A stretch of DNA of 64,000 bases, taken from positions 62,001 to 126,000 of the forward strand of contig JAFMVE010000007.1 of assembly GCA_025499705.1 (NCBI GenBank), given 5' to 3'. Numbering within the stretch: the first letter of the stretch is position 1; each line of letters begins with the position of its first letter. The position numbers and the translations under genes are program-made. Below are positions 1 through 64,000 of this stretch, in pieces. The notes beneath the pieces were generated by a model. That model was not told where the DNA came from. It did not search any database and saw nothing but the letters and a program-made list of their open reading frames with translations. The DNA comes from Carboxylicivirga caseinilyticus (GTDB lineage: Bacteria; Bacteroidota; Bacteroidia; Bacteroidales; Marinilabiliaceae).

Positions 1-562
1 GACAAGAGGCCAGCACTGTTAAACCGATAGGTCCTGCTCCTAAAATGGCAACTTTAAAGTCTTTTTGATGCATTGCTGAGAGCTTGTATGCATACAATCC
101 AATTGAAAGGGGTTCTGCAAATGCTGCCAATTGTGGAGTCAAATGATCTGGAACTTTTACACAACAGATTTGTGGTATTACAAAGGTTTCACTCATACAA
201 CCTTCCATCTGCCCCGGACAACCTAAAAACTTCTGATTTAAACAGGTATGTCTTCTGTCGTTTAAACACTCTGAACAAACACCACAATAAACTGTCGGTT
301 CGATGGCTACCTTATCGCCAATCTTTAAATCTTTTACTTCGGCTCCTACTTCCAGCACTTCACCAGAAGCTTCGTGTCCAACTCCCCAGGGATATTCGAC
401 TACTTGAGAACCAATATTTCCTTCGTTATAATAATGAATATCAGAACCGCATACTCCTACGGATTTGATAGCCACTTTAACTTCATCAGCTTTTACAATG
501 TTAGTCTCCTTAACATCATAAACTCCAATTTTTCTAATTCCGGAAATCTTAACTGCTTTCAT
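1..562 (-). CDS. Zinc-dependent polyol/alcohol dehydrogenase (partial, 3' end outside window)
   Basis: Medium-chain dehydrogenase/reductase of the sorbitol/xylitol dehydrogenase type, NAD(P)-linked oxidation of a sugar alcohol or reduction of a ketose in the cytoplasm. The reading frame starts at ATG 562 with MKAVKISGIRKIGV and runs off the left edge after about 187 codons. Visible are the catalytic-zinc motif GVCGSDIHYY, the GHEASGEV block, the four-cysteine structural-zinc loop (CGVCSECL...HTC) and the start of the Rossmann fold (AILGAGPIGLTVLASC). It lies about 75 bp downstream of araD on the same strand and is probably the distal gene of the arabinose operon, where it could handle arabitol, xylitol or L-arabinose-derived polyols. 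The exact substrate is not readable from sequence. The missing C-terminus holds the rest of the nucleotide-binding domain. Confidence 0.88.
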   Translation of the reverse strand, partial: MKAVKISGIRKIGVYDVKETNIVKADEVKVAIKSVGVCGSDIHYYNEGNIGSQVVEYPWGVGHEASGEVLEVGAEVKDLKIGDKVAIEPTVYCGVCSECLNDRRHTCLNQKFLGCPGQMEGCMSETFVIPQICCVKVPDHLTPQLAAFAEPLSIGLYAYKLSAMHQKDFKVAILGAGPIGLTVLASC

Positions 563-651
563 TTTTTTAATATCAAGTACAGAGAATTAAGTATCAAGAC
601 TAAGCACAAGGTAATATGCTTGTACTTATGTCTTGATACTAATTTCTTCAC

Positions 652-1338
652 CTATCCTTGTCCGTAATAAGCATTAGCGCCATGTTTACGGTTGAAGTGT
701 TTTTCTGTCAGATACGGATTCATAGTAGCACGTGGATTAATTTGAAGAGCCACTGAATTCATTTTGGCTACTTGCTCAATCACCACACTATTATGAACAG
801 CATCATGTGCATCTTTACCCCATGAGAATGGAGCATGGTTTTTCACAATTACTCCAGGAACATGCATTGGATTAATATTCTTGAACGTATCAATAATAAC
901 CGTGCCTGTTTCTTTTTCATATGCTCCTTCTATTTCTGCAGGAGTCATATCGCGGGTACATGGAATATCACCATAGAAATAATCAGCCTGAGTAGTTCCT
1001 AAAATAGGAATATCACACCCTGCATGAGCCCATGCTGTTGCATAAGTTGAGTGCGTATGAACTACTCCACCAATCTCAGGAAATGCTTTATAAAGCTCCA
1101 GGTGAGTAGGTGTATCAGACGAAGGTTTCAGGTTTCCATCAACCACTTTTCCATCCAAATCAACAACCACCATGTCTGATGCTTTCATTACATCGTACTC
1201 AACCCCACTAGGCTTGATCACAACCAATCCTGATTCACGATCAATCGCACTCACATTTCCCCAGGTAAAGATTACCAGGTTATGTTTTACCAACTCAAGA
1301 TTGGCTTTAAAAACTTCTTCTTTTAATTGTTCTAACAT
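652..1338 (-). CDS. araD: L-ribulose-5-phosphate 4-epimerase
   Basis: Class II aldolase-fold epimerase converting L-ribulose 5-phosphate to D-xylulose 5-phosphate, the last step of arabinose entry into the pentose phosphate pathway. The protein is about 228 residues, the normal family length. The zinc-binding [12 protein letters not shown] motif (around residues 95-97), the NHAPFSWG histidine (around 170) and the phosphate-binding TWGNVSA and SSDTPTHLE blocks are all present. The start is set at ATG 1338 (MLEQLKEE); a TTG three bases earlier is in frame but is a poorer choice. It follows the symporter by 18 bp, so it is almost certainly cotranscribed with araA and the transporter. No ribulokinase (araB) is present between araA and araD; it may lie beyond the left edge. 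Confidence 0.95.
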
Positions 1339-1356
1339 CAACTAAGTAATTAAATG

Positions 1357-3039
1357 TTACCAGAAATAAATATAGAACGCAACTGTTAAAGCGATGATAA
1401 TTACAGTGTGAATTACATCCCACTTACCCCAGCTGGCACGTGTCGCTGCTTTTTGTTCTGGTGTAGCAGTACCAAATACCAAGCCCTGAATTTTTTCTGC
1501 ACTTGGAGCTTCGGTTACCAAACTCACTACAAATACCACAACCAAACAGATTAACAACATCCAACCACTGAAGAACAGCCAGTTAGTATCATAAAATACT
1601 GATTTAAATAAACTATCTGCAGCATCAGCCGTTGATGAGTAATATACTTTCGCACCTAAACGGGTTAATCCGATAATAAAACCAGATAATAGACCCCACA
1701 TACCACCTTTTGCAGTTGCTCTTTTCCAAAGAACTCCCATTAAGAAGGCAGCTGCGATACCTGGTGCCAATACTGATTGAACATCTTGCAGGTATTCATA
1801 CAATACATCACCAATGCTACGCATAATTGGAATCCAAAGAATACCCAATAATACAATTACAACCGTTGCAATCTGACCAATTTTCACTAATTTCTTCTCA
1901 GGAGTTTCTGGTTTGAAACGCTTGTAGAAGTCAATGGTAAATAACATTGCTGATGAGTTAAACAACGATGCCAATGAACTCATTAAAGCAGCCAAAATAC
2001 CAGATACAACCAAACCTTTAACACCAGCAGGTAACAACTGTGTTACCAACGATGGGAAAGCAGCATCAGCACTTGGTAAAACATACTCTTGTCCGTTTAA
2101 GATAATTCCACCTTTAGCACTCATAGCATAAGCGATCATACCCGGAATCAGGAATAAGAATACAGGAGTCAGTTTTAGGTAAGCGCCAAAGATAGTACCT
2201 CTACGAGCCTGAGTCTCATCTTTACCCGATAACACACGTTGTACAATAAACTGGTCGGTACACCAGTACCAGAAACCAATTACTGCAGAACCAATCAATG
2301 CTCCCAACCATGGGAAATTTGCATCACGGTTATCTCTGATTAGGTTAACCATGGTATCTCCATATTCATTGGTTTTGGTAGCACCGGCAATTTCCAATAC
2401 CTGTTCCCAACCACCAACTGCTTTCAAACCTAAGACCAAAATAATTAATGATCCTAATAATAGAATCGGTGTTTGTAATACCGATGTATAAAGAACTGAT
2501 TTCATACCACCAAAAATGGTATAAACAGCCGTTAAAAGAACCAAACCAACAGCTGAGATCCAGAAGAAATCTATTCCCCAAAGTTCTTCGATACCGAAAA
2601 CCTGCTGGAATACCAATCCTCCGGCATAAACTGTTACAGCTACTTTTGTTAAAACGTAACTAACTAACGAAATAAGTGAAAGAATAGTACGGGATTCAGG
2701 ATTGAAACGTCTCTCAAGAAATTCCGGCATGGTTAATACCATACTACGCGAATAAAATGGTACAAATACCCAACCGAGTATTAATATCATCCATCCTTGA
2801 ATTTCCCAGTGTGCCATTGCCATACCTGATGATGCACCAGCTCCGGCAAGACCAATTAAATGTTCCGATCCAATATTGGACGCAAATATAGAGGCACCAA
2901 TAGCAATCCATGTTGCATCACGTCCTCCCAGGAAGTAATCTTCTGAGTTGTTAGATTTCTGACTGATAACCCAAATAACGATACCGATCAGAAAGACAAA
3001 AAATAGTCCAATTACAACCCAGTCTAATGTTGTCATCAT
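1357..3039 (-). CDS. Sodium/solute symporter (SSS/SGLT family), probable L-arabinose transporter
   Basis: Inner-membrane sodium-coupled sugar symporter of the SGLT subfamily, 560 residues with about 14 hydrophobic helices. The N-terminus shows the SSS signature region: QKSNNSEDYFLGGRDATWIAIGASIFA, followed by NIGSEHLIGLAGAGA, the unwound first core helix that contributes to substrate and sodium sites in vSGLT. The position between araA and araD points to L-arabinose as substrate; this is inference from context, since the same family carries glucose, galactose and xylose. Start codons ATG 3039 and ATG 3036 are adjacent and equivalent. A GC-rich hairpin separates it from araA upstream and may tune relative expression. 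Confidence 0.93.
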   Translation of the reverse strand: MMTTLDWVVIGLFFVFLIGIVIWVISQKSNNSEDYFLGGRDATWIAIGASIFASNIGSEHLIGLAGAGASSGMAMAHWEIQGWMILILGWVFVPFYSRSMVLTMPEFLERRFNPESRTILSLISLVSYVLTKVAVTVYAGGLVFQQVFGIEELWGIDFFWISAVGLVLLTAVYTIFGGMKSVLYTSVLQTPILLLGSLIILVLGLKAVGGWEQVLEIAGATKTNEYGDTMVNLIRDNRDANFPWLGALIGSAVIGFWYWCTDQFIVQRVLSGKDETQARRGTIFGAYLKLTPVFLFLIPGMIAYAMSAKGGIILNGQEYVLPSADAAFPSLVTQLLPAGVKGLVVSGILAALMSSLASLFNSSAMLFTIDFYKRFKPETPEKKLVKIGQIATVVIVLLGILWIPIMRSIGDVLYEYLQDVQSVLAPGIAAAFLMGVLWKRATAKGGMWGLLSGFIIGLTRLGAKVYYSSTADAADSLFKSVFYDTNWLFFSGWMLLICLVVVFVVSLVTEAPSAEKIQGLVFGTATPEQKAATRASWGKWDVIHTVIIIALTVAFYIYFW

Positions 3040-3063
3040 AATAGTTTGTATTTAGTTGTTTAA

Positions 3064-3093
3064 GAAAGAAGGAGTTGTACGCCTCCTTCTTTC
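3064..3093 (-). promoter_or_regulatory. Intercistronic hairpin between araA and the symporter gene
   Basis: Perfect 11-bp inverted repeat (GAAAGAAGGAG at 3064-3074, CTCCTTCTTTC at 3083-3093) with an 8-nt loop. On the transcribed minus strand it is followed only by a weak T-containing tail, so it looks like a leaky terminator or mRNA-stabilising stem-loop that sets araA above transporter levels. Confidence 0.6.
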
Positions 3094-3107
3094 CTTATTT
3101 AAGAGTA

Positions 3108-4619
3108 TTATAATCCTTTAGATAAATGATAATACAAATCGTTCCAACGAAGTTCTTTTTTGAACTCAGGAATAGTAGTGTTTTCGTCAATCAATACCAA
3201 TTCAACACCTGCCATTTCAGCGAAATCTTCCAGATATTCAACTGTTAAGTCATATGAGAAACTAGTGTGGTGAGTACCACCTGCCAAAATCCATGCTGCA
3301 GCACCAACTTCGAAGTTTGGTTGTGGAATCCACAATGCACTTGCAACCGGAAGTTTTGGAAGTTTCTTAGACTCGATACAATCAACTGTATTAACGATCA
3401 TACGGAAACGGTTACCCATATCAATTACAGTTGCAGCAACACCTGGTCCGGTTTTACTTGTAAATACCAAACGTGCAGGATCTGCTTTTCCACCAATTCC
3501 CAATGGGTGAACTTCTACGCGAGGCTTATGATCAGCAATCAAAGGACAAACCTCTAGCATATGAGCCTGAAGAATTGAGCTATTCTCACCATCGAAGTTC
3601 AACGTATAATCTTCAAGGAAAGAACATCCTTTGTAATCAGGTAAGTTTTGGCTCATAAACCACATATTACGACATAATGCAGCCGTTTTCCAGTCTCCTT
3701 CAGCACCAAATCCATAACCATCAGCCATCAAACGCTGTGAAGCCAAACCTGGTAACTGATCAACACCCTCTAAATCATCAAAGTTGGTAGTAAATGCCTT
3801 AGCTCCCTTAGCTTCAAGGAAACGACGTAATCCAATTTCGATACGGGCAGCATTCTCAACCTGACCACGAAATTCTCCACCAGCTTTACAGTTATCAGCA
3901 AACTCATAATCCTGTTCGTAAACTTTAACCAGCTCAGCAACTTCAGCATCAGTTACTTTATCCTGATAAGCTACTAAATCAGCAATAGGACTGTAGTCAA
4001 CATGATATCCAAATACTCTTTCTGCTTCAACTTTGTCACCATCTGTTACAGCAACATTGTTCATTTGATCACCGAAACGGATAATCAACATATCACGAGA
4101 ATCAGCATAAGCAGCAGCTACACGAGCCCATGTTGCGATCTTATCCAATGTTTTTTCATCTTGCCAGTGACCAACAACTACTTTACGATTCATACGCATA
4201 CGAGCCATGATATGACCAAATTCTCTGTCACCATGAGCACTTTGATTCAGGTTCATGAAATCCATATCGATTTCATTCCATGGAATCTCTTTATTGTATT
4301 GTGTATGTAAATGAAGAATTGGTTTACGCAACTCCTGTAGACCGTGAATCCACATTTTTGCAGGAGAGAATGTATGCATCCAGGTAATAACACCCACACA
4401 GTTCTCAGCACTGTTTGCTTCTTTACAAATATTATGGATTTCTTTCGATCCGGTTCCGGTAGGTTTTACCACTACTTTCACAGGAATTTTTGACGATGCA
4501 TCAAATGCAGCTGCTATTTCTTTTGAATGTTCAGCAACTTGCTCTAATGTTTTTGGTCCGTAAAGGTGTTGGCTACCGGTTACAAACCACACTTCTAATT
4601 GATCTAATGCAATATTCAT
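3108..4619 (-). CDS. araA: L-arabinose isomerase
   Basis: Cytoplasmic isomerase converting L-arabinose to L-ribulose. At 503 residues it matches the E. coli type. Recognisable blocks are the N-terminal EVWFVTGSQHLYG, the TWMHTFSPAKMWI active-site region, the central GYGFGAEGDWKTA stretch with a manganese-liganding glutamate, SFLEDYTLNF, AHMLEVCP and the C-terminal GGTHHTSFSYDL with the second metal histidine. It is the first gene of the ara operon (araA > symporter > araD > dehydrogenase). The 126-bp leader carries a 9-bp inverted repeat and, about 100 bp upstream of the start, an AraR-type palindrome. Confidence 0.98.
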   Translation of the reverse strand: MNIALDQLEVWFVTGSQHLYGPKTLEQVAEHSKEIAAAFDASSKIPVKVVVKPTGTGSKEIHNICKEANSAENCVGVITWMHTFSPAKMWIHGLQELRKPILHLHTQYNKEIPWNEIDMDFMNLNQSAHGDREFGHIMARMRMNRKVVVGHWQDEKTLDKIATWARVAAAYADSRDMLIIRFGDQMNNVAVTDGDKVEAERVFGYHVDYSPIADLVAYQDKVTDAEVAELVKVYEQDYEFADNCKAGGEFRGQVENAARIEIGLRRFLEAKGAKAFTTNFDDLEGVDQLPGLASQRLMADGYGFGAEGDWKTAALCRNMWFMSQNLPDYKGCSFLEDYTLNFDGENSSILQAHMLEVCPLIADHKPRVEVHPLGIGGKADPARLVFTSKTGPGVAATVIDMGNRFRMIVNTVDCIESKKLPKLPVASALWIPQPNFEVGAAAWILAGGTHHTSFSYDLTVEYLEDFAEMAGVELVLIDENTTIPEFKKELRWNDLYYHLSKGL

Positions 4620-4636
4620 CTCTTTTCGATTTATAA

Positions 4637-4679
4637 ATCAGATTAACGTTGTTTTACAAATATGATTAGATAATCTGAT
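4637..4679 (-). promoter_or_regulatory. Inverted repeat in the araA 5' leader
   Basis: ATCAGATTA at 4637-4645 pairs perfectly with TAATCTGAT at 4671-4679 across a 25-nt loop. It starts 17 bases upstream of the araA start codon, so a folded leader could affect translation initiation. It may alternatively be a DNA-level dyad. Confidence 0.35.
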
Positions 4680-4715
4680 CATTAGTTTTTACTTTTATTA
4701 AATATACAACTTGTT

Positions 4716-4732
4716 ATAGTACTTTATACTAT
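4716..4732. promoter_or_regulatory. Putative AraR operator upstream of araA
   Basis: Perfect dyad ATAGTA (4716-4721), 5-nt spacer, TACTAT (4727-4732). The same core with the same spacing occurs at 5452-5476 in front of the regulator gene, which is the reason for the call. It lies about 97-113 bp upstream of araA ATG, consistent with overlap of the promoter. Confidence 0.7.
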
Positions 4733-4745
4733 CATTCTGTTAAAA

Positions 4746-5438
4746 TCAAAGTTTTCCAAGCCGATCAAAAGACTTATCCTTCAAATCGTTTTTAAACTGA
4801 AAGTAATAAGCGCCTCTTCTCGATTCGGTTGTATTCTTCTCCTCCAAACGTTCCAACACATTCAGTGACAATACTTTCTTTCTGAAGTTACCCGTATCTA
4901 AATCGCGTTGAAATATAGCTTCATACAATCGACGCAACTGAAGCAAAGTAAATTTATCCGGAAGCAACTCGTTTCCAACCAACTCCAAACCTGCTTTAAG
5001 TTGCAACTTTTCAAGCGCGTTGTCAACCATTAGCTTATGATCAAAAACCAAGTTTGGCAAATCCTTAACCGACCACCAATGTGCACCGTTTTCGCGAACC
5101 TTATCTGAATTATGCTTATCGATACGTATTAAGGCATAATATCCAATACTCATTACCCTACCTTCAGGATCACGCTTTGGATCGGTATATACCTGAACCT
5201 GTTCAAGATAAATATCTTCCAAACCCGTAATTTTCTTCAAAACTCTGTGCGCTGCATCATCCGATGACTCTTCTTCCCCAACAAATCCACCCATTAGTGA
5301 CCATTGTCCTTTGGCTGGTTCAAAGCCACGATGGTACAACAGCAACCTCAGATCACCATCTTCATATCCAAAAATAACACAGTCGATAGCGACATAATAT
5401 TTGGAAAACTTATTATATTTTTCTCCCTGGTTCATCAT
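4746..5438 (-). CDS. Nudix-fold transcriptional regulator of arabinose utilisation (AraR-like)
   Basis: Cytoplasmic ligand-sensing transcription factor of the NrtR/AraR type: an N-terminal Nudix-like domain (about residues 15-150) followed by a winged-helix DNA-binding domain (about 160-225, with KFTLLQLRRLYEAIF and FRKKVLSLNVLERLEE). The Nudix box is catalytically dead: where REUxEExGU is expected the sequence reads RVLKKITGL, so it should bind rather than hydrolyse ligand. This architecture was characterised as the L-arabinose regulator in Bacteroides thetaiotaomicron. Here it sits directly upstream of araA on the same strand and has a 10-bp-arm palindrome 14 bp in front of its own start, implying autoregulation. 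Function is therefore strongly supported by context, but repressor polarity is inferred. Confidence 0.85.
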   Translation of the reverse strand: MMNQGEKYNKFSKYYVAIDCVIFGYEDGDLRLLLYHRGFEPAKGQWSLMGGFVGEEESSDDAAHRVLKKITGLEDIYLEQVQVYTDPKRDPEGRVMSIGYYALIRIDKHNSDKVRENGAHWWSVKDLPNLVFDHKLMVDNALEKLQLKAGLELVGNELLPDKFTLLQLRRLYEAIFQRDLDTGNFRKKVLSLNVLERLEEKNTTESRRGAYYFQFKNDLKDKSFDRLGKL

Positions 5439-5782
5439 TATGCAACAAATGTATAATAGTATTTTGTACTATTATAATTTTGAGAACATTTTTTTACTAT
5501 TTTTATTAATTCTATTTAAAATGATGTAACTGATTAATTTATTCATTTTGACATAGATCCAATAATAAACCACCATTACAATACACACAATGCACTATAA
5601 TGGTGACATTTAAACCTGAAAGAAAATAACTTTTCGGGATAAAAATCAGAATTACACTTACGCGTCATTAAAACACGCTGAAATGTTAACTTTTATAAAA
5701 AAGAAAGAAATAAAAACGAAGATATTAATTAATAAATGTACAAACTACTTCCATTATACCTGAAGTAATAACTGATCAAGCA
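5439..5782. other. Intergenic region between AraR-like regulator and LytTR gene
   Basis: 344 bp without a gene. Besides the operator at 5452-5476 it holds a CACCATTA/TAATGGTG inverted repeat (5571-5578 and 5598-5605, 19-nt loop) that may end the LytS/LytTR transcript coming from the right. The rest is AT-rich with no open frame of note. Confidence 0.6.
5452..5476. promoter_or_regulatory. Putative AraR operator upstream of the regulator gene
   Basis: Perfect palindrome with arms TATAATAGTA (5452-5461) and TACTATTATA (5467-5476) and a 5-nt spacer. It lies 14 bp upstream of the Nudix-type regulator start and shares the ATAGTA-N5-TACTAT core with the site in front of araA. Confidence 0.75.
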
Positions 5783-6517
5783 TTATTGCTCCATTATCCG
5801 TTTTTGAACAATGTCTTTGTACGACTTGCCAATAGGGATATATTTATCCAACCCGGCAAGTTTTATTTGATTTCCGTAGAAGGTTGTTATTTTATCAATA
5901 TTGATGATATATGACTTATGAACACGGATAAAATCTTTCTCAGGCAACAAACCTTCCAGACTACGCAATGATTCCAAAGCAACATATTTTTCTTTGTCAC
6001 AAAAGTATGTTACGTATTCGCGCATTCCTTCAATGCAAATAATGTTATTGAATTTTATCCGATGAATCTTATAATCTGCCTTTACCAACAGATAGTCTTT
6101 GGCAGGCTCCGCAGCCTGTACTGTAACAACTTCCGGTTGAACCACCACCGTTTCCTTATCTGCTACACGATCAAAAGCTTTATTTACACTTTGCATAAAG
6201 CGATCGAAAGAAAATGGTTTCAACAGATAATCCATCACATCCAGACTATAGCCTTCCAAGGCATACTCCTGATAAGCAGAAGTAATAACAACCATAGGTT
6301 TATGGCGCAATGTTTTCAGAAAATCAATTCCTGAAATCTCGGGCATCTGAATATCAATAAACATCAGATCCACTTTATTGGATTGTAAAACAGCCAAAGC
6401 CTTTAATGGAGAATCAAAGCGATCCAAAAGTTCCAGGTTAGGAACCTTTTTTATAAAATCGGTCAGTAATTCTCTGGCCGGAAACTCATCATCAATTACA
6501 ATACAATTAAGCTTCAT
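5783..6517 (-). CDS. LytTR-family response regulator
   Basis: Two-component response regulator, 244 residues: receiver domain (about 1-120) with the acidic pair DDE at 9-11, phospho-acceptor Asp55 in FIDIQMPE and Lys in YLLKPF, then a linker rich in V/A/P/Q/E and a C-terminal LytTR DNA-binding domain (about 140-240; EGMREYVTYF, FIRVHKSYIINI). It overlaps the sensor kinase gene upstream by 11 bp, so the two are translationally coupled. Target promoters are unknown; the nearest candidates are the Kelch/DUF4907 operon immediately upstream. Confidence 0.93.
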   Translation of the reverse strand: MKLNCIVIDDEFPARELLTDFIKKVPNLELLDRFDSPLKALAVLQSNKVDLMFIDIQMPEISGIDFLKTLRHKPMVVITSAYQEYALEGYSLDVMDYLLKPFSFDRFMQSVNKAFDRVADKETVVVQPEVVTVQAAEPAKDYLLVKADYKIHRIKFNNIICIEGMREYVTYFCDKEKYVALESLRSLEGLLPEKDFIRVHKSYIINIDKITTFYGNQIKLAGLDKYIPIGKSYKDIVQKRIMEQ

Positions 6518-7715
6518 TTAAATCAATCTTAAGTAATACTCTAAACTCACTCTCTGTTTGCCCAACATATAATTCATGCTTTTCGGGATAAAGCATTTTC
6601 AGGCGTTGACGTGTATTTTCCACACCAATTCCTCCGGGTTCTCCATTTACGTTTTTCCCCAATAAACTGTTTCGAATTTCGAACCGTAGTAATCCTTTTT
6701 CAGTAGTCAGCACCATTTTAAGCCACCCTTTCTCAGTATCCTCCAACTTACTGTATTTAAACGCATTTTCGATAAAAGGAATCAACAACATCGGTTCAAT
6801 CATTAATTGTCCATCTGCTCTGTCAATATCAACATGCAAATTTGGGATTCCCTCAATTTTAACACGCTGAAACTCGATGAAATTTCGAATATACGCTAAC
6901 TCCTTTGACAATGGCACTTTCTTTCCTTCAGAATCATACAAAACATAGCGAAGCATTTCTGATAATTTCACAATCATATCCGGTGTCTTCACTGAGTTTA
7001 GTATCGATAAAGAGTAGATATTATTTAAAGCATTAAACAAAAAATGAGGATTGATCTGCGATTTCAAAAACTTCATCTCATTCTTAAGATTCTGATTCAT
7101 CAGAGTCATCTCATTCTCATGTTGTTTGCGCGACTCCCCAATCACCCAAAACAAAATACTTATAAATAATATACCAATGGACGAAAGTGTTCCCATACGT
7201 ATTCCTGGCGGAATTGGCACCCCTAATATTTCTTTCGAAAACGGTGGTTTGCGCCTTTCTCTCATAGCTAAGGAATCACCTTGTTCAAATTCGGGTTTCT
7301 GCCTTTTTTGCCATTCGTTATAGTCTTGCTCCCAAACCAAACTATCATTTAAATTTGAAAGTTCTTTGGACATTAAATTACGATCACGGCTAAATTCAAC
7401 CTGATGATCTCTGTCGTCCGGTCCTTTTAAACCAATGTAATCATCAGTGATATAAAAAAGTATCGATGACACAACTAACACCACACCAACAGATAATACA
7501 TAAGAAGTATATTTACTCTTACCCAACAAACGTGGTAACAGATAATAAGAGTTGAGATAAAAAAGGATGATATGCATAATTATGGTCCTTCCGGAAAATA
7601 ATAATGCAACTTTTCTCTCCATCATTACAGATGGGCCATAAAACAAAAGCAGACTATATCCAATCCAAACTATTAAATGAATAATAATACTTGAAATTCT
7701 AGGCGGAACTCTCAT
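6507..7715 (-). CDS. LytS-type sensor histidine kinase
   Basis: Membrane sensor kinase of the His_kinase (PF06580) family, 402 residues. Four hydrophobic helices are visible (about 9-28, 44-62, 68-90 and 176-194). A roughly 80-residue loop rich in charged residues separates the third and fourth and is probably the sensory segment on the periplasmic side. A short coiled linker leads to phospho-acceptor His224 in INPHFLFNALNNIYSL, and the ATP-binding N-box PFIENAFKYS and GGIGVENTRQRL follow. It is coupled to the LytTR regulator downstream by an 11-bp overlap. The signal sensed cannot be read from sequence. Confidence 0.93.
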   Translation of the reverse strand: MRVPPRISSIIIHLIVWIGYSLLLFYGPSVMMERKVALLFSGRTIIMHIILFYLNSYYLLPRLLGKSKYTSYVLSVGVVLVVSSILFYITDDYIGLKGPDDRDHQVEFSRDRNLMSKELSNLNDSLVWEQDYNEWQKRQKPEFEQGDSLAMRERRKPPFSKEILGVPIPPGIRMGTLSSIGILFISILFWVIGESRKQHENEMTLMNQNLKNEMKFLKSQINPHFLFNALNNIYSLSILNSVKTPDMIVKLSEMLRYVLYDSEGKKVPLSKELAYIRNFIEFQRVKIEGIPNLHVDIDRADGQLMIEPMLLIPFIENAFKYSKLEDTEKGWLKMVLTTEKGLLRFEIRNSLLGKNVNGEPGGIGVENTRQRLKMLYPEKHELYVGQTESEFRVLLKIDLNEA

Positions 7716-7817
7716 CTCTCAACTACAATCAACTTAAATTTTAATACAAAAACGGGGAATAAATTTACTTATCCCCCGCAAAATACACCTTTTTAATCTA
7801 AACCCAAACAGAGTACT

Positions 7818-8168
7818 TCAGTTTACCGTTTCATGCTGAATAACCCCTGCTTTTATAAGCTCTTCTCCGCTAACTGTTGGCGACTCGTCATGAAGCAATT
7901 TGTTCACAACCATGTCAGCCACTATTTGCGCTTTATCTTTTGATTCGAATAAGTTGTACCCTTTAATGCCAGGTATATATTCCTGATGAATAAATACTTT
8001 ACCATTTACCATAATCTCATACCCATATCCTTTATCCATGGTAAACACCTGGCTGGAAAATTTTGCATCTGAAGTAAATTCGGCGAATAACAGTGGAATA
8101 AAATATACCATTACTACTGCCAATACAATCAGATAATGAAGTTTATATTTCCGAAACAGATTAGTCAT
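7818..8168 (-). CDS. DUF4907-like membrane-anchored protein
   Basis: Small protein of about 116 residues starting at ATG 8168 (MTNLFRKYKLHY). This start overlaps the end of the Kelch gene by 8 bp, the usual sign of coupling; an upstream in-frame start would lie inside the Kelch gene and is not favoured. One N-terminal hydrophobic helix (about 10-28) is followed by an exported domain with GYGYEIMVNGKVFIHQEYIPGI, which resembles the DUF4907 family known only from Bacteroidota. Molecular function is unknown. Pairing with a Kelch lipoprotein suggests that both act together at the envelope. Confidence 0.7.
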   Translation of the reverse strand: MTNLFRKYKLHYLIVLAVVMVYFIPLLFAEFTSDAKFSSQVFTMDKGYGYEIMVNGKVFIHQEYIPGIKGYNLFESKDKAQIVADMVVNKLLHDESPTVSGEELIKAGVIQHETVN

Positions 8169-9183
8169 TATCGTCTTGCTCTGCGTTTGGATCGAATTTA
8201 TATACATCATCGAAATATGCACTTGAACTACGACCTGTACCTACAAACGGAACATCATTTAATGTAAATGCAACTGCACCATAGCGAGCTGAACCTTCAA
8301 ACTCACTTCTCTCTGTCCATAAATCAGTTGATGGATCATATTCCCATGTTCTGACTCCAGGATAACCAGGACCTCCGGTTGCTACATAACCTAATCCACC
8401 TGTAGTGAAAGCTGAAGCATAAACCCCAACGATTTCGTAGTCATCATCGTAACTTTCATCTTCGTTAGCATCATTGGCAATCTTTCTTTTCTCAGTCCAG
8501 GTATCAGTGTCTGCATCATATTCCCACAAGTCACCCAAATACTCACCATTATCGGTTCCCATACAAACGTATGCCAGGTCATTAATCACAAAGGCTGTAC
8601 CATTACGTCGTTTACTACCTCCAATACTGGTTACTTTCTCCCATGTATTTGTTGATGGATCATATTTATAGAAATCCTTTAACAAATTACCATCATAACC
8701 GGTACCGACATAACCTATATCATTAACTGTAAAGGCAATGGCATCATATCGACCGCTACCCGGGAAATCTGCTTTTTGAGTCCAGGCATTTGCTTCAGGA
8801 TCATATTCCCAAAGGTCTTTCAGTTTATTTTTACCATCAAAACCGGTTGTTACATATCCTTTACCTGCTGCACTAAAAGCAACTGCACTGTTTCGTCCTA
8901 CACCAGGAAATTGAGCAACAGATGTTGAATCCCAGGCGTCCTTCTCAGCATTATATCTCCAGAAATCAGTCAATCGCTCATCCTCATCACCATTATATCC
9001 GGTTCCTACATAAGCATAATCACCAATTGTAAACGAAACAGCATCGCTTCGTGGAATACCTTCAAAAGAACCTTTCTTTATCCAGTTACCATATAAATCA
9101 TCATCATCATCATCATCGCTACACGATACAATTAAAAGGGCCATTATGACCATTAACCATGTATAAAAGAAATTTTTTCGCAT
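8161..9183 (-). CDS. Kelch-repeat lipoprotein (galactose oxidase-type propeller)
   Basis: 340-residue lipoprotein. The signal peptide ends in LLIVSC (Cys21), followed by SDDDDDDD, an acidic run matching the SDDDD-type lipoprotein export signal of Bacteroidota, so surface exposure is likely. The rest is about six repeats of roughly 50 residues with alternating GYVGTGYDG, DLWEYDP and TWTE motifs, which is a Kelch beta-propeller. No catalytic galactose oxidase residues are evident, so a binding or scaffold role is more likely than enzymatic activity. It is the first gene of a two-gene operon with the DUF4907 protein and shares an intergenic region with the divergent DUF4270 gene. Confidence 0.88.
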   Translation of the reverse strand: MRKNFFYTWLMVIMALLIVSCSDDDDDDDLYGNWIKKGSFEGIPRSDAVSFTIGDYAYVGTGYNGDEDERLTDFWRYNAEKDAWDSTSVAQFPGVGRNSAVAFSAAGKGYVTTGFDGKNKLKDLWEYDPEANAWTQKADFPGSGRYDAIAFTVNDIGYVGTGYDGNLLKDFYKYDPSTNTWEKVTSIGGSKRRNGTAFVINDLAYVCMGTDNGEYLGDLWEYDADTDTWTEKRKIANDANEDESYDDDYEIVGVYASAFTTGGLGYVATGGPGYPGVRTWEYDPSTDLWTERSEFEGSARYGAVAFTLNDVPFVGTGRSSSAYFDDVYKFDPNAEQDDND

Positions 9184-9259
9184 TGTTATAATTTTGAATT
9201 TGAACCAAAACTATAGGCTTGAAAAATCTACATAAAAACTTATCAACGAAAACTTCTCA

Positions 9260-9277
9260 TTTATCCATATTTATCCA
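9260..9277. promoter_or_regulatory. Tandem TTTATCCA direct repeats in the Kelch/DUF4270 divergent promoter
   Basis: TTTATCCA occurs at 9260-9267 and again at 9270-9277, one helical turn apart, about 80 bp upstream of the Kelch gene. Direct repeats of this kind are what LytTR-type regulators bind, and such a regulator lies nearby. The assignment is tentative. Confidence 0.3.
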
Positions 9278-9444
9278 ATCTTCTTCAACAAAAGTCATTC
9301 TTGTCGTTTAGGGAGAATAAACTGACATTCATTGAATTTTATATTTCATAGATAGAGATACGACCTGCATTTGTTGAATAGATTTAATGACTACACGGCT
9401 TCCTGTTTTATTTGCATCATCAAATAATTCAGATTCTAAATTGT

Positions 9445-10782
9445 ATGTCATTAATATCGACACATTATAAATTATTTCTTTTTACAGCTCTTACCTTTAT
9501 TGTTGGACTTTCAGCGTGCGATGAAGGTGACCTGGATGTAGCAAGCGGATTTGTAAGATCATCAACTTATACGGCACTGATTGATACCGTATCGATAAAC
9601 TTATCCAGTATTAAGGCTGATTCAGTTCAGACTTCTGGTCGTGATGCCGGATTGGTTGGTTATTATAACAACCCGCTGATTGGAGGACAAAAAACGACCT
9701 GTTACTTTGCCATCAACATTCCTGAAAGCTTTTCGTGGGATAAGGAAAAGCAAATTATTGACTCAATTTCACTTTTGGTTAAACCCAATGGATACAGTAT
9801 TGGTGATACCACTTCACTAATGTCATTCAGGGTGCACCAATTAAATGAATTGATTGATAAAGATAACAGTGCTTATCTTTATAATACAAGTCATTTTAGT
9901 TATGAGGAAGAACCTCTGGGAAGACGAGATGTTCTTTTATGGCCAGGCGAACAAAAAAGCATTGCTATTACATTAGACAAGCAATTTGCTTCTGACATTA
10001 TAGATTTTGTTTTAGAAAATAAGAGTGTTTCTACCTATTCAACCTTATTCAAAGAAGAGTTTAAAGGTTTTGTTCTTGAAACAGACACAACCATTACAAA
10101 GGCAATGATTGGTTTAAACACTGCATCCGACACCTGTAAATTGAGGCTGTATTCACACATAATCAATCGTGAAAAAGAAAACTATACCATGGATTTTAGT
10201 TTACAAACCTCAACTTATCAATTTACTCAGATCGAAGAGAACAATACCAAAGAACCATGGAATAAACTAACGAATGGTACTATTAAACTTTCAGAGACAG
10301 AAACAAACTCTGAATGTTTAATCCAGAATGGAAATGGTTATTGTATCCGAATTGACTTCCCCTTCTTAAATAATCTACTTGAAATCAAACAGCAGGGTAG
10401 AATCATTAAGGCTGATTTAGTTCTTCGACCGGTAATGGATTATATGAAATATGCCGATTTGCCATCAACCATTTATATTAATGAGATTGATAAGATAAAT
10501 GGCATTGGAGATTTCCTATATAATTCAAGTGGCGAATATTTAACTCCAACCTTAACCAAGGATATCTTATACAATAAGAATACCTATTATTCATTCGACA
10601 TTACAAATTATTTGAATGACAGACTGGAAGAAACCATTGTTGACACTGATCAGGGCTTAGCTATTTCTTTTACCGACGATCAGGCCGGAACACAATTAGA
10701 CTATATGGTAATTGGAGGCCAGTACCATAAAAACTACAAATCACAGTTAAATATTTACTATTACTATTATGATATTCAATAA
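9445..10782 (+). CDS. DUF4270-type lipoprotein
   Basis: Lipoprotein of about 445 residues. The start is set at ATG 9445 (MSLISTHYKLFLF), because the longer frame from 9412 adds a hydrophilic stretch in front of the signal peptide. The lipobox is VGLSAC, followed by DEGDLD, an acidic sequence suggesting surface localisation. The mature part begins with the motif typical of DUF4270 proteins (DTVSINLSSIKADSVQTS followed by GLVGYYNNPLIGG). It is beta-rich throughout, with no enzymatic motif. DUF4270 proteins are common in Bacteroidota but have no agreed function. It overlaps the outer-membrane protein gene downstream by 14 bp, so the two probably work together. Confidence 0.75.
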   Translation: MSLISTHYKLFLFTALTFIVGLSACDEGDLDVASGFVRSSTYTALIDTVSINLSSIKADSVQTSGRDAGLVGYYNNPLIGGQKTTCYFAINIPESFSWDKEKQIIDSISLLVKPNGYSIGDTTSLMSFRVHQLNELIDKDNSAYLYNTSHFSYEEEPLGRRDVLLWPGEQKSIAITLDKQFASDIIDFVLENKSVSTYSTLFKEEFKGFVLETDTTITKAMIGLNTASDTCKLRLYSHIINREKENYTMDFSLQTSTYQFTQIEENNTKEPWNKLTNGTIKLSETETNSECLIQNGNGYCIRIDFPFLNNLLEIKQQGRIIKADLVLRPVMDYMKYADLPSTIYINEIDKINGIGDFLYNSSGEYLTPTLTKDILYNKNTYYSFDITNYLNDRLEETIVDTDQGLAISFTDDQAGTQLDYMVIGGQYHKNYKSQLNIYYYYYDIQ

Positions 10783-12013
10783 AAGGCTGATTTTTGCTAT
10801 CTGCATAAGTCTTCTATCCATCTCGGCATTTAGCCAAAACAATACAGCTTCTCCCTATTCAATGTATGGAGTAGGAAATATTGAATACAAAGGAGATGTT
10901 ATCAACATGGGAATGGGTCACACGGGGTTGGCTCTTCCATCATCTAATTATATTAATACCATAAGTGCAGCATCGCTCAGTAAAATGGATAGTCTTACCA
11001 TGCTGTTCAACCTTCAGGCGAAAGCAAGCTTAAGTACTTTTGAGTCATCCTCTCAAAAACAAAGCAATTTTAATTCCAATATCAATGGAATTTCAATGGC
11101 TTTCAAAGTGAATCCAAATTGGGGTATGGCTATTACGATATCTCCATATTCAAATATTGGCTATAATATTCAATCAGAAAAAGATATGATTGGCACCAAC
11201 ACAACTTATCCTGTAACCTATACTGGTGAAGGAGGCATATATGAATTGGGTTGGTCGAATGGAGTTGAATTATTCAAAAATTTCTCCCTAGGATTAAAAT
11301 CTTCATTGCTTTGGGGTAACATTGATATCATTGAAAAATCAGAATATCCTTACATTCTGGGTCAAACGATTTATAATGAACATTCCTATCATGTTAGTAA
11401 TTTCAATCTTGAATACAGCTTTCAGTATTATATTCCCATCCATAAATATACTTTAAGCTTTGGAGGTAACTATATGTCGGAAACCAGTTTGAACACCTGG
11501 TTTAAACAGCGCGTTTACACTGATGGTGACTACGAATATTACTCAGAGAAGACAAATGCCGACAATCTGTTCCTGCCAACCAGCTATGGAGGTGGAATTG
11601 CGATTCAGAAGGAGCAAAACTGGATTGTTGCTTTTGACTATCACAAAGGAGACTGGAGTAATATTAATTTGGCCAACACAACCAACAAAACTCGCGATAC
11701 TCAACAATTCAATTTTGGTATTCAATACAGCCCTCAAAGAAATATTCACCGTTCTATTTTTAAACGAATGCAATATCGTGTAGGTGCCTTTTACGCCGAT
11801 AATTACTTAAAAATAAAAGATGTTGAACTTAGTGAAAAAGGAATAACTGCTGGTTTTACCATCCCAATGAAAAACCAATCGTTACTTAACTTTGGTTACG
11901 AATATAAAGTGGGCGGGAGTTTAAAAAACGGACTGGTTAAAGAGAATTTTCACTCAATAAAACTAGGTTTGACTTTTAACGAAAGCTGGTTTAGAAAAAG
12001 TGTTTTTCAATAA
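10769..12013 (+). CDS. Outer-membrane beta-barrel protein
   Basis: 414 residues with a clean signal peptide (MIFNKRLIFAICISLLSISAFSQ). The mature N-terminus reads NNTASPYSMYGVGNIEYKGDVINMGMGHTGLAL, followed by alternating hydrophobic beta-strands to a C-terminal strand (FNESWFRKSVFQ) typical of outer-membrane barrels. The pattern resembles FadL/PorV-like barrels annotated only as hypothetical in many Bacteroidota. It is translationally coupled to the DUF4270 lipoprotein and followed by a strong terminator, so the pair forms a two-gene operon. Transport or assembly function is plausible but unproven. Confidence 0.7.
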   Translation: MIFNKRLIFAICISLLSISAFSQNNTASPYSMYGVGNIEYKGDVINMGMGHTGLALPSSNYINTISAASLSKMDSLTMLFNLQAKASLSTFESSSQKQSNFNSNINGISMAFKVNPNWGMAITISPYSNIGYNIQSEKDMIGTNTTYPVTYTGEGGIYELGWSNGVELFKNFSLGLKSSLLWGNIDIIEKSEYPYILGQTIYNEHSYHVSNFNLEYSFQYYIPIHKYTLSFGGNYMSETSLNTWFKQRVYTDGDYEYYSEKTNADNLFLPTSYGGGIAIQKEQNWIVAFDYHKGDWSNINLANTTNKTRDTQQFNFGIQYSPQRNIHRSIFKRMQYRVGAFYADNYLKIKDVELSEKGITAGFTIPMKNQSLLNFGYEYKVGGSLKNGLVKENFHSIKLGLTFNESWFRKSVFQ

Positions 12014-12033
12014 TTAATGATAGATTAATATTT

Positions 12034-12078
12034 GCCCATAATCGATGTTGCCGACACTGATTATGGGCTTTGCTTTTT
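12034..12078 (+). terminator. Intrinsic terminator after the DUF4270/barrel operon
   Basis: Perfect 10-bp stem (GCCCATAATC at 12034-12043, GATTATGGGC at 12059-12068) followed by a T-rich tail on the plus strand. Confidence 0.88.
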
Positions 12079-12117
12079 TATGGAATTTAGATTATTAACA
12101 ACCTATTCTCTTCACAC

Positions 12118-12330
12118 TTATATTCTTATTCTAACACCTCCAATAATTGCCCAAAGAGGTAACATACTATTCAAAAAAACAACCTCAACATCTCCATAAT
12201 CTCTCTTCACTACTACTGAATAAATTGATTTTTGCTGGTCAATTGAAAAATTTGCAGGAGTAAAAAAAGCCCCTTTATCGATAAAAATGCCCTGTTCTTC
12301 TATTTTAATTTCAGTCCTATTAAATAGGAT
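12118..12330 (-). pseudogene. Possible decayed coding fragment
   Basis: A 70-codon open frame on the minus strand without a conventional start. It reads sensibly as protein (for example IEEQGIFIDKGAFFTP and IYSVVVKRDYGDVEVVFLN, then a hydrophobic LPLWAIIGG) and is preceded in the same frame by a TAG at 12331-12333. Upstream of that stop the frame stays open back into the TolC gene leader (TDELLFKLSYSSCQFQYRFRK). This looks like a remnant of a small gene broken by a nonsense mutation, but it could be chance. No family was recognised. Confidence 0.3.
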
Positions 12331-12350
12331 CTACTTTCGAAATCGATATT

Positions 12351-12399
12351 GAAACTGACACGAAGAGTAACTCAATTTAAACAAGAGTTCATCAGTTTC
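12351..12399 (+). promoter_or_regulatory. Nested inverted repeat in the efflux operon leader
   Basis: GAAACTGA (12351-12358) pairs with TCAGTTTC (12392-12399); inside it AACTC (12369-12373) pairs with GAGTT (12385-12389). It ends 30 bp upstream of the TolC start and could be an operator or a leader hairpin. Confidence 0.4.
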
Positions 12400-12428
12400 A
12401 GAATGATCAAACAATAATCGAAAGTAAA

Positions 12429-13763
12429 ATGAAAAATATGAAGATAATTAGTACACTGCTTATTCTCCTGATTGGAATAGGCAATTTATTAGCCCAGGAT
12501 ACTAGTTCCAACACATGGACTCTGGAACAATGTATCAACCATGCACTTTCACAAAACATTCAGGTTCAACAAACCCTACTCACTAACTTATCAAACCAGG
12601 TTGATGTAGAACAGGCGAAAGCGCAGAAGCTGCCTTCATTAAATGCCTCGGTAAGTTATACTGCCTCATGGTCGGGTTCTGATAATACCAACTCATGGGA
12701 GAGTGATTACAGAGACAATCAAAGTAATAACTTTAGCCTTAATTCCAGTGTCACTTTATTCAATAGTGGAAAACTCACCAAACTGATTGAGCAAGCCAAA
12801 ATTGATATGGAAGCTGGTATTTATGATTCGGAGGCTGTTAAAGAAACGGTTTCTCTAAATATTCTGAATGCTTTTATGCAGGTAATCTTTAACAAAGAAA
12901 ATGTTGAGAATGCCAAAATTCAAATGGAAGCAACACAGGAACAGGCAGAATATGCCGAAGCCAGATATGCTGCCGGAGCTATTTCGAAAACAGATTATTT
13001 GCAGGTTAAATCTCAATTGGCAACTGAAAAATCAAGCCTGATCAGTGCACAAAGTGAGTTGGCAATTTCAAAGGTAAATCTGATGCAGATGATGCTTTTA
13101 CCTGTAAGTAACGACTTTGATATTTCGTACCCTGAACTAGCTGAAAATATCAATCAGGATTTGCTTCCGGATGCAACCGAGGTTTATTCAATTTCGGCTG
13201 ACATCAGGCCAACATTAAGGAGCGCTGCATTTCAGAAGCAAAGTGCTGAGCTTAACGAAAAAATTGCAAAAGCCGGATATATGCCTGTTCTTTCAGCAAA
13301 TACTGGATTATCTACTGGTTACAGCAATACCTTGGATGCCACCTATACTAATCAGTTAAACGACCGTTTTACTCCAAACGTGGGATTAACCTTATCGATT
13401 CCAATCTTTCAGAATAAACAAGTTAAAACGAGTGTAGCAAAGGCAAAGATTAGTTATCAGAATGCTGAATTAACTGAAAAAGATGAGCAAAACACACTTC
13501 GAATGAACATTGAACAGGTTTGTCTGGATGTGATGACTTCGCAATATGAGTTTGAAGCCTACAAAGAAGTATTTGAAGCCAACGAAGAATCATATGCTCT
13601 GGCTGAAGAAAAATACAAAAACGGTTTGATGAACTCTGTTGACTTCATTTTTGAGAAGAATAACCTGATACAGGCTCAAAGTTCATTTTTACAATCGAAA
13701 TACAAATTACTATTCAATTATAAGATCCTTGATTTTTACAAAGGTCAACCCATTACTCTTTAA
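12429..13763 (+). CDS. TolC-family outer-membrane efflux protein
   Basis: Outer-membrane channel component of a tripartite exporter, 444 residues. The signal peptide (ILLIGIGNLLAQ) is followed by two OEP-type coiled-coil repeats. In the first half there is LEQCINHALSQNIQVQQ and a long helical hairpin around ARYAAGAISKTDYLQVKSQL; in the second half IRPTLRSAAFQKQSAELNEKIAKAGYMPVLSA and EKYKNGLMNSVDFIFEKNNL. This duplicated pattern is diagnostic of TolC. It heads an operon with the MacA-type adaptor, the ATPase and the permease, giving a complete MacAB-TolC-like pump. Confidence 0.95.
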   Translation: MKNMKIISTLLILLIGIGNLLAQDTSSNTWTLEQCINHALSQNIQVQQTLLTNLSNQVDVEQAKAQKLPSLNASVSYTASWSGSDNTNSWESDYRDNQSNNFSLNSSVTLFNSGKLTKLIEQAKIDMEAGIYDSEAVKETVSLNILNAFMQVIFNKENVENAKIQMEATQEQAEYAEARYAAGAISKTDYLQVKSQLATEKSSLISAQSELAISKVNLMQMMLLPVSNDFDISYPELAENINQDLLPDATEVYSISADIRPTLRSAAFQKQSAELNEKIAKAGYMPVLSANTGLSTGYSNTLDATYTNQLNDRFTPNVGLTLSIPIFQNKQVKTSVAKAKISYQNAELTEKDEQNTLRMNIEQVCLDVMTSQYEFEAYKEVFEANEESYALAEEKYKNGLMNSVDFIFEKNNLIQAQSSFLQSKYKLLFNYKILDFYKGQPITL

Positions 13764-13859
13764 AATAAAGTATCAGGTAGTAAGACATCTGTATCAAGAC
13801 AAACAAAAGACTACAAACCAATCATTACAGACTAATAAAAAAATAAAAAACATAGAATC

Positions 13860-15095
13860 ATGAAACGTAAAATTATAATTATATCAGCGTTGGTTCTGGC
13901 AGCCAGTATCACTACTTTTTTCATCCTAAAACCAAGTTCAATCAGTCCGGATCAGATTGATATTGAAACCGGTGTTGTAAAACTGGGATCTATCAGCAGT
14001 ACAGTAACGGCAACAGGTACACTGGAAGCTATTACCACTGTTGAAGTGGGAACTCAGGTATCAGGTATTATCGAAAATATTTATGTTGATTTCAACTCAT
14101 ATGTGAAAAAGAACCAGTTGCTAGCCAGAATTGATACAACTAACCTGGCTGCTGCTGTAGAACAGACACAGGCTGCTGTAGACAATGCAAAAGCTGAACT
14201 GGATTACAAACAAGCCAATTACAACCGTTTGAAGCCGCTTTACGAAAAAGAGTTGATTGCACAATCGGAATACGACGAAACAGTTTATAGCCTGAATGTT
14301 GCAAAGGCCAATTATAAAAGTGCCATTGCTCAGCACCGTAAAAACCTAATCAATCTTGATTTTGCCTTGATTTATTCTCCCATCGATGGTATTGTTTTGA
14401 ACCGCGCCGTTGAAGAAGGTCAGACTGTTGCAGCAAGCTTTGAAACCCCCACTTTATTTACCATTGCCAACGACTTAACTCAAATGCAGGTCGAAGCCAA
14501 TGTTGATGAAGCAGACATAGGTCAGGTTAAAAAAGGACAAAGAGTTGAATTTACAGTTGACGCTTACCCAAATGAAATCTTTCAGGGAGAAGTTACCGAA
14601 GTACGTTTGGAACCAACCGTTACGAATAATGTAGTTACTTATACCATCATTATTATGGCTCCTAACCCAGATTATAAGCTGATGCCGGGCATGACAGCAG
14701 AAACAAACATTTTTGTTATTGAGAAAAAAGATATACTGACTGTACCTAGTAAAGCTGCACGTTTTGAAGCAGATGAAGAATTGATGATGAGTTATATGCA
14801 AAACGCTCCAAAACCTCCAATGCCACAAGGTGAACCATCGGAAGGATTTCCTCCAATGGACGACAATGCCCCATCAAAAGACAAAAAAGTGATATGGGTA
14901 AAAAGAGACTCAATGTTACAACCAGTACCGGTGAAACTTGGTATGGATGACGATATCAATGTTGAAGTTCTGGAGGGATTGAAAGAAGGAGATGTTGTGG
15001 TTTTAAAAATGGAACAAAAGAATGCAGAAGCTACTGTTCAGGCAGCCGGAGGCAATCCATTTATGCCTAAACCACCACAACGTAACAACAAGTAA
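13860..15095 (+). CDS. Periplasmic adaptor (membrane fusion protein, MacA-like)
   Basis: 411-residue adaptor anchored by one N-terminal helix (IIIISALVLAASITTFFI). It then has the biotinyl-lipoyl half (VEVGTQVSGIIENIYVDFNSYVKKNQLLARID), an alpha-helical hairpin (about residues 90-155), the second lipoyl half (FALIYSPIDGIVLNRAVEEGQTVAASF) and beta-barrel and membrane-proximal domains. An insertion rich in Pro, Met and acidic residues (about 320-345, PPMPQGEPSEGFPPMDD) lies in the membrane-proximal part, which is uncommon. It links the inner-membrane ABC transporter to TolC. Confidence 0.94.
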   Translation: MKRKIIIISALVLAASITTFFILKPSSISPDQIDIETGVVKLGSISSTVTATGTLEAITTVEVGTQVSGIIENIYVDFNSYVKKNQLLARIDTTNLAAAVEQTQAAVDNAKAELDYKQANYNRLKPLYEKELIAQSEYDETVYSLNVAKANYKSAIAQHRKNLINLDFALIYSPIDGIVLNRAVEEGQTVAASFETPTLFTIANDLTQMQVEANVDEADIGQVKKGQRVEFTVDAYPNEIFQGEVTEVRLEPTVTNNVVTYTIIIMAPNPDYKLMPGMTAETNIFVIEKKDILTVPSKAARFEADEELMMSYMQNAPKPPMPQGEPSEGFPPMDDNAPSKDKKVIWVKRDSMLQPVPVKLGMDDDINVEVLEGLKEGDVVVLKMEQKNAEATVQAAGGNPFMPKPPQRNNK

Positions 15096-15123
15096 ACAGA
15101 TTACTCATTAACAATTGATTATC

Positions 15124-15876
15124 ATGCAAAAAACAATAATAGAAGTCAAAGACTTAAGAAAAGATTATCATGTTGGTGAGGTCACTGTTCATGCCCTCCG
15201 AAAAATCAACATGCAAATACAGGAAGGAGACTTTGCAGCCATTATGGGCACCAGTGGTTCCGGTAAGTCAACTATGTTGAATATTCTGGGCTGCTTAGAT
15301 AAACCAACTGATGGAACCTATCTGCTTGATGGAGTAAACATGGCCGACATGAACAAAAACCAACTGGCTCAGCTACGTAACTCTAAACTGGGATTTATCT
15401 TTCAATCATATAACCTGTTGCCTCGTACAACAGCACTTGAAAACGTTGAATTACCCTTGTATTATAACTCAAAGGTAAAGTCGAAAGAAAGAAAAGAAAA
15501 AGCGATGTATGCACTGGAACAGGTTGGCTTGGCTGACCGTTTCCATCACATGCCAAATCAGCTCTCCGGAGGTCAGCAGCAACGTGTGGCTATTGCCCGT
15601 TCACTGGTAAACGATCCGGTTGTTATTCTGGCTGATGAAGCAACCGGTAACCTCGACACCCGCACCTCCTACGAGATAATGGAGCTGTTTCAGAAACTCA
15701 ACGACGAAGGCAAAACCATTGCCTTTGTAACCCACGAAGAAGACATTGCCCGTTTTATGAAACGCAATATTGTTTTCCGCGATGGTTTAATAAAAACAGA
15801 GATGACTGTGGACAAACGTCACAATGCAACTCAGCTGATTGCTGAACTTCCACATGAATCAGATATTGACTTTTAA
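15124..15876 (+). CDS. MacB-type ABC transporter ATP-binding protein
   Basis: ATPase of the LolD/MacB/FtsE family, about 250 residues. Walker A is GTSGSGKST, the Q-loop is FQSYNLLPRTTALENV, the signature is LSGGQQQR and Walker B is VVILADEATGNLD, with the switch histidine in FVTHEED. The start is placed at ATG 15124 (MQKTIIEVKDL); the frame also extends to a TTG at 15115. Unlike E. coli MacB, the ATPase and permease are separate genes here. It energises export through the adjacent adaptor and TolC; substrate unknown (antimicrobial peptides, macrolides or lipids are all known for the family). Confidence 0.95.
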   Translation: MQKTIIEVKDLRKDYHVGEVTVHALRKINMQIQEGDFAAIMGTSGSGKSTMLNILGCLDKPTDGTYLLDGVNMADMNKNQLAQLRNSKLGFIFQSYNLLPRTTALENVELPLYYNSKVKSKERKEKAMYALEQVGLADRFHHMPNQLSGGQQQRVAIARSLVNDPVVILADEATGNLDTRTSYEIMELFQKLNDEGKTIAFVTHEEDIARFMKRNIVFRDGLIKTEMTVDKRHNATQLIAELPHESDIDF

Positions 15877-15886
15877 AGAATAAATA

Positions 15887-17107
15887 ATGAACTATATAAA
15901 TCTCACTAAAATAGCCATCAACGCACTGAAGCGAAATAAATTCAGAGCTATTTTAACAATGCTGGGGATCATCATTGGTGTAGGTTCGGTAATTGGAATG
16001 CTTTCGATTGGTGAAGGATCAAAAAAGAACATACAGGATGAAATTTCAAGCATGGGATCGAACATGATATTTGTAATGCCCGGATCTCAGCGACGAGGTG
16101 GTGTTATGATGGGTAACTCCGACTCAAAATCGCTAACCATGAAAGATATTGAACAACTGGAGAAAAGCTCTCAATACCTGAGTCGTATTTCACCACAGGT
16201 TTCGAGCAGTGGACAAGCCATTAAAGGAAATAAAAACTGGCCAACAAGTATTTACGGTGTCAATACCGAATATCTTGAAATCAGAAAATATGAATTGGAA
16301 GACGGAAGAATATTTACCGACAAAGAAATCAGTAGTTTAGGAAAAGTCTGTTTGGTTGGTAAAACAGTTGTTGAAAATATTTTTGGTGAAAGTGTAGACC
16401 CGGTTGGTCAAACCATTCGCTTTGCCGGAATACCACTTAAAATAATTGGTGTATTGAAAGAAAAAGGTCAGAATGGGATGGGCATGGACCAGGACGATTT
16501 AATAATTGCACCCTACACCACTGTTCAGCGCAGAATATTAGCCATCACACATATTCAGGCTATCTATGCTTCTTCCATCGATGAGGAAAGTACAGATCAG
16601 GCAATTGAAGAAATAGAAACAGTTTTACGCAGTCAGCATAAACTAAAAGAAGGTACGAGTGATGATTTTGAAGTACGTTCTCAGGCCGAAATGGTACAAG
16701 CCTTTTCATCAGTTAGTGATATGTTAACAATGCTACTTGGTGCGATTGCAGGAATTTCGTTATTGGTTGGAGGTATCGGCATTATGAATATCATGTTTGT
16801 TTCGGTAACAGAACGCACCAAAGAAATTGGATTACGAATGTCAGTTGGTGGAAGTGGAACAGACATATTAATGCAGTTTCTTATAGAAGCAGTTATTCTA
16901 AGTATTTTCGGAGGAATCATTGGAATTGTATTTGGATTACTGATTTCAGCAGTTGCCACCAATGCTCTTAATTTACCATTTATCGTTATGCAAAATGCAA
17001 TCATACTATCATTCCTTGTATGTACAGCAATTGGAGTATTCTTTGGCTGGTATCCGGCACGTAAAGCTGCCAATCTGAATCCAATCGATGCCATCAGACA
17101 CGAGTAA
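15887..17107 (+). CDS. MacB-type ABC transporter permease
   Basis: 406-residue inner-membrane permease with the MacB topology. An N-terminal helix (ILTMLGIIIGVGSVIGMLSIGEG) is followed by a large periplasmic MacB-PCD domain (about 45-270). Three C-terminal helices make up the FtsX domain (LGAIAGISLLVGGIGIMNIMFVSVTERTKEIGLRMSVG, then two more), ending in the conserved WYPARKAANLNPIDAIRHE. It starts 10 bp after the ATPase gene. With the TolC, adaptor and ATPase genes it completes a mechanotransmission-type exporter. Confidence 0.95.
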   Translation: MNYINLTKIAINALKRNKFRAILTMLGIIIGVGSVIGMLSIGEGSKKNIQDEISSMGSNMIFVMPGSQRRGGVMMGNSDSKSLTMKDIEQLEKSSQYLSRISPQVSSSGQAIKGNKNWPTSIYGVNTEYLEIRKYELEDGRIFTDKEISSLGKVCLVGKTVVENIFGESVDPVGQTIRFAGIPLKIIGVLKEKGQNGMGMDQDDLIIAPYTTVQRRILAITHIQAIYASSIDEESTDQAIEEIETVLRSQHKLKEGTSDDFEVRSQAEMVQAFSSVSDMLTMLLGAIAGISLLVGGIGIMNIMFVSVTERTKEIGLRMSVGGSGTDILMQFLIEAVILSIFGGIIGIVFGLLISAVATNALNLPFIVMQNAIILSFLVCTAIGVFFGWYPARKAANLNPIDAIRHE

Positions 17108-17342
17108 AAAAGTAAAAATCATAAGGGCAAAAGTGAAAAGGTTAAAAGGGAAAGGAGACTGTAACAACTGATCAAAATCACTTTTCATCTCCAACTTCGG
17201 GCTACTGCCTTCTTACTTCTTACTTCTGCCCGGAATATGATCTAAAGGTCAAGATTAAATGGTTTCCACTAAATTAATAGTGACTTAGCTTTGAGTGAGA
17301 CAGAAATTTATACGATGATTGGATAATTAATATGGCTATAAT
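17108..17342. other. Spacer between efflux permease and kinase genes
   Basis: 235 bp with a purine-rich block (about 17106-17160) and then a pyrimidine-rich block (about 17175-17230). AAAAGTGA (17129-17136) and TCACTTTT (17178-17185) can pair. It looks like a weak terminator region and holds no gene. Confidence 0.45.
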
Positions 17343-18464
17343 ATGTATTTTGGCAAGAAAGAAATAACTGTTAATACAGATATGATCAAAACACCGCATA
17401 ATAAGGCTTTAACGATTGTAATGCATATATTGGCATGGCTGGGGCTGGTAATTCTGCCCCAGCTTATTATCAATCGTTACTGGGGAAACCAGAATTTTAT
17501 TGCCTGGGGCTTTTATCTGGCAGCTGCCATCTACGGAATAATATTCTATATCAATTACTTATTTTTAGTTCCCCGCTTTTATCTGAATGGAAAAAAAACA
17601 CTTTACTTTATTATTGGTGTTGCTACCATTCTTCTTTTCTATTTCGTTTCGGAACTCTTAAATGAAACCTTTATTCATAATCCGGAGAGAGATCAAAAAA
17701 TTGCCGAGGCCTTTAAAAAATTAAGTGATGAAAATATAATTCCGAAAGCGCCTGTTAGACAAATGCAGGTCTATTTCTTTGGACTCACCTCCTTAATAAT
17801 TAGTGGATTTGCCTTAGGATTAAGAGTAATTGAAGAACATATTGCCACCGAAAAAAGACAGAAGGAATTAGAAAAAGAAAAGCTGAATTCAGAACTTGCC
17901 TTTTTAAAAAACCAGGTTAGTCCTCACTTTTTCTTTAATACGTTAAATAATATTTATGCCTTAATTGAAATCAGCACAAAAGATGCACAGGATTCGGTAT
18001 TAAAATTATCTAAGCTGATGCGATACTTGCTTTATGATTCGGAAGATGGTAAAACTGAATTAAAGCAGGAGGTTGATTTTCTAAATCATTATATCGATTT
18101 GATGCGTTTACGTGTTTCACCAAAAGTAAACTTTGAAATTAGCTTACCCAGTGAACATCTGGGCGTGAAAATTCCACCCTTATTGTTTATTCCATTTATC
18201 GAAAATGCATTTAAACACGGAATAAGCTACCGTGAGGCTTCCTTTATCCGTATTGGTATGAAAACAGATGGAAACTCATTGTCATTTCATTGTGTAAACA
18301 GTATTAGCAAAGCTCCCGAAACTAAATTGACTGAAAATCATTCTGGCATTGGTCTTGAAAATGTAAAAAAACGATTACAACTATTATATCCAAACAGACA
18401 CCAGCTGGAAATTACAAAAGAAAATGATGAATTTAAGGTTGAATTAAATATCGAATTAAACTAA
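17343..18464 (+). CDS. LytS-type sensor histidine kinase of the efflux cluster
   Basis: 373-residue membrane kinase of the His_kinase/PF06580 type. Four hydrophobic helices are seen (about 24-44, 53-73, 86-106 and 143-162), then a coiled linker (EKRQKELEKEKLNSELAFLKN), phospho-acceptor His195 in VSPHFFFNTLNNIYAL, the N-box PFIENAFKHGI and GIGLENVKKRL. A second possible start is ATG 17382 (MIKTPHNKAL), which would remove a short hydrophilic N-terminus. It lies 235 bp after the permease and 3 bp before its cognate regulator, and probably controls the efflux operon upstream. Confidence 0.93.
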   Translation: MYFGKKEITVNTDMIKTPHNKALTIVMHILAWLGLVILPQLIINRYWGNQNFIAWGFYLAAAIYGIIFYINYLFLVPRFYLNGKKTLYFIIGVATILLFYFVSELLNETFIHNPERDQKIAEAFKKLSDENIIPKAPVRQMQVYFFGLTSLIISGFALGLRVIEEHIATEKRQKELEKEKLNSELAFLKNQVSPHFFFNTLNNIYALIEISTKDAQDSVLKLSKLMRYLLYDSEDGKTELKQEVDFLNHYIDLMRLRVSPKVNFEISLPSEHLGVKIPPLLFIPFIENAFKHGISYREASFIRIGMKTDGNSLSFHCVNSISKAPETKLTENHSGIGLENVKKRLQLLYPNRHQLEITKENDEFKVELNIELN

Positions 18465-18467
18465 GAC

Positions 18468-19175
18468 ATGATCAGAACCATTGCTATAGATGACGAACCT
18501 CTTGCACTTCAACTTTTAACGAATTATATAGAGAAAACTCCCTTTCTGGATTTAATCGGAGCTTTTGATAACCCAATTGATGCAATGGAATTTTTGAATG
18601 AGCAGGAAGCTGATCTGATGTTTATTGATATTCAAATGCCTGACCTTACTGGAATTGAATTTGCACGTATCCTTGAAAATCCACCTAAATTGGTATTCAC
18701 TACAGCCTTTGAGAAATACGCTTTGGAAGGTTTTAAACTTGATGCCATTGATTATCTTTTAAAACCATTTGGTTATGAAGAATTTCTAAAGGCGGCAAAA
18801 AAGGCACAGAAACTTATTCAATACCAGTCACAGGAAACCGTAGAATCCAACAATGCATTTTTATTTCTTAAATCGGACTATAAGATTCGTCGCATTAACT
18901 TTAACGACATTTTATACATCGAAGGATTAAAAGACTATGTAAAAGTTTTTCTTCAACATCAGGATAAACCGGTAATGTCACTAAATTCACTTAAAGCCTT
19001 AGAATCAAAACTCCCTGAAGAGAAATTTATGCGCGTACATCGCTCGTTTATAGTTAATCTCGAAAAAATCGAAACCATTGATCGCAGCCGAATTGTATTT
19101 GGCAAAGAATATATACCTGTAAGTGATCAGTTTAAAAAGCAGTTTAAAGATTTTCTGGATAAGAATTTTATTTAG
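18468..19175 (+). CDS. LytTR-family response regulator of the efflux cluster
   Basis: 235-residue response regulator: receiver domain with DDE at 8-10, phospho-acceptor Asp54 in FIDIQMPDL and Lys in YLLKPFGYEEF, then a LytTR DNA-binding domain (about 130-232) with EGLKDYVKVF and FMRVHRSFIVNL. It is the paralogue of the regulator at 5783-6517 and pairs with the kinase 3 bp upstream. Its last 4 bp overlap the convergent gene on the minus strand. Confidence 0.94.
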   Translation: MIRTIAIDDEPLALQLLTNYIEKTPFLDLIGAFDNPIDAMEFLNEQEADLMFIDIQMPDLTGIEFARILENPPKLVFTTAFEKYALEGFKLDAIDYLLKPFGYEEFLKAAKKAQKLIQYQSQETVESNNAFLFLKSDYKIRRINFNDILYIEGLKDYVKVFLQHQDKPVMSLNSLKALESKLPEEKFMRVHRSFIVNLEKIETIDRSRIVFGKEYIPVSDQFKKQFKDFLDKNFI

Positions 19176-19813
19176 TCATCTTTCTTCAAAATACCAATGG
19201 CTAAAAACAATCCCAATCGGCTTACGGCATCAAAAGAAGAGCCAAATAAATTAATATCATTACTTATTCCGCCCTGTATTCTACCTCTGTCGATACCAGC
19301 CTGCACTCGAATTGTTGTAAACTGATGGCCTTCATCATTGATAATAGACAACGATTTACCTTGTGTATACCAGATCGTTTTTTTAGCCTTCAAACTATAT
19401 TTTAACATTGCAATTTGCATAAGGTCAGATTGCGAACTGATGTTTACATTGGGATACAACATAATCAGCCAGTTCTTCATCTTAGCATACCATTGAATTC
19501 CTAATGACGGTTGCACCTGTCCTCCGGAAGAATAGATTGCTCCGGCAGTGGCTTTGATTGATGGTAAAAGCTGACGACCCATTGTTCCAAACAAAAGCGT
19601 ATGAATGCTATTAATCGTTTCGTAGTCACCATCAAAACGAGACATCAAACTATAATCCAGTGTATTTGCCTTATTAATATTGCCCCTTGCAGAAATAGTA
19701 GCTGAATACACACTACTGAAAGCATTTCCTTCTAACGACAGTGACTGTGCTCCGACGCCCAACACTCCAATTACAAAACTGATTATCAGTATATTTAAAA
19801 TCTCAATCCGCAT
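19172..19813 (-). CDS. Exported beta-rich protein of unknown function
   Basis: 213 residues, not recognised as any named family. It has an N-terminal signal peptide (LNILIISFVIGVLGVGAQ) and a mature part of alternating hydrophobic and polar residues ending in RLGLFLAIGILKK. This fits a small outer-membrane beta-barrel or periplasmic beta-protein. It stands alone and converges with the LytTR gene by a 4-bp overlap; an AT-rich gap of 90 bp separates it from the GH3 gene on its other side, whose transcript reads toward it. Confidence 0.6.
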   Translation of the reverse strand: MRIEILNILIISFVIGVLGVGAQSLSLEGNAFSSVYSATISARGNINKANTLDYSLMSRFDGDYETINSIHTLLFGTMGRQLLPSIKATAGAIYSSGGQVQPSLGIQWYAKMKNWLIMLYPNVNISSQSDLMQIAMLKYSLKAKKTIWYTQGKSLSIINDEGHQFTTIRVQAGIDRGRIQGGISNDINLFGSSFDAVSRLGLFLAIGILKKDD

Positions 19814-19896
19814 TTAATTCAGATAATATGATCCCCTTCTGCGAATAGTATCACAGTTTAATCATCATTAATATTTATTCGAAATTTTACAGAAGC

Positions 19897-19919
19897 CAGG
19901 TATCTATTTACGATACCTG
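19897..19919 (-). terminator. Hairpin spanning the GH3 stop codon
   Basis: Perfect 8-bp stem (CAGGTATC at 19897-19904, GATACCTG at 19912-19919). The TAG stop of the GH3 gene (19904-19906) straddles the loop edge. On the transcribed minus strand the tail is only weakly T-rich, so it ends or stabilises the 28015-19904 operon mRNA. Confidence 0.5.
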
Positions 19920-22219
19920 CTTACTCTATCATCATTGATTACTCCACTAAAATTCAATCCGTACCCAAAGTCATATGTATTTCCTTCACTATCGGTATAA
20001 CATTTCATATCATGTGCTTTATCTTCAAACTGTTCTTCTACAGTCTTCATATTCTCTGGCAACTGAAATGGAAGCAAACCACTCGGTGCTGTTTTTCCAC
20101 TTAATATATCCAGAATAGCCTGATGTTGTACACCCATATGCATTAATATACCATCTGCCAACGGCTCAATTTCTGACATTACCATTGGTTTCGAAGCATG
20201 AACAATAACAATAACCGGCTTATTGCCCATTGCCTTTTTGGTATCACGCACCATATAGTAATCAAAAACATTATTTGTTTTCACCGTTTTCCCTTTGTAT
20301 GATCGGTTTTCAAAATCCTCAAACGGACTGCCACCAGCAATACTTTGCTCTCTGGCATATGTTGCTGTGTAATCATTGTATTGAAGACTGACAGGAACAT
20401 ATCCATTTCCACCTTTAGTCAAATCATTTTTGTCATACCCTGCTCCTCCATCCGGATTGCGAATACCAACTAATGCAAAATCAGCTTCTTTAGGATCATC
20501 AACCACATCGTAATATTCTTTTACCTTATCCATATTAAATGGATATTCATTCTTCTCAGGATATGCCATTCCAAACCAGTTTACTCCTCCGGGGGTGTAA
20601 CGCATTGGAACATAAACCTTCAATCTTTCTTTTATAGGAAGTGTCTGCGCCTTGTTTTTCAACATCACAACCGACTTTAGTTGTGCATCATAACCCTTCT
20701 TCATGAAGTCCGGATTACCAACAACCTCTTGTGTTTTTTCAACATCCAGATAAGGATTTTCAAATAAACCAACACGAAAAACATTGCGCAAAAGTCTTAG
20801 TGCCGAAGCCTCAAATCGCTTTCGCATTGCTTCTTCTCCAAATTTATCAACTCCCATCTGATAAGCTTCCAATACCGGACCCATTTCGTTGTTTCCTCCA
20901 AACTGATCCACTCCGGCTTCAATGGCCTTAAAATGACGTTCAGCTACAGAAAGCTTTTCAACTCCCCAGCATTTTCCTTCGAACGCATCAACCGAATGAG
21001 CATCAGCCGTAATCATCCAATCAGTACAAACCACTCCATCGTATTGATATTTTTCTCTTAACAGATCAGTAATCAAATACTTATTATATGAGTTTCCTAC
21101 TTTATCATCATTCACCTTATCCTGATCGAATGAAATAGTATAATAGGGCATTACAGCCGAAGCCATTTGAGTTCCACCTTTTAATTTAAAAGCACCTTCG
21201 GTAAATGGTTTCAAATGATCTTTCAGGTTATTTCCAGGATAAACAGCATAAGCTCCATAACCATAATGAGCATCTCTACCACCTTCTTCAGGGCCACCAC
21301 CAGGCCAATGTTTTACCATGGCATTAACACTTGTCATTCCCCAACCGTTCTGAATTTCATCTTCTCCGTAAGAAGTTTGAAAACCATCTACATAAGCTCG
21401 GGCCATATCCGTTGTTAATTCAGGATCTTCTCCCATGGTTCCATCAAAACGACTCCAGCGAGGCTCTGTTCCCAAATCGATCTGAGGAGATAAAGCAGTT
21501 GCAATTCCTAAAGCTCTGTACTCCTGAGAAGCAACTTCGCCAAATTCCTTCATAATTTCAGGATCAAAGGTTGCAGCTAATCCTAATGTACTTGGCCACA
21601 TCGAGATCTTACCACCCGCACCGGCATTGTATTCAGCATATGAATCGCTTCCATGACGTGGATCAGAACTAATATTGATTGGAATTCCCAATCCAATACC
21701 TTCAACCAAAGCCTGCGCATTATTATTCCATTGTGCAGCAACTGCAGGTGATTCAACTGAAGTAATCAATACATGACGAAGATGATCATCAGTTAAAAAT
21801 ATTTTTTGTTGATCCGTCAGATCACTTGCCTGCATGCCACTTTCGCTAAAAACTTTACCATTATATGTACCTCCGTACCTACCCTGAACCAAAACCGGTA
21901 TTGCCTGATGACCACTGTAAAGCATCAGTCCGGCCATTTGTTCAACACTCATTTTACTAATTAAATATTTGGCTCTTTCATCTGCTGATAAGCGCCAGTC
22001 TTCATATGGATCGAGGTGGCCATTTTTATTTAAATCCTTAAATGCAAAACGACTGCTTTCAACAAGCTTCACTCCTGAATTTACAGAATATCCAAGTGTT
22101 GGTCCGTTTTCATTAATTAAATATACAATCTCATTGTTTTCCTGTACGCTATATTTAGGCTGGCAGGAAATTAAAGAAGAGATCAGGGATAAGAGCAATA
22201 ATGTTGGGAGTAATCGCAT
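19904..22219 (-). CDS. Glycoside hydrolase family 3 lipoprotein (beta-glucosidase/xylosidase type)
   Basis: 771-residue GH3 exo-hydrolase, retaining mechanism, exported. The lipobox is SLISC (Cys19), followed by non-acidic QPKYS, so a periplasmic inner-leaflet position is more likely than the surface. An EF-hand-like loop (FKDLNKNGHLDPYEDWR, residues 60-76) precedes the (beta/alpha)8 domain, as in a distinct GH3 clade. The nucleophile is Asp400 in VVCTDWMITAD; substrate-site blocks SSDPRHG and KHWPGGGPEEGGRDAH are present. The C-terminal domain lacks the usual fibronectin-like tail and ends at GYGLNFSGVI. It is the last gene of the operon divergent from the second Nudix regulator. Substrate linkage cannot be told from sequence. 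Confidence 0.9.
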   Translation of the reverse strand: MRLLPTLLLLSLISSLISCQPKYSVQENNEIVYLINENGPTLGYSVNSGVKLVESSRFAFKDLNKNGHLDPYEDWRLSADERAKYLISKMSVEQMAGLMLYSGHQAIPVLVQGRYGGTYNGKVFSESGMQASDLTDQQKIFLTDDHLRHVLITSVESPAVAAQWNNNAQALVEGIGLGIPINISSDPRHGSDSYAEYNAGAGGKISMWPSTLGLAATFDPEIMKEFGEVASQEYRALGIATALSPQIDLGTEPRWSRFDGTMGEDPELTTDMARAYVDGFQTSYGEDEIQNGWGMTSVNAMVKHWPGGGPEEGGRDAHYGYGAYAVYPGNNLKDHLKPFTEGAFKLKGGTQMASAVMPYYTISFDQDKVNDDKVGNSYNKYLITDLLREKYQYDGVVCTDWMITADAHSVDAFEGKCWGVEKLSVAERHFKAIEAGVDQFGGNNEMGPVLEAYQMGVDKFGEEAMRKRFEASALRLLRNVFRVGLFENPYLDVEKTQEVVGNPDFMKKGYDAQLKSVVMLKNKAQTLPIKERLKVYVPMRYTPGGVNWFGMAYPEKNEYPFNMDKVKEYYDVVDDPKEADFALVGIRNPDGGAGYDKNDLTKGGNGYVPVSLQYNDYTATYAREQSIAGGSPFEDFENRSYKGKTVKTNNVFDYYMVRDTKKAMGNKPVIVIVHASKPMVMSEIEPLADGILMHMGVQHQAILDILSGKTAPSGLLPFQLPENMKTVEEQFEDKAHDMKCYTDSEGNTYDFGYGLNFSGVINDDRVSRYRK

Positions 22220-22262
22220 GCCTAAAAATTTAAGGGTATGACGTTAAAGTTTTATTGAATAA

Positions 22263-22285
22263 GCAAGTGCCATTACGACACTTGC
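22263..22285 (-). promoter_or_regulatory. Hairpin between carboxylesterase and GH3 genes
   Basis: GCAAGTG (22263-22269) pairs with CACTTGC (22279-22285) across 9 nt. It lies in the longest gap (109 bp) of this operon and may be a partial terminator reducing downstream GH3 expression. Confidence 0.45.
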
Positions 22286-22328
22286 CTCACATCAATAACA
22301 CAACTTAAAAAACATAACTCAAAAAGGG

Positions 22329-23882
22329 TTAGTCTTTAATGTTTTTGAATATGGATTCTATCAAATTCAACTCATCAAGATGAGGTAATTCTTTCATTTC
22401 TGTTTTTTCACCAAGAATCATTGCCTGGTGCATTTCTTTTGTATATGGTTTCCAGATTGGTAGTTGATCACGATTGGGATTGCCATTTCTTGCAAAATTG
22501 ATCCAGTATGATGACATTATTTTTTCAAGTTGATAATCTGTTTGCGTCCATGGTCTTATTGAACTTTTATCAAGATTACAATAAGCATAAGAAACTTCAC
22601 TTGTATGAAATGCCCCAAAATCCTGCTGTCCTTCTCCATATGGCACCGAACGATTAAAAAAATACACAAACGCAGGTGATGATTCTTTTTGATTTTGTAA
22701 TTCAGCCCATTTGTATGCCTGAATACCAAATGTTTGCAAACCACTTAACATTATCTGAGAAGCTTGCGCTATAGAATCATTCTGAGCTGGAAAAACTTCC
22801 AAGAATTCGGATGCCCTTTCACCATATTTTTGTTCGCATTCATTTTTAAAATCAGCTGCTGATTTTAAAGGACCTCCAAAATTTCCTTCATTGGCATTCC
22901 AGCCCAATAAAACAGGAACATCATTCTGCTCACCATTAGTAAAAATAGAATGAACATCTTTTGGCAGAACATATCCATCAACAACGGGTATACTCATTGA
23001 TCCTAATTTCAGTAAGCTATCTGCTGGCATTGCACGAAAATCAGCAATAGATGTAATTTCCAAGTGCTCACCCAACTCCTGATTCACAGATTCGGCAATG
23101 ACTAAGGTATTTCCCATCGATAAACGATTGGTTGACATTACAGCACCACCACTTTCAGCAATGGCTCTGTGGAATAAACCTTTTGCCAAAGGTGAAGCTA
23201 CAAGATAATTAACACTGAATGCACCTGCCGACTGACCAGCAATGGTTACATTATCCGGATCTCCACCAAACTCTCCAATGTTATCTCTCACCCATTTTAA
23301 AGCTGCAATCTGATCCAGCAAACCATAGTTACCCGATGTTCCGGAAGCAGCTTCTTTACTCAACTCAGGATGAGCAAAAAAACCAAATATTCCAACCCTG
23401 TAATTAATGGTTACAAAAACAGCACCTTTGGCAGCCATATTAGCTCCATCATAAATTGGCACTGAACCCGAACCACTTGAAAAACCTCCGCCATGAATAA
23501 ATACAATAACCGGTTGTTTCTCTTCTTTTTTAGCCGCAGTCCATACATTCAGATACAAACAATCTTCGCTCAATGGTTCAGCAGGAGCAATAAACTCCTG
23601 TGTCCACATTAAGAAAGGTTGAGGGGTAAATTGCATGGCACTGGCAGAAAACGCTGTACAATCGCGCACACCATCCCATGAATCAACCGGCTGTGGGGCC
23701 TTCCAACGCAAATCACCAACCGGTGGTTTTGCAAACGGAATACCTTTATATGCAAAGACTTCGGTGTCAGGTAAATATTTACCTGACACTAAGCCTCCAC
23801 AAACTTTCACAACCTCAACTTGTTCTTTTTCGTTACAACAGGCTGTTGCTAATAATAATATGAAGAAAAAGCGAATGACCAT
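22329..23882 (-). CDS. Type B carboxylesterase (exported)
   Basis: 517-residue alpha/beta-hydrolase of the carboxylesterase type B family. The catalytic serine is Ser218 in GQSAGAF, the oxyanion hole is HGGGF (130-134), and the paired blocks SEDCLYLNVW and the C-terminal FGAFHTSEVSYAYC give the histidine region. A short hydrophobic N-terminus ending ATACC could be a lipobox, but it is atypical. It starts 5 bp after the GH3 gene upstream. In this setting it would release acyl or aromatic esters from glycans, although family members also hydrolyse unrelated esters. Confidence 0.9.
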   Translation of the reverse strand: MVIRFFFILLLATACCNEKEQVEVVKVCGGLVSGKYLPDTEVFAYKGIPFAKPPVGDLRWKAPQPVDSWDGVRDCTAFSASAMQFTPQPFLMWTQEFIAPAEPLSEDCLYLNVWTAAKKEEKQPVIVFIHGGGFSSGSGSVPIYDGANMAAKGAVFVTINYRVGIFGFFAHPELSKEAASGTSGNYGLLDQIAALKWVRDNIGEFGGDPDNVTIAGQSAGAFSVNYLVASPLAKGLFHRAIAESGGAVMSTNRLSMGNTLVIAESVNQELGEHLEITSIADFRAMPADSLLKLGSMSIPVVDGYVLPKDVHSIFTNGEQNDVPVLLGWNANEGNFGGPLKSAADFKNECEQKYGERASEFLEVFPAQNDSIAQASQIMLSGLQTFGIQAYKWAELQNQKESSPAFVYFFNRSVPYGEGQQDFGAFHTSEVSYAYCNLDKSSIRPWTQTDYQLEKIMSSYWINFARNGNPNRDQLPIWKPYTKEMHQAMILGEKTEMKELPHLDELNLIESIFKNIKD

Positions 23883-23887
23883 TCAAC

Positions 23888-26326
23888 TTATTTCTGAGAT
23901 AATTTATTGATTTCTTTTACTGGTGCCAATGCATTTGACACAGTTTCTACAACAATCGCTTCAGGTACTGTAAATTGATTAGTTCCCTGAATATTCTGAC
24001 ATGAGCTACCAATCAACACATCGTAAGCTCCTTCTTCAGCTACCCACGATGATGAATTTGTATCAAACGAAGCAAGATCTTTAGTTACAACATCAAAAGT
24101 AAGTATTTGTGACTCACCTGGCTGAAGTAATTTAGTTTTACCGAAGTTGATCAAAGTAGCTTCTGGTTTTTCCATTTTATTTGAAGGAGCATGTAAGTAA
24201 ACCTGTACAACTTCTTTACCTGCCACATCTCCTGTATTGGTAACTTCAACAGACACTGTTAGTTTACCATCAAATACTTCTTTATCAGCTTTGATATTGT
24301 CGTATTTGAAAGTTGTGTATGATAAACCGTAACCAAATGAATAAGCAACTGGCACATTAAATGTATTGTAGTAACGATATCCTACATAAATATCCTCTTC
24401 GTGGAATACTTCCCATGGCACACGTTTCATAAATGAGAATCCGGAAAGATCTTCTGCATCATCAACATCACCAGCAATCTCATGACCAGGGAATGTTGTA
24501 TGAGTCGGAGCATCATCATAAGAAACAGGGAAAGTAATTGCTAATTTACCTGATGGATTAACTTTACCGGTTAAGATATCTACAACCGAGTTACCACCTT
24601 CCTGACCACCTTGCCAGGCCAATAATACAGCATCAGGAATATTTTTCCATGAAGCCGTTTCGATAACACCACCTACGTTAAGTATCACAATTACTTTTTT
24701 ACCAACAGCATGATATGCATCAGAAACCGTTTTGATCATTCCTTTTTCTGTTGCAGTAAGGTAGAAATCACCTTCAATTGGCTTACGATCACCACCTTCA
24801 CCAGAATTACGACCGATGGTAATTAAAGCTACTTCTGAAGCTTCAGCCATTTTCTTAGCTAGCTTAGAACTTACGTCCATTTCTGCAACAGGAACTTTTC
24901 CACCCATCAAAACAGTCAACCAGTTATCTGATTTTTTACCTTTAGCCTGCTCTTGTTTAATATAATCTTTGTATGTAGCTGCAAGCTCATCATTCACACT
25001 GATGTTACCATTAGCCAAACCTTCCATTAACGAAACGGTATACGCCTCATTAACATCACCACTACCAGTACCACCTGCAATAAAATCGTAAGAAGTAGTA
25101 CCAAAAACTGCAGCATTTTTAACTTCAGATGCCAAAGGAAGTGTTTTACCACTGTTTTCCAGCAATACCATACCTTCGGTTGCAGCCTGACGAGTTATTT
25201 GTGCATGAGCCTCCAAATTTGGTTTGTTACTGTTTTGATATCCTTTAAACTTAGGTGATTTGAACATAATTTTAAGGATACGATTAAGGTTTTGATCCAA
25301 AACAGCTTCATCCAGTTTACCTTCAGTAACCGCAGCAATTAATGTCTCTGTTTGCTCAGGAGTACCAGGCATAATCATGTCATTACCAGCTTTCATCTGA
25401 GCAACAACATCGCTACCTCCACCCCAGTCGGTCATTACATATCCTTCAAATCCCCAGTCATCACGAAGAACTTTAGTAAGTAGATCATGACTCTCTGAAG
25501 TATAAACACCATTTAATTTGTTATATGATGACATTACTGTCCATGGCTGAGATTCTTTAACAGCAATTTCAAATCCTTTCAAATAGATTTCGCGTAAAGC
25601 ACGCTGACTAACATTGGCATCAACCGACATACGGTTTGTTTCCTGGTTATTAACCGCATAATGTTTGATAGATGTTCCTACTCCATTAGACTGAACACCA
25701 TTTACCATAGCAGCTGCCATTTTACCGGTTACCAAAGGATCTTCTGAGTAATACTCAAAGTTACGACCACATAATGGATCGCGTTGGATATTCATACCCG
25801 GAGCCAATAATACATCAGCACCATATTCCAACACTTCGTTACCCATAGCTTTACCTACGTTATATACTAATTCAGTATCCCATGTTGAAGCCAAAACGGT
25901 TGCAATCGGGAAAGCTGTACAGTAATAAGTAGCATCATCATTTCTGCGTTTCGGTTGAATACGTAAACCTGCAGGACCATCAGCCAATACCTGAGAAGTA
26001 ATATTCAATTCAGGATATTCTGATGAAAAACCAGCTGCACCCGGCAAATAGGTTCTGATATGATCTACCATATCATGGTAAACGGTATCATTTATTACTT
26101 TTTCAGGCTGAGGAAACATTGCTTTAATAGAATCAGGTAAATCCATAAACATACCTGTTCCGATCAAAAGCTGAGCTTTTTGCTTCAAATTCATTTTTGC
26201 CACAATTTCAGCGGCCTCTTTCTCACCCGGTTCTGTTACTTTTGGTGCAGTACAATTAAAAAAGAAAGCTGACATTAAGAGAAAAGACATCCCTTTTAGT
26301 CCACTACGATAAATAGATTTTTTCAT
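23888..26326 (-). CDS. Glycoside hydrolase family 3 beta-glycosidase with C-terminal fibronectin-like domain
   Basis: 812-residue GH3 enzyme with the full three-domain order. The (beta/alpha)8 domain (about 40-345) has LADGPAGLR, KHYAVNNQETNR and nucleophile Asp300 in GYVMTDWGG. The alpha/beta sandwich (about 380-640) contains IGRNSGEGGDRKPIEGDF. A fibronectin type III-like domain (about 700-780) contains NTGDVAGKEVVQVYLHAP. The N-terminus is a signal peptide, perhaps a lipoprotein type (FFFNCTAP). The sequence is closest in pattern to beta-glucosidases, but xylosidase or mixed activity is possible. It lies between two carboxylesterase genes, with gaps of 5 and 18 bp, in one operon. Confidence 0.93.
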   Translation of the reverse strand: MKKSIYRSGLKGMSFLLMSAFFFNCTAPKVTEPGEKEAAEIVAKMNLKQKAQLLIGTGMFMDLPDSIKAMFPQPEKVINDTVYHDMVDHIRTYLPGAAGFSSEYPELNITSQVLADGPAGLRIQPKRRNDDATYYCTAFPIATVLASTWDTELVYNVGKAMGNEVLEYGADVLLAPGMNIQRDPLCGRNFEYYSEDPLVTGKMAAAMVNGVQSNGVGTSIKHYAVNNQETNRMSVDANVSQRALREIYLKGFEIAVKESQPWTVMSSYNKLNGVYTSESHDLLTKVLRDDWGFEGYVMTDWGGGSDVVAQMKAGNDMIMPGTPEQTETLIAAVTEGKLDEAVLDQNLNRILKIMFKSPKFKGYQNSNKPNLEAHAQITRQAATEGMVLLENSGKTLPLASEVKNAAVFGTTSYDFIAGGTGSGDVNEAYTVSLMEGLANGNISVNDELAATYKDYIKQEQAKGKKSDNWLTVLMGGKVPVAEMDVSSKLAKKMAEASEVALITIGRNSGEGGDRKPIEGDFYLTATEKGMIKTVSDAYHAVGKKVIVILNVGGVIETASWKNIPDAVLLAWQGGQEGGNSVVDILTGKVNPSGKLAITFPVSYDDAPTHTTFPGHEIAGDVDDAEDLSGFSFMKRVPWEVFHEEDIYVGYRYYNTFNVPVAYSFGYGLSYTTFKYDNIKADKEVFDGKLTVSVEVTNTGDVAGKEVVQVYLHAPSNKMEKPEATLINFGKTKLLQPGESQILTFDVVTKDLASFDTNSSSWVAEEGAYDVLIGSSCQNIQGTNQFTVPEAIVVETVSNALAPVKEINKLSQK

Positions 26327-26344
26327 ATAATAATATTTGAACTT

Positions 26345-28015
26345 TTATTCCAATAATTTTCTAGCTTCTCTATCCGGATCATTCTTAACAACAGAAGTAT
26401 CGTTTAATACCATTGTTGCTCCTTTTTCCGGTGTATACCTTGGCCACTCAGGCAAACCTCCGCCATTTGGATTACCGTTTTTCATAAAACGAATTAAGGT
26501 TTGGCTCATTTTATCCGACAATTCTCTTGGTCGACTTCCGCCTCCTGTATGGGTAAACATACGATCGGTATTATTAAACCAAAAGCAGATATCCAAACAA
26601 TGGAATGCTCTCATGCGATTATTGAACATTGGAGGTTCCCAACCAAACCAGGCCATATAAACAGGTGCATCCTGCGAGGCTTTTGCATTTGCTGTTTCAA
26701 TGGCACTTTTTCGATTACTGACAATCAGAGTCATTATTTCAATGGGCTTTGCTTTCGGAAATACCTTTTCATAAGCGTTATAAACAGGTTCAGCTTTATC
26801 ACCCAAACCTCCGCTAAAACCGGCACGTTCGGTAAGAAAAGCAATTGCGTTTTCTTTAGTAATAGCTTCCAGTTCCGCATTATTTCGGCTCATCGACCAT
26901 TCATGAAAAGTGGTACTAATAAGCATAGGCACATCAGAAGATAAGCCTTTTACATCAGAATAGAAGGATTCAAGCGGTAAGTTTCTTCCGTCAGCTACAG
27001 GTCCGAAACCTCCTCTGAATGAATTTCCTCCTGGATTTTCTTCCATGTAACGGCGTGATGCTTTATTTGCAATATCAATATATTCGCGCCAGCTAAGCTC
27101 CTGCAGTTTATCAACCTCCGAAGCTTGCAAACCGGCTTCTTCAATTATATACTGTCCTAATTTTTTCGATACCTTCTGATCTTTTCCTGCAAGTGTTGAT
27201 CCACTTAACGGAACTGCTTTATGAAATAATCCTTTGGCTTTTTTCATAGCGGTTAAAGTACACACTTTAGCTCCTCCACCGGATTGCCCCATAATAGTTA
27301 CATTGCCCGGATCGCCTCCAAACTCAGCGATATTATCTCTAACCCACTCTAAGGCTGCTACCATATCCAAAGCCCCAACATTTCCTGAATCAGCATATTT
27401 AGCATCGCCACTAACCGACAAGTCTGAGAATCCGATTGGACCTAGACGATGATTGATTGAACAGAAAACCACATCCCCTTTTCTACAAAAGTTTTCTCCA
27501 TCGTATCCATCCTGTTCATATCCATTACCGTTAGTATATCCACCACCATGAAGCCATACTAAAACAGGTCGTTTTTTACTATCTTTAATAGCTGGTGTCC
27601 AAACATTAAGCCTTAGACAATCCTCGCTAACATCATCGTAATTCCAGTGATCAACAAACGAAGCAAAATTATTAGCATATCGGTTATCCATGATCTGAGG
27701 AGCTGTATTACCCCACCAAACAGCCGGATAGGTTTCTTTCCAAGGCCGAGGTTTTTGTGGTGGCATAAATCTGTTTTTACCACTTGTATCTGCCCCATAA
27801 GGTATACCCCTGAACTGAAAAATACCTCTCAGAATAAAACCCTGCACTTTGCCGTATTGTGTTTGTGCAATGGCAATATCATCACCGACTACCAGTTGCT
27901 GATCATCAGAGATCATCTTCTCTGACACCATGGTAACCTGTGAAAACGATGATAATCCGAGACCAGCGGCTCCAATGCCTACCGTCTTGAAAAAATCTCG
28001 TCGGTTTTTTTTCAT
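26345..28015 (-). CDS. Type B carboxylesterase with Tat signal
   Basis: 556-residue carboxylesterase type B. The N-terminus KKNRRDFFKTVGIGAAGLGLSS is a twin-arginine signal, so the folded enzyme goes to the periplasm. Catalytic Ser245 lies in MGQSGGGAK, the oxyanion loop is HGGGYTNG (156-163), and SEDCLRLNVWTP is conserved. It is the first gene of the operon 28015-19904 and is divergent from the Nudix-type regulator. It is probably a periplasmic aryl/acyl esterase acting on imported oligosaccharides; this role is inferred from context. Confidence 0.9.
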   Translation of the reverse strand: MKKNRRDFFKTVGIGAAGLGLSSFSQVTMVSEKMISDDQQLVVGDDIAIAQTQYGKVQGFILRGIFQFRGIPYGADTSGKNRFMPPQKPRPWKETYPAVWWGNTAPQIMDNRYANNFASFVDHWNYDDVSEDCLRLNVWTPAIKDSKKRPVLVWLHGGGYTNGNGYEQDGYDGENFCRKGDVVFCSINHRLGPIGFSDLSVSGDAKYADSGNVGALDMVAALEWVRDNIAEFGGDPGNVTIMGQSGGGAKVCTLTAMKKAKGLFHKAVPLSGSTLAGKDQKVSKKLGQYIIEEAGLQASEVDKLQELSWREYIDIANKASRRYMEENPGGNSFRGGFGPVADGRNLPLESFYSDVKGLSSDVPMLISTTFHEWSMSRNNAELEAITKENAIAFLTERAGFSGGLGDKAEPVYNAYEKVFPKAKPIEIMTLIVSNRKSAIETANAKASQDAPVYMAWFGWEPPMFNNRMRAFHCLDICFWFNNTDRMFTHTGGGSRPRELSDKMSQTLIRFMKNGNPNGGGLPEWPRYTPEKGATMVLNDTSVVKNDPDREARKLLE

Positions 28016-28067
28016 TTTTTTGGATTTAATTTGTACTACTTTTAAGGTTTATCTACATTCGCAAAAC

Positions 28068-28090
28068 CATTGCGTCTTTGTGACACAATG
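28068..28090. promoter_or_regulatory. Gapped palindrome between the divergent Nudix regulator and esterase/GH3 operon
   Basis: CATTGCGTC (28068-28076), spacer TTTGT, GACACAATG (28082-28090): 9-bp arms with one mismatch. It is centred between the operon start (28015) and the regulator start (28164). The 8+8 core CATTGCGT-N5-TGACACAA is repeated exactly upstream of susC at 51290-51310. Best explained as the operator of the Nudix-type regulator. Confidence 0.65.
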
Positions 28091-28163
28091 ATACTCAGAT
28101 TTTCTTAAACATCAAAAAAAAGCGATTAATATTTTTTAATTATTTTAGCATAAAATTATAGCT

Positions 28164-28907
28164 GTGACAGACATTACAAACCAAGATATTATTCCTAATA
28201 TTTCTGTTGATTGTGTTATTTTTGGTTTTCATGAGAATGAACTAAAAGTTTTCCTATTAAACTATACAGGTACCAACCTTTGGGCCTTACCAGGTGGATT
28301 TATAGAAAAAAACAAAACCATAGAGGAAGCTGGAGCAGACATTTTAAAAGAAAGAATAGGATTAGAGAATATATTTCTCAAACAATTTGATGTTTTTAGT
28401 AATCCTGAACGTTCAAAACACGCACCTGAGATACTGGAACTAATTAAAAAAATTGGCAGATACGATGTGTCCGTTTTCCAATCAAGATTTATCTCAATTG
28501 GATTGTATGCTTTGTTAGATCACACAAAAGTCACAACAACACTTGATAGATACTCCGACAAATCCAAATGGGTTGCCATTGATAAGGTTAAAAACACTAT
28601 TCTTGACCACAAAGAGATTATCAATACTGCTTTAAAAACTCTTCGTTTACAAATAAGCTATACTCCGATAGGTTACAACCTGTTACCACAAAAGTTCACA
28701 ATGCCCGAAATGCAAAGTCTGTATGAAACGATTCTTGGTAAGAAGTTGGATAGACGTAACTTTCAGCGCAAGATGAATGCCTATAATATACTGAACAAGC
28801 TGGATGAAAAGCGTGAAGGCGTGGCTCACAAAGCTCCGTTTTTGTATGAGTTTAACCAAGAGAATTATAAAGAAGCCTTAAAGAACGGATTTAACAACAG
28901 TTGGTAA
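28164..28907 (+). CDS. Second Nudix-fold transcriptional regulator (AraR/NrtR type)
   Basis: 247-residue paralogue of the AraR-like protein at 4746-5438: Nudix-like sensor domain (about 10-165) plus winged-helix domain (about 175-240, KFTMPEMQSLYETIL and FQRKMNAYNILNKLDEK). The Nudix box is degenerate (after GGF the helix reads DILKERIGL in place of REUxEExGU), so it should sense a ligand. Compared with the first copy it carries about 20-25 extra residues after SNPERSKHAPE, ahead of RFISIGLYALL. The start is GTG 28164; no ATG lies upstream in frame. Divergent to the GH3/carboxylesterase operon and flanked by the esterase island, it is the only transcription factor in the PUL region and therefore its likely controller. 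Confidence 0.85.
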   Translation: MTDITNQDIIPNISVDCVIFGFHENELKVFLLNYTGTNLWALPGGFIEKNKTIEEAGADILKERIGLENIFLKQFDVFSNPERSKHAPEILELIKKIGRYDVSVFQSRFISIGLYALLDHTKVTTTLDRYSDKSKWVAIDKVKNTILDHKEIINTALKTLRLQISYTPIGYNLLPQKFTMPEMQSLYETILGKKLDRRNFQRKMNAYNILNKLDEKREGVAHKAPFLYEFNQENYKEALKNGFNNSW

Positions 28908-28920
28908 GCACAATAATAAA

Positions 28921-28950
28921 TATCCCCGAAAAACATTTATTCCGGGGATA
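28921..28950. terminator. Bidirectional terminator between the convergent regulator and esterase operons
   Basis: Perfect 8-bp stem TATCCCCG (28921-28928) and CGGGGATA (28943-28950) with a 14-nt loop, located between the ends of two convergent transcription units. Confidence 0.75.
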
Positions 28951-29016
28951 GCTTCAATTATTAATCTTAACACTATTTCTTTTAATTTACTGTGTAACAG
29001 TTTTGATTATTCTTGT

Positions 29017-30054
29017 TTAGTTGTCACTAAAAATCAGGTATGAATTAAAAAATGGTAACATCTGGTTAGGTATACGACCGTCTTTTGTATAAATATTATT
29101 CACATGTGTTCCAATATATTCCTCTGCAAAATGTTTGACTCCCACATTTTCTAATTTCTGGCTAAACATCTTACATTGAATAGTAAATCTATCACCAGCA
29201 TTTCTTCCCCAATCTAATTTTATCGCCTTCAACTTATTTAAATTATCCAGATAAGCATCAACCATGTATAAAGGCATATTTTCATACCACAACTTCAGAA
29301 CATCCTGATTGATGGTCATTTTTCCATCGGTATATTCAAATGGCACATCGCAATAAAATGGTGGATTCTCCGGATTTGGAGACCATGATTTACCAAAGGC
29401 AACAATTACCTTTCCAAAGTAAATTTTATTTAAATCTTCCTGCGTCTTTACATCTGCAAAATCTTTATAAGTTGTACTGTTAGGGCCATATTCTCTGACT
29501 ATTGCCAAAGCTCCGGGACTTAATGCATAAACACTGCTGAATAGTTCAGGATGACGCATGGCTATTTTAAGAGCTCCATATCCACCCATACTATGTCCGG
29601 TAATACCACGACTTTCAGGTTTAGCAATTGTGCGGTATGTTTTATCCATGTATTTCACCAGGTCGAAGGCAGTAAAATCTTCCCAATTGCCAAATAACTG
29701 ACTATTACTATAGAAACTGCCATCATAGGTAGTTTTCTGATCAGATATAACAAGAATAAAAGGTCGTATTTTATTGGTCGTAATTGAATAGTCCAGTATA
29801 TCTGACATAAAGTCTAACATTTTATCATCTCCTGTAAATCCATGCAGAAAATAGATGACCGGATAGCGCTGCTGACTATTGCTATATCCCGGAGGAAGAT
29901 ATACAGAGACGGCGCGGTTTGGATCCTCTCCATAGCTATTTTCAAGATTTTTCGAATAAATAGTATCGGTTATAACCGTTCCTTTATCGACTTGGGCAAC
30001 TCCTGTAGAGTAAGCACTTAGCAGCAGCAAGAATAATACAATAAGATGTTTCAT
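29017..30054 (-). CDS. Exported esterase, CE1/esterase D type
   Basis: 345-residue alpha/beta-hydrolase with a signal peptide ending GVAQ. Catalytic Ser155 is in GHSMGGYG, the oxyanion region is YFLHGFTGDD, and a late histidine lies in EYIGTHVNN. It differs from the other CE1 enzymes here, which carry AGLSMGG rather than TGHSMGG and a GGHTW histidine motif, so it is an outlier that may have a different acyl preference. It is the last gene of the 35260-29017 operon segment, after a Tat-exported carboxylesterase. A likely role is acetyl or feruloyl removal from oligosaccharides. Confidence 0.85.
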   Translation of the reverse strand: MKHLIVLFLLLLSAYSTGVAQVDKGTVITDTIYSKNLENSYGEDPNRAVSVYLPPGYSNSQQRYPVIYFLHGFTGDDKMLDFMSDILDYSITTNKIRPFILVISDQKTTYDGSFYSNSQLFGNWEDFTAFDLVKYMDKTYRTIAKPESRGITGHSMGGYGALKIAMRHPELFSSVYALSPGALAIVREYGPNSTTYKDFADVKTQEDLNKIYFGKVIVAFGKSWSPNPENPPFYCDVPFEYTDGKMTINQDVLKLWYENMPLYMVDAYLDNLNKLKAIKLDWGRNAGDRFTIQCKMFSQKLENVGVKHFAEEYIGTHVNNIYTKDGRIPNQMLPFFNSYLIFSDN

Positions 30055-30110
30055 AATCAGTACTTCGTTTCAATGAAGGTGTATGTTAATTTAAAAATTG
30101 CTTCAATTTA

Positions 30111-31766
30111 TTAGATTGATTGACTTGCCAAATATCTCCACATGTCTATTTCTCTCTTATAACGATTATTTAATAATGAACATACTGTATCAATGCGCAT
30201 CGTAGGTCTTGACTCTAAATTATATGGTTCCCATTCTGGTTGTCCCTTCGCTATTGGTTTGCTGTTGCGGGCAAAAGAAGTCCAGAGTTGGCACATATTA
30301 TCAGCCGCCTCAAATCGTTCAGGCCGTTTTCCAGCCATCCCGTTACTAATATTGTAAAATTTAAACGGAATATCCATAGCGTGCATTGAACCAAAAGCAT
30401 AATCAGTGCCAGGCACTTTTAATTCCGATTTATATCCAAAATTATACAAATAAGCAGGAGCACCACCTTGTTTCACTTTTTGCTCAGCAATAGTGATAGA
30501 GCCCAGACCCATAAACTGGATAGAGCGAATCGCAATATATATTTCTGCAGGTGTTGCAGAAGGATTCGCCTTTAGATAAGTTTCTAAAACTAATGCTGCT
30601 TTCTCTCCAAACTCAGCCTGCAGCTTTTCTTCCAGACCTTTTCTATCAAGTGTAAAAACAGATGTATCGCCACCGTACATGGCAAAGAAAATAAACTCGT
30701 CTTCGTTCCATCCGGTAATTAAAGGTTTATCTTTTGAAATATCAGGAGCAGTTGGATCAAAAGGATGATTGGGTAACACAATACCATCAACAACAGGGCC
30801 GAAGGCATTGGTGCCTATTGAACCTATTCCCATAAAACCACCTCTCATTGTGCCATCCACAGGAGTACGCTGAAGTGCTAATTGGGCATCCAGTATTTGC
30901 TGAGGTGACATCTCAAGTAGTTTCTGCCAGTTGTTTTTGGCAATTCCAAGCTGTTTCATCAACATCTCGGTGGTGACAGCAGCCTCATCAGCTGTTTTTA
31001 TGATTACTCCCGGTCCACTCTCGATAGAAGCTTTATTGAAATAAGGTGCTGCCTGAGGCATAGCATACAAGCAGGATGTTTTCATTCCTCCACCCGATTC
31101 TCCAAAAATCATCACATTATCAGGATCTCCTCCAAACTCTGCAATGTTATCGTTTACCCATTGCAAGGCAAAGGCAATATCCTGAACTCCTCTGTTTCCT
31201 GATCCTTTGAATTCACCTCCTGCAACCTCATCCAAATAAAGATAACCCAACAAGCCCAATCGATGATTGGTTTCAACCACAACTACATTATATCTTTGAG
31301 CAAGGTTAGCTCCATCCTGCATGGCGCTACCTCCGGAGCCGGTTACAAAACCACCTCCATGACTATAAAACATTACAGGACGTTTTTGGTTATCGTTTGC
31401 AGGAGTCCAAATATTTAAAACCAGACAATCTTCATCGGGTAGTGGTTCATCTATACCATAGGTCTGATTAGGAGGTTGAATCGAAGGTGCCCCTAATCGA
31501 TTGGCATCTCTTACTCCGGTCCACGGCTTCAGTTTACCAGGGGTAAGAAACCGACGTTCTCCGGAAACTTTACCAGCATAAGGAACCCCTTTAAAGATAG
31601 AGACACCGTTTAACCGATAACCTTTTATCTTACCATAAGCAGTATTGGATATAACATCTGTTTTGGATTGAATAACATTGGCCATCACTCGGTTTGACAT
31701 AAATGCTGAAGCTGCCATACCAGCTGCTGTTAATCTGATAAATTGTCTTCGGTTAAACGATTTCAT
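30111..31766 (-). CDS. Type B carboxylesterase with Tat signal (second copy)
   Basis: 551-residue carboxylesterase type B with twin-arginine leader NRRQFIRLTAAGMAASAF. Catalytic Ser224 lies in FGESGGGMKT, the oxyanion loop is SHGGGFVTG (135-143), and EDCLVLNIWTP and the histidine region YAFGSMHAMDIPF are conserved. It is related to the esterase at 26345-28015 but clearly diverged, so it is not a recent duplicate. Gaps of 55-56 bp to both neighbours suit one operon. Confidence 0.9.
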   Translation of the reverse strand: MKSFNRRQFIRLTAAGMAASAFMSNRVMANVIQSKTDVISNTAYGKIKGYRLNGVSIFKGVPYAGKVSGERRFLTPGKLKPWTGVRDANRLGAPSIQPPNQTYGIDEPLPDEDCLVLNIWTPANDNQKRPVMFYSHGGGFVTGSGGSAMQDGANLAQRYNVVVVETNHRLGLLGYLYLDEVAGGEFKGSGNRGVQDIAFALQWVNDNIAEFGGDPDNVMIFGESGGGMKTSCLYAMPQAAPYFNKASIESGPGVIIKTADEAAVTTEMLMKQLGIAKNNWQKLLEMSPQQILDAQLALQRTPVDGTMRGGFMGIGSIGTNAFGPVVDGIVLPNHPFDPTAPDISKDKPLITGWNEDEFIFFAMYGGDTSVFTLDRKGLEEKLQAEFGEKAALVLETYLKANPSATPAEIYIAIRSIQFMGLGSITIAEQKVKQGGAPAYLYNFGYKSELKVPGTDYAFGSMHAMDIPFKFYNISNGMAGKRPERFEAADNMCQLWTSFARNSKPIAKGQPEWEPYNLESRPTMRIDTVCSLLNNRYKREIDMWRYLASQSI

Positions 31767-31821
31767 CTCATTAATAAGTTAAGTTATTGATTAAGGTTAT
31801 CTAATCTCAATCCTAAATTTC

Positions 31822-32994
31822 TTACTTGAAAAGCAAAGGTGCAAATGTATTCAGGTAAACTCTCCAGTTTGCCCATGTGTGACCACCTTCCGTAACAAAG
31901 AAAGTATGTTTTAAACCATTCTCTGTTAGCTTAGCATCCAGTTTCTTAGCACTTTCCCACACAAAATCTGTTTTACCGCAAGCCAACCAATACATTTTAT
32001 AACCAGCTTCCTTTAATCCTTTTAGCTTATCATCAATTTCTGGTTGCTCACCCCAGATTCCCATACTTAAAGGACAGATATACTGGAACATTCCCGGATA
32101 TTCATTGGCAGTTGAAATGGTATGGCCACCACCCATCGACAAGCCTGCAATGGCACGATGATCAGCATCAGCAATTACTCTGAAATTACTTTCTACATAA
32201 GGAACGATATCTTTTACAATGCTGTTTACATACAAATTACGATTGGCAGGATCTCTGAAATCCAATTCCGATTGAGGTAATTTAGTTGTTATTGCAGCCA
32301 TCTGATTTGGGTTACCGTTTGGCATCACACAAATCATTGGTTCAGCTAATCCTTTTTCAATCAGGTTATCTAAAATCTGACGGGTACGTCCCATGGTGCT
32401 CCAGGCATCTTCGTCACCACCGGCACCGTGCAGCAGGTATAAAACAGGGTATTTTTTACCACTGGTTTCATAACCATATGGTGTATAAACAAACATACGA
32501 CGGTTTAAACCCAACGTTTTTGAATCGTACCAAACCTGATGCATATCTCCTCTTTTGTTAGCTTCAAAATAGTTTTCAGTCTTTTCCCCGGGAACCAATA
32601 AAACACTTAAGTAACGTGTTCCATCGCGTTGCAACAAAATATTGCTGGGATCATTAAGCGTTAAACCATCCACAATAAAGCTATAGGTATATAATTCGAC
32701 TGCGGGAACAGGCATTGTAATTGACCAAAGACCATTTTCATCTTTTGTCATATCGACCGCACTTGGAACATCCATTTCGCCAAACTGCGTTTTCATTTTA
32801 ACAGTCGGTGTAAAACCACCCATTATTTTTACTGAATCGGCTTCAGGAGCCATCAGTCGAAACGTCACTTCCGTTTCCGTAATTTCAGGAGAAATAATGG
32901 GTTTTTGGTTCCAAAAGTTTGACAATTCCTGTGCGAAAGTTCCACCACATATGGTCAACATAAGGACCAACATTAACAGCTTATTTTTTTTCAT
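31822..32994 (-). CDS. CBM48-CE1 esterase (feruloyl/acetyl esterase type)
   Basis: 390-residue exported esterase with signal peptide (ends GGTFAQ). An N-terminal E-set/CBM48 domain (about 35-135; TFRLMAPEADSVKIMGGFTP, YSFIVDGLTLNDPSN) precedes a CE1 catalytic domain (about 150-390). The triad is Ser286 in AGLSMGGG, Asp343 in CGKTDFVW and His372 in GGHTWANWR. This architecture includes characterised feruloyl and acetylxylan esterases of gut Bacteroidota. It lies in a run of esterase genes and would de-esterify arabinoxylan-type side chains; the acyl specificity is not readable. Confidence 0.92.
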   Translation of the reverse strand: MKKNKLLMLVLMLTICGGTFAQELSNFWNQKPIISPEITETEVTFRLMAPEADSVKIMGGFTPTVKMKTQFGEMDVPSAVDMTKDENGLWSITMPVPAVELYTYSFIVDGLTLNDPSNILLQRDGTRYLSVLLVPGEKTENYFEANKRGDMHQVWYDSKTLGLNRRMFVYTPYGYETSGKKYPVLYLLHGAGGDEDAWSTMGRTRQILDNLIEKGLAEPMICVMPNGNPNQMAAITTKLPQSELDFRDPANRNLYVNSIVKDIVPYVESNFRVIADADHRAIAGLSMGGGHTISTANEYPGMFQYICPLSMGIWGEQPEIDDKLKGLKEAGYKMYWLACGKTDFVWESAKKLDAKLTENGLKHTFFVTEGGHTWANWRVYLNTFAPLLFK

Positions 32995-33028
32995 ACTTTA
33001 AATTTAAATATTAATATTCAAAGGATTA

Positions 33029-35260
33029 TTATATTTTAAACGTATGTACATACTTAACCATCAGCATCCGATTAAAAAATGAGATCGGCTCCACCTGGTG
33101 AAAATCATATGTTTTATCCGGTCGTGATTCATTATACACAATGTATAAATCTTTTCCTTCAGCGGGATTATATCTGAACCGAAAATTACCGCTTATAGCA
33201 TGACTAACACTATTGTACTGTACAAAGGAGCTAATAGACAACTTGGTATTAAGCATCACCAAGGCTTTAAATTTAGCCAGATGACTCACAAATTCCTGTT
33301 CGCGCGTATTAAAAGTTAGTTTGTTTAAACTATATGAAGTTGTTAACTGTAAAGAGGAGGAGAGATTAAAAACCGGACTTATGCTTAATGATAATTGCCC
33401 ACCGTCGTAGTAGCCACCGGCAGTAGCTATTAAACCACACGAAACAGGTTTAGATATGGGTGAAGATAATACATTGAAGCTGGAAAGAAACTGATAATTA
33501 CCGGCTGGCACATAAGCATCCTGACTCAAGTAGAAATCAAAGTCAAACCCTTCGAACTTATTAAACAAGTATGAACTTAAACTCCAGCCACTCTTTGTCA
33601 TCAAACTGAACCCTGGGTACCAATAGGCCGACTCTAACTCTTTCGTCGTCACAAATTCATTGTAGGTACCTGTAACCAGTAATTTAAAATTATACAGGGG
33701 CGAGTTTTCCCCGAAGATCCAACCATATTGTGTTTTTAAATAGGTGCCCTCTACCCCCAGCTTTGATACAAAGCCCACGCTCGGACTAAACTGAGTACCC
33801 GAATAGGTATAGTTGAGGTTGTAGGCAAACCCGGCGTCTCTTCTTCGTTCCCATTTAACAGTAGCAAACGATAAATCATTATTAGCCAGCATAGCCGTTC
33901 CGTCTGCATCGGTATTTTGAGCCACACGTGCTTCCAGGTAATCATCGCCAAACAATTTAATAACGGCATCCACCCCATAGGCCATACCTTTTGAACCATC
34001 AACACCCAAACGCGTTGTGGCCATAGCACCCACATACGAATTAGGGTTGAGCACCTGACGTCTTAAACGGTAAACTCCAAAATTTTCCGATGGCGTCGAC
34101 TCAAAGGCCTCCGTTTGCATATTCAGGATACCTACATCCCATTTGCCAATACGGCCAGTTAATCGTCCACCCCCATAAATGGTCACCGGTTGCCCGTTGG
34201 CCAAACCAATGCGTCTACTGTAAAACAGCTGCTGGCTCCCGCCCAGTGAAAATTGGAAAATACTGGATCGCTCCTGAAAGAATTGTCGTTTATCGGCCAG
34301 ATACAGTGAATAGCGCGTGATATTAACCAATTCATCGTCCGCTTCGGCCTGCGCAAAATCGGTATTAACCGTTAAATCAAGCGTGAGGTTACTGTTGATG
34401 TTATATTTAACATCCAGTCCACCTGTTAAATTTGAAGTTTTGTTTAAATCATACTTTGTGCCTGTTTCATTCAACTCGTGAATCTGGGTTAAACCCGTTA
34501 AGGCATATGGACTGATAAGCAATGGCTTGGAAGGCTCCACATTTTCCAGACTCACCGTTGTTGCCTGCGAGGGTTTGATGGCCGCATAAATCCCATACTG
34601 TGGGTCGATGGCCGGGTATGTATTTATCTCGTTGCAATAACTAATCGTTCGATTAACAATAAGGCCCATCTCTGTTTTGTCACCTATTGATTGAAAGCGC
34701 AAACTGGAAAAAGGAATACGCATGGTGACGTACCAGCAATTCCCTTCTACTTTAGATTTGACATCCCAAAAGGTATTCCAATTGTAATTAACCGTTCCTG
34801 TTGTTCCCACTGAATAGTTTCCATCATTTGCCATGGCATAATCGATGCGCTGTCCGGTAGGGGAAGTGAAAAAAGCCAGGGCACTTTCGTTGTCATTATA
34901 GGTATCCAGTATAATACCAAATGCATCAGAACTTTTAGATTCTTCATCACGCTTTTTACTATTTGCAACAATATTATCAGGATTCTTATAATACAATCGT
35001 GCAAATACCCACAAATAATCCTGTGTATATAACAGTCTTACATCTGATTTCTCACTTGGCTCCTTACCAAAGATAGGTTTATGCATTGTTAAATCAATTG
35101 GTGTCGCCTTTTGCCAGATTTCATCACTGATTGTAGCTGTTAGTTCAATTTTTTCAAGCGATGTGGATATAGCAATGGCATTCGCATAGGCCTCCTTATT
35201 CACCAAGAGGAAAACTAATAAACCAACTACAATATATTTTATAAATTTCTTTTCAATCAT
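33029..35260 (-). CDS. DUF5916 outer-membrane protein with N-terminal CBM9-like domain
   Basis: About 743 residues from ATG 35260 (MIEKKFIKYIVVGLLVFLLVNKEAYA, a good signal peptide). The open frame reaches back to 35398, but the extra 46 residues would put a Cys-rich stretch ahead of the signal peptide, so the shorter start is preferred. An N-terminal CBM9-like domain (about 40-200; ISDEIWQKATPIDL, DVRLLYTQDYLWVFARLYY, DAFGIILDTYND) is followed by a long beta-barrel-like region as in DUF5916 proteins. The function of the family is unknown; an outer-membrane or surface sugar-binding role is suggested. Its place inside an esterase operon is unusual. GC content looks slightly higher than in its neighbours. 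Confidence 0.82.
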   Translation of the reverse strand: MIEKKFIKYIVVGLLVFLLVNKEAYANAIAISTSLEKIELTATISDEIWQKATPIDLTMHKPIFGKEPSEKSDVRLLYTQDYLWVFARLYYKNPDNIVANSKKRDEESKSSDAFGIILDTYNDNESALAFFTSPTGQRIDYAMANDGNYSVGTTGTVNYNWNTFWDVKSKVEGNCWYVTMRIPFSSLRFQSIGDKTEMGLIVNRTISYCNEINTYPAIDPQYGIYAAIKPSQATTVSLENVEPSKPLLISPYALTGLTQIHELNETGTKYDLNKTSNLTGGLDVKYNINSNLTLDLTVNTDFAQAEADDELVNITRYSLYLADKRQFFQERSSIFQFSLGGSQQLFYSRRIGLANGQPVTIYGGGRLTGRIGKWDVGILNMQTEAFESTPSENFGVYRLRRQVLNPNSYVGAMATTRLGVDGSKGMAYGVDAVIKLFGDDYLEARVAQNTDADGTAMLANNDLSFATVKWERRRDAGFAYNLNYTYSGTQFSPSVGFVSKLGVEGTYLKTQYGWIFGENSPLYNFKLLVTGTYNEFVTTKELESAYWYPGFSLMTKSGWSLSSYLFNKFEGFDFDFYLSQDAYVPAGNYQFLSSFNVLSSPISKPVSCGLIATAGGYYDGGQLSLSISPVFNLSSSLQLTTSYSLNKLTFNTREQEFVSHLAKFKALVMLNTKLSISSFVQYNSVSHAISGNFRFRYNPAEGKDLYIVYNESRPDKTYDFHQVEPISFFNRMLMVKYVHTFKI

Positions 35261-35409
35261 TTCTACTGCATTAACACCGCATCTACATAAGCATCTGATA
35301 GTTATCAACCAATCAACAACTCTCAATGTGCATAAAATGAGGCATACACCATCCTTTGGCACATCAGCAAGGATGAACCCTAATTCTATTCTCGACAATA
35401 ATTAATTTG

Positions 35410-35428
35410 GTTAAGTAGATAACTTAAC
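35410..35428. promoter_or_regulatory. Perfect gapped palindrome upstream of the DUF5916 gene
   Basis: GTTAAGT (35410-35416), 5-nt spacer, ACTTAAC (35422-35428), about 150 bp upstream of the chosen DUF5916 start. The geometry (dyad with N5 spacer) is the same as the AraR-type sites but the sequence differs. Candidate operator. Confidence 0.35.
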
Positions 35429-35438
35429 GGATGAGTAA

Positions 35439-35482
35439 AAGGTGGTTTACAGCACTGGTTAATCAAAACTGAAAACCACCTT
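35439..35482 (-). terminator. Hairpin after the amidohydrolase gene
   Basis: AAGGTGGTTT (35439-35448) pairs with AAACCACCTT (35473-35482) with a 24-nt loop, 29 bp downstream of the amidohydrolase stop on the minus strand. Weak T tail; probably a partial terminator. Confidence 0.5.
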
Positions 35483-35510
35483 GCTCCTTTAATTTTAGTG
35501 GATTAATCTT

Positions 35511-36494
35511 TTACTCAGGCCACTCAAAATCGTCTTTATCCATACGGAAAAAGCGAGCTGCATTGTTAAATAAAATATCACGTTTTTGATCTTCGGATAG
35601 GTATTGAGCATGCTCAATTACTCCCATTGAAGTTTCGAATAAACGAGGCCACATCATAAAATCGGTTCCGTACATAATCCGTTTTCCGAATCCGGCCTGT
35701 ACTAATCGTTTAATATAAGCATGAACTTCATCCAAAGGATAGCTCCAGATCATTCCTGAAATATCAACATATACATAAGCATTGGCTCCCATTAATGCGA
35801 TCATATGATCGGCCATAGGATAACCGGCATGCATCACCCATATTTTTAACTTGGGATGACGTGCCAATAAATCTTCCAATAAAAAAGGATCACCTAAAGA
35901 AGCTCTGTATTTGGGCTGTGTAAGATTGGCCATGCCGTTTCCTCCTGTTCCCATATGGATACCTGCAGGAATATTTAATTCTTCAGCAACTGCAAAATAA
36001 GGATCTAGGGTCATATCGCTTGGCGACATCCCCTGGTATTGAGGAGCCACCTCAGCCATTACCTTATAAAATCCGCCTTCCAATGAATCACGAAACTGCT
36101 CAACGGTCAGTGTTCCCGGGCTTATTCCTGGAATAATTCTTCCTTTTGGAGCCGCATCAGCCCAATTGTGCAGTACCTCAGCATCACCAAACGCAATCAT
36201 TGTCATGTTAAAATCCTTAATGCGTTTGATAACTTCATCCTGCATGTGCTGGTCATTTTTAGCCGGCGGAAGTGGATCAACACAATCCTGGTTCATAAAG
36301 AACGGGGCCTGCTCGTTAGGATCAGCACCTGGCATATCAGACAAGAACCAGGGACACATCGATGACAACCAGGCCGGATTGACTTTCATGGTGTGCACAT
36401 GGACATCAAAAACAGGTTGCTTCGTTACTTTTTCCTGAGCAAAAGCACTTCCAGCTATGCAGCAGATTAATAATAGATTTAAGATTTTTTTCAT
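35511..36494 (-). CDS. Exported amidohydrolase (Amidohydro_2 family)
   Basis: 327-residue metal-dependent hydrolase with signal peptide (ends GSAFAQ). The TIM-barrel metal motif is FDVHVHT (30-35); later histidines are in GIHMGTG and VMHAGYPM, and the catalytic aspartate is in MYGTDFMMW. The family includes aromatic-acid decarboxylases such as gamma-resorcylate and 5-carboxyvanillate decarboxylase as well as lactonases and amidases. Periplasmic location is unusual for the decarboxylases. Among feruloyl-esterase-like genes, action on a released aromatic acid or lactone is an attractive but unproven idea. Confidence 0.85.
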   Translation of the reverse strand: MKKILNLLLICCIAGSAFAQEKVTKQPVFDVHVHTMKVNPAWLSSMCPWFLSDMPGADPNEQAPFFMNQDCVDPLPPAKNDQHMQDEVIKRIKDFNMTMIAFGDAEVLHNWADAAPKGRIIPGISPGTLTVEQFRDSLEGGFYKVMAEVAPQYQGMSPSDMTLDPYFAVAEELNIPAGIHMGTGGNGMANLTQPKYRASLGDPFLLEDLLARHPKLKIWVMHAGYPMADHMIALMGANAYVYVDISGMIWSYPLDEVHAYIKRLVQAGFGKRIMYGTDFMMWPRLFETSMGVIEHAQYLSEDQKRDILFNNAARFFRMDKDDFEWPE

Positions 36495-36540
36495 ATAAAA
36501 GATTTTATGGATTCTATATTTTATAAATAACGATCATGTG

Positions 36541-37680
36541 CTAATGCTTAAACAACAATGGCGCCAGCTCCAATAAGTTATGTCTCCATGTAATAAAGGT
36601 ATGGCCTGCAGGATAGCTATTGGATTGATATTTAATTCCGTACTTATCAAACAAAGCTTTTGTATTCTCACCATTCTGAAAAGCAATATCAGATTTACCA
36701 CCCATCGCTACCCAGAATAACTTTAATTGATTGATGGCCGGATTCTTCAACTGATCTGCATACTTCTCTTCCAGAAGTTTAATGCTATCCGGGAAAAAAC
36801 CCGTACTTAAAGGCAATACATACCCGAACTGCTCGGGATAAAAAATAGCCATATTCAAAGCCTGCAAACCGCCCATCGACAAACCGGCATAGGCTCTGAA
36901 TTCAGGTGTTGTCTTCACATTATAGTTTGATTCAATGTAAGGAAGCAGATCTTTAAAAAAGTAGTTATAGTAAGGATCCTGATCAACACCAGGCCCACTA
37001 AAGAAACCAGCACCCGGATTACCAAAGGGCATCACCACCACCATTGGCACCATCTTTCCTTCGGTTAGGAGGTTATCCAGAATAAAATTTGCTTTTCCGG
37101 CTGTAGCCCATGAGGCATCGTTATCACCACCACCATGCTGCAGATACAAAACAGGCAACGCTTCTTTCATGGTCTCGTAACCCGGAGGTGTATACACATG
37201 AACTCGACTCATCTGACCAATACACTTCGCTTGAAACCATACTTTTTCAAGACGTCCGTGAGGCACTTCCTTGATGGCCTGATACTCAGCTTCAGCACCT
37301 GGCACTTCCACCAGGTTAGAAAAGCCATTGGCACCTTCCTTCACCTGTGAATTTTTCGGATCAATGACCTTTAGCCCGTCCACAATAAAATCGTAGGAAT
37401 ATAAATCGGGTTGAACTGCTTCAGACGTAACAGACCATACACCTAGCTCATCTTTAGTCATATTTAAAGGCATCCAGTTTTTCAAAAAATCACCGGAAAC
37501 TTTCACTTCAGATGCTTTGGGTGCATATATACTAAAGGTAATCTGCTTTTCGCCCGAGATACTGATAGAATGCAATGTGTCGCCGGGTGATGGTTTATAA
37601 CCCGAAAACTGCCCATAGGAGGATGCTGATAACTGCACGATTACAGCTGACAACATCAATATTCGGAATGTGTATTTCAT
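36541..37680 (-). CDS. CBM48-CE1 esterase
   Basis: 379-residue exported esterase. The signal peptide ends SSYGQ. A CBM48/E-set domain (about 35-130; ITFSIYAPKASEVKVSGDF, YSYDFIVDGLKVIDPKN) leads into a CE1 domain with Ser268 in AGLSMGGLQ, the aspartate in MGGKSDIAF and the histidine in AGHTFITWR. GHT is preceded by Ala rather than the Gly of its paralogues. It starts 46 bp from the amidohydrolase gene and 9 bp from the next esterase gene, so it belongs to one operon. Related to but not a copy of the esterases at 31822 and 42795. Confidence 0.92.
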   Translation of the reverse strand: MKYTFRILMLSAVIVQLSASSYGQFSGYKPSPGDTLHSISISGEKQITFSIYAPKASEVKVSGDFLKNWMPLNMTKDELGVWSVTSEAVQPDLYSYDFIVDGLKVIDPKNSQVKEGANGFSNLVEVPGAEAEYQAIKEVPHGRLEKVWFQAKCIGQMSRVHVYTPPGYETMKEALPVLYLQHGGGDNDASWATAGKANFILDNLLTEGKMVPMVVVMPFGNPGAGFFSGPGVDQDPYYNYFFKDLLPYIESNYNVKTTPEFRAYAGLSMGGLQALNMAIFYPEQFGYVLPLSTGFFPDSIKLLEEKYADQLKNPAINQLKLFWVAMGGKSDIAFQNGENTKALFDKYGIKYQSNSYPAGHTFITWRHNLLELAPLLFKH

Positions 37681-37689
37681 GATTGTGTT

Positions 37690-38544
37690 TTATTGACGAA
37701 AAACATTAGACACGAAAGGCAATGCGATATACAAAGCCGAATGCCAGTACTCCCAAGTGTGGCCACCATCGCGCACTCTAAACTGCATTGGAATTTTTGC
37801 TTCGTTCATGGCCATTGCAAATTCCAGGTTGGCTTTGAAGGTAAAATCATCATCACCACAATCCACAAACCAATCCACAGTTTTCATGGCATCAACAGAT
37901 GACTGATCAGCATTTTGAATCAGCTTCACGCAATTATTATCTTCGACCAGTTGATGTATCTTTTTCTGCACCGGATCATTAAAATCAATCCAGAATAAAT
38001 TATCATGTCGGTAAACATACGAACTCATGGCATAAGCAGCACAAAATTTATCAGGATGATGAGCAGCATATACAATGGTTCCTCCACCCCCCATTGACAG
38101 TCCGGCCACAGCACGATTCGCTTTGTCAGTTTTAGCTCTGTAAGTCGCTTCGATGTGAGGAATCAACTCTTCGAAAAAGTAATCTTCGTAACGCCAGTCC
38201 GGATTATTGAAATAGTTCATAAAGGTTTTACCGGCTTCAGGACAAACAATAATCATCTCTACCGCTTCGTTTGATGCAATCAACTGATTGGCCACATCAC
38301 CCACATGACCTCTTCCCGGCCAGTCTTTATGACTACCTCCACCTCCGTGAAGTAGATACAAAACCGGATACTGCTTGTCGGTATTGGTTTCGTAGTTTGG
38401 AGGCAGATAAATGGAGTACTCACGTTCTTCATTCAAAATTTTACTGGGCATGGTTTTGTATTCAACTTTACCAAAACCCGGCCATTGAGCAAAAACCAGT
38501 GTTGTGAAAACACTTAAAAAACCTAACGTTAAAATCTTACGCAT
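37690..38544 (-). CDS. Single-domain CE1 esterase A of a tandem pair
   Basis: 284-residue exported CE1 esterase without the CBM48 domain: signal peptide (LVFAQ), YSIYLPPNYE, oxyanion LLHGGGGSH, catalytic Ser150 in AGLSMGGGGT, aspartate in WFVDCGDDDF and histidine in DGGHTWEYWHSALY. It is highly similar in layout to the gene upstream (38585-39448), with the same motifs, spacing and C-terminus, so the pair arose by tandem duplication. Candidate feruloyl or acetyl esterase in the periplasm. Confidence 0.92.
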   Translation of the reverse strand: MRKILTLGFLSVFTTLVFAQWPGFGKVEYKTMPSKILNEEREYSIYLPPNYETNTDKQYPVLYLLHGGGGSHKDWPGRGHVGDVANQLIASNEAVEMIIVCPEAGKTFMNYFNNPDWRYEDYFFEELIPHIEATYRAKTDKANRAVAGLSMGGGGTIVYAAHHPDKFCAAYAMSSYVYRHDNLFWIDFNDPVQKKIHQLVEDNNCVKLIQNADQSSVDAMKTVDWFVDCGDDDFTFKANLEFAMAMNEAKIPMQFRVRDGGHTWEYWHSALYIALPFVSNVFRQ

Positions 38545-38584
38545 AATATTTTTTTTAAAAGCTAAAAGCCATTAGCTGATAGCT

Positions 38585-39448
38585 TTATTCATTAAACCCT
38601 TTTGATACAAATGGAAGAATATTGTATAAAGCAGAATGCCAGTATTCCCACTCATGACCGCCATCTCGAACTCTTAACTGACAAGGGATTTGAGCTTTTC
38701 GCATTGCCTGATAAAAAGAAATATTTACATCAAACAAGAAATCATCATCGCCACAATCAACAAACCAACGAACTGTTTTCAGATTTGCTTTTGTAGCATC
38801 ATCAGCATTTTCGATAAAACGCACACAGTGGTTGGCAATAACCGTGCGATTCAATTCAGCGAACTTTTCATCCTGAGCCGGAAGACCACCACCTTCTTCA
38901 ATACCCATTAGCGCACTTAAGGCATAAGCAGAAGAGAACATATCAGGATGTTTTTGAGCGTAAACAGTGGTTCCGCCACCGCCCATTGATAAACCTGCAA
39001 TGGCACGATCCTGCTTATCTCCAATAATTCGGTATTTACTTTCAATTGCTGGTAAAAACTCAGTAAAAAAGAAAGTTTCGTAAGACCAGCCTTTCATATC
39101 GAAATAACCATTCCATTCGCGACCTGCATCAGGTACAATAATAATCATCTCATCTGCTTCGTCGGCATCGATAATTCGGTTAGCCACATCCTGCAAATGA
39201 CCTCGCTGAATCCAGCCATTATTGTTATCAAATACACCATGCAATAAATACAATACCGGATAAGTACGTTCCTGATCAACACTATAACTCTTTGGAAGAT
39301 ATACTGAATATTGACGATAAACATTTAGCACCTCGCTTTTAATGCTGTCTATTGATGCTTTTCCTTGTGGGGGCATTCCCGGGAATTGAGCATAAGTACT
39401 ACCGGCTAATAATAATGTGATAAAAAATAAGCCTGCTTTTTTTAACAT
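38585..39448 (-). CDS. Single-domain CE1 esterase B of a tandem pair
   Basis: 287-residue paralogue of the enzyme at 37690-38544: signal peptide (GSTYAQ), YSVYLPKSYS, LLHGVFDNNNGW, Ser154 in AGLSMGGGGT, WFVDCGDDDF and DGGHEWEYWHSALY. The main difference near the active site is the oxyanion/cap loop (HGVFDNNN instead of HGGGGSH), and Glu instead of Thr after the catalytic GGH. The two copies may therefore differ in acyl or sugar preference. Gap of 40 bp to copy A. Confidence 0.92.
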   Translation of the reverse strand: MLKKAGLFFITLLLAGSTYAQFPGMPPQGKASIDSIKSEVLNVYRQYSVYLPKSYSVDQERTYPVLYLLHGVFDNNNGWIQRGHLQDVANRIIDADEADEMIIIVPDAGREWNGYFDMKGWSYETFFFTEFLPAIESKYRIIGDKQDRAIAGLSMGGGGTTVYAQKHPDMFSSAYALSALMGIEEGGGLPAQDEKFAELNRTVIANHCVRFIENADDATKANLKTVRWFVDCGDDDFLFDVNISFYQAMRKAQIPCQLRVRDGGHEWEYWHSALYNILPFVSKGFNE

Positions 39449-39490
39449 GATAAATTGATTTTGTTTTGTTACTAATTAATCGCTTGAAAA

Positions 39491-40348
39491 TTAATTACCG
39501 GGTGACACCTCACCTTTCAATCCTTTTTTAACATGTTCAGGATCATAAACAATGGTTGCCGTTTTATAGGTTGACATCATTGGTTTTGCAGCACCAATGA
39601 CTGGAATAATAAATGGATGTGGTTTAGGTTCGGGCTGAGTTCCTTTTCGAATCATAGCTGCTAATTGCGACATATCTTCGATATATGATTTATCAAAAGC
39701 CCGTTTAATATGAGGGTAGTGACCGCAATAAACCTTAGTTATACCATTGTTCATTAACTTATGCATTGTACGGCACGATTTCTCGTAAGTATGCATGGAA
39801 GAAAAGGGCCATAACTGGCACCACACCTGACCTGAGCCAAATGCATCTCCTGAGTAACAATTACCTGTTTGGTAATCCAGCAAAACAATGGATCCAGGAG
39901 TATGACCCGGCATGTGTTTCACTTCAATTTCTTTATTTCCAAGATCGAAAACATCGCCATCTTTCACATAATGAATGCGGCCTTTATAAGGTTCTCTTAA
40001 TCGATCTATCAGAACTTCATCTGCCTGATGAAAATAAATATCTTCAAAGTCGAAGATATTACCTGCATGGTCAACATGAATATGTGTTATAACGACATAC
40101 AGGGGTTTATCGGTAATTTTCTTAACTACCTCCTGAAGGTTGTGACAATCGGTACCAGTATCAATTAACATGGCTTTCTCATCACCTTCAATAATATACA
40201 TGGTGGTATTATCAACTGTCTCAATCACCCACATTTTATCTTCCAGTTGAGTGATGGTCAGTTCATCGTTTGCGAAAACTTGTTTTTGGGCTTTTATAGC
40301 CGAAGAATACATAAGAATAGCTATTAAAAGGGGAAGAAGTTTTCTCAT
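39491..40348 (-). CDS. Exported metallo-beta-lactamase-fold hydrolase
   Basis: 285 residues with a signal peptide (SSAIKAQ). The MBL zinc motif is THIHVDHAGN (His89, His91, Asp93, His94), with His149 in HMPGHTPGS, Asp168 in YSGDAFG and His210 in YCGHYP, so both metal sites are complete. It is not a classical beta-lactamase; the family includes lactonases, glyoxalase II and arylsulfatase-like hydrolases. Situated at the head of the five-gene run down to the amidohydrolase, directly after a terminator, it may process a lactone or ester product of the glycan. Exact substrate unknown. Confidence 0.86.
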   Translation of the reverse strand: MRKLLPLLIAILMYSSAIKAQKQVFANDELTITQLEDKMWVIETVDNTTMYIIEGDEKAMLIDTGTDCHNLQEVVKKITDKPLYVVITHIHVDHAGNIFDFEDIYFHQADEVLIDRLREPYKGRIHYVKDGDVFDLGNKEIEVKHMPGHTPGSIVLLDYQTGNCYSGDAFGSGQVWCQLWPFSSMHTYEKSCRTMHKLMNNGITKVYCGHYPHIKRAFDKSYIEDMSQLAAMIRKGTQPEPKPHPFIIPVIGAAKPMMSTYKTATIVYDPEHVKKGLKGEVSPGN

Positions 40349-40393
40349 TTAATGGGATTTGATCTGTTACTGATTTAATTAAAAACAGAGATG

Positions 40394-40421
40394 ATGCTGC
40401 ACATATTAAACTGTGCAGCAT
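40394..40421 (-). terminator. Terminator after the GH3 gene
   Basis: ATGCTGCACA (40394-40403) pairs perfectly with TGTGCAGCAT (40412-40421) across 8 nt. On the minus strand it is followed by a GTTTTTAATT tail 6-15 nt on, between the GH3 gene and the MBL gene. Confidence 0.8.
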
Positions 40422-40441
40422 TTCTCTATAAGGGTTTATTA

Positions 40442-42625
40442 CTAATTCACTTTAATTTTTTTCTTAAGCTGATTATCTGTTGCAGAGCTATTAACCTGTA
40501 GGATAAAATCACCCGGTTCAACTACCCAGCTTTTTGAGTCAACAGCGTAATAAGCAAAGCTGCTAACAGGAACTGTAATGCTTACCTCTTTTGATTCACC
40601 AGGTTGAAGCATTACTTTATCAAAGCCTTTCAACTCTTTTACTGGTCGCATAACTGATGACTTGGGATCTGAAACATACAATTGTGCAATTTCTGCACCT
40701 GCAACATTTCCTGTATTTGTTAGAGTGAAACTCACTTTCACTTCATCATCTTTTCCGTAAGCCTTCTTATCAGTCTGCATATTACTATATGCAAATGTGG
40801 TATAAGACAATCCAAAACCAAATGAGAACTGAGGTTTGATTTTCTTGGTATCAAACCAGCGGTAACCAACTAAAATACCTTCTTTGTATTCCTGAGTTTT
40901 GTTTACACCCGGATAAGATTCTTCTCCAAATGAATGAGCTGCATTGTCGTTAATGTTAATCGGGAAACTAAATGGTAACTTACCTGAAGGGTTAACATCG
41001 CCACTGATAACATCAGCAATGGCATTTCCGGCTTCGCTACCCAGGTACCAGGCTTGCATTACAGCATTTACATCCTTTAACCAAGGCATAGCAACTGCAT
41101 TTCCGCTAACCAACACTACACCTACACTTGAATTTACTTCTAAAACAGCCTTTAACAGTTTGTTTTGATTAAATGGTAAATCGTAACTGATACGATCTCC
41201 TCCTTCGCAATCCTGCTGGAAGTTTTTATTTAGTCCTCCAACAAACAAAACAATATCGGCTTTAGCAGCTGTTTCCACAGCATTCTGGAACAAGCTATCC
41301 TGATTCAATGGAGATTCAATCACTCTACCATAAGCTGACGGACCTGATGAATAACCCATCGCATGCAAAATAGTAGCATCTGCAAATCGGTTCTGAATAC
41401 CTGCCAATGGCGAGATTTCATATTTAGCTTTCAATTCTGAAGATCCACCTCCAATGGTCATTGGTTTGGTAGCATTCTCCCCAATTACAGCTATGGTAAG
41501 TCCTTTTGTTTCTTTTAACGGGAAGAAATTATTTTCATTTTTCAGTAAAACAATTCCTTCGGTTGCCACCTTGCGTGCCACATCAGAATGCTCCTGATTG
41601 TTCATCCTACCCAAAGGGCGATTCGGATTCATATTGGTACGCAACATTAATCGCAAAATTCTGCGAGCTTTATCGTTAACTACAGATTCAGGAATCTCAC
41701 CACTTTTAATTTTTTCGTAGAAAGGATTAGCCAGGTTATAATCGTGATAAGGAAAATTCATAGAAAAAGTCAACCCATTAGTAAAGGTTCCCATTTCAAT
41801 ATCCAAACCGTTCAGGGCTGCTTCCATTGTACTGTGTGTACTTCCCCAGTCACTTACAACCACACCATCAAAATTCCAATCACCTTTAAGGATGTCATTC
41901 ATTAAAACTTTGTTGTGTGTTGCAAACTGACCATTATATTGATTATATGCACCCATCAAAGACCATACGCCACCTTGCTGTACAGCCGCTTTAAATGCAG
42001 GCAAATAAATTTCATGTAAAGTACGATCGTCAGCTTTTACATCAATAACATGACGATCATGTTCCTGATTATTCAAAGCATAATGCTTTACACAAGCAGC
42101 AACTCCATTTTTTTGTACTCCTTTAATATATGGAACCACCATAATGGAAGCCAGGTATGGATCTTCTCCCATATATTCAAAATTCCGACCGTTATAAGGT
42201 GTACGATAAATATTTACACCAGGCCCAAGTAAAATATCTTTTTCACGATATCTGGCCTCTTCACCTAAAGCAAAACCATATTCGTATGATAATTCAGGAT
42301 TAAAACTGGCAGCCAATGCTGTAAGTGCCGGGAAAGCTGTAATAGAATCATTGGTCCATCCTGCATATCCCCAGTCGTTCCAATTAATTTCACCTCTTAC
42401 ACCATGAGGTCCGTCAGACATCCATATCTCAGGAATCCCTAATCGGGCAACTCCTGCTGTACTAAATTTCGATTGCGCATGGCAAAGGTCTACCTTCTCG
42501 CGTAATGTTAATTGATTGAGAATTTCATCAATTTTCTTTTCCATTTCCTGGTTCGACATTGATTGAGCACTTACTAATTGTGCTAAAAAAAACAATGCTA
42601 AAACCACACTAAAACTCTTATTCAT
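40442..42625 (-). CDS. Glycoside hydrolase family 3 beta-glycosidase
   Basis: 727-residue periplasmic GH3: signal peptide (AQLVSAQ), IWMSDGPHGVRGE, KHYALNNQEHDRH, nucleophile Asp259 in GVVVSDWGSTH, a sandwich domain with GGLNKNFQQDCEGGDRISYDLPF, and a fibronectin type III-like domain (TLTNTGNVAGAEIAQLYVSDP). The pattern resembles beta-glucosidases/xylosidases of PULs. It lies between the PUL operon terminators (42682-42785) and its own terminator at 40394, so it may be transcribed separately. Confidence 0.94.
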   Translation of the reverse strand: MNKSFSVVLALFFLAQLVSAQSMSNQEMEKKIDEILNQLTLREKVDLCHAQSKFSTAGVARLGIPEIWMSDGPHGVRGEINWNDWGYAGWTNDSITAFPALTALAASFNPELSYEYGFALGEEARYREKDILLGPGVNIYRTPYNGRNFEYMGEDPYLASIMVVPYIKGVQKNGVAACVKHYALNNQEHDRHVIDVKADDRTLHEIYLPAFKAAVQQGGVWSLMGAYNQYNGQFATHNKVLMNDILKGDWNFDGVVVSDWGSTHSTMEAALNGLDIEMGTFTNGLTFSMNFPYHDYNLANPFYEKIKSGEIPESVVNDKARRILRLMLRTNMNPNRPLGRMNNQEHSDVARKVATEGIVLLKNENNFFPLKETKGLTIAVIGENATKPMTIGGGSSELKAKYEISPLAGIQNRFADATILHAMGYSSGPSAYGRVIESPLNQDSLFQNAVETAAKADIVLFVGGLNKNFQQDCEGGDRISYDLPFNQNKLLKAVLEVNSSVGVVLVSGNAVAMPWLKDVNAVMQAWYLGSEAGNAIADVISGDVNPSGKLPFSFPININDNAAHSFGEESYPGVNKTQEYKEGILVGYRWFDTKKIKPQFSFGFGLSYTTFAYSNMQTDKKAYGKDDEVKVSFTLTNTGNVAGAEIAQLYVSDPKSSVMRPVKELKGFDKVMLQPGESKEVSITVPVSSFAYYAVDSKSWVVEPGDFILQVNSSATDNQLKKKIKVN

Positions 42626-42681
42626 AATGAAGTCGATTATTTATTTAAGTTTGTTTTATGTCAGGTTAAAAGGAATAAAAA

Positions 42682-42719
42682 AAGCATTAAATGTGCTCTA
42701 ACCAGAACATTAAATGCTT
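42682..42719 (-). terminator. Intrinsic terminator downstream of the susC operon
   Basis: Stem of 13 bp with one mismatch (arms 42682-42694 and 42707-42719, 12-nt loop), followed on the minus strand by a run of T. It closes the 51135-42795 operon. Confidence 0.82.
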
Positions 42720-42753
42720 CTTAAAACGTTTCTTAAGTTATTTGAAACAAGAA

Positions 42754-42785
42754 ATCGTTGATGGATGTATATATCCATCAACGAT
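42754..42785 (-). terminator. First hairpin after the last PUL esterase gene
   Basis: Perfect 13-bp stem ATCGTTGATGGAT (42754-42766) and ATCCATCAACGAT (42773-42785) with a 6-nt loop, 10 bp after the esterase stop; T-rich tail on the minus strand. Tandem with the terminator at 42682-42719. Confidence 0.78.
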
Positions 42786-42794
42786 CTTTATTAC

Positions 42795-43991
42795 TTATTT
42801 AAATAATTGTGGTACAAATTCCGAAAGATAATCACGCCAGTTAGTCCAGGTATGACCACCTTCTGATTCAACATAGGTATATTTCATACCCATTTCATCT
42901 AGTTTAGCTCTGTACTCTACACCTGATTTGTAAAGGAAATCAGTTTTTCCCATACCAATCCAGTAAAGTTTATAACCATTATCCATTTGCTTCTTTAATG
43001 TCTCATCGAAGTTTTCGTACACTACTGATTTAACCTGATCATTAGGTAAGATAGCAGCCGAGAACAAACCAACATAGTCGAATGTATTTGGATAATAACG
43101 AGAGATATGCAATGAATGGTATCCACCCATTGAAAGACCAGCAATAGCACGGTGAGCCTTATCTGCTTTAACTCTGTAATTATCCTCAACGAAAGAAATT
43201 ACATCTTTGAATGTTTCTTCGAATTTTCCATCCATAGTATGCTCCAACTGCATGCTAGGCTTGTACAAACCTTTTGGCGATTCACCTGGAGCAGCTTGTT
43301 GAGCAACGTTACCATTTGTCATTACAACAATCATTGGTTCTGCTTTACCCTGAGCAATCAGGTTATCCAAAATTTGAGAACTACGACCTAAAGCAATCCA
43401 AGCTTCTTCGTCACCACCCATACCGTGTAACAAATACAAAACAGGATATTTGGTTTTACCAGCTTCGTATCCCGGAGGAGTGTAGATAGTCATACGACGA
43501 GTTGTTTCATTTCCAGGTGAATTATACCAGCGACGAGAAACAGTTCCGTGAGGAACATCCTGTACACTGTACAAATCAGCTTTACCGCCACCAACAATAA
43601 ATACATCGGTAACAGAAGCAACGTCACGAATCATATAAACATTATTCGGATCCGTAGTTTTAAGTCCGTCAACAATAAAAGAGTAACTATACAAATCTGA
43701 AGCAAGGGGAGCTGAAGTAAATGACCAAACGCCATCACCACCTTTTGTCAATAAAGCCTTACCTGGCCCGTCGAATTCACCGAATGGAGTTTTCATTTTT
43801 TCTGTCGGTAAAAAGTCACCTGTGATATAAACTGTATCGGCCTGAGGAGCCATAAAACGGAAAGTCACAGTTTTATCATTATTAACTTCAGGAGATACAA
43901 TTGGAGCTCCACCCCAAAGTGCTTGTTGTGCATTTACACCAATTGCCATTAATAGAACAAGCAGTGTAGAAAGTGTTACTTTAATCTTCAT
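42795..43991 (-). CDS. CBM48-CE1 esterase of the susCD operon
   Basis: 398-residue exported esterase, closest in layout to that at 31822-32994. The signal peptide ends GVNAQ. The CBM48 domain (about 35-135; TFRFMAPQADTVYITGDFLP, YSFIVDGLKTTDPNN) precedes a CE1 domain with Ser287 in AGLSMGGYH, aspartate in GMGKTDFLY and histidine in EGGHTWTNWR. Last gene of the susC-susD operon, closed by two hairpins. Feruloyl or acetyl esterase by family; specificity unproven. Confidence 0.92.
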   Translation of the reverse strand: MKIKVTLSTLLVLLMAIGVNAQQALWGGAPIVSPEVNNDKTVTFRFMAPQADTVYITGDFLPTEKMKTPFGEFDGPGKALLTKGGDGVWSFTSAPLASDLYSYSFIVDGLKTTDPNNVYMIRDVASVTDVFIVGGGKADLYSVQDVPHGTVSRRWYNSPGNETTRRMTIYTPPGYEAGKTKYPVLYLLHGMGGDEEAWIALGRSSQILDNLIAQGKAEPMIVVMTNGNVAQQAAPGESPKGLYKPSMQLEHTMDGKFEETFKDVISFVEDNYRVKADKAHRAIAGLSMGGYHSLHISRYYPNTFDYVGLFSAAILPNDQVKSVVYENFDETLKKQMDNGYKLYWIGMGKTDFLYKSGVEYRAKLDEMGMKYTYVESEGGHTWTNWRDYLSEFVPQLFK

Positions 43992-44030
43992 TTTATTTGA
44001 ATTTAAATTAGTTACGTTAGGTCTCAGAGA

Positions 44031-44074
44031 GTGCCCTAAAAGTTTCTTGACTACAAGGTAAACTTTCAGGACAC
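44031..44074 (-). promoter_or_regulatory. Intercistronic stem-loop before the CBM48-CE1 gene
   Basis: 15-bp stem with two mismatches (44031-44045 and 44060-44074) and a 14-nt loop but no T tail on the minus strand. It may stabilise the upstream mRNA segment or attenuate transcription. Confidence 0.5.
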
Positions 44075-44099
44075 CTTAATCAATTTCTATTTAAATTAT

Positions 44100-45464
44100 C
44101 TAGTACACAGTAACTGCAACCGAACCAGCGTATGTAGTCTGGTAAGAACCATTATCAGTTTCAAGATCCAGCACTAAAATAAAGTCATCACCATCTGCGA
44201 TTACTTCTACTGTACCACTATTAACATAGGCATTACTTGCAACATCATCAACCACAGTTGTTAATACTGATCCTGCATCATAGTAATAAGTTGAATGTAA
44301 ATATCCAGCTACGATATCTCCACTTGATGGACTACTACTTACAGTATAAGTTCCTTCTGTTAATGTAGCATCACTTAATCCATAAATCTGAAGATTAATA
44401 ACGCTACCATTACCTGCATGTACCCAAGTATAATAATCTGCATAATAAGTAGACGTTACACCGCTGGTTGAGAACATTAAATAAGTACTGTAAGCAGTAC
44501 CATCAGAATAAGCAATGGAACTTAGTGTGTTAGTTAAAGCCTCATTTGACTCCGAAAACTCAAAACTTCCTGCTTCATCTAAAGTTGGATAAGTATATGT
44601 AGTTCCAAATTCCTCTTCTGTAGCCTCAACATCTTGTATTGCAAGATTGGTTCCACTAAAAGTTAATTTTGAATCAGTCTCAGAAATAGTAATATCTCCA
44701 CTACGAGCGTAAAGTGTTTCTCCATCCTGAGTATAGTAACAACCACCATACATAACATCAGTTCCCCAGCCAAACCAACTAAGGTCTAAATAATAACCTG
44801 CTGCTGCCTGATTTGCTGCACTCAAAGACTCAGCAATTGAATATGTACCTGTAATTGTTGTTGCAGACTCATCAGTAGTTACCTCAAGATTTGCGTATGA
44901 CACACCATCAGCATAAACAGTAATTTTCTGTTTAACAATACCTGAAATCACTTGATAATTTGAATCATACACAGATTCTGTCTCTACACTATAAGTATAT
45001 ATTGGAATATACTCATAAACAATAGAAAATGAACCAGTCATTCGAACTACAGTCTCATCGGCTAAGTAAATAATACCTTCAATTTCGTAGTTACCACTTC
45101 CATCTTCTATAACGGAAATTGTACCACTTGAAATTTGCTGGCCATTACAAGTTGAACCACTTTCTCCTATTAGATAAGTTTTATTAGACGCAGTTTCACT
45201 TGCAGTATAATCTGACGATGGTAATGCATAATTAGTCGAATACATTAATAAATTTAATGTATTAGATGCATCGTCTTTTAGATTAATAGAAAAGGCAAAT
45301 AGAGTACCTTCTTTATCTCTTGATTGAGAGTCTATAACTGTGTAATCACAAACATCCGGATGAGTATAAACTCCGTCGAGCGAATCAAGTGCCTCCTCTT
45401 CACATGAAACCAGCAATAAAGCCAGCATCATCATGCTTATTAAAGATTTGAATATTGTTTTCAT
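44100..45464 (-). CDS. Putative surface glycan-binding lipoprotein with internal repeats (SusE/F position)
   Basis: 454-residue lipoprotein: lipobox LLLVSC followed by EEEALD, an acidic export signal that predicts surface display. The mature protein is Ser/Thr/Tyr-rich and beta-strand-rich. Two to three related units can be seen: residues about 65-155 (SGTISVIEDGSGNYEIEG...MTGSFSIVY), a weaker one at about 195-290 (RSGDITISETDSKLTFSG), and about 340-454 (SGTVEVIADGDDFILVLDL...YAGSVAVTVY). It is not recognised as a named family. Its position after susC, susD and a CE1 gene is that of SusE/SusF-type surface glycan-binding proteins, and that role is inferred from context. Confidence 0.75.
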   Translation of the reverse strand: MKTIFKSLISMMMLALLLVSCEEEALDSLDGVYTHPDVCDYTVIDSQSRDKEGTLFAFSINLKDDASNTLNLLMYSTNYALPSSDYTASETASNKTYLIGESGSTCNGQQISSGTISVIEDGSGNYEIEGIIYLADETVVRMTGSFSIVYEYIPIYTYSVETESVYDSNYQVISGIVKQKITVYADGVSYANLEVTTDESATTITGTYSIAESLSAANQAAAGYYLDLSWFGWGTDVMYGGCYYTQDGETLYARSGDITISETDSKLTFSGTNLAIQDVEATEEEFGTTYTYPTLDEAGSFEFSESNEALTNTLSSIAYSDGTAYSTYLMFSTSGVTSTYYADYYTWVHAGNGSVINLQIYGLSDATLTEGTYTVSSSPSSGDIVAGYLHSTYYYDAGSVLTTVVDDVASNAYVNSGTVEVIADGDDFILVLDLETDNGSYQTTYAGSVAVTVY

Positions 45465-45492
45465 ATATTCTTTTTTACAACTTTATTTCTAA

Positions 45493-46320
45493 CTAATTAA
45501 TAAGGTATTGTCCAATGCGTTCCAGTGCCATTTGCAGCGATTTTTGCCAGAATACCCAATCATGAATTCCATCACGGGCAATATATTCGTGAACGAAACC
45601 CATGTTATTTAATGCTTCGTGAACCAACTCATTTGACTCAAAAACCAAATTATCGGAAACTCCGCAATCCATTGTATAATCGGGTAATTCTTCAAAAGAA
45701 TCATATCCGGCAATAATGCTTGATATTGATGATGTGACAGATCCAACTCCTTCAACAGCACCACTCATTGAGTAACAATACATAAATTTATCAGGATAGG
45801 TAAATGCATAATATGAAGCTCCGAAACCTCCCATAGATAAACCAGCGATATAACGCATCTCGCGTGTTGTATACACACGATAGGTTTCTTCTATATAGGG
45901 CAGAAATTCATTCCAGAAATAGGTTTCGTATTGTAGTCCGCTTTGATAGCCATTTACATAAAAGGTATTAAATGCGTCCGGCATTACAACTACCATCGGC
46001 TCTACAACTTCATTATTAAATGCATTTTGCAGGATTTGTTTAACATCTCCATCTTCTGCCCAAGAGCTGTTATCTCCTCCCATCCCGTGAAAAAGATATA
46101 ATACAGGATAATAACGTTCAGTATTGGTATAATAATCGTTGGGTAGTACAATATTGTATTTCATTTCTTGACTCAATACAGCACTACTTATTTTCTTATC
46201 GGTTAGAAGGCTAACATTATTTGTTACTACTACCACACTATCTTCCTCGGTACTACAACCTGCAAACAAGATTAGTATGCCTGTAAATAACAATAGTATG
46301 TTCTTTCTAACTTTTAACAT
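45493..46320 (-). CDS. CE1 esterase lipoprotein, probably surface-exposed
   Basis: 275-residue CE1 esterase with a lipoprotein signal: lipobox LFAGC (Cys22) followed by STEEDS, an acidic sequence consistent with surface export. Oxyanion loop LFHGMGGDNSSW, catalytic Ser162 in AGLSMGGFG, aspartate near DCGVSDNLVF and histidine in DGIHDWVFWQ. In the last motif GIH replaces the usual GGH, although the histidine itself is kept. As the only CE1 lipoprotein, encoded between susD and the SusE-position gene, it may act on polysaccharide outside the cell before uptake. Confidence 0.9.
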   Translation of the reverse strand: MLKVRKNILLLFTGILILFAGCSTEEDSVVVVTNNVSLLTDKKISSAVLSQEMKYNIVLPNDYYTNTERYYPVLYLFHGMGGDNSSWAEDGDVKQILQNAFNNEVVEPMVVVMPDAFNTFYVNGYQSGLQYETYFWNEFLPYIEETYRVYTTREMRYIAGLSMGGFGASYYAFTYPDKFMYCYSMSGAVEGVGSVTSSISSIIAGYDSFEELPDYTMDCGVSDNLVFESNELVHEALNNMGFVHEYIARDGIHDWVFWQKSLQMALERIGQYLIN

Positions 46321-46353
46321 CTCTGAACTTATTATCCTGTATTAACAATTGAT

Positions 46354-47907
46354 CTACCAACCAGTATTTTGTTCTATATTAGTATTTAGCTCAGTTTCTT
46401 GTGCTGGAAATGGGAATAAGGCATTTTTTTCCTGGAATCCATATTTACCACTTGAATTAACCGATTTATAAGTAATAGTACCATTAGCTGCCATTACAGG
46501 ATATGATTCTCCCTGGTCAGCTAAAATAGTAGCAGCATCTCCCCAGCGGATTAAATCCTGGTAGCGAACATCCTCAAAACATAATTCTAATCGACGTTCC
46601 AGTTTGATGGCATCCATGGTTGCTGTTTTGCTTGAAAGTTGAGCACGGCTACGAACCAAATTCAAATAAGTATCAGCCTTATCCTGTGAACCTGCCTGCA
46701 GATTTGCTTCAGCTGCCATTAATAACACATCAGCATAACGCATAATTTGAGAGTTGGCATCCCATGCAAAACCATAACCAGCTGCAGGTACTTCATCAGA
46801 AGTAATTTTGCTTTTCCACCAGAAATAACCTTCGCCAATAATGGTAAGACCACTTTTTAAACCTACTCCCATCTCCTGAACCTGCTCATAGGTCTTCATG
46901 GTAAGATTCAAACGATATCCGTCTTCACCTTCCTCTTCAACAAAAGCATCATATAATCCTTCTTGTGGAGCACAAAATCCCCAACCCAGACTAGCTAATC
47001 CTATTTCTGAAAGATCTTCATCAAAACGATCGGAACGCCAATGAATCATTAACTGATACATATTAAAGTTATTCCAAACGTTGTTTTCATCCACTACACG
47101 GTTTGACTCAAATAGTGACTCACAGTTGTTTTTATTACTAAAAGCTGTAATATCATCATAATCTCCATCATACAGGTCATATAATCCAGAACTGATTACT
47201 TCTTCAAATACAGAAGCTGCAGCCGAATAATCTTCCTGATACAAATGAGCTTTACCCAATAAGGCTTGTGCAAATTGCTTTGTTACACGGTAAACTGAAT
47301 TATCATCTACCCCTGACTTTTCTACCAGGTAACCTGATTCAATTGCATCTGTTAGATCTTGCTCTACAAATGCCCATAGTTCATCTACATCACCGTTTTC
47401 CATTGAATATTCAGATGGTTCCAATGGATGATCAACCAAAGGAGGAGTTCCCCACATCGAAATCAAATCGATATAAGCAAAAGCTCTAAATACTTTAGCT
47501 TCAGCAATCATCTGTTTTTTAATATCTGAATCTGCCTCAATATAAGTCAGAACGATATTAGCATCATAAATAATACTGTAATAACTCTCAAAACATCCTG
47601 ATAAAAAAGCATGCTCAGCTGTGAAAGTAAACTCATTCATTCTTTCCAGATCAGAATTATCACCACGATTTGCTCCTCCTGCCCAAACATCATCGGAACA
47701 AATGTTTTTCAAAAATTTGTAGTCATACTGCATGTCGCGCAACTCGCTGTATATTGCGGTTACTGCACCTTCGGCACTTTCATCTGAACCATAATACTCT
47801 TCCAGACTTACAGAACCATTTTGTGTAATTTCCAATTCTTTTTCACAAGAGAGCATCCCCAACATTACTGATGCAACTGCTATATATTTGAATATTATTC
47901 TTTTCAT
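46354..47907 (-). CDS. SusD-like nutrient-binding outer-membrane lipoprotein
   Basis: 517-residue RagB/SusD protein: lipobox LGMLSC with following EKELE, N-terminal helical SusD-like domain (SLEEYYGSDESAEGAVTAIYSELRDM; EAKVFRAFAYIDLISMWGTPPLVDHP) and C-terminal TPR-like half ending in VRSRAQLSSK, AIKLERRLELCFEDVRYQDLIRWGDA, and LFPFPAQETELNTNIEQNTGW. It caps the SusC transporter encoded 24 bp upstream and captures oligosaccharides. Confidence 0.97.
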   Translation of the reverse strand: MKRIIFKYIAVASVMLGMLSCEKELEITQNGSVSLEEYYGSDESAEGAVTAIYSELRDMQYDYKFLKNICSDDVWAGGANRGDNSDLERMNEFTFTAEHAFLSGCFESYYSIIYDANIVLTYIEADSDIKKQMIAEAKVFRAFAYIDLISMWGTPPLVDHPLEPSEYSMENGDVDELWAFVEQDLTDAIESGYLVEKSGVDDNSVYRVTKQFAQALLGKAHLYQEDYSAAASVFEEVISSGLYDLYDGDYDDITAFSNKNNCESLFESNRVVDENNVWNNFNMYQLMIHWRSDRFDEDLSEIGLASLGWGFCAPQEGLYDAFVEEEGEDGYRLNLTMKTYEQVQEMGVGLKSGLTIIGEGYFWWKSKITSDEVPAAGYGFAWDANSQIMRYADVLLMAAEANLQAGSQDKADTYLNLVRSRAQLSSKTATMDAIKLERRLELCFEDVRYQDLIRWGDAATILADQGESYPVMAANGTITYKSVNSSGKYGFQEKNALFPFPAQETELNTNIEQNTGW

Positions 47908-47931
47908 GTCTATAAAAATTTAAATCATTGA

Positions 47932-50900
47932 TTAGAATGACACGTTAAGTCCAAATATTACTTTCTTCATTGATGGATAACTTCCTTTATCAACACCTAA
48001 AGAACTACCCACTCCGGTAACTTCAGGATCGAAACCAATATAGTTTGTAAAAGTGAAGTAATCTTCAAGAGATCCGTAAATCCTAAGATTCTTAATACCT
48101 ACTTTATCTAGTAAAGATTTAGGAAGTGTATAACCCAACTGTAACTGCTTAATCTTAAAATAAGAACCATCAAATACTCCTGCTGAAGAAGCATAGTATT
48201 TATCCAGATCATTTGCCCCTGCACGAGGTGTAGTTCCAGTTGTATTGGTTTCTGTCCAGCGATTTTCTGTAAAATGCGTTAAACTGTTTACCGCATAATC
48301 GGTACGGTTTAAACAAGCAAAAACATCATTACCTTGCGATCCTTGTCCGAATACAATTACATCAAATCCTTTATATTCAGCATTTAAAGTAATACCATAA
48401 GTAAAATCCGGAATACCTTTTCCTAATTCAACTCTATCTTCTGCACTGATCACATCATCATCGTTTTGATCAACAAAAAGAGGATCTCCTGTTGCTTCAT
48501 CAATACCGGCAAATTCCCAACCATTAAAATACCAGGCTGGTTTACCCACTTCGAATCGAGTAATTGCAGCAGTTGTGTGATAGCTTGCTCCAGCAATATA
48601 AGGTAATGACTGGTGAATATTGGTTACTTCGTTATGAACAGTTGATAAATTACCACGTATTCCATAAGAGAAATCACCTCTTCGGTCGTTCCAACCTAAT
48701 TCAAATTCAAATCCACTGTTTACAATATTACCTGCATTCATAGGCGAAGCACTGTTACCCACAATATATGAAGGTGTTACCCCCACCATAATTAAGTCTT
48801 TCGTCTTTTTATTAAAATAATCAACAGCAAGACTTAAGCGGCTATTCAATAAACGAGCATCGATACCGATGTTTGTTTGCTCATGCGTTTCCCACTTCAA
48901 CTCTTCGTTACCAGTATAAGATGGTTTGTATCCAATGTTATAAGCAGCACTTGAACTATATGGATAACTTCCGGTACTGGCTACTGAAGTTAAATATGCC
49001 CAAGATCCTAATCCGGCTAACGAACCATTTTGTCCCCAACTGGCACGTAGTTTCAAATGATCGATAAACTGAGAAGTAGATTCCATAAACGATTCTTTAG
49101 AGATTACCCATCCCAAAGATCCTGCTGGGAAATAACCCCAACGATTTGCCTCTGGTAGATAAGAAGAATCGAAGGCATCAGCACGTAACGAAAACTGAGC
49201 TAAATACTTATCCTTATAATCGTAACTCAAACGACCGAAATAAGCATTTTGAGCTTCTAAATCAGGCTCTCCTCCAGAGATCGCTTGTACCGCCTCATCC
49301 ATTGCATAAGCAAAATAGTAGTAACGCTCATCATCCATTTGAACACCAAAAACATCTTCAGTACCATTTTTACTTCCAGAAACACCATACGAGCGAATCT
49401 TAGTAAAAGAGGTACCCAACATAGCTGTTAAATTATGCTGTCCAAAAGAACGAGTGTAGTTTGCAAAGTTTTCCCACTGAAGACGAGTATTGTTATAAGT
49501 TGAAGCACTCAAATTCATAAATAGTTGGTGTGCCATTGAATTGGCATAGTAGTCGTTATCATATCCATAACTTTCCGACATTCCCAACAAATATGAAATA
49601 CGAGAAGTAATCACTAATCCATTAGTTGGTTTAATATTTAAGTAAGCAGTACCGTTAACATTAAAACCAGAGCTTTCTGAATAAGATCTGTCCCTCATAA
49701 TTAAAGGGTTAATATTTTCGCTGGTTACATAAGGAGAAACACTATAGTAGTTACCGTTTCCATCACTTAGCAACTCTCCAACCCCTGTTTCACGATAATT
49801 AGCCAAAGCAGCAGCCATATCATCGGTCATGTTATCTTCAGTATATGTTACAGGAGTCATAGGATCTAACTGCAGTGTACTAAGGATAAGTGAGCCATAC
49901 TCAGAACCTTCCGATACAGAGCGCGACTTGTAATATTCGATCTGATTATTAGATCCAACTTCCAACCAAGGTTTAACATTATAGCTACCATTGATCATAC
50001 CTGTATATCTTTTATATACATCGGCATCACCTACTACCATACCATCATTATCCAACATACTTCCTGATAAATAGTAATTTCCTTTTTCGTTACCTCCCTG
50101 GAAATTAATACTATGACGTTGCATTACTGATGGTCTGAAAATTTCTTCAATCCAATTAGTGTTTTGTTCAAAATCCCAGTACTTATACACCAAGTCCATG
50201 CTAAACTTATCAGCAGCCGTAAAATAATCGATGTATTGTTCTGAGTTCATTACATGAGGCATTTTACCAATACTTTGCGATGTGTATTGATAATCGTAAG
50301 TAATAGTACCTGTTCCTTTTTTACCTTTTTTGGTAGTAATAAGGATTACACCATTACCAGCCTGAGCACCATAGATAGCAGCTGATGCAGCATCTTTAAG
50401 AATTTCCATATTCTCGATATCATTTGGTTCGATACCGGAAATAGAAGATGCAACACGTCCGTCTACTACATAAAGCGGAGTTCCACCATTGTTGGAGTTT
50501 ACACCCCTGATGCGAATTGTTGGAGAACTACCCGGAGCACCTGATGATGAATAAACCTGTACACCAGAAGCTTTTCCTGCAAGAGCCTGCAATGGGTTGC
50601 TAATAGTACGGTTTTCCATATCTTCCGATTTAACCTGAGCTACAGCTCCTGTTAAACTACTCTTTTTCTGAACACCATATCCGATAACAACAACTTCGTC
50701 GATATCCTGAAGCTCAGATTGTAAAGTAACATTAAACGTTGTTTTGCCAGCAACGGTTAATTCTACTTCCTGCATTCCAATAAATGATACTCTTAAAATT
50801 CCATCTTCAGGAACATCATTTAATTGAAACTTACCATCCATGTCGGTAACTGTACCAATTGTTGAACCTTTAACAATAATAGTTACACCTGGTATAGGTG

Positions 50901-51135
50901 CACCATCCTGATCAACAACAGTACCGTTTACTGTCTTTCCGTCTTGTTGGTTTGTTAGATCCGAAAAATTGTCAGAGTTTTCAGAAACTCTATAACCATC
51001 TCCTTCATTTGTTTGATTAGTCTCTGCCTGAAGTTGAATCGCAACAGACAGTCCGAATATTAAACAAACTGTTTTTAGATTGTTTACTTTTCTTGGCCAA
51101 AGCCTGGAGAAAGTACCTAACCACTTTTTTTTCAT
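47932..51135 (-). CDS. SusC-like TonB-dependent outer-membrane transporter
   Basis: 1067-residue SusC/RagA transporter. The signal segment (about 20-37) is followed by the carboxypeptidase-like regulatory domain (about 65-150; GTVVDQDGAPIPGVTIIVKG), the TonB-box region DEVVVIGYG and a plug (about 160-280; SNPLQALAGKASGVQV, IRIRGVNSNNGGTPLYVVDG). The 22-strand barrel ends in KKVIFGLNVSF. There is no N-terminal STN/secretin domain, so signalling through an ECF anti-sigma factor is not expected; none is encoded nearby. It is first in the operon susC > susD > CE1 > lipoprotein > CBM48-CE1. The leader carries a hairpin and the CATTGCGT-type site. Confidence 0.97.
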   Translation of the reverse strand: MKKKWLGTFSRLWPRKVNNLKTVCLIFGLSVAIQLQAETNQTNEGDGYRVSENSDNFSDLTNQQDGKTVNGTVVDQDGAPIPGVTIIVKGSTIGTVTDMDGKFQLNDVPEDGILRVSFIGMQEVELTVAGKTTFNVTLQSELQDIDEVVVIGYGVQKKSSLTGAVAQVKSEDMENRTISNPLQALAGKASGVQVYSSSGAPGSSPTIRIRGVNSNNGGTPLYVVDGRVASSISGIEPNDIENMEILKDAASAAIYGAQAGNGVILITTKKGKKGTGTITYDYQYTSQSIGKMPHVMNSEQYIDYFTAADKFSMDLVYKYWDFEQNTNWIEEIFRPSVMQRHSINFQGGNEKGNYYLSGSMLDNDGMVVGDADVYKRYTGMINGSYNVKPWLEVGSNNQIEYYKSRSVSEGSEYGSLILSTLQLDPMTPVTYTEDNMTDDMAAALANYRETGVGELLSDGNGNYYSVSPYVTSENINPLIMRDRSYSESSGFNVNGTAYLNIKPTNGLVITSRISYLLGMSESYGYDNDYYANSMAHQLFMNLSASTYNNTRLQWENFANYTRSFGQHNLTAMLGTSFTKIRSYGVSGSKNGTEDVFGVQMDDERYYYFAYAMDEAVQAISGGEPDLEAQNAYFGRLSYDYKDKYLAQFSLRADAFDSSYLPEANRWGYFPAGSLGWVISKESFMESTSQFIDHLKLRASWGQNGSLAGLGSWAYLTSVASTGSYPYSSSAAYNIGYKPSYTGNEELKWETHEQTNIGIDARLLNSRLSLAVDYFNKKTKDLIMVGVTPSYIVGNSASPMNAGNIVNSGFEFELGWNDRRGDFSYGIRGNLSTVHNEVTNIHQSLPYIAGASYHTTAAITRFEVGKPAWYFNGWEFAGIDEATGDPLFVDQNDDDVISAEDRVELGKGIPDFTYGITLNAEYKGFDVIVFGQGSQGNDVFACLNRTDYAVNSLTHFTENRWTETNTTGTTPRAGANDLDKYYASSAGVFDGSYFKIKQLQLGYTLPKSLLDKVGIKNLRIYGSLEDYFTFTNYIGFDPEVTGVGSSLGVDKGSYPSMKKVIFGLNVSF

Positions 51136-51183
51136 AAATTTGCAGATTGTAGTTAACTAATAAAAGGATTCTATTCTTTTCCG

Positions 51184-51203
51184 GGGAAGGGCCTAATCTT
51201 CCC
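51184..51203 (-). promoter_or_regulatory. Hairpin in the susC leader
   Basis: GGGAAG (51184-51189) pairs with CTTCCC (51198-51203), 49 bp upstream of the susC start. On the transcribed strand it is preceded by a run of A, so it is a leader structure rather than a terminator. Confidence 0.4.
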
Positions 51204-51289
51204 TGTTTTTTTATTCTTCTAATATTTAATCATATGTTATTTTGCATTTTTTGGATTTTCTATCACACTAAATATTTTTTCAATATTTT

Positions 51290-51312
51290 CATTGCGTTAT
51301 ATTGACACAAAG
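51290..51312. promoter_or_regulatory. Putative operator of the second Nudix-type regulator upstream of susC
   Basis: CATTGCGT (51290-51297), 5-nt spacer, TGACACAA (51303-51310), identical in both half-sites, spacing and orientation relative to the minus-strand operon to the site at 28068-28090. It lies 155 bp upstream of the susC start. Confidence 0.6.
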
Positions 51313-51605
51313 CTAATAAAATAATTAACAATTTTTCACGTTCGCAGTTTTTTTTGAATGATTTACTCTTATTGTATTGATTTAGTGATTTTTAAAATTT
51401 CATGATTTTTTACACTTTTCCACAGCAGATCTCACTCTTTCAATATTATTATTACATCTACTCTACCAATCAATCAGTTTATAACTAAAAATAGTTTAAA
51501 AATATCCTCCTAAAAATGAATGATTTTCAATGAAAAATGAATAAATTGAAAGAGTACACCGGTTTCCTGATTATTGACTTATTGAATTTTTATTTTTTCG
51601 ACCTT

Positions 51606-51629
51606 CTGAATTATTCCACATGAATTCAG
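51606..51629. promoter_or_regulatory. Inverted repeat upstream of the PEPCK gene
   Basis: Perfect 7-bp arms CTGAATT (51606-51612) and AATTCAG (51623-51629) with a 10-nt spacer, 76 bp upstream of the start. Candidate regulator site for gluconeogenic control; only the symmetry is seen. Confidence 0.3.
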
Positions 51630-51704
51630 CGCTCTACCTGAAAAAGGCAGAAAAACCTTTTTATTTTAAATTAATTAAACCAGTTAACACTAAACTTCAT
51701 TTTT

Positions 51705-53333
51705 ATGGAAACATTAAAATCTGCAATTAATCTGCAACAATATGGTATTAATGATGTCCAGGAAATTCTCTACAATCCCTCTTATGAAGAATTATATCAA
51801 GAGGAAATGAATTCAGATTTAGAAGGCTATGAAAAGGGACAGCTTACTGAATTTGACAGCGTCAATGTAATGACAGGAAGATTTACCGGACGATCGCCCA
51901 AAGACAAATATATTGTATATGATGATACAACTAAAGACACCATTTGGTGGACTTCAGAACATGCTCCGAATGATAACAAACCCCTGTCACCTAGAATATG
52001 GAAAGAACTTAAAGATGAAGTTTGTGAAGATTTGTCGGGCAGAAAGCTTTATGTTACAGATGCCTTTTGTGGAGCTAATATCAATACTCGTTTAAAAGTA
52101 AGATTTATCACCGAAGTGGCCTGGCAGGCACATTTTGTAAAAAACATGTTTATCCGCCCAACCAAGGAGGAATTATATAATTATGGAGAACCCGATTTCG
52201 TTGTTCTCAATGCTTCTAAGATGACTGATTATAAATGGAAGGAACACAATCTACATTCTGAAGTATTTACTGTTTTTAACCTCACTGAAAGAGTTCAGCT
52301 AATAGGTGGAACATGGTATGGTGGCGAAATGAAAAAAGGAATATTTGCCATGATGAACTATTACCTTCCCCTGAAAGGAATTGCCGCAATGCATTGTTCG
52401 GCCAACAAAGGTAAAGAGGGTGATGTTGCCATATTCTTTGGTTTATCTGGCACAGGAAAAACAACTCTATCAACAGATCCACACCGAATGCTTATTGGCG
52501 ATGATGAACATGGTTGGGATGATGAAGGCATATTTAATTTCGAAGGTGGATGCTATGCCAAAACGATTGATTTAAATGAAGATAGTGAGCCTGACATTTA
52601 CCATGCGATAAAAAGAAATGCTTTATTGGAGAATGTTAGCGTCTCTGAGGATGGTTTAGTTGATTTTCACGATCGATCGATTACAGAAAACACCCGCGTT
52701 TCGTACCCTATCTACCACATTAACAACATTGTTAAACCTGTTTCAAAAGCGGGCCATGCCAACAAAGTAATATTCTTAACAGCTGATGCATTTGGTGTTA
52801 TGCCACCGGTCTCCATACTTAATCCGGAACAAACCCAATACCATTTTCTTTCTGGTTTTACAGCCAAGCTGGCTGGAACTGAATTGGGAGTAACAGAACC
52901 TGTTCCCACTTTTTCAGCTTGTTTCGGAGAAGCTTTTCTTTCTCTTCATCCAACAAAATATGGTGAAGAGTTGGTTAAGAAAATGAAAAACCATAATGCA
53001 AAGGCATATCTGGTTAATACCGGCTGGAACGGATCGGGTAAAAGAATTTCAATTAAAGATACCAGAGCCATTATTGATGCAATTTTAGATGACTCAATCG
53101 AAAAGGCTGACACAAAGACAATTCCGATTTTCAATCTGGAAGTCCCTGTATTTCTGCATGATGTAGACCCACATATTATGGATCCAAGAGATACTTATTC
53201 TAATCCGGAAGTATGGACAGAGAAAGCAACAAACCTTGCAGAAAAATTCATCCGTAACTTTAAGAAATATACAGATACAAAATTGGGTAAAGAACTTGAA
53301 CAAGCCGGGCCTAAGATTCATCAAAAAGCTTAG
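51705..53333 (+). CDS. pckA: ATP-dependent phosphoenolpyruvate carboxykinase
   Basis: Cytoplasmic enzyme interconverting oxaloacetate and PEP with ATP. At 542 residues it matches the bacterial ATP-dependent type. Motifs: [32 protein letters not shown], the kinase P-loop [11 protein letters not shown], the metal site [23 protein letters not shown] and [11 protein letters not shown]. In fermentative Bacteroidota it often runs toward oxaloacetate as part of succinate formation, making ATP. It sits as a single plus-strand housekeeping gene between two minus-strand carbohydrate blocks and is followed by a strong bidirectional terminator. Confidence 0.98.
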
Positions 53334-53358
53334 TTCAAAGAGACTATAAATTAATTTC

Positions 53359-53398
53359 AAAAGACAGGTTTACTTCTAACAAAATAAACCTGTCTTTT
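53359..53398. terminator. Bidirectional terminator between PEPCK and GH42 genes
   Basis: Perfect 14-bp stem (AAAAGACAGGTTTA at 53359-53372 and its complement at 53385-53398) with a 12-nt loop; A/T tails serve both convergent genes. Confidence 0.92.
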
Positions 53399-53403
53399 AT
53401 CTT

Positions 53404-55482
53404 TTATTCAATCCAAACGGTTACGCCGGCTGGTTGTAACACCTTTTCTCCAATCAAAATGGTTGCCTTGTTATCCAGATTCAACTCATAATCTGTTGAT
53501 GAATAATTAACAGCTACCCAAAAGCCATCGCGATACTGAACAAATACTCCTTCAGGATAATTTTCTACACCTATATCATTAGCATTGAAAGCACTCTTAA
53601 TAATATCTTTTTCCAACTGACCATCTGTTGATTCAACACCCACATACCAAACAGTACCTTTTCCGATTTTATTTTTTAGCACACATGCCGTTCCTTTGTA
53701 GAACTGATCTTTGTATGAAGCCAACACTTCGGTATCCTTGTAAGGTTTAATCAGATCACCCCACGAACTCCAATGATAGGTTTTATCGTTCATTACAATG
53801 TTTCCCGATTTACCTCCGGGCAACATATCAAATTGCTCAATTTCTCCGCCAATCAAATCATTCATGATACCGGAGAGATTACTTTCCCATAAATGAGCAT
53901 TTTTATCTTTGGCCCCGGTTCTTGTGGAAACAATCAGATTACCCCCATTCTCAACATATTTCTTCCACTTTGCAACCAAAGCTTCATCAACCATTTCGTA
54001 AGCAGGCACTACAATAAAATGATAGTCTTCAAAATTATCTTCTTCGGTGATAAACTCAACCGGCGCACCCAATGAATGCAGAATCTGCTGATAACGTTGC
54101 ATATGCCCCCAGGTATTCCATTGATATGTCTGACACTGACGATCCAGATTCCACAAATTATCAAATGACCACATCAACCCTGTTTTACGCTTTGCCAATT
54201 TCTCAGGTGTTTTGGCTTTCTCTGAGTAATCTTTTCTTAGTTGATTTATTTCATTGATAACCTGTACATATTCCTTTCCACCTTGACTTAAGGTAATGCC
54301 GTCAGTAGTTACAATACCATGATGGTATTGCTCAGATCCATATAAAACCTGACGATAGCGATACGTGCAGGCAAACGAACTGCCTCCAGCAAAGCAATGC
54401 CACAACCACATTCTTACCGTTCCCGGTTGAAGCAGTGAATTATGATTGGCCCAGTTAACCTGCCCCGGTTGCAACTCCATCACGCCAGTTAAACCATCTA
54501 CAGACTTGTAATAATCATTAGCATACATCAAAACCGAATAATCTCCCAACCTGAATCCCAGATCGCCCAGATTACTGCTTCCATAATTCGGATAAGCTGT
54601 AAATGAAGCAAAATCCATTTTTGTGCTTCTTCGGGGATCTGTTTGTCCACCTTTTGCAACATAATTGGTTGTGATATACTGTGATGGAACGATGTACTTT
54701 CTCAACTCTTCGGCCTGAAAATCCAGAAAAGCAGCTTGTGTGTCAGCGGTAAATCGTTTATAATCCAGTATGGCTATTGGATTTGTCCCCCACCATCCTA
54801 CGGAAGTGGCATTGTAAATATGCACCTCATCAAACGATGCAAATAACTGACTCCAGAATCGAGTACCCCAAGCCTGATTTAAAGCTTCAATAGTTGTATA
54901 TTTCTTTTGCAACCACTTTATAAAAGCCTTTTGAGCCGATGGACTGTAATCTTCCTTGGCCTCTGGTTCATTATCAATCTGCCAGCCAATTACTGTTTTG
55001 TTTTTACCATATCGTTTGGCCATTATGGCGACGATCAGTTGTGTTTTTTCTAAAAAAACCGGATTTGACAACGACATATTGGCACGTGTTCCATGTTGTT
55101 CGCGCTGATAGTTAGCATCCATCAGATATATTTCGGGATATTTGATGCCCATCCAGACAGGAGGACAAGGAGTTGGTGTGCCCAAAATAACCTTCAACTT
55201 ATATTTTTTAGCCAGCTCAATGACTTTATCCAACCAGGCAAAATCATAAACACCTTCCTCAGGTTCCATCATAGCCCAGGCAAATTCAGCCATATGGATA
55301 AATTCAAATCCATGATTGGCAATGTTTTTAATATCCCGGTCCCATTGATCAGGATTCCAGTGCTCAGGATAATAATATACCCCGACAGACATTAAATCTT
55401 TCTTCTTAAAAAATTCTTGTGCATTGGTACTTAATGAAATTATAGCTACCAACGACAGAAATAAAATCTTTCTAAAATTCAT
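53404..55482 (-). CDS. Exported GH42 beta-galactosidase
   Basis: 692-residue GH42 enzyme with signal peptide (LSTNAQ). Clan GH-A barrel (about 30-390): GVYYYPEHWNPDQWDRDI, acid/base Glu172 in WQIDNEPE, nucleophile Glu336 in TGVMELQPGQVNW. The trimerisation domain (about 420-620; EDNFEDYHFIVVPAYEMVDEALV) and a small C-terminal beta domain follow. It removes terminal beta-galactose (family knowledge), for example from galactosylated side chains. The export signal is less usual, as many GH42 enzymes are cytoplasmic. It begins 3 bp after the GH3 gene, so the two are cotranscribed. Confidence 0.93.
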   Translation of the reverse strand: MNFRKILFLSLVAIISLSTNAQEFFKKKDLMSVGVYYYPEHWNPDQWDRDIKNIANHGFEFIHMAEFAWAMMEPEEGVYDFAWLDKVIELAKKYKLKVILGTPTPCPPVWMGIKYPEIYLMDANYQREQHGTRANMSLSNPVFLEKTQLIVAIMAKRYGKNKTVIGWQIDNEPEAKEDYSPSAQKAFIKWLQKKYTTIEALNQAWGTRFWSQLFASFDEVHIYNATSVGWWGTNPIAILDYKRFTADTQAAFLDFQAEELRKYIVPSQYITTNYVAKGGQTDPRRSTKMDFASFTAYPNYGSSNLGDLGFRLGDYSVLMYANDYYKSVDGLTGVMELQPGQVNWANHNSLLQPGTVRMWLWHCFAGGSSFACTYRYRQVLYGSEQYHHGIVTTDGITLSQGGKEYVQVINEINQLRKDYSEKAKTPEKLAKRKTGLMWSFDNLWNLDRQCQTYQWNTWGHMQRYQQILHSLGAPVEFITEEDNFEDYHFIVVPAYEMVDEALVAKWKKYVENGGNLIVSTRTGAKDKNAHLWESNLSGIMNDLIGGEIEQFDMLPGGKSGNIVMNDKTYHWSSWGDLIKPYKDTEVLASYKDQFYKGTACVLKNKIGKGTVWYVGVESTDGQLEKDIIKSAFNANDIGVENYPEGVFVQYRDGFWVAVNYSSTDYELNLDNKATILIGEKVLQPAGVTVWIE

Positions 55483-55485
55483 ATC

Positions 55486-57621
55486 TTATTTAATCTCAAT
55501 ATTCTTTGTCAATCTGATATTATCCGATGAGCTTCCAACCATAACACTAACTGATCCTTTTTCTAGTACCATTTGCTTTTTCACTTCATCCCAATAACAA
55601 AGATCTTTTAATTTAACAGGTATTTCCAATTTTACGGTTTTTCCTTTTTTGATATTAACACGTTGAAAGCCTTTTAATTCTTTAATCGGTCTGATCACTT
55701 TAGTATCAGGAAACGAAACATATACCTGAACAACCTCTTCTCCATCAAAATCACCAATATTGGCAATATCTAAGGACACCATGATTTGATCATCCGATTT
55801 ATTTAACTCTAAATTTTCATACTCAAAACGGGTATAACTTAAACCATAACCAAAGGCAAATAGAGGCTGTTGAGTTGAGTACATATAAGTCCGGTTATTC
55901 CAGATATTGTAATCCAATAAATCGGGTAACTGGTTTTCATTCATGGGCCATGTTTGTACCAGTCGGCCTGCAGGGTTATAATCACCAGAGAGTACATCCG
56001 CCAGGGCATGTCCCATCTCCTGACTATTGTGTGTGATATGAACTATAGCCGGCAAATTATGGTGTGACCAGTTAATTGCATATGGAAAATTACTCACCAA
56101 TACCAAAACTGTATTTTGATTTTGTTCAAAAACCTTTTTAATCCATTCTTCATCTTCAAGATTGATGGATTTTCGATCAACCGACTCTTTCCCATAACTA
56201 TCACGTGTTACCTTTGCCCATCCGGCATTTCCTGTCGGGTGATTTCCACCAAAAACCAAAACCAAATCAGCTTCTTTAGCCGCAACAAGTGCTTCGTTCA
56301 TTAGTGAATCTGGAACATAGGTAATTTCCATATCCTTTCCGAACCGTTCCTTCAAGCCTTGCAAGGGAGTTACTAAATAGGGAGCAGAACCCGAATACCA
56401 ATCCAATAAAACCTGATCAACCAATTGTCCAATCACAGCAATCTTCTTTACTTTCTCTTTAGTAATGGGCAGAGTTGAATTTTCATTTTTCAGTAGCACA
56501 ATCGACTTCTGTGTTGCTTCTCTTACTATTTTTTTATTCCTATCAGTCAACCATGGTTCAACTTCATTATTCTTTCCGATGGTGGCATATGGATTTTGAG
56601 ATTCTTCATCCAACAAACCTAATTTTATCATCACCCGAAAAACGCCACGTAAAACCTCATCAATCTCGTCTTCAGAAACAAATCCTTTTTCAACTCCTTT
56701 GGTAATGGCTGTTTTATAATCATCCAAAAACTGATTAATACCGGATTTAACTGCCATGGATGCTCCCATCTCGATTGAATCATAGTATTTATGATCGGAG
56801 ATTAACAATTTCAGAGCACCACCATCAGTACATATAATTCCGTTTTGCCCCCATTCGTCAACTGTTAATTCCTTTAACAGCGGACTAACCATCATTGGAA
56901 CTTCGTTCACCTTATTATAAGCAGCCATATAAGCTCTTGATCCACCTTCTTCTACTCCCATTTGAAAAGGCAAAGCATAATACTCACGCAACTGACGTTG
57001 ATTAAAATTGGAGCTTGACCAGGTACGACTATCCTCGTTGCTGTTAGCCAGAAAATGCTTCATCAATGAAGCTACCTGCCAATGATCAGGATCAGGTCCT
57101 TGTAAACCTTTGATAAAAGCCACCGACATGGTTCCGACTAAAAACGGATCTTCGCCATAACACTCTTCTGTTCTGCCCCATCGCGGATCGCGACCAAGAT
57201 CAGCATTAGGCGCACGCACAACCAATCCTCCCCTTTTATATTTGGGCGATTGAGCCATATAACGAACTTCATACCCTTCAATTTCACCCATTTGACGCAT
57301 CAGGGTAGTATCCCATGTTTGCCCCATTCCATACGATTGAGGGAAAGTAGTTGTGGGTACAGGATTCCCTCTGCCCCAGTTACCGGGTTCACCCATTGCC
57401 AGTCCATGCAATCCTTCAACATGACCAGTTGCTTCAATTCCCAAACGAGGCACGGAAGGATTTGTGCTTAAACAAACAATTTTCTCATCCAACGTCATTA
57501 AAGAAAGTAGGTTGTCAATCCTTTTTTCTGTATCCAGTTTCGGATTCTTAAACGGAAAGGATTGAGAAAAAAGCGAAACAGGAAAAACGAAACAAAGCAA
57601 TATATATGCAATTCGTATCAT
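55486..57621 (-). CDS. GH3 beta-xylosidase-like enzyme
   Basis: 711-residue exported GH3 (signal peptide VSLFSQ). The N-terminal barrel carries EATGHVEGLHGLAMG, DLGRDPRWGRTEECYGEDP and MKHFLANSNE. The presumed nucleophile is Asp266 in GIICTDGGALKLL, where Gly-Gly replaces the Trp-Gly of typical beta-glucosidases; this, and the HVEGLHG motif, recall beta-xylosidase-type GH3 proteins. Sandwich and fibronectin-like (ANIGDFDGEEVVQVYVSFP) domains follow. The xylosidase assignment is inference. It lies between GH31 and GH42 genes in one transcription unit. Confidence 0.88.
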   Translation of the reverse strand: MIRIAYILLCFVFPVSLFSQSFPFKNPKLDTEKRIDNLLSLMTLDEKIVCLSTNPSVPRLGIEATGHVEGLHGLAMGEPGNWGRGNPVPTTTFPQSYGMGQTWDTTLMRQMGEIEGYEVRYMAQSPKYKRGGLVVRAPNADLGRDPRWGRTEECYGEDPFLVGTMSVAFIKGLQGPDPDHWQVASLMKHFLANSNEDSRTWSSSNFNQRQLREYYALPFQMGVEEGGSRAYMAAYNKVNEVPMMVSPLLKELTVDEWGQNGIICTDGGALKLLISDHKYYDSIEMGASMAVKSGINQFLDDYKTAITKGVEKGFVSEDEIDEVLRGVFRVMIKLGLLDEESQNPYATIGKNNEVEPWLTDRNKKIVREATQKSIVLLKNENSTLPITKEKVKKIAVIGQLVDQVLLDWYSGSAPYLVTPLQGLKERFGKDMEITYVPDSLMNEALVAAKEADLVLVFGGNHPTGNAGWAKVTRDSYGKESVDRKSINLEDEEWIKKVFEQNQNTVLVLVSNFPYAINWSHHNLPAIVHITHNSQEMGHALADVLSGDYNPAGRLVQTWPMNENQLPDLLDYNIWNNRTYMYSTQQPLFAFGYGLSYTRFEYENLELNKSDDQIMVSLDIANIGDFDGEEVVQVYVSFPDTKVIRPIKELKGFQRVNIKKGKTVKLEIPVKLKDLCYWDEVKKQMVLEKGSVSVMVGSSSDNIRLTKNIEIK

Positions 57622-57636
57622 GAAAATTAATAATAA

Positions 57637-57664
57637 GGGAAGTCCTGTTTTAACAATACTTCCC
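57637..57664 (-). promoter_or_regulatory. Weak hairpin between GH31 and GH3 genes
   Basis: GGGAAGT (57637-57643) pairs with ACTTCCC (57658-57664) over a 14-nt loop, 10 bp after the GH31 stop. Short stem, modest tail; at most partial termination. Confidence 0.45.
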
Positions 57665-57674
57665 GGATTTATTC

Positions 57675-60062
57675 TTATTTATTCTCAGTCAAGCTGAAGG
57701 TGACTCCTTTAACAGAACCTTTTGTTAAGGATAGCTGATCATCTTTCTTTTCAACACTAACCTCAACCAATTCATTGTTTGATGGTAAACAGATAAATCC
57801 ACCTGCTTTACTTGAATCACCGCAGAAAGTTCGCAATTCTAATTTTGACCAATCCATATCTTTAGTACTCTGAGCAAGTTTAATATGGGGAATAATGCTT
57901 CCTTCGCGCACCAGCATCACAATTGGAATATCGCCTGCCTCAATGGCATGCCAACCTTCTGCATACAATTTACCTGTCTGATAATCTATCCAGTTTCCTT
58001 TTGGCAGATACACATTACGTTTGGTTACTGCTTCAAAAAGTGGAGCCACCAGAATATCGGAACCAAACAAATACTCATCATCCACTAGCCAGGCACCCGG
58101 ATCATCAGGAAACTCAACAAATAAAGCACGCATCATAGGCAAACCTTGCTCTGTACATTGTTTTGCCTGAGCATAAATATATGGCATCAGCTCGTAGCGC
58201 ATATTATCAGCCTTTTTGAAGTCTTCCAGAAAACTTTCACCATATTCCCATGGCTCTTTTGGCGGCGCTCCATGACTACGGGTGTGAGATGTTAACATGC
58301 CAAAAGGAGTCCAGCGACGGTATAGTTCCTCAGGTGTTTTTAAAACAAAACCTCCTATATCGTGACTCCAGAATGAAAATCCACTCAATCCAATGGATAA
58401 TCCACCTCGTAAAGCAGCGGCCATAGCTGTATTTGTATTGGCAGGATCGCCTCCCCAATGTAAAGGATATCGCTGACTACCAGCCCAGGTGCTTCGTGCC
58501 CACATTATCTGTTCGCCTTTAATCTCTTTGGTAATATCTGCAACGGCTTTATTATATCGTAATGGATACAGGTTATGCTCGTAAAACCCTGTTCGCCCGG
58601 ATGCATAAATACCATTGTAAGGAGCAGCCTCGCCAAAATCAACTTTAATGGCACCAACACCCAACTTCAATAAATCACCTATCTTCGCCTGATACCACTC
58701 AACCGTTTCAGGGTTCGAAAAATCCAATACCGCATCTTCGTATGGTAGATTTCCTTTGGCATTTTTCACATACAATTCTTTTTCAACAATCTCATTAAAC
58801 AAGGTATTTTGAGGAACAAAATAAGGCAATTGCCACAAACAGGTTTGAAAACCCTGCTTTTTCAGATCTTTAATCATCAACGCCGCATCATCAAAACGCG
58901 ATTCAGAGAATTGATAATCGCAGCGCCAGTCCGTTTCGAACCAACCCGTGTCGAAATGAATCACATCACAAGGCACTTCATTATCACGAAGCTTCTTAGC
59001 TACTTCTCGCCCTTCCTGTTCTGAGAAATAAGTTATACGACTCATCCAGAAACCAAAACTCCAAAGTGGTGGCATAGCTGCCTTTCCTGTTAAATCGGTA
59101 TACTCATCCAAAATATCTTTAGGATCGCCCAGAAAGACAAATAAATCCAGCGTTTCATCTCCAATCATTAAGGAATTAACACCACTGAAATACTTACCAA
59201 AATCACAGGTTATAGGAGTTGAAGTATGCATAAACATTCCGTAACCTCGGTTACTCATAAAAAACGGAATGGGTTTATACATGGTTTCGTTCTGTATACC
59301 GTTGGCATCATCGGTACATAGCACCACTTTTTGCCCTCGCTTATTAAACTCAGTATATGACTCACCACAACCGAAAATCATTTCGTTTGGCTCCAATGTA
59401 AAAGCTGCATTCACACTACGTGAATAATCCGAAGCCCTGCGCACAAAAGAAAATGGCATGATGGGCGTATAAGTGGTTTCGGCATTATCGATATGATGAT
59501 TGGTTTGCGTCAGCAATTTTCCTTGATTATTATAAAACGAAACGCGCCATGGATTAACACTGATAACCACCTTTCCATATTTCGAAGTATAAATATGTTT
59601 GCCTTCTTCTGATGAATACTTCCACGAATGATCGACCGGAGCGGTGCCATTAACCAACATTAATGAAGGCTGATTAACCGTTTTATCGATACCTGTTTGC
59701 ATCTGCAGACGCACTGTTCGAGGTGAAACAAATTCAAGCTTAAAAGGCAAAGTTGGTGATGCCTGGTATTCACCTTCGGGAAATTCATTGGGCGTTACCG
59801 GACGTAATACACCCAGCATATTATTGAAAGCATAGCGGGTCTTATATTCATACCTCGAATATTTAACCTTACCAACTCCGGTATTTGGATTGAAAGACGA
59901 AAGTTCTTCAGCAAAATAATAGGTATTCTTAAAGTCATAGAAATCTTTACTGATGTCGACAGGCTCATTTACCAAGCCGTGATTTTGTAATTGGGCAAAG
60001 ATTTGGTGTGATTCGAAAAGCAAAACACATAAAGGAATCAACCAATAGAATTGTTTCTTCAT
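57675..60062 (-). CDS. GH31 alpha-xylosidase
   Basis: 795-residue exported GH31 (signal peptide HQIFAQ). N-terminal beta-sandwich (about 30-320), (beta/alpha)8 domain (about 330-680) with DVIHFDTGWFETDWR, nucleophile Asp475 in AIKVDFGEAAPYNG and acid/base Asp539 in HWGGDPANT, plus LTSHTRSHGAPPKEPWEYG. The VDFGE and HWGGD contexts are those of YicI-type alpha-xylosidases rather than alpha-glucosidases. It would release alpha-1,6-xylose from xyloglucan oligosaccharides, or a similar alpha-xylosyl group. First gene of GH31 > GH3 > GH42, with a terminator just upstream. Confidence 0.93.
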   Translation of the reverse strand: MKKQFYWLIPLCVLLFESHQIFAQLQNHGLVNEPVDISKDFYDFKNTYYFAEELSSFNPNTGVGKVKYSRYEYKTRYAFNNMLGVLRPVTPNEFPEGEYQASPTLPFKLEFVSPRTVRLQMQTGIDKTVNQPSLMLVNGTAPVDHSWKYSSEEGKHIYTSKYGKVVISVNPWRVSFYNNQGKLLTQTNHHIDNAETTYTPIMPFSFVRRASDYSRSVNAAFTLEPNEMIFGCGESYTEFNKRGQKVVLCTDDANGIQNETMYKPIPFFMSNRGYGMFMHTSTPITCDFGKYFSGVNSLMIGDETLDLFVFLGDPKDILDEYTDLTGKAAMPPLWSFGFWMSRITYFSEQEGREVAKKLRDNEVPCDVIHFDTGWFETDWRCDYQFSESRFDDAALMIKDLKKQGFQTCLWQLPYFVPQNTLFNEIVEKELYVKNAKGNLPYEDAVLDFSNPETVEWYQAKIGDLLKLGVGAIKVDFGEAAPYNGIYASGRTGFYEHNLYPLRYNKAVADITKEIKGEQIMWARSTWAGSQRYPLHWGGDPANTNTAMAAALRGGLSIGLSGFSFWSHDIGGFVLKTPEELYRRWTPFGMLTSHTRSHGAPPKEPWEYGESFLEDFKKADNMRYELMPYIYAQAKQCTEQGLPMMRALFVEFPDDPGAWLVDDEYLFGSDILVAPLFEAVTKRNVYLPKGNWIDYQTGKLYAEGWHAIEAGDIPIVMLVREGSIIPHIKLAQSTKDMDWSKLELRTFCGDSSKAGGFICLPSNNELVEVSVEKKDDQLSLTKGSVKGVTFSLTENK

Positions 60063-60172
60063 TACTCTTAAGATTTAGTTCTTTGGATTTACACCGTAAA
60101 ATTACATCTACCTGCAAGTTATGAAGTGTATAAAATGTTAACAATGGCTGACATTAGGTTTTTGAAAAACAA

Positions 60173-60202
60173 AAAGCAGAAGAACCGGAATCCTTCTGCT
60201 TT
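60173..60202 (-). terminator. Intrinsic terminator after the GH2 gene
   Basis: AAAGCAGAAG (60173-60182) pairs with CTTCTGCTTT (60193-60202) across 10 nt, followed on the minus strand by a long T-rich tail. Confidence 0.88.
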
Positions 60203-60231
60203 CATAAAAATTGATCTATACATTAAAACAA

Positions 60232-63042
60232 TTATTCAACCGTAATAATAAGTTTTGTGCCTTTAAGTCCGTTGGATGTTGCATTTAAAATAATTTCTCC
60301 TGCCCCCCTCTCATCTGGTTGAACAATAACCTGTGCCAATCCATTGAATAATTTTCTTTTCCACTGATCAGCACCTTTCACCATTTGAATATCGCCTAAA
60401 TGCTTATTTGGTTCGTCCCATTGATTTGGTGGTGCTAAAGGTAATCCAACTAAAACAAGATTATTAGTACCTTCTTTCAATAACGAATTATCAATCTTGA
60501 ACACTGCCATATTATCTAAATCTCCTTCAATAGGTTGAATATTTACTCCATTTAAATATGCCTGCAGATTATCTCCAACTTTTTTAGAGTACCAGATGAA
60601 TTGACCGTTGGTCACATCTTCTTTTGAAAGATCAAATTCTGTTACCATCATTTTATTCTTCGAATCTTTCTCTAAAATAGCTGTTGCAGCTTCTGGCAGA
60701 TCCACCTCTATTTCTCCTAAATCGTATTTCCTAATCTTAGGCGTTTGAATAACTTTATAATCATCAATAAATTTATCTTTTTCCAATGAAGTTGGATTTC
60801 CGTTACCAACGCCAATTAGTTTTCCTGGTCCTTCTAATGTAAACTCTATTAAATTATCAGCTACTGGCACTGCCCGGCCTTTTTTATCCAATACTTTAAC
60901 GGTTACAACAGAAACATCGTTGGCACAATTTTTCAACATGGTTTTATGCCCTGCTAACTCAATCTTATATGGATCAGTAGTTGTTTCAACAATCTCCTCC
61001 ATTATTTTTTCCCCATTGGCATAACCAACCGCTTTTAATTTTCCAGGTTGATAAACAACAGGCCACTCCAAATGACCATTAACCTCCATACTTTTTCGAC
61101 CTTGTGTTTTACCATTAAGGAATAACTCCACTTCCTCACAGTTGCTGTATGCCCAAACCTGTATGGTATCACCTTCTTTTCCAGTCCAGTTCCAGTGAGG
61201 AAGCAAATGTAAAACAGGCTCATTACCCCACCACGATTTCAGGTAGAAAACATTGTCTTTTGGGAAACCACATAAATCCATCATACCAAAATACGAAGTG
61301 ATAGATGGCCATGCATAAGGTGTTGGTTCACCTCTATAATCAAAACCAGTCCAGATAAACATTCCAGCCAGGTAATCACGTTCAGCATAATGCTTCCAGC
61401 TGGTCTCAATTGTTTCCCATGTTGGACGAGGTAAATGATCGTAAGCTCTCATATAGTGCTTTTCAGGATCATCAAAATAAATCCCACGGGTTGCCCAGGT
61501 AGAACCTTCCTCTGTACCCATTGAGGGTTGATTTGGAAATAACTCGTGATGCTTATCGGTATCCCATTGTCCCAGGTAATTGTAACCCATCACTTCAACT
61601 GCAGCAGAAACACCCTGATTACAACCACCGCTAACAGCAGTATTCATCGGCCGGGTCGGATCAATGGTTCGGGCAAAATTTTGCATCGTAGTGGTGATTC
61701 TCTCACCCAAAACATTACACTCAATGCCCCATTCTTCATTACCCATGGACCAAACAAAAATACTAGGATGATTACGGTCACGACGGATCAATCGCTCTAC
61801 CTCATCAAAAGCTTCCTGATGGCTCCCCATTAATCGATTTTCGTCGATAACCAAAATTCCCATTTCGTCACACATAGACAATAACTCAGGTGTTGCCGGA
61901 TTATGTGAACTTCGATAAGCATTACTTCCAAAATTCTTCAGTTGTTGCAAACGCCAGCGAATTAACTCATCAGGCATAGCACAACCCACACCAGCATGAT
62001 CCTGATGATTATTGGTTCCTTTTAGTTTTACATGTTTGCCATTTAAGAAAAATCCTTTATCAGCATCAAAATAAACTGTTCTAAAACCAGTACGGGTCTT
62101 ATATTCATCTACTACATTTCCATCCACTAAAATTTGAGTAATAACGGTATGTAAGTATGGATCCTCAAGTGACCATAAATGAGGATTACTAACAACCATT
62201 GATAAATCCACTTCACCTTTTGCCATTGCTGCTAAAGTATTTTCTTCACTTTTAGCCTCAGCCAAAACTTTACCCTCAGCATTGATTACTTGCTGACTAA
62301 CAACAAATATTGATGAATCTATTCCTCGATTTTCAATCTCTGTTTTAACGGTAACGTTGGCTTTATCAGCATCGATATCAGCATAAACAAAGGTTCCGTC
62401 TTTTTGAACATGTAAAGGCGATGTCTTGCGCAGCCAAACGTGGCGATAGATCCCTGCTCCTTCGTAATACCAACCTTCTTCGATGGTAACATCAGCCCGA
62501 ACAGCAACAACATTCTCTCCACCATAATTTAATAGGTCTGTAATATTATAACCGAAGCTCTGATAACCGCTTGACTCATTCCCCAGATAATGTCCGTTAA
62601 CCCAAACCATAGCATCCCGCGAAACTCCATCGAAATCAATAAAAATCTGATTGCCAAAATCCTTCTCATCAATCGTAAAATGCTTTCGATACCAACCCAC
62701 ACTAACATCCGGAAAATTTCGACCTACTGCCTTATAACCATGGCTATGGCTGCCTTTGGCATCAAAAGGAACTTCTACTGCCCAATCGTGAGGTATATTC
62801 AACTGACGCCATGTTCTGTCGTCGAATGAAACAGCTGCAGCTCCATCACCAAAACCTGCTTTTGCCAGATAGGTAAAATAGCTTGTTCCGGTGTTAAAAT
62901 CCTTTTCAAAATCGGTTGGATGCCCGTATGTAAATTTCCAATCCTTATCAAAATTGATTCTTTCTCTAACCACCTGGGCATATACACTCGGTATTAAAAC
63001 CAGTAACCCTAATAACAAAACAGTTTTTCTATTTAAACTCAT
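60232..63042 (-). CDS. GH2 beta-galactosidase
   Basis: 936-residue exported GH2 (signal peptide PSVYAQ). Sugar-binding domain (about 30-210; LNIPHDWAVE, VGWYRKHFTI), Ig-like domain (about 215-325), TIM barrel (about 330-600) with KGTNNHQDHAGVG, acid/base Glu436 in WSMGNEEWG and nucleophile Glu511 or Glu512 in MGTEEGS. C-terminal DUF4982-like (about 620-690) and Ig-like domains follow. It acts on terminal beta-galactosides in the periplasm. Own transcription unit: terminators on both sides (63344-63387 upstream, 60173-60202 downstream). Confidence 0.93.
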   Translation of the reverse strand: MSLNRKTVLLLGLLVLIPSVYAQVVRERINFDKDWKFTYGHPTDFEKDFNTGTSYFTYLAKAGFGDGAAAVSFDDRTWRQLNIPHDWAVEVPFDAKGSHSHGYKAVGRNFPDVSVGWYRKHFTIDEKDFGNQIFIDFDGVSRDAMVWVNGHYLGNESSGYQSFGYNITDLLNYGGENVVAVRADVTIEEGWYYEGAGIYRHVWLRKTSPLHVQKDGTFVYADIDADKANVTVKTEIENRGIDSSIFVVSQQVINAEGKVLAEAKSEENTLAAMAKGEVDLSMVVSNPHLWSLEDPYLHTVITQILVDGNVVDEYKTRTGFRTVYFDADKGFFLNGKHVKLKGTNNHQDHAGVGCAMPDELIRWRLQQLKNFGSNAYRSSHNPATPELLSMCDEMGILVIDENRLMGSHQEAFDEVERLIRRDRNHPSIFVWSMGNEEWGIECNVLGERITTTMQNFARTIDPTRPMNTAVSGGCNQGVSAAVEVMGYNYLGQWDTDKHHELFPNQPSMGTEEGSTWATRGIYFDDPEKHYMRAYDHLPRPTWETIETSWKHYAERDYLAGMFIWTGFDYRGEPTPYAWPSITSYFGMMDLCGFPKDNVFYLKSWWGNEPVLHLLPHWNWTGKEGDTIQVWAYSNCEEVELFLNGKTQGRKSMEVNGHLEWPVVYQPGKLKAVGYANGEKIMEEIVETTTDPYKIELAGHKTMLKNCANDVSVVTVKVLDKKGRAVPVADNLIEFTLEGPGKLIGVGNGNPTSLEKDKFIDDYKVIQTPKIRKYDLGEIEVDLPEAATAILEKDSKNKMMVTEFDLSKEDVTNGQFIWYSKKVGDNLQAYLNGVNIQPIEGDLDNMAVFKIDNSLLKEGTNNLVLVGLPLAPPNQWDEPNKHLGDIQMVKGADQWKRKLFNGLAQVIVQPDERGAGEIILNATSNGLKGTKLIITVE

Positions 63043-63443
63043 AATGATGCTATACTTTTTCTATTCCAGAAATGTACTCTTATTGTCAATGACGATTTAA
63101 TGAAAATCAATCGTTTTATTGCCGGATTGAATCAAACCAACAGTCATTAAATTAATTATTTAAATTGTTGCATGCAATTGAAACCTCATTCTATCAACAT
63201 TTGCAAAAATAATTATGATCAGATTGCTTTAAATTATTGTTTGTTTCCTATTGGGTATGTAAATGTTAATTTATCAATCATCCAATAAACCTACTCAGAT
63301 AATTAATCAACTAATAACTAGTACTTAGATAAAATATTCAAACAAAAAAAATGTCACAAGACAATTAAAGTCCTGTGACATTTTTTTCTTAAATATTATT
63401 TATACTTAAAGGTAGAAAGATCTACCTGAACTACCATTTAAAG
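63043..63443. other. Promoter region of the GH2 gene
   Basis: 401 bp without a gene. It has the terminator at 63344-63387 and a perfect 10-bp palindrome TTGCATGCAA (63168-63177), a possible operator; otherwise AT-rich sequence. Confidence 0.55.
63344..63387 (-). terminator. Intrinsic terminator after the GH51 gene
   Basis: Strong stem pairing 63344-63362 with 63370-63387 (one mismatch), bounded by a run of seven A on one side and seven T on the other, so it can act in both directions. Confidence 0.9.
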
Positions 63444-64000
63444 CTATTCCAAAGTAATCAAAACAACAGATTTTGCTGGTATTTTTATTTTCATTGTACC
63501 ATTCTTTGGTTTGGCAACTTTAAATTCTTTTAATGATACCTGTTCCGTTTGATCAAAATCGTTTAACGATTGTAATTTTTCTCCTGTAACAATCAGTCCT
63601 GTTGCATTTTTATATTTCTGATTATCAAAAGTATATTCAATTTCCTCATCCTTGTTTGGATTCAAATTACAAACAGTCATGCTTAGTTTACCATCTTTAA
63701 TAGATGCTGAAGCATTTAATGCCGGAACCTCTTCATCACCCACTTTGTACATTTCTGTCTGAACATCTAAAGGTACCAAAGTAGCATCCTGATGAACACT
63801 GTACATTTTAAAGATGTAGTAAGTAGGTGTTAACAACATTTTATCCTCACGCGTTAAAATAACTGACTGTATCACATTAATCATCTGGGCAATATTTGCC
63901 ATTTTAATACGATCAGCATGATTGTTGAAGATATTCAAATGAATTCCTGCCAGTATAGCATCTCTCAAGGTGTTTTGCTGATATAGGAAACCTGGGTTTG
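63444..64000 (-). CDS. GH51 alpha-L-arabinofuranosidase (partial, 5' end outside window)
   Basis: C-terminal part of a GH51 enzyme, about 185 residues seen; the frame is open to the right edge. The block FLYQQNTLRDAILAGIHLNIFNNHADR followed by IKMANIAQMINVIQSVILT is the end of the GH51 barrel, and the remaining 120 residues form the C-terminal beta-domain (ending MKIKIPAKSVVLITLE). The catalytic glutamates are upstream, outside the window. A TTG inside this frame (63968) is not a start. The enzyme releases L-arabinose from arabinoxylan, arabinan or arabinosylated xyloglucan, linking this gene block to the ara operon at the other end of the window. Confidence 0.93.
   Translation of the reverse strand, partial: NPGFLYQQNTLRDAILAGIHLNIFNNHADRIKMANIAQMINVIQSVILTREDKMLLTPTYYIFKMYSVHQDATLVPLDVQTEMYKVGDEEVPALNASASIKDGKLSMTVCNLNPNKDEEIEYTFDNQKYKNATGLIVTGEKLQSLNDFDQTEQVSLKEFKVAKPKNGTMKIKIPAKSVVLITLE

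Follow-up and report, generated by a model that had tools for sequence, protein, structure and literature searches.

A predicted NrtR-family operator shared by an esterase/GH3 promoter region and the susC promoter region of a PUL in Carboxylicivirga caseinilyticus

Two sugar-responsive regulators of the NrtR family, AraR and XylR, have been described in Bacteroidetes (PMC4666351, PMC3878776). The best structural match to the protein considered here is BtAraR (BT0354; PDB 5bs6/5dd4/5ddg/5deq), which is reported to join Nudix-like and winged-helix parts, to shift the BT0365 promoter in EMSA and to lose its DNA binding altogether in the presence of L-arabinose; the EMSA oligo contains AAGTGT-N7-ACACTT, and recognition of the GTGT motif is ascribed to K179, N181, K184 and the wing, R180 being intercalated (PMC4666351). 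The BT0365-60 operon, which includes two SusC/D pairs, is placed under AraR as well as under an HTCS (PMC3878776), and three B. thetaiotaomicron PULs are reported to be under dual AraR/HTCS control (PMC4666351). The initial annotation of the DNA analysed here had proposed that a Nudix-fold regulator controls an esterase-rich PUL, a wiring of which it knew no example for a PUL of this kind. Given that BtAraR binds the promoter of a SusC/D operon also under HTCS control (PMC4666351, PMC3878776), the reading of the regulator is right and the novelty of the wiring was overstated. XylR (BT0791), a predicted xylose regulator, belongs to the same family and phylum as the present protein, and XylR genes are reported to lie in clusters with xylose genes (PMC3878776, PMC4666351), none of which was recognised among ten annotated neighbour proteins of the clade studied here. 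The NrtR of NAD metabolism (S. oneidensis, 3gz5/3gz6) shares fold and domain order with the present regulator, but no NAD genes are found among the annotated neighbours of the latter and of its clade. The literature that was searched describes no NrtR clade linked to GH3 or esterase genes.

The window, that is, the whole 64-kb stretch of DNA that was analysed, contains the following features.

19904-22219, minus strand: second GH3 gene of the presumed divergent operon (annotation)
22329-23882, minus strand: carboxylesterase gene of the presumed divergent operon (annotation)
23888-26326, minus strand: GH3 gene of the beta-glucosidase type, whose family is the commonest neighbour of the regulator clade
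26345-28015, minus strand: COesterase carboxylesterase (Pfam), first gene of the presumed divergent operon
28068-28090, no strand: predicted operator 1, CATTGCGTC-TTTGT-GACACAATG, in the promoter region from which the regulator and the esterase/GH3 operon diverge
28164-28907, plus strand: NrtR-family regulator with a degenerate Nudix domain and a winged helix, GTG start, 247 aa
29017-46320, minus strand: the other 13 genes of the susC operon (Pfam, ORF positions)
37683-37701, no strand: one-mismatch weak site inside the susC operon, set aside
46354-47907, minus strand: susD (annotation)
47932-51135, minus strand: susC, heading a presumed 15-gene operon after operator 2 (annotation)
51290-51310, no strand: predicted operator 2, CATTGCGTTATATTGACACAA, of the form CATTGCGT-N5-TGACACAA

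The protein encoded at 28164-28907 matches NrtR_WHD (PF21906, 5.5e-24), AraR_C (1.8e-9) and NUDIX (PF00293, 1.2e-4), with the PF21906 and PF00293 matches both exceeding the cut-off, and its best PDB match is BtAraR (5bs6, E 5.2e-35). An N-terminal Nudix-like part followed by a C-terminal NrtR winged helix gives it the domain order of the NrtR family, so the proposal that the divergent gene encodes a Nudix-fold regulator holds. Its score against the NCBIfam NtrR model (100.3 bits) is below the cut-off of 400, and the Nudix catalytic signature is degraded (GGFIEKNKTIEEAGADILKERIGL versus GX5EX7REUXEEXGU, as the signature is given in PMC4666351). Relative to BtAraR, D178, R180 and N181 are kept, whereas K179 and K184 are both replaced by Arg. 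In the sugar pocket, R86 and H131 are kept in the window regulator and present in 52/52 aligned rows of its clade, where F129 is mostly Met or Leu; R34, which in BtAraR contacts O4 of arabinose, falls in a deleted loop, so that the AraR-subfamily combination of R34, R86 and H131 lacks its first member. Given these pocket changes (R34 loop deleted, F129 replaced), a sugar other than arabinose is likely. The araBAD-type arabinose genes do not adjoin the regulator, and the neighbours of its clade are GH3 and esterase genes, not araBAD as with BtAraR. Because of the GH3 context of the clade, the effector is probably glucose or a beta-glucoside and not arabinose.

The genome has five NrtR genes. 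One of them (C90) is followed by an MFS transporter gene and then a GH94 gene, and another (C11) has a galT-type gene downstream. The AraR-like gene at 4746-5438, ~23 kb from the regulator, has araA, an SSF transporter and an Aldolase_II gene as neighbours and is likely the AraR of this genome. In its product, Thr-Gly replaces K179-R180. Nor was an AAGTGT-type site found upstream of this gene. On both counts, the operator of this protein may be unlike the BtAraR one. In the tree, a group of 52 rows (support 100/97) unites the window regulator with its relatives; the C90 protein belongs to a different group, and the window's own AraR-like gene is separate too. The clade is distinct from AraR and apparently undescribed. 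An NrtR found beside an FGGY kinase (L182) falls in the other group of the trees, which were made without BT0791. Across 60 genomes, including its own, orthologue-like matches to the regulator were limited to G001 (59% identity) and G002 (56%), and the next matches reached at most 45%.

Operator 1 lies in a 148-bp gap (28016-28163) with divergent genes on either side, and its arms match at 8/9 positions, in agreement with the near-perfect symmetry described initially. Operator 2 lies 154 bp from the susC start and 394 bp from the PEPCK start, upstream of both genes. The two operators are identical at 16/16 specified bases, in spacing and in strand, just as the initial annotation had read their half-sites, spacing and orientation, and the outer bases of operator 2 are less symmetric than those of operator 1. 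The predicted operator has the GTGT-N7-ACAC geometry of the BtAraR site, with GCGT allowed in one arm, and differs from it by its TT/AA outer bases and by tolerating C or T in GYGT.

Shuffled sequence has on average 0.71 matches to CATTGCGT-N5-TGACACAA with up to three mismatches (sd 0.77, largest 3), whereas the window has four, namely the exact sites that start at 28068 and 51290, site 1 read in reverse, and a three-mismatch site at 37915. Throughout the 5.65-Mb genome, the 16-base pattern is found twice as an exact match (both in the window), never with one mismatch and three times with two, and the symmetric core TTGYGT-N7-ACRCAA is exact at two places, both again in the window. Since the search pattern was derived from the operator pair itself, this own-genome count would on its own be an unfair test. 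The reversed pattern served as control and gave 26 exact sites in ~105 Mb (21 genome sets, that is, 20 genomes with one counted twice). By arithmetic from this rate, the 569-bp susC/PEPCK gap would be expected to contain ~1.4e-4 exact matches, which speaks against a chance match there. For the core at one mismatch, the reversed pattern is the commoner one in the own genome (50 versus 24 for the real pattern), and so only exact sites carry weight there. Weak sites (up to three mismatches, or one in the core) were considered as further targets in the own genome and rejected: they are many, scattered and no more frequent than in the reversed control, so no further targets were called. The weak site at 37683-37701 is probably due to chance.

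Relatives of the regulator were gathered in a scan of named genomes (set 1, 52 loci, 36-60% identity) and in 296 genomes of the phylum (set 2, 29 loci). A site with at most one mismatch is present upstream of 37/52 regulators in set 1 (36 of them called by script and one, L114, with an exact site that the assumed start had masked; 37/53 by script with the window counted; the regulators of L115 and L116 are identical) and in 8/2080 letter-shuffled 460-bp pieces of the same loci. In set 2 it is present in 14/29 loci, or in 13/28 without L145, which repeats a locus of set 1. The site is lacking in 15/52 regulator promoters of set 1 and in 15/29 of set 2. As judged from these site counts, the palindrome is a conserved operator of the regulator's clade. 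The expected recurrence of the motif at orthologous promoters was thus borne out at the related regulators and failed at susC, as the operator was found within 1.5 kb upstream of 0/19 SusC homologues outside the window (these 19 are the ones given as loci, out of 33 found). Control of susC therefore looks specific to the lineage of the window. For the same reason, SusC homologues near NrtR genes elsewhere were dropped as support. Only one of the 19 is a close orthologue (60%), and its genome has a single match to NrtR, which groups with the sister clade. In G001 and G002, operator 1 is kept at the regulator, and a second site, CTTGGTGTC-N5-GACGCAAAG, lies 24 bp upstream of an esterase gene that adjoins GH42 and whose product is 83% identical to that of 42795-43991 of the window, its orthologue. 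The DNA similarity between the operator-2 regions of the window and of G001/G002 is not significant, so common descent of these second sites is unsupported.

The genes downstream of the two operators form an esterase-rich cluster. Between 19904 and 51135 there are in total seven PF00756 esterases, three carboxylesterases and three GH3, and Pfam recognised no endo-acting glycanase there. The part at 29017-46320 encodes the seven PF00756 esterases, one COesterase and one GH3, along with a DUF5916/CBM9-like protein, an amidohydrolase, a protein of metallo-beta-lactamase fold and one protein without Pfam match. The closest structure to the esterase at 42795-43991 is the ferulic acid esterase 6rzn (E 9.4e-99), and the window GH3 is closest to the beta-glucosidases 8idz and 2x40. 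This unusual esterase load is suggestive of an acylated beta-glucoside or phenolic ester substrate. The operator copy upstream of susC makes the esterase-rich PUL a likely target of the Nudix-type regulator, as was first proposed. Around the susC leader (50900-51800) no Rfam match was obtained, and an RNA-based explanation of the leader was set aside on this ground. A terminator-like hairpin with a T-run, antisense to susC, separates operator 2 from the susC start on the plus strand (51182-51205). A search for Bacteroidota -33/-7 promoters gave near matches only, and none that was clear at susC. Also, an ATP-type PEPCK gene (51705-53333) is located inside this polysaccharide cluster, and in the related locus of G018 an HTCS gene is found at the equivalent place.

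In other genomes, the neighbourhoods of the clade and the unlinked sites point to the same enzyme families. The commonest neighbour of clade regulators is GH3, present in 24/53 loci (window included, within nine genes), in most cases one or two genes upstream; a sugar-isomerase-like protein of 310 aa is found near the regulator in 17/53 loci, with many loci cut by contig ends. The regulon scan of 21 genome sets (20 genomes, as G209 = G432) gave 60 forward-pattern sites, the regulators' own sites among them, of which 14 were looked at, seven being fully symmetric and seven not. The fully symmetric TTGYGTC-N5-GACRCAA occurs away from the regulator at seven places in 5 of the 20 other genomes, and all seven (7/7) are at the starts of carbohydrate or ester genes. 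Four of them are upstream of GH3 homologues of 23888-26326 (four genomes, 48-50% identity) and look like two pairs of matching loci; the others precede a PF00756 esterase divergent from a cNMP-binding-domain gene, an AP_endonuc_2 sugar isomerase, and a divergent MFS / GFO-IDH-MocA pair. Among the seven less symmetric sites, four were assigned to genes: one is upstream of a carboxylesterase (L224), and three, at glutamate synthase, RmlD-like and aldolase genes, are probably chance occurrences. The AP_endonuc_2, GMC and GFO-IDH-MocA genes near operators elsewhere hint at a 3-keto-glucoside pathway; a literature search on this link found nothing. Two clade members from other families of the class (G265 and G233) lie 5-20 kb from SusC/D, GH3 and GH5 loci, with GH16 and GH30 genes annotated as well in G265, and by gene content these neighbourhoods fit a beta-glucan theme, short of proof.

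The closest SusC homologue is that of G018, whose locus has the order susC-susD-(SusE/F-position protein)-esterase-esterase-GH3, is homologous to the window PUL (SusC 59%, SusD 48%, esterases 54 and 57%, GH3 50% identity) and has an HTCS gene beside and divergent from susC. No GYGT-N7-ACRC site is present upstream of the G018 susC, whereas in the window the PEPCK gene and the NrtR-type operator occupy the place of the HTCS. In G717, an HTCS 43% identical to that of G018 lies two genes from a SusC 46% identical to the G018 one. The genome of the window has 18 matches to the G018 HTCS, the highest at 34% identity (partial) and the best full-length one at 30%, and none of the 18 adjoins the window susC. 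As the homologous PUL of G018 combines an HTCS beside susC with the lack of the operator, a swap of regulator in the lineage of the window is likely and, with a single close comparator, short of established. From sequence comparison, the NrtR-type regulator appears to have been recruited to susC recently and to have displaced an HTCS there. The initial annotation had put the Nudix-fold regulator in place of an HTCS or ECF sigma pair. This stands insofar as the annotated genes of 19904-63968 include none recognised as HTCS or ECF sigma factor, but not fully, since an HTCS gene lies just beyond the right edge at window coordinates 66641-70942 (G000:C123:128641-132942; L143), 15.5 kb from susC and adjoining another SusC/D pair, which makes dual control possible.

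The mechanism that we consider quite probable is as follows. The 28164-28907 protein would be a dimeric repressor of the NrtR family, from a clade apart from AraR, that uses its Nudix fold as sugar sensor. Without ligand, it would sit on operator 1 and keep its own gene and the esterase-GH3-esterase-GH3 operon off, and on operator 2 it would do the same for the susC-susD-esterase operon. The GH3 and esterase enzymes would release a small sugar, most likely glucose or a beta-glucoside, and its entry into the Nudix pocket would make the repressor leave the DNA, so that the whole cluster is induced jointly; the recruitment of susC would have replaced an HTCS. The protein family, the two operators with their conservation and common target families, and the AraR-like geometry are seen in the sequences themselves. 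We infer repression rather than activation, and release by the ligand, by analogy with AraR.

Under dual control, an internal sugar would act on the PUL through the NrtR repressor, and the outer oligosaccharide through an HTCS such as that at 66641-70942. Such a scheme would fit the position of this HTCS gene just past the window edge and has its precedent in the three B. thetaiotaomicron PULs mentioned above (PMC4666351). We regard it as rather unlikely for this PUL, as the HTCS is near its own SusC/D pair and a GH51-GH2-GH31-GH3-GH42 block, and in G001 and G002 the matching HTCS is beside the GH51-GH42 block, yet no window-type susC is present at the locus. The lack of the site at the 19 other SusC homologues and the less symmetric outer arms of operator 2 could also mean that the susC copy is a chance match and operator 1 alone is functional. 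The low number of exact matches expected in the gap (~1.4e-4), the status of this copy as one of only two in the genome, and the second site at the equivalent place of G001 and G002, upstream of the esterase beside GH42, render this improbable.

Operator 2 is within a shared divergent gap and might serve the PEPCK gene (51705) instead of susC. Its distance of 394 bp from PEPCK versus 154 bp from susC speaks against this, as does the position of symmetric sites elsewhere before carbohydrate or ester genes; moreover, the locus stretches fetched from G001 and G002 keep the second site and contain no PEPCK gene. We find this reading highly improbable. Finally, GTG-type palindromes suit several regulator families, and one unlinked site is beside a cNMP-binding-domain gene, as might be expected if the palindrome belonged to another factor, for instance a Crp-like protein. 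We consider this extremely improbable: the palindrome is upstream of the regulator in most clade members of set 1, many members of the sister clade have AAGTGT-N7-ACACTW in the corresponding place, and the motif predicted for Crp-like proteins in Bacteroides, TATGTTnTAnAACATA, is unlike the palindrome.

The conserved palindrome allowed the recognition helix to be compared with the site. The comparison covered 138 different NrtR proteins, drawn from L032-L066, L087-L138 and L144-L201, of which 81 have a readable recognition helix and an upstream GYGT-N7-ACRC site, for which the most symmetric site was taken per protein. In the 50 proteins with Arg at the K179 position, GYGT is preceded by T in 91/100 arms, and in the 29 with Lys it is preceded by A in 53/58 arms. 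All Lys-type arms are GTGT (58/58), whereas those of the Arg type divide into 61 GTGT and 39 GCGT. As read from the tree, this correlation mostly follows descent; L201, with Arg and TTGCGT inside the Lys group (surrounding forks with bootstrap 98-100 and SH-aLRT 73-74), is a probable independent parallel of the Arg/T pairing, and L120 and L124, with Arg and TAGTGT, are exceptions. The correlation suggests a simple DNA-recognition rule for the NrtR family, which may overlap with the earlier NrtR protein-DNA correlation work that PMC5045206 cites.

Taking these lines together, we tentatively propose a wider reading, which is possible and falls somewhat short of an even chance. A sugar-sensing NrtR repressor clade, spread over several Bacteroidota families, would run GH3 beta-glucosidase and esterase genes; in the lineage of the window, a single gained operator at susC would have let it take over an entire SusC/D polysaccharide locus in place of the outward-sensing HTCS seen at the homologous locus; and one residue of the recognition helix would limit cross-talk between NrtR paralogues, Lys (AraR-like) going with A before GTGT and Arg with T before GYGT. 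If true, the gain of one short DNA site can move the control of a PUL from an HTCS, a sensor of outer oligosaccharides, to a cytoplasmic sugar-sensing repressor, and predictions that pair PULs with a neighbouring HTCS or ECF sigma factor would miss such loci. In addition, the operator and its target list offer a testable regulon for an apparently uncharacterised NrtR clade in several Bacteroidota families.

In the sister NrtR clade, two same-family relatives (L266 and L267) have regulator-MFS-GH94 runs in the direction of susC-susD. The regulator is preceded by a site of the AAGTGT/TAGTGT type, and this is likely a cello-oligosaccharide locus under another NrtR.
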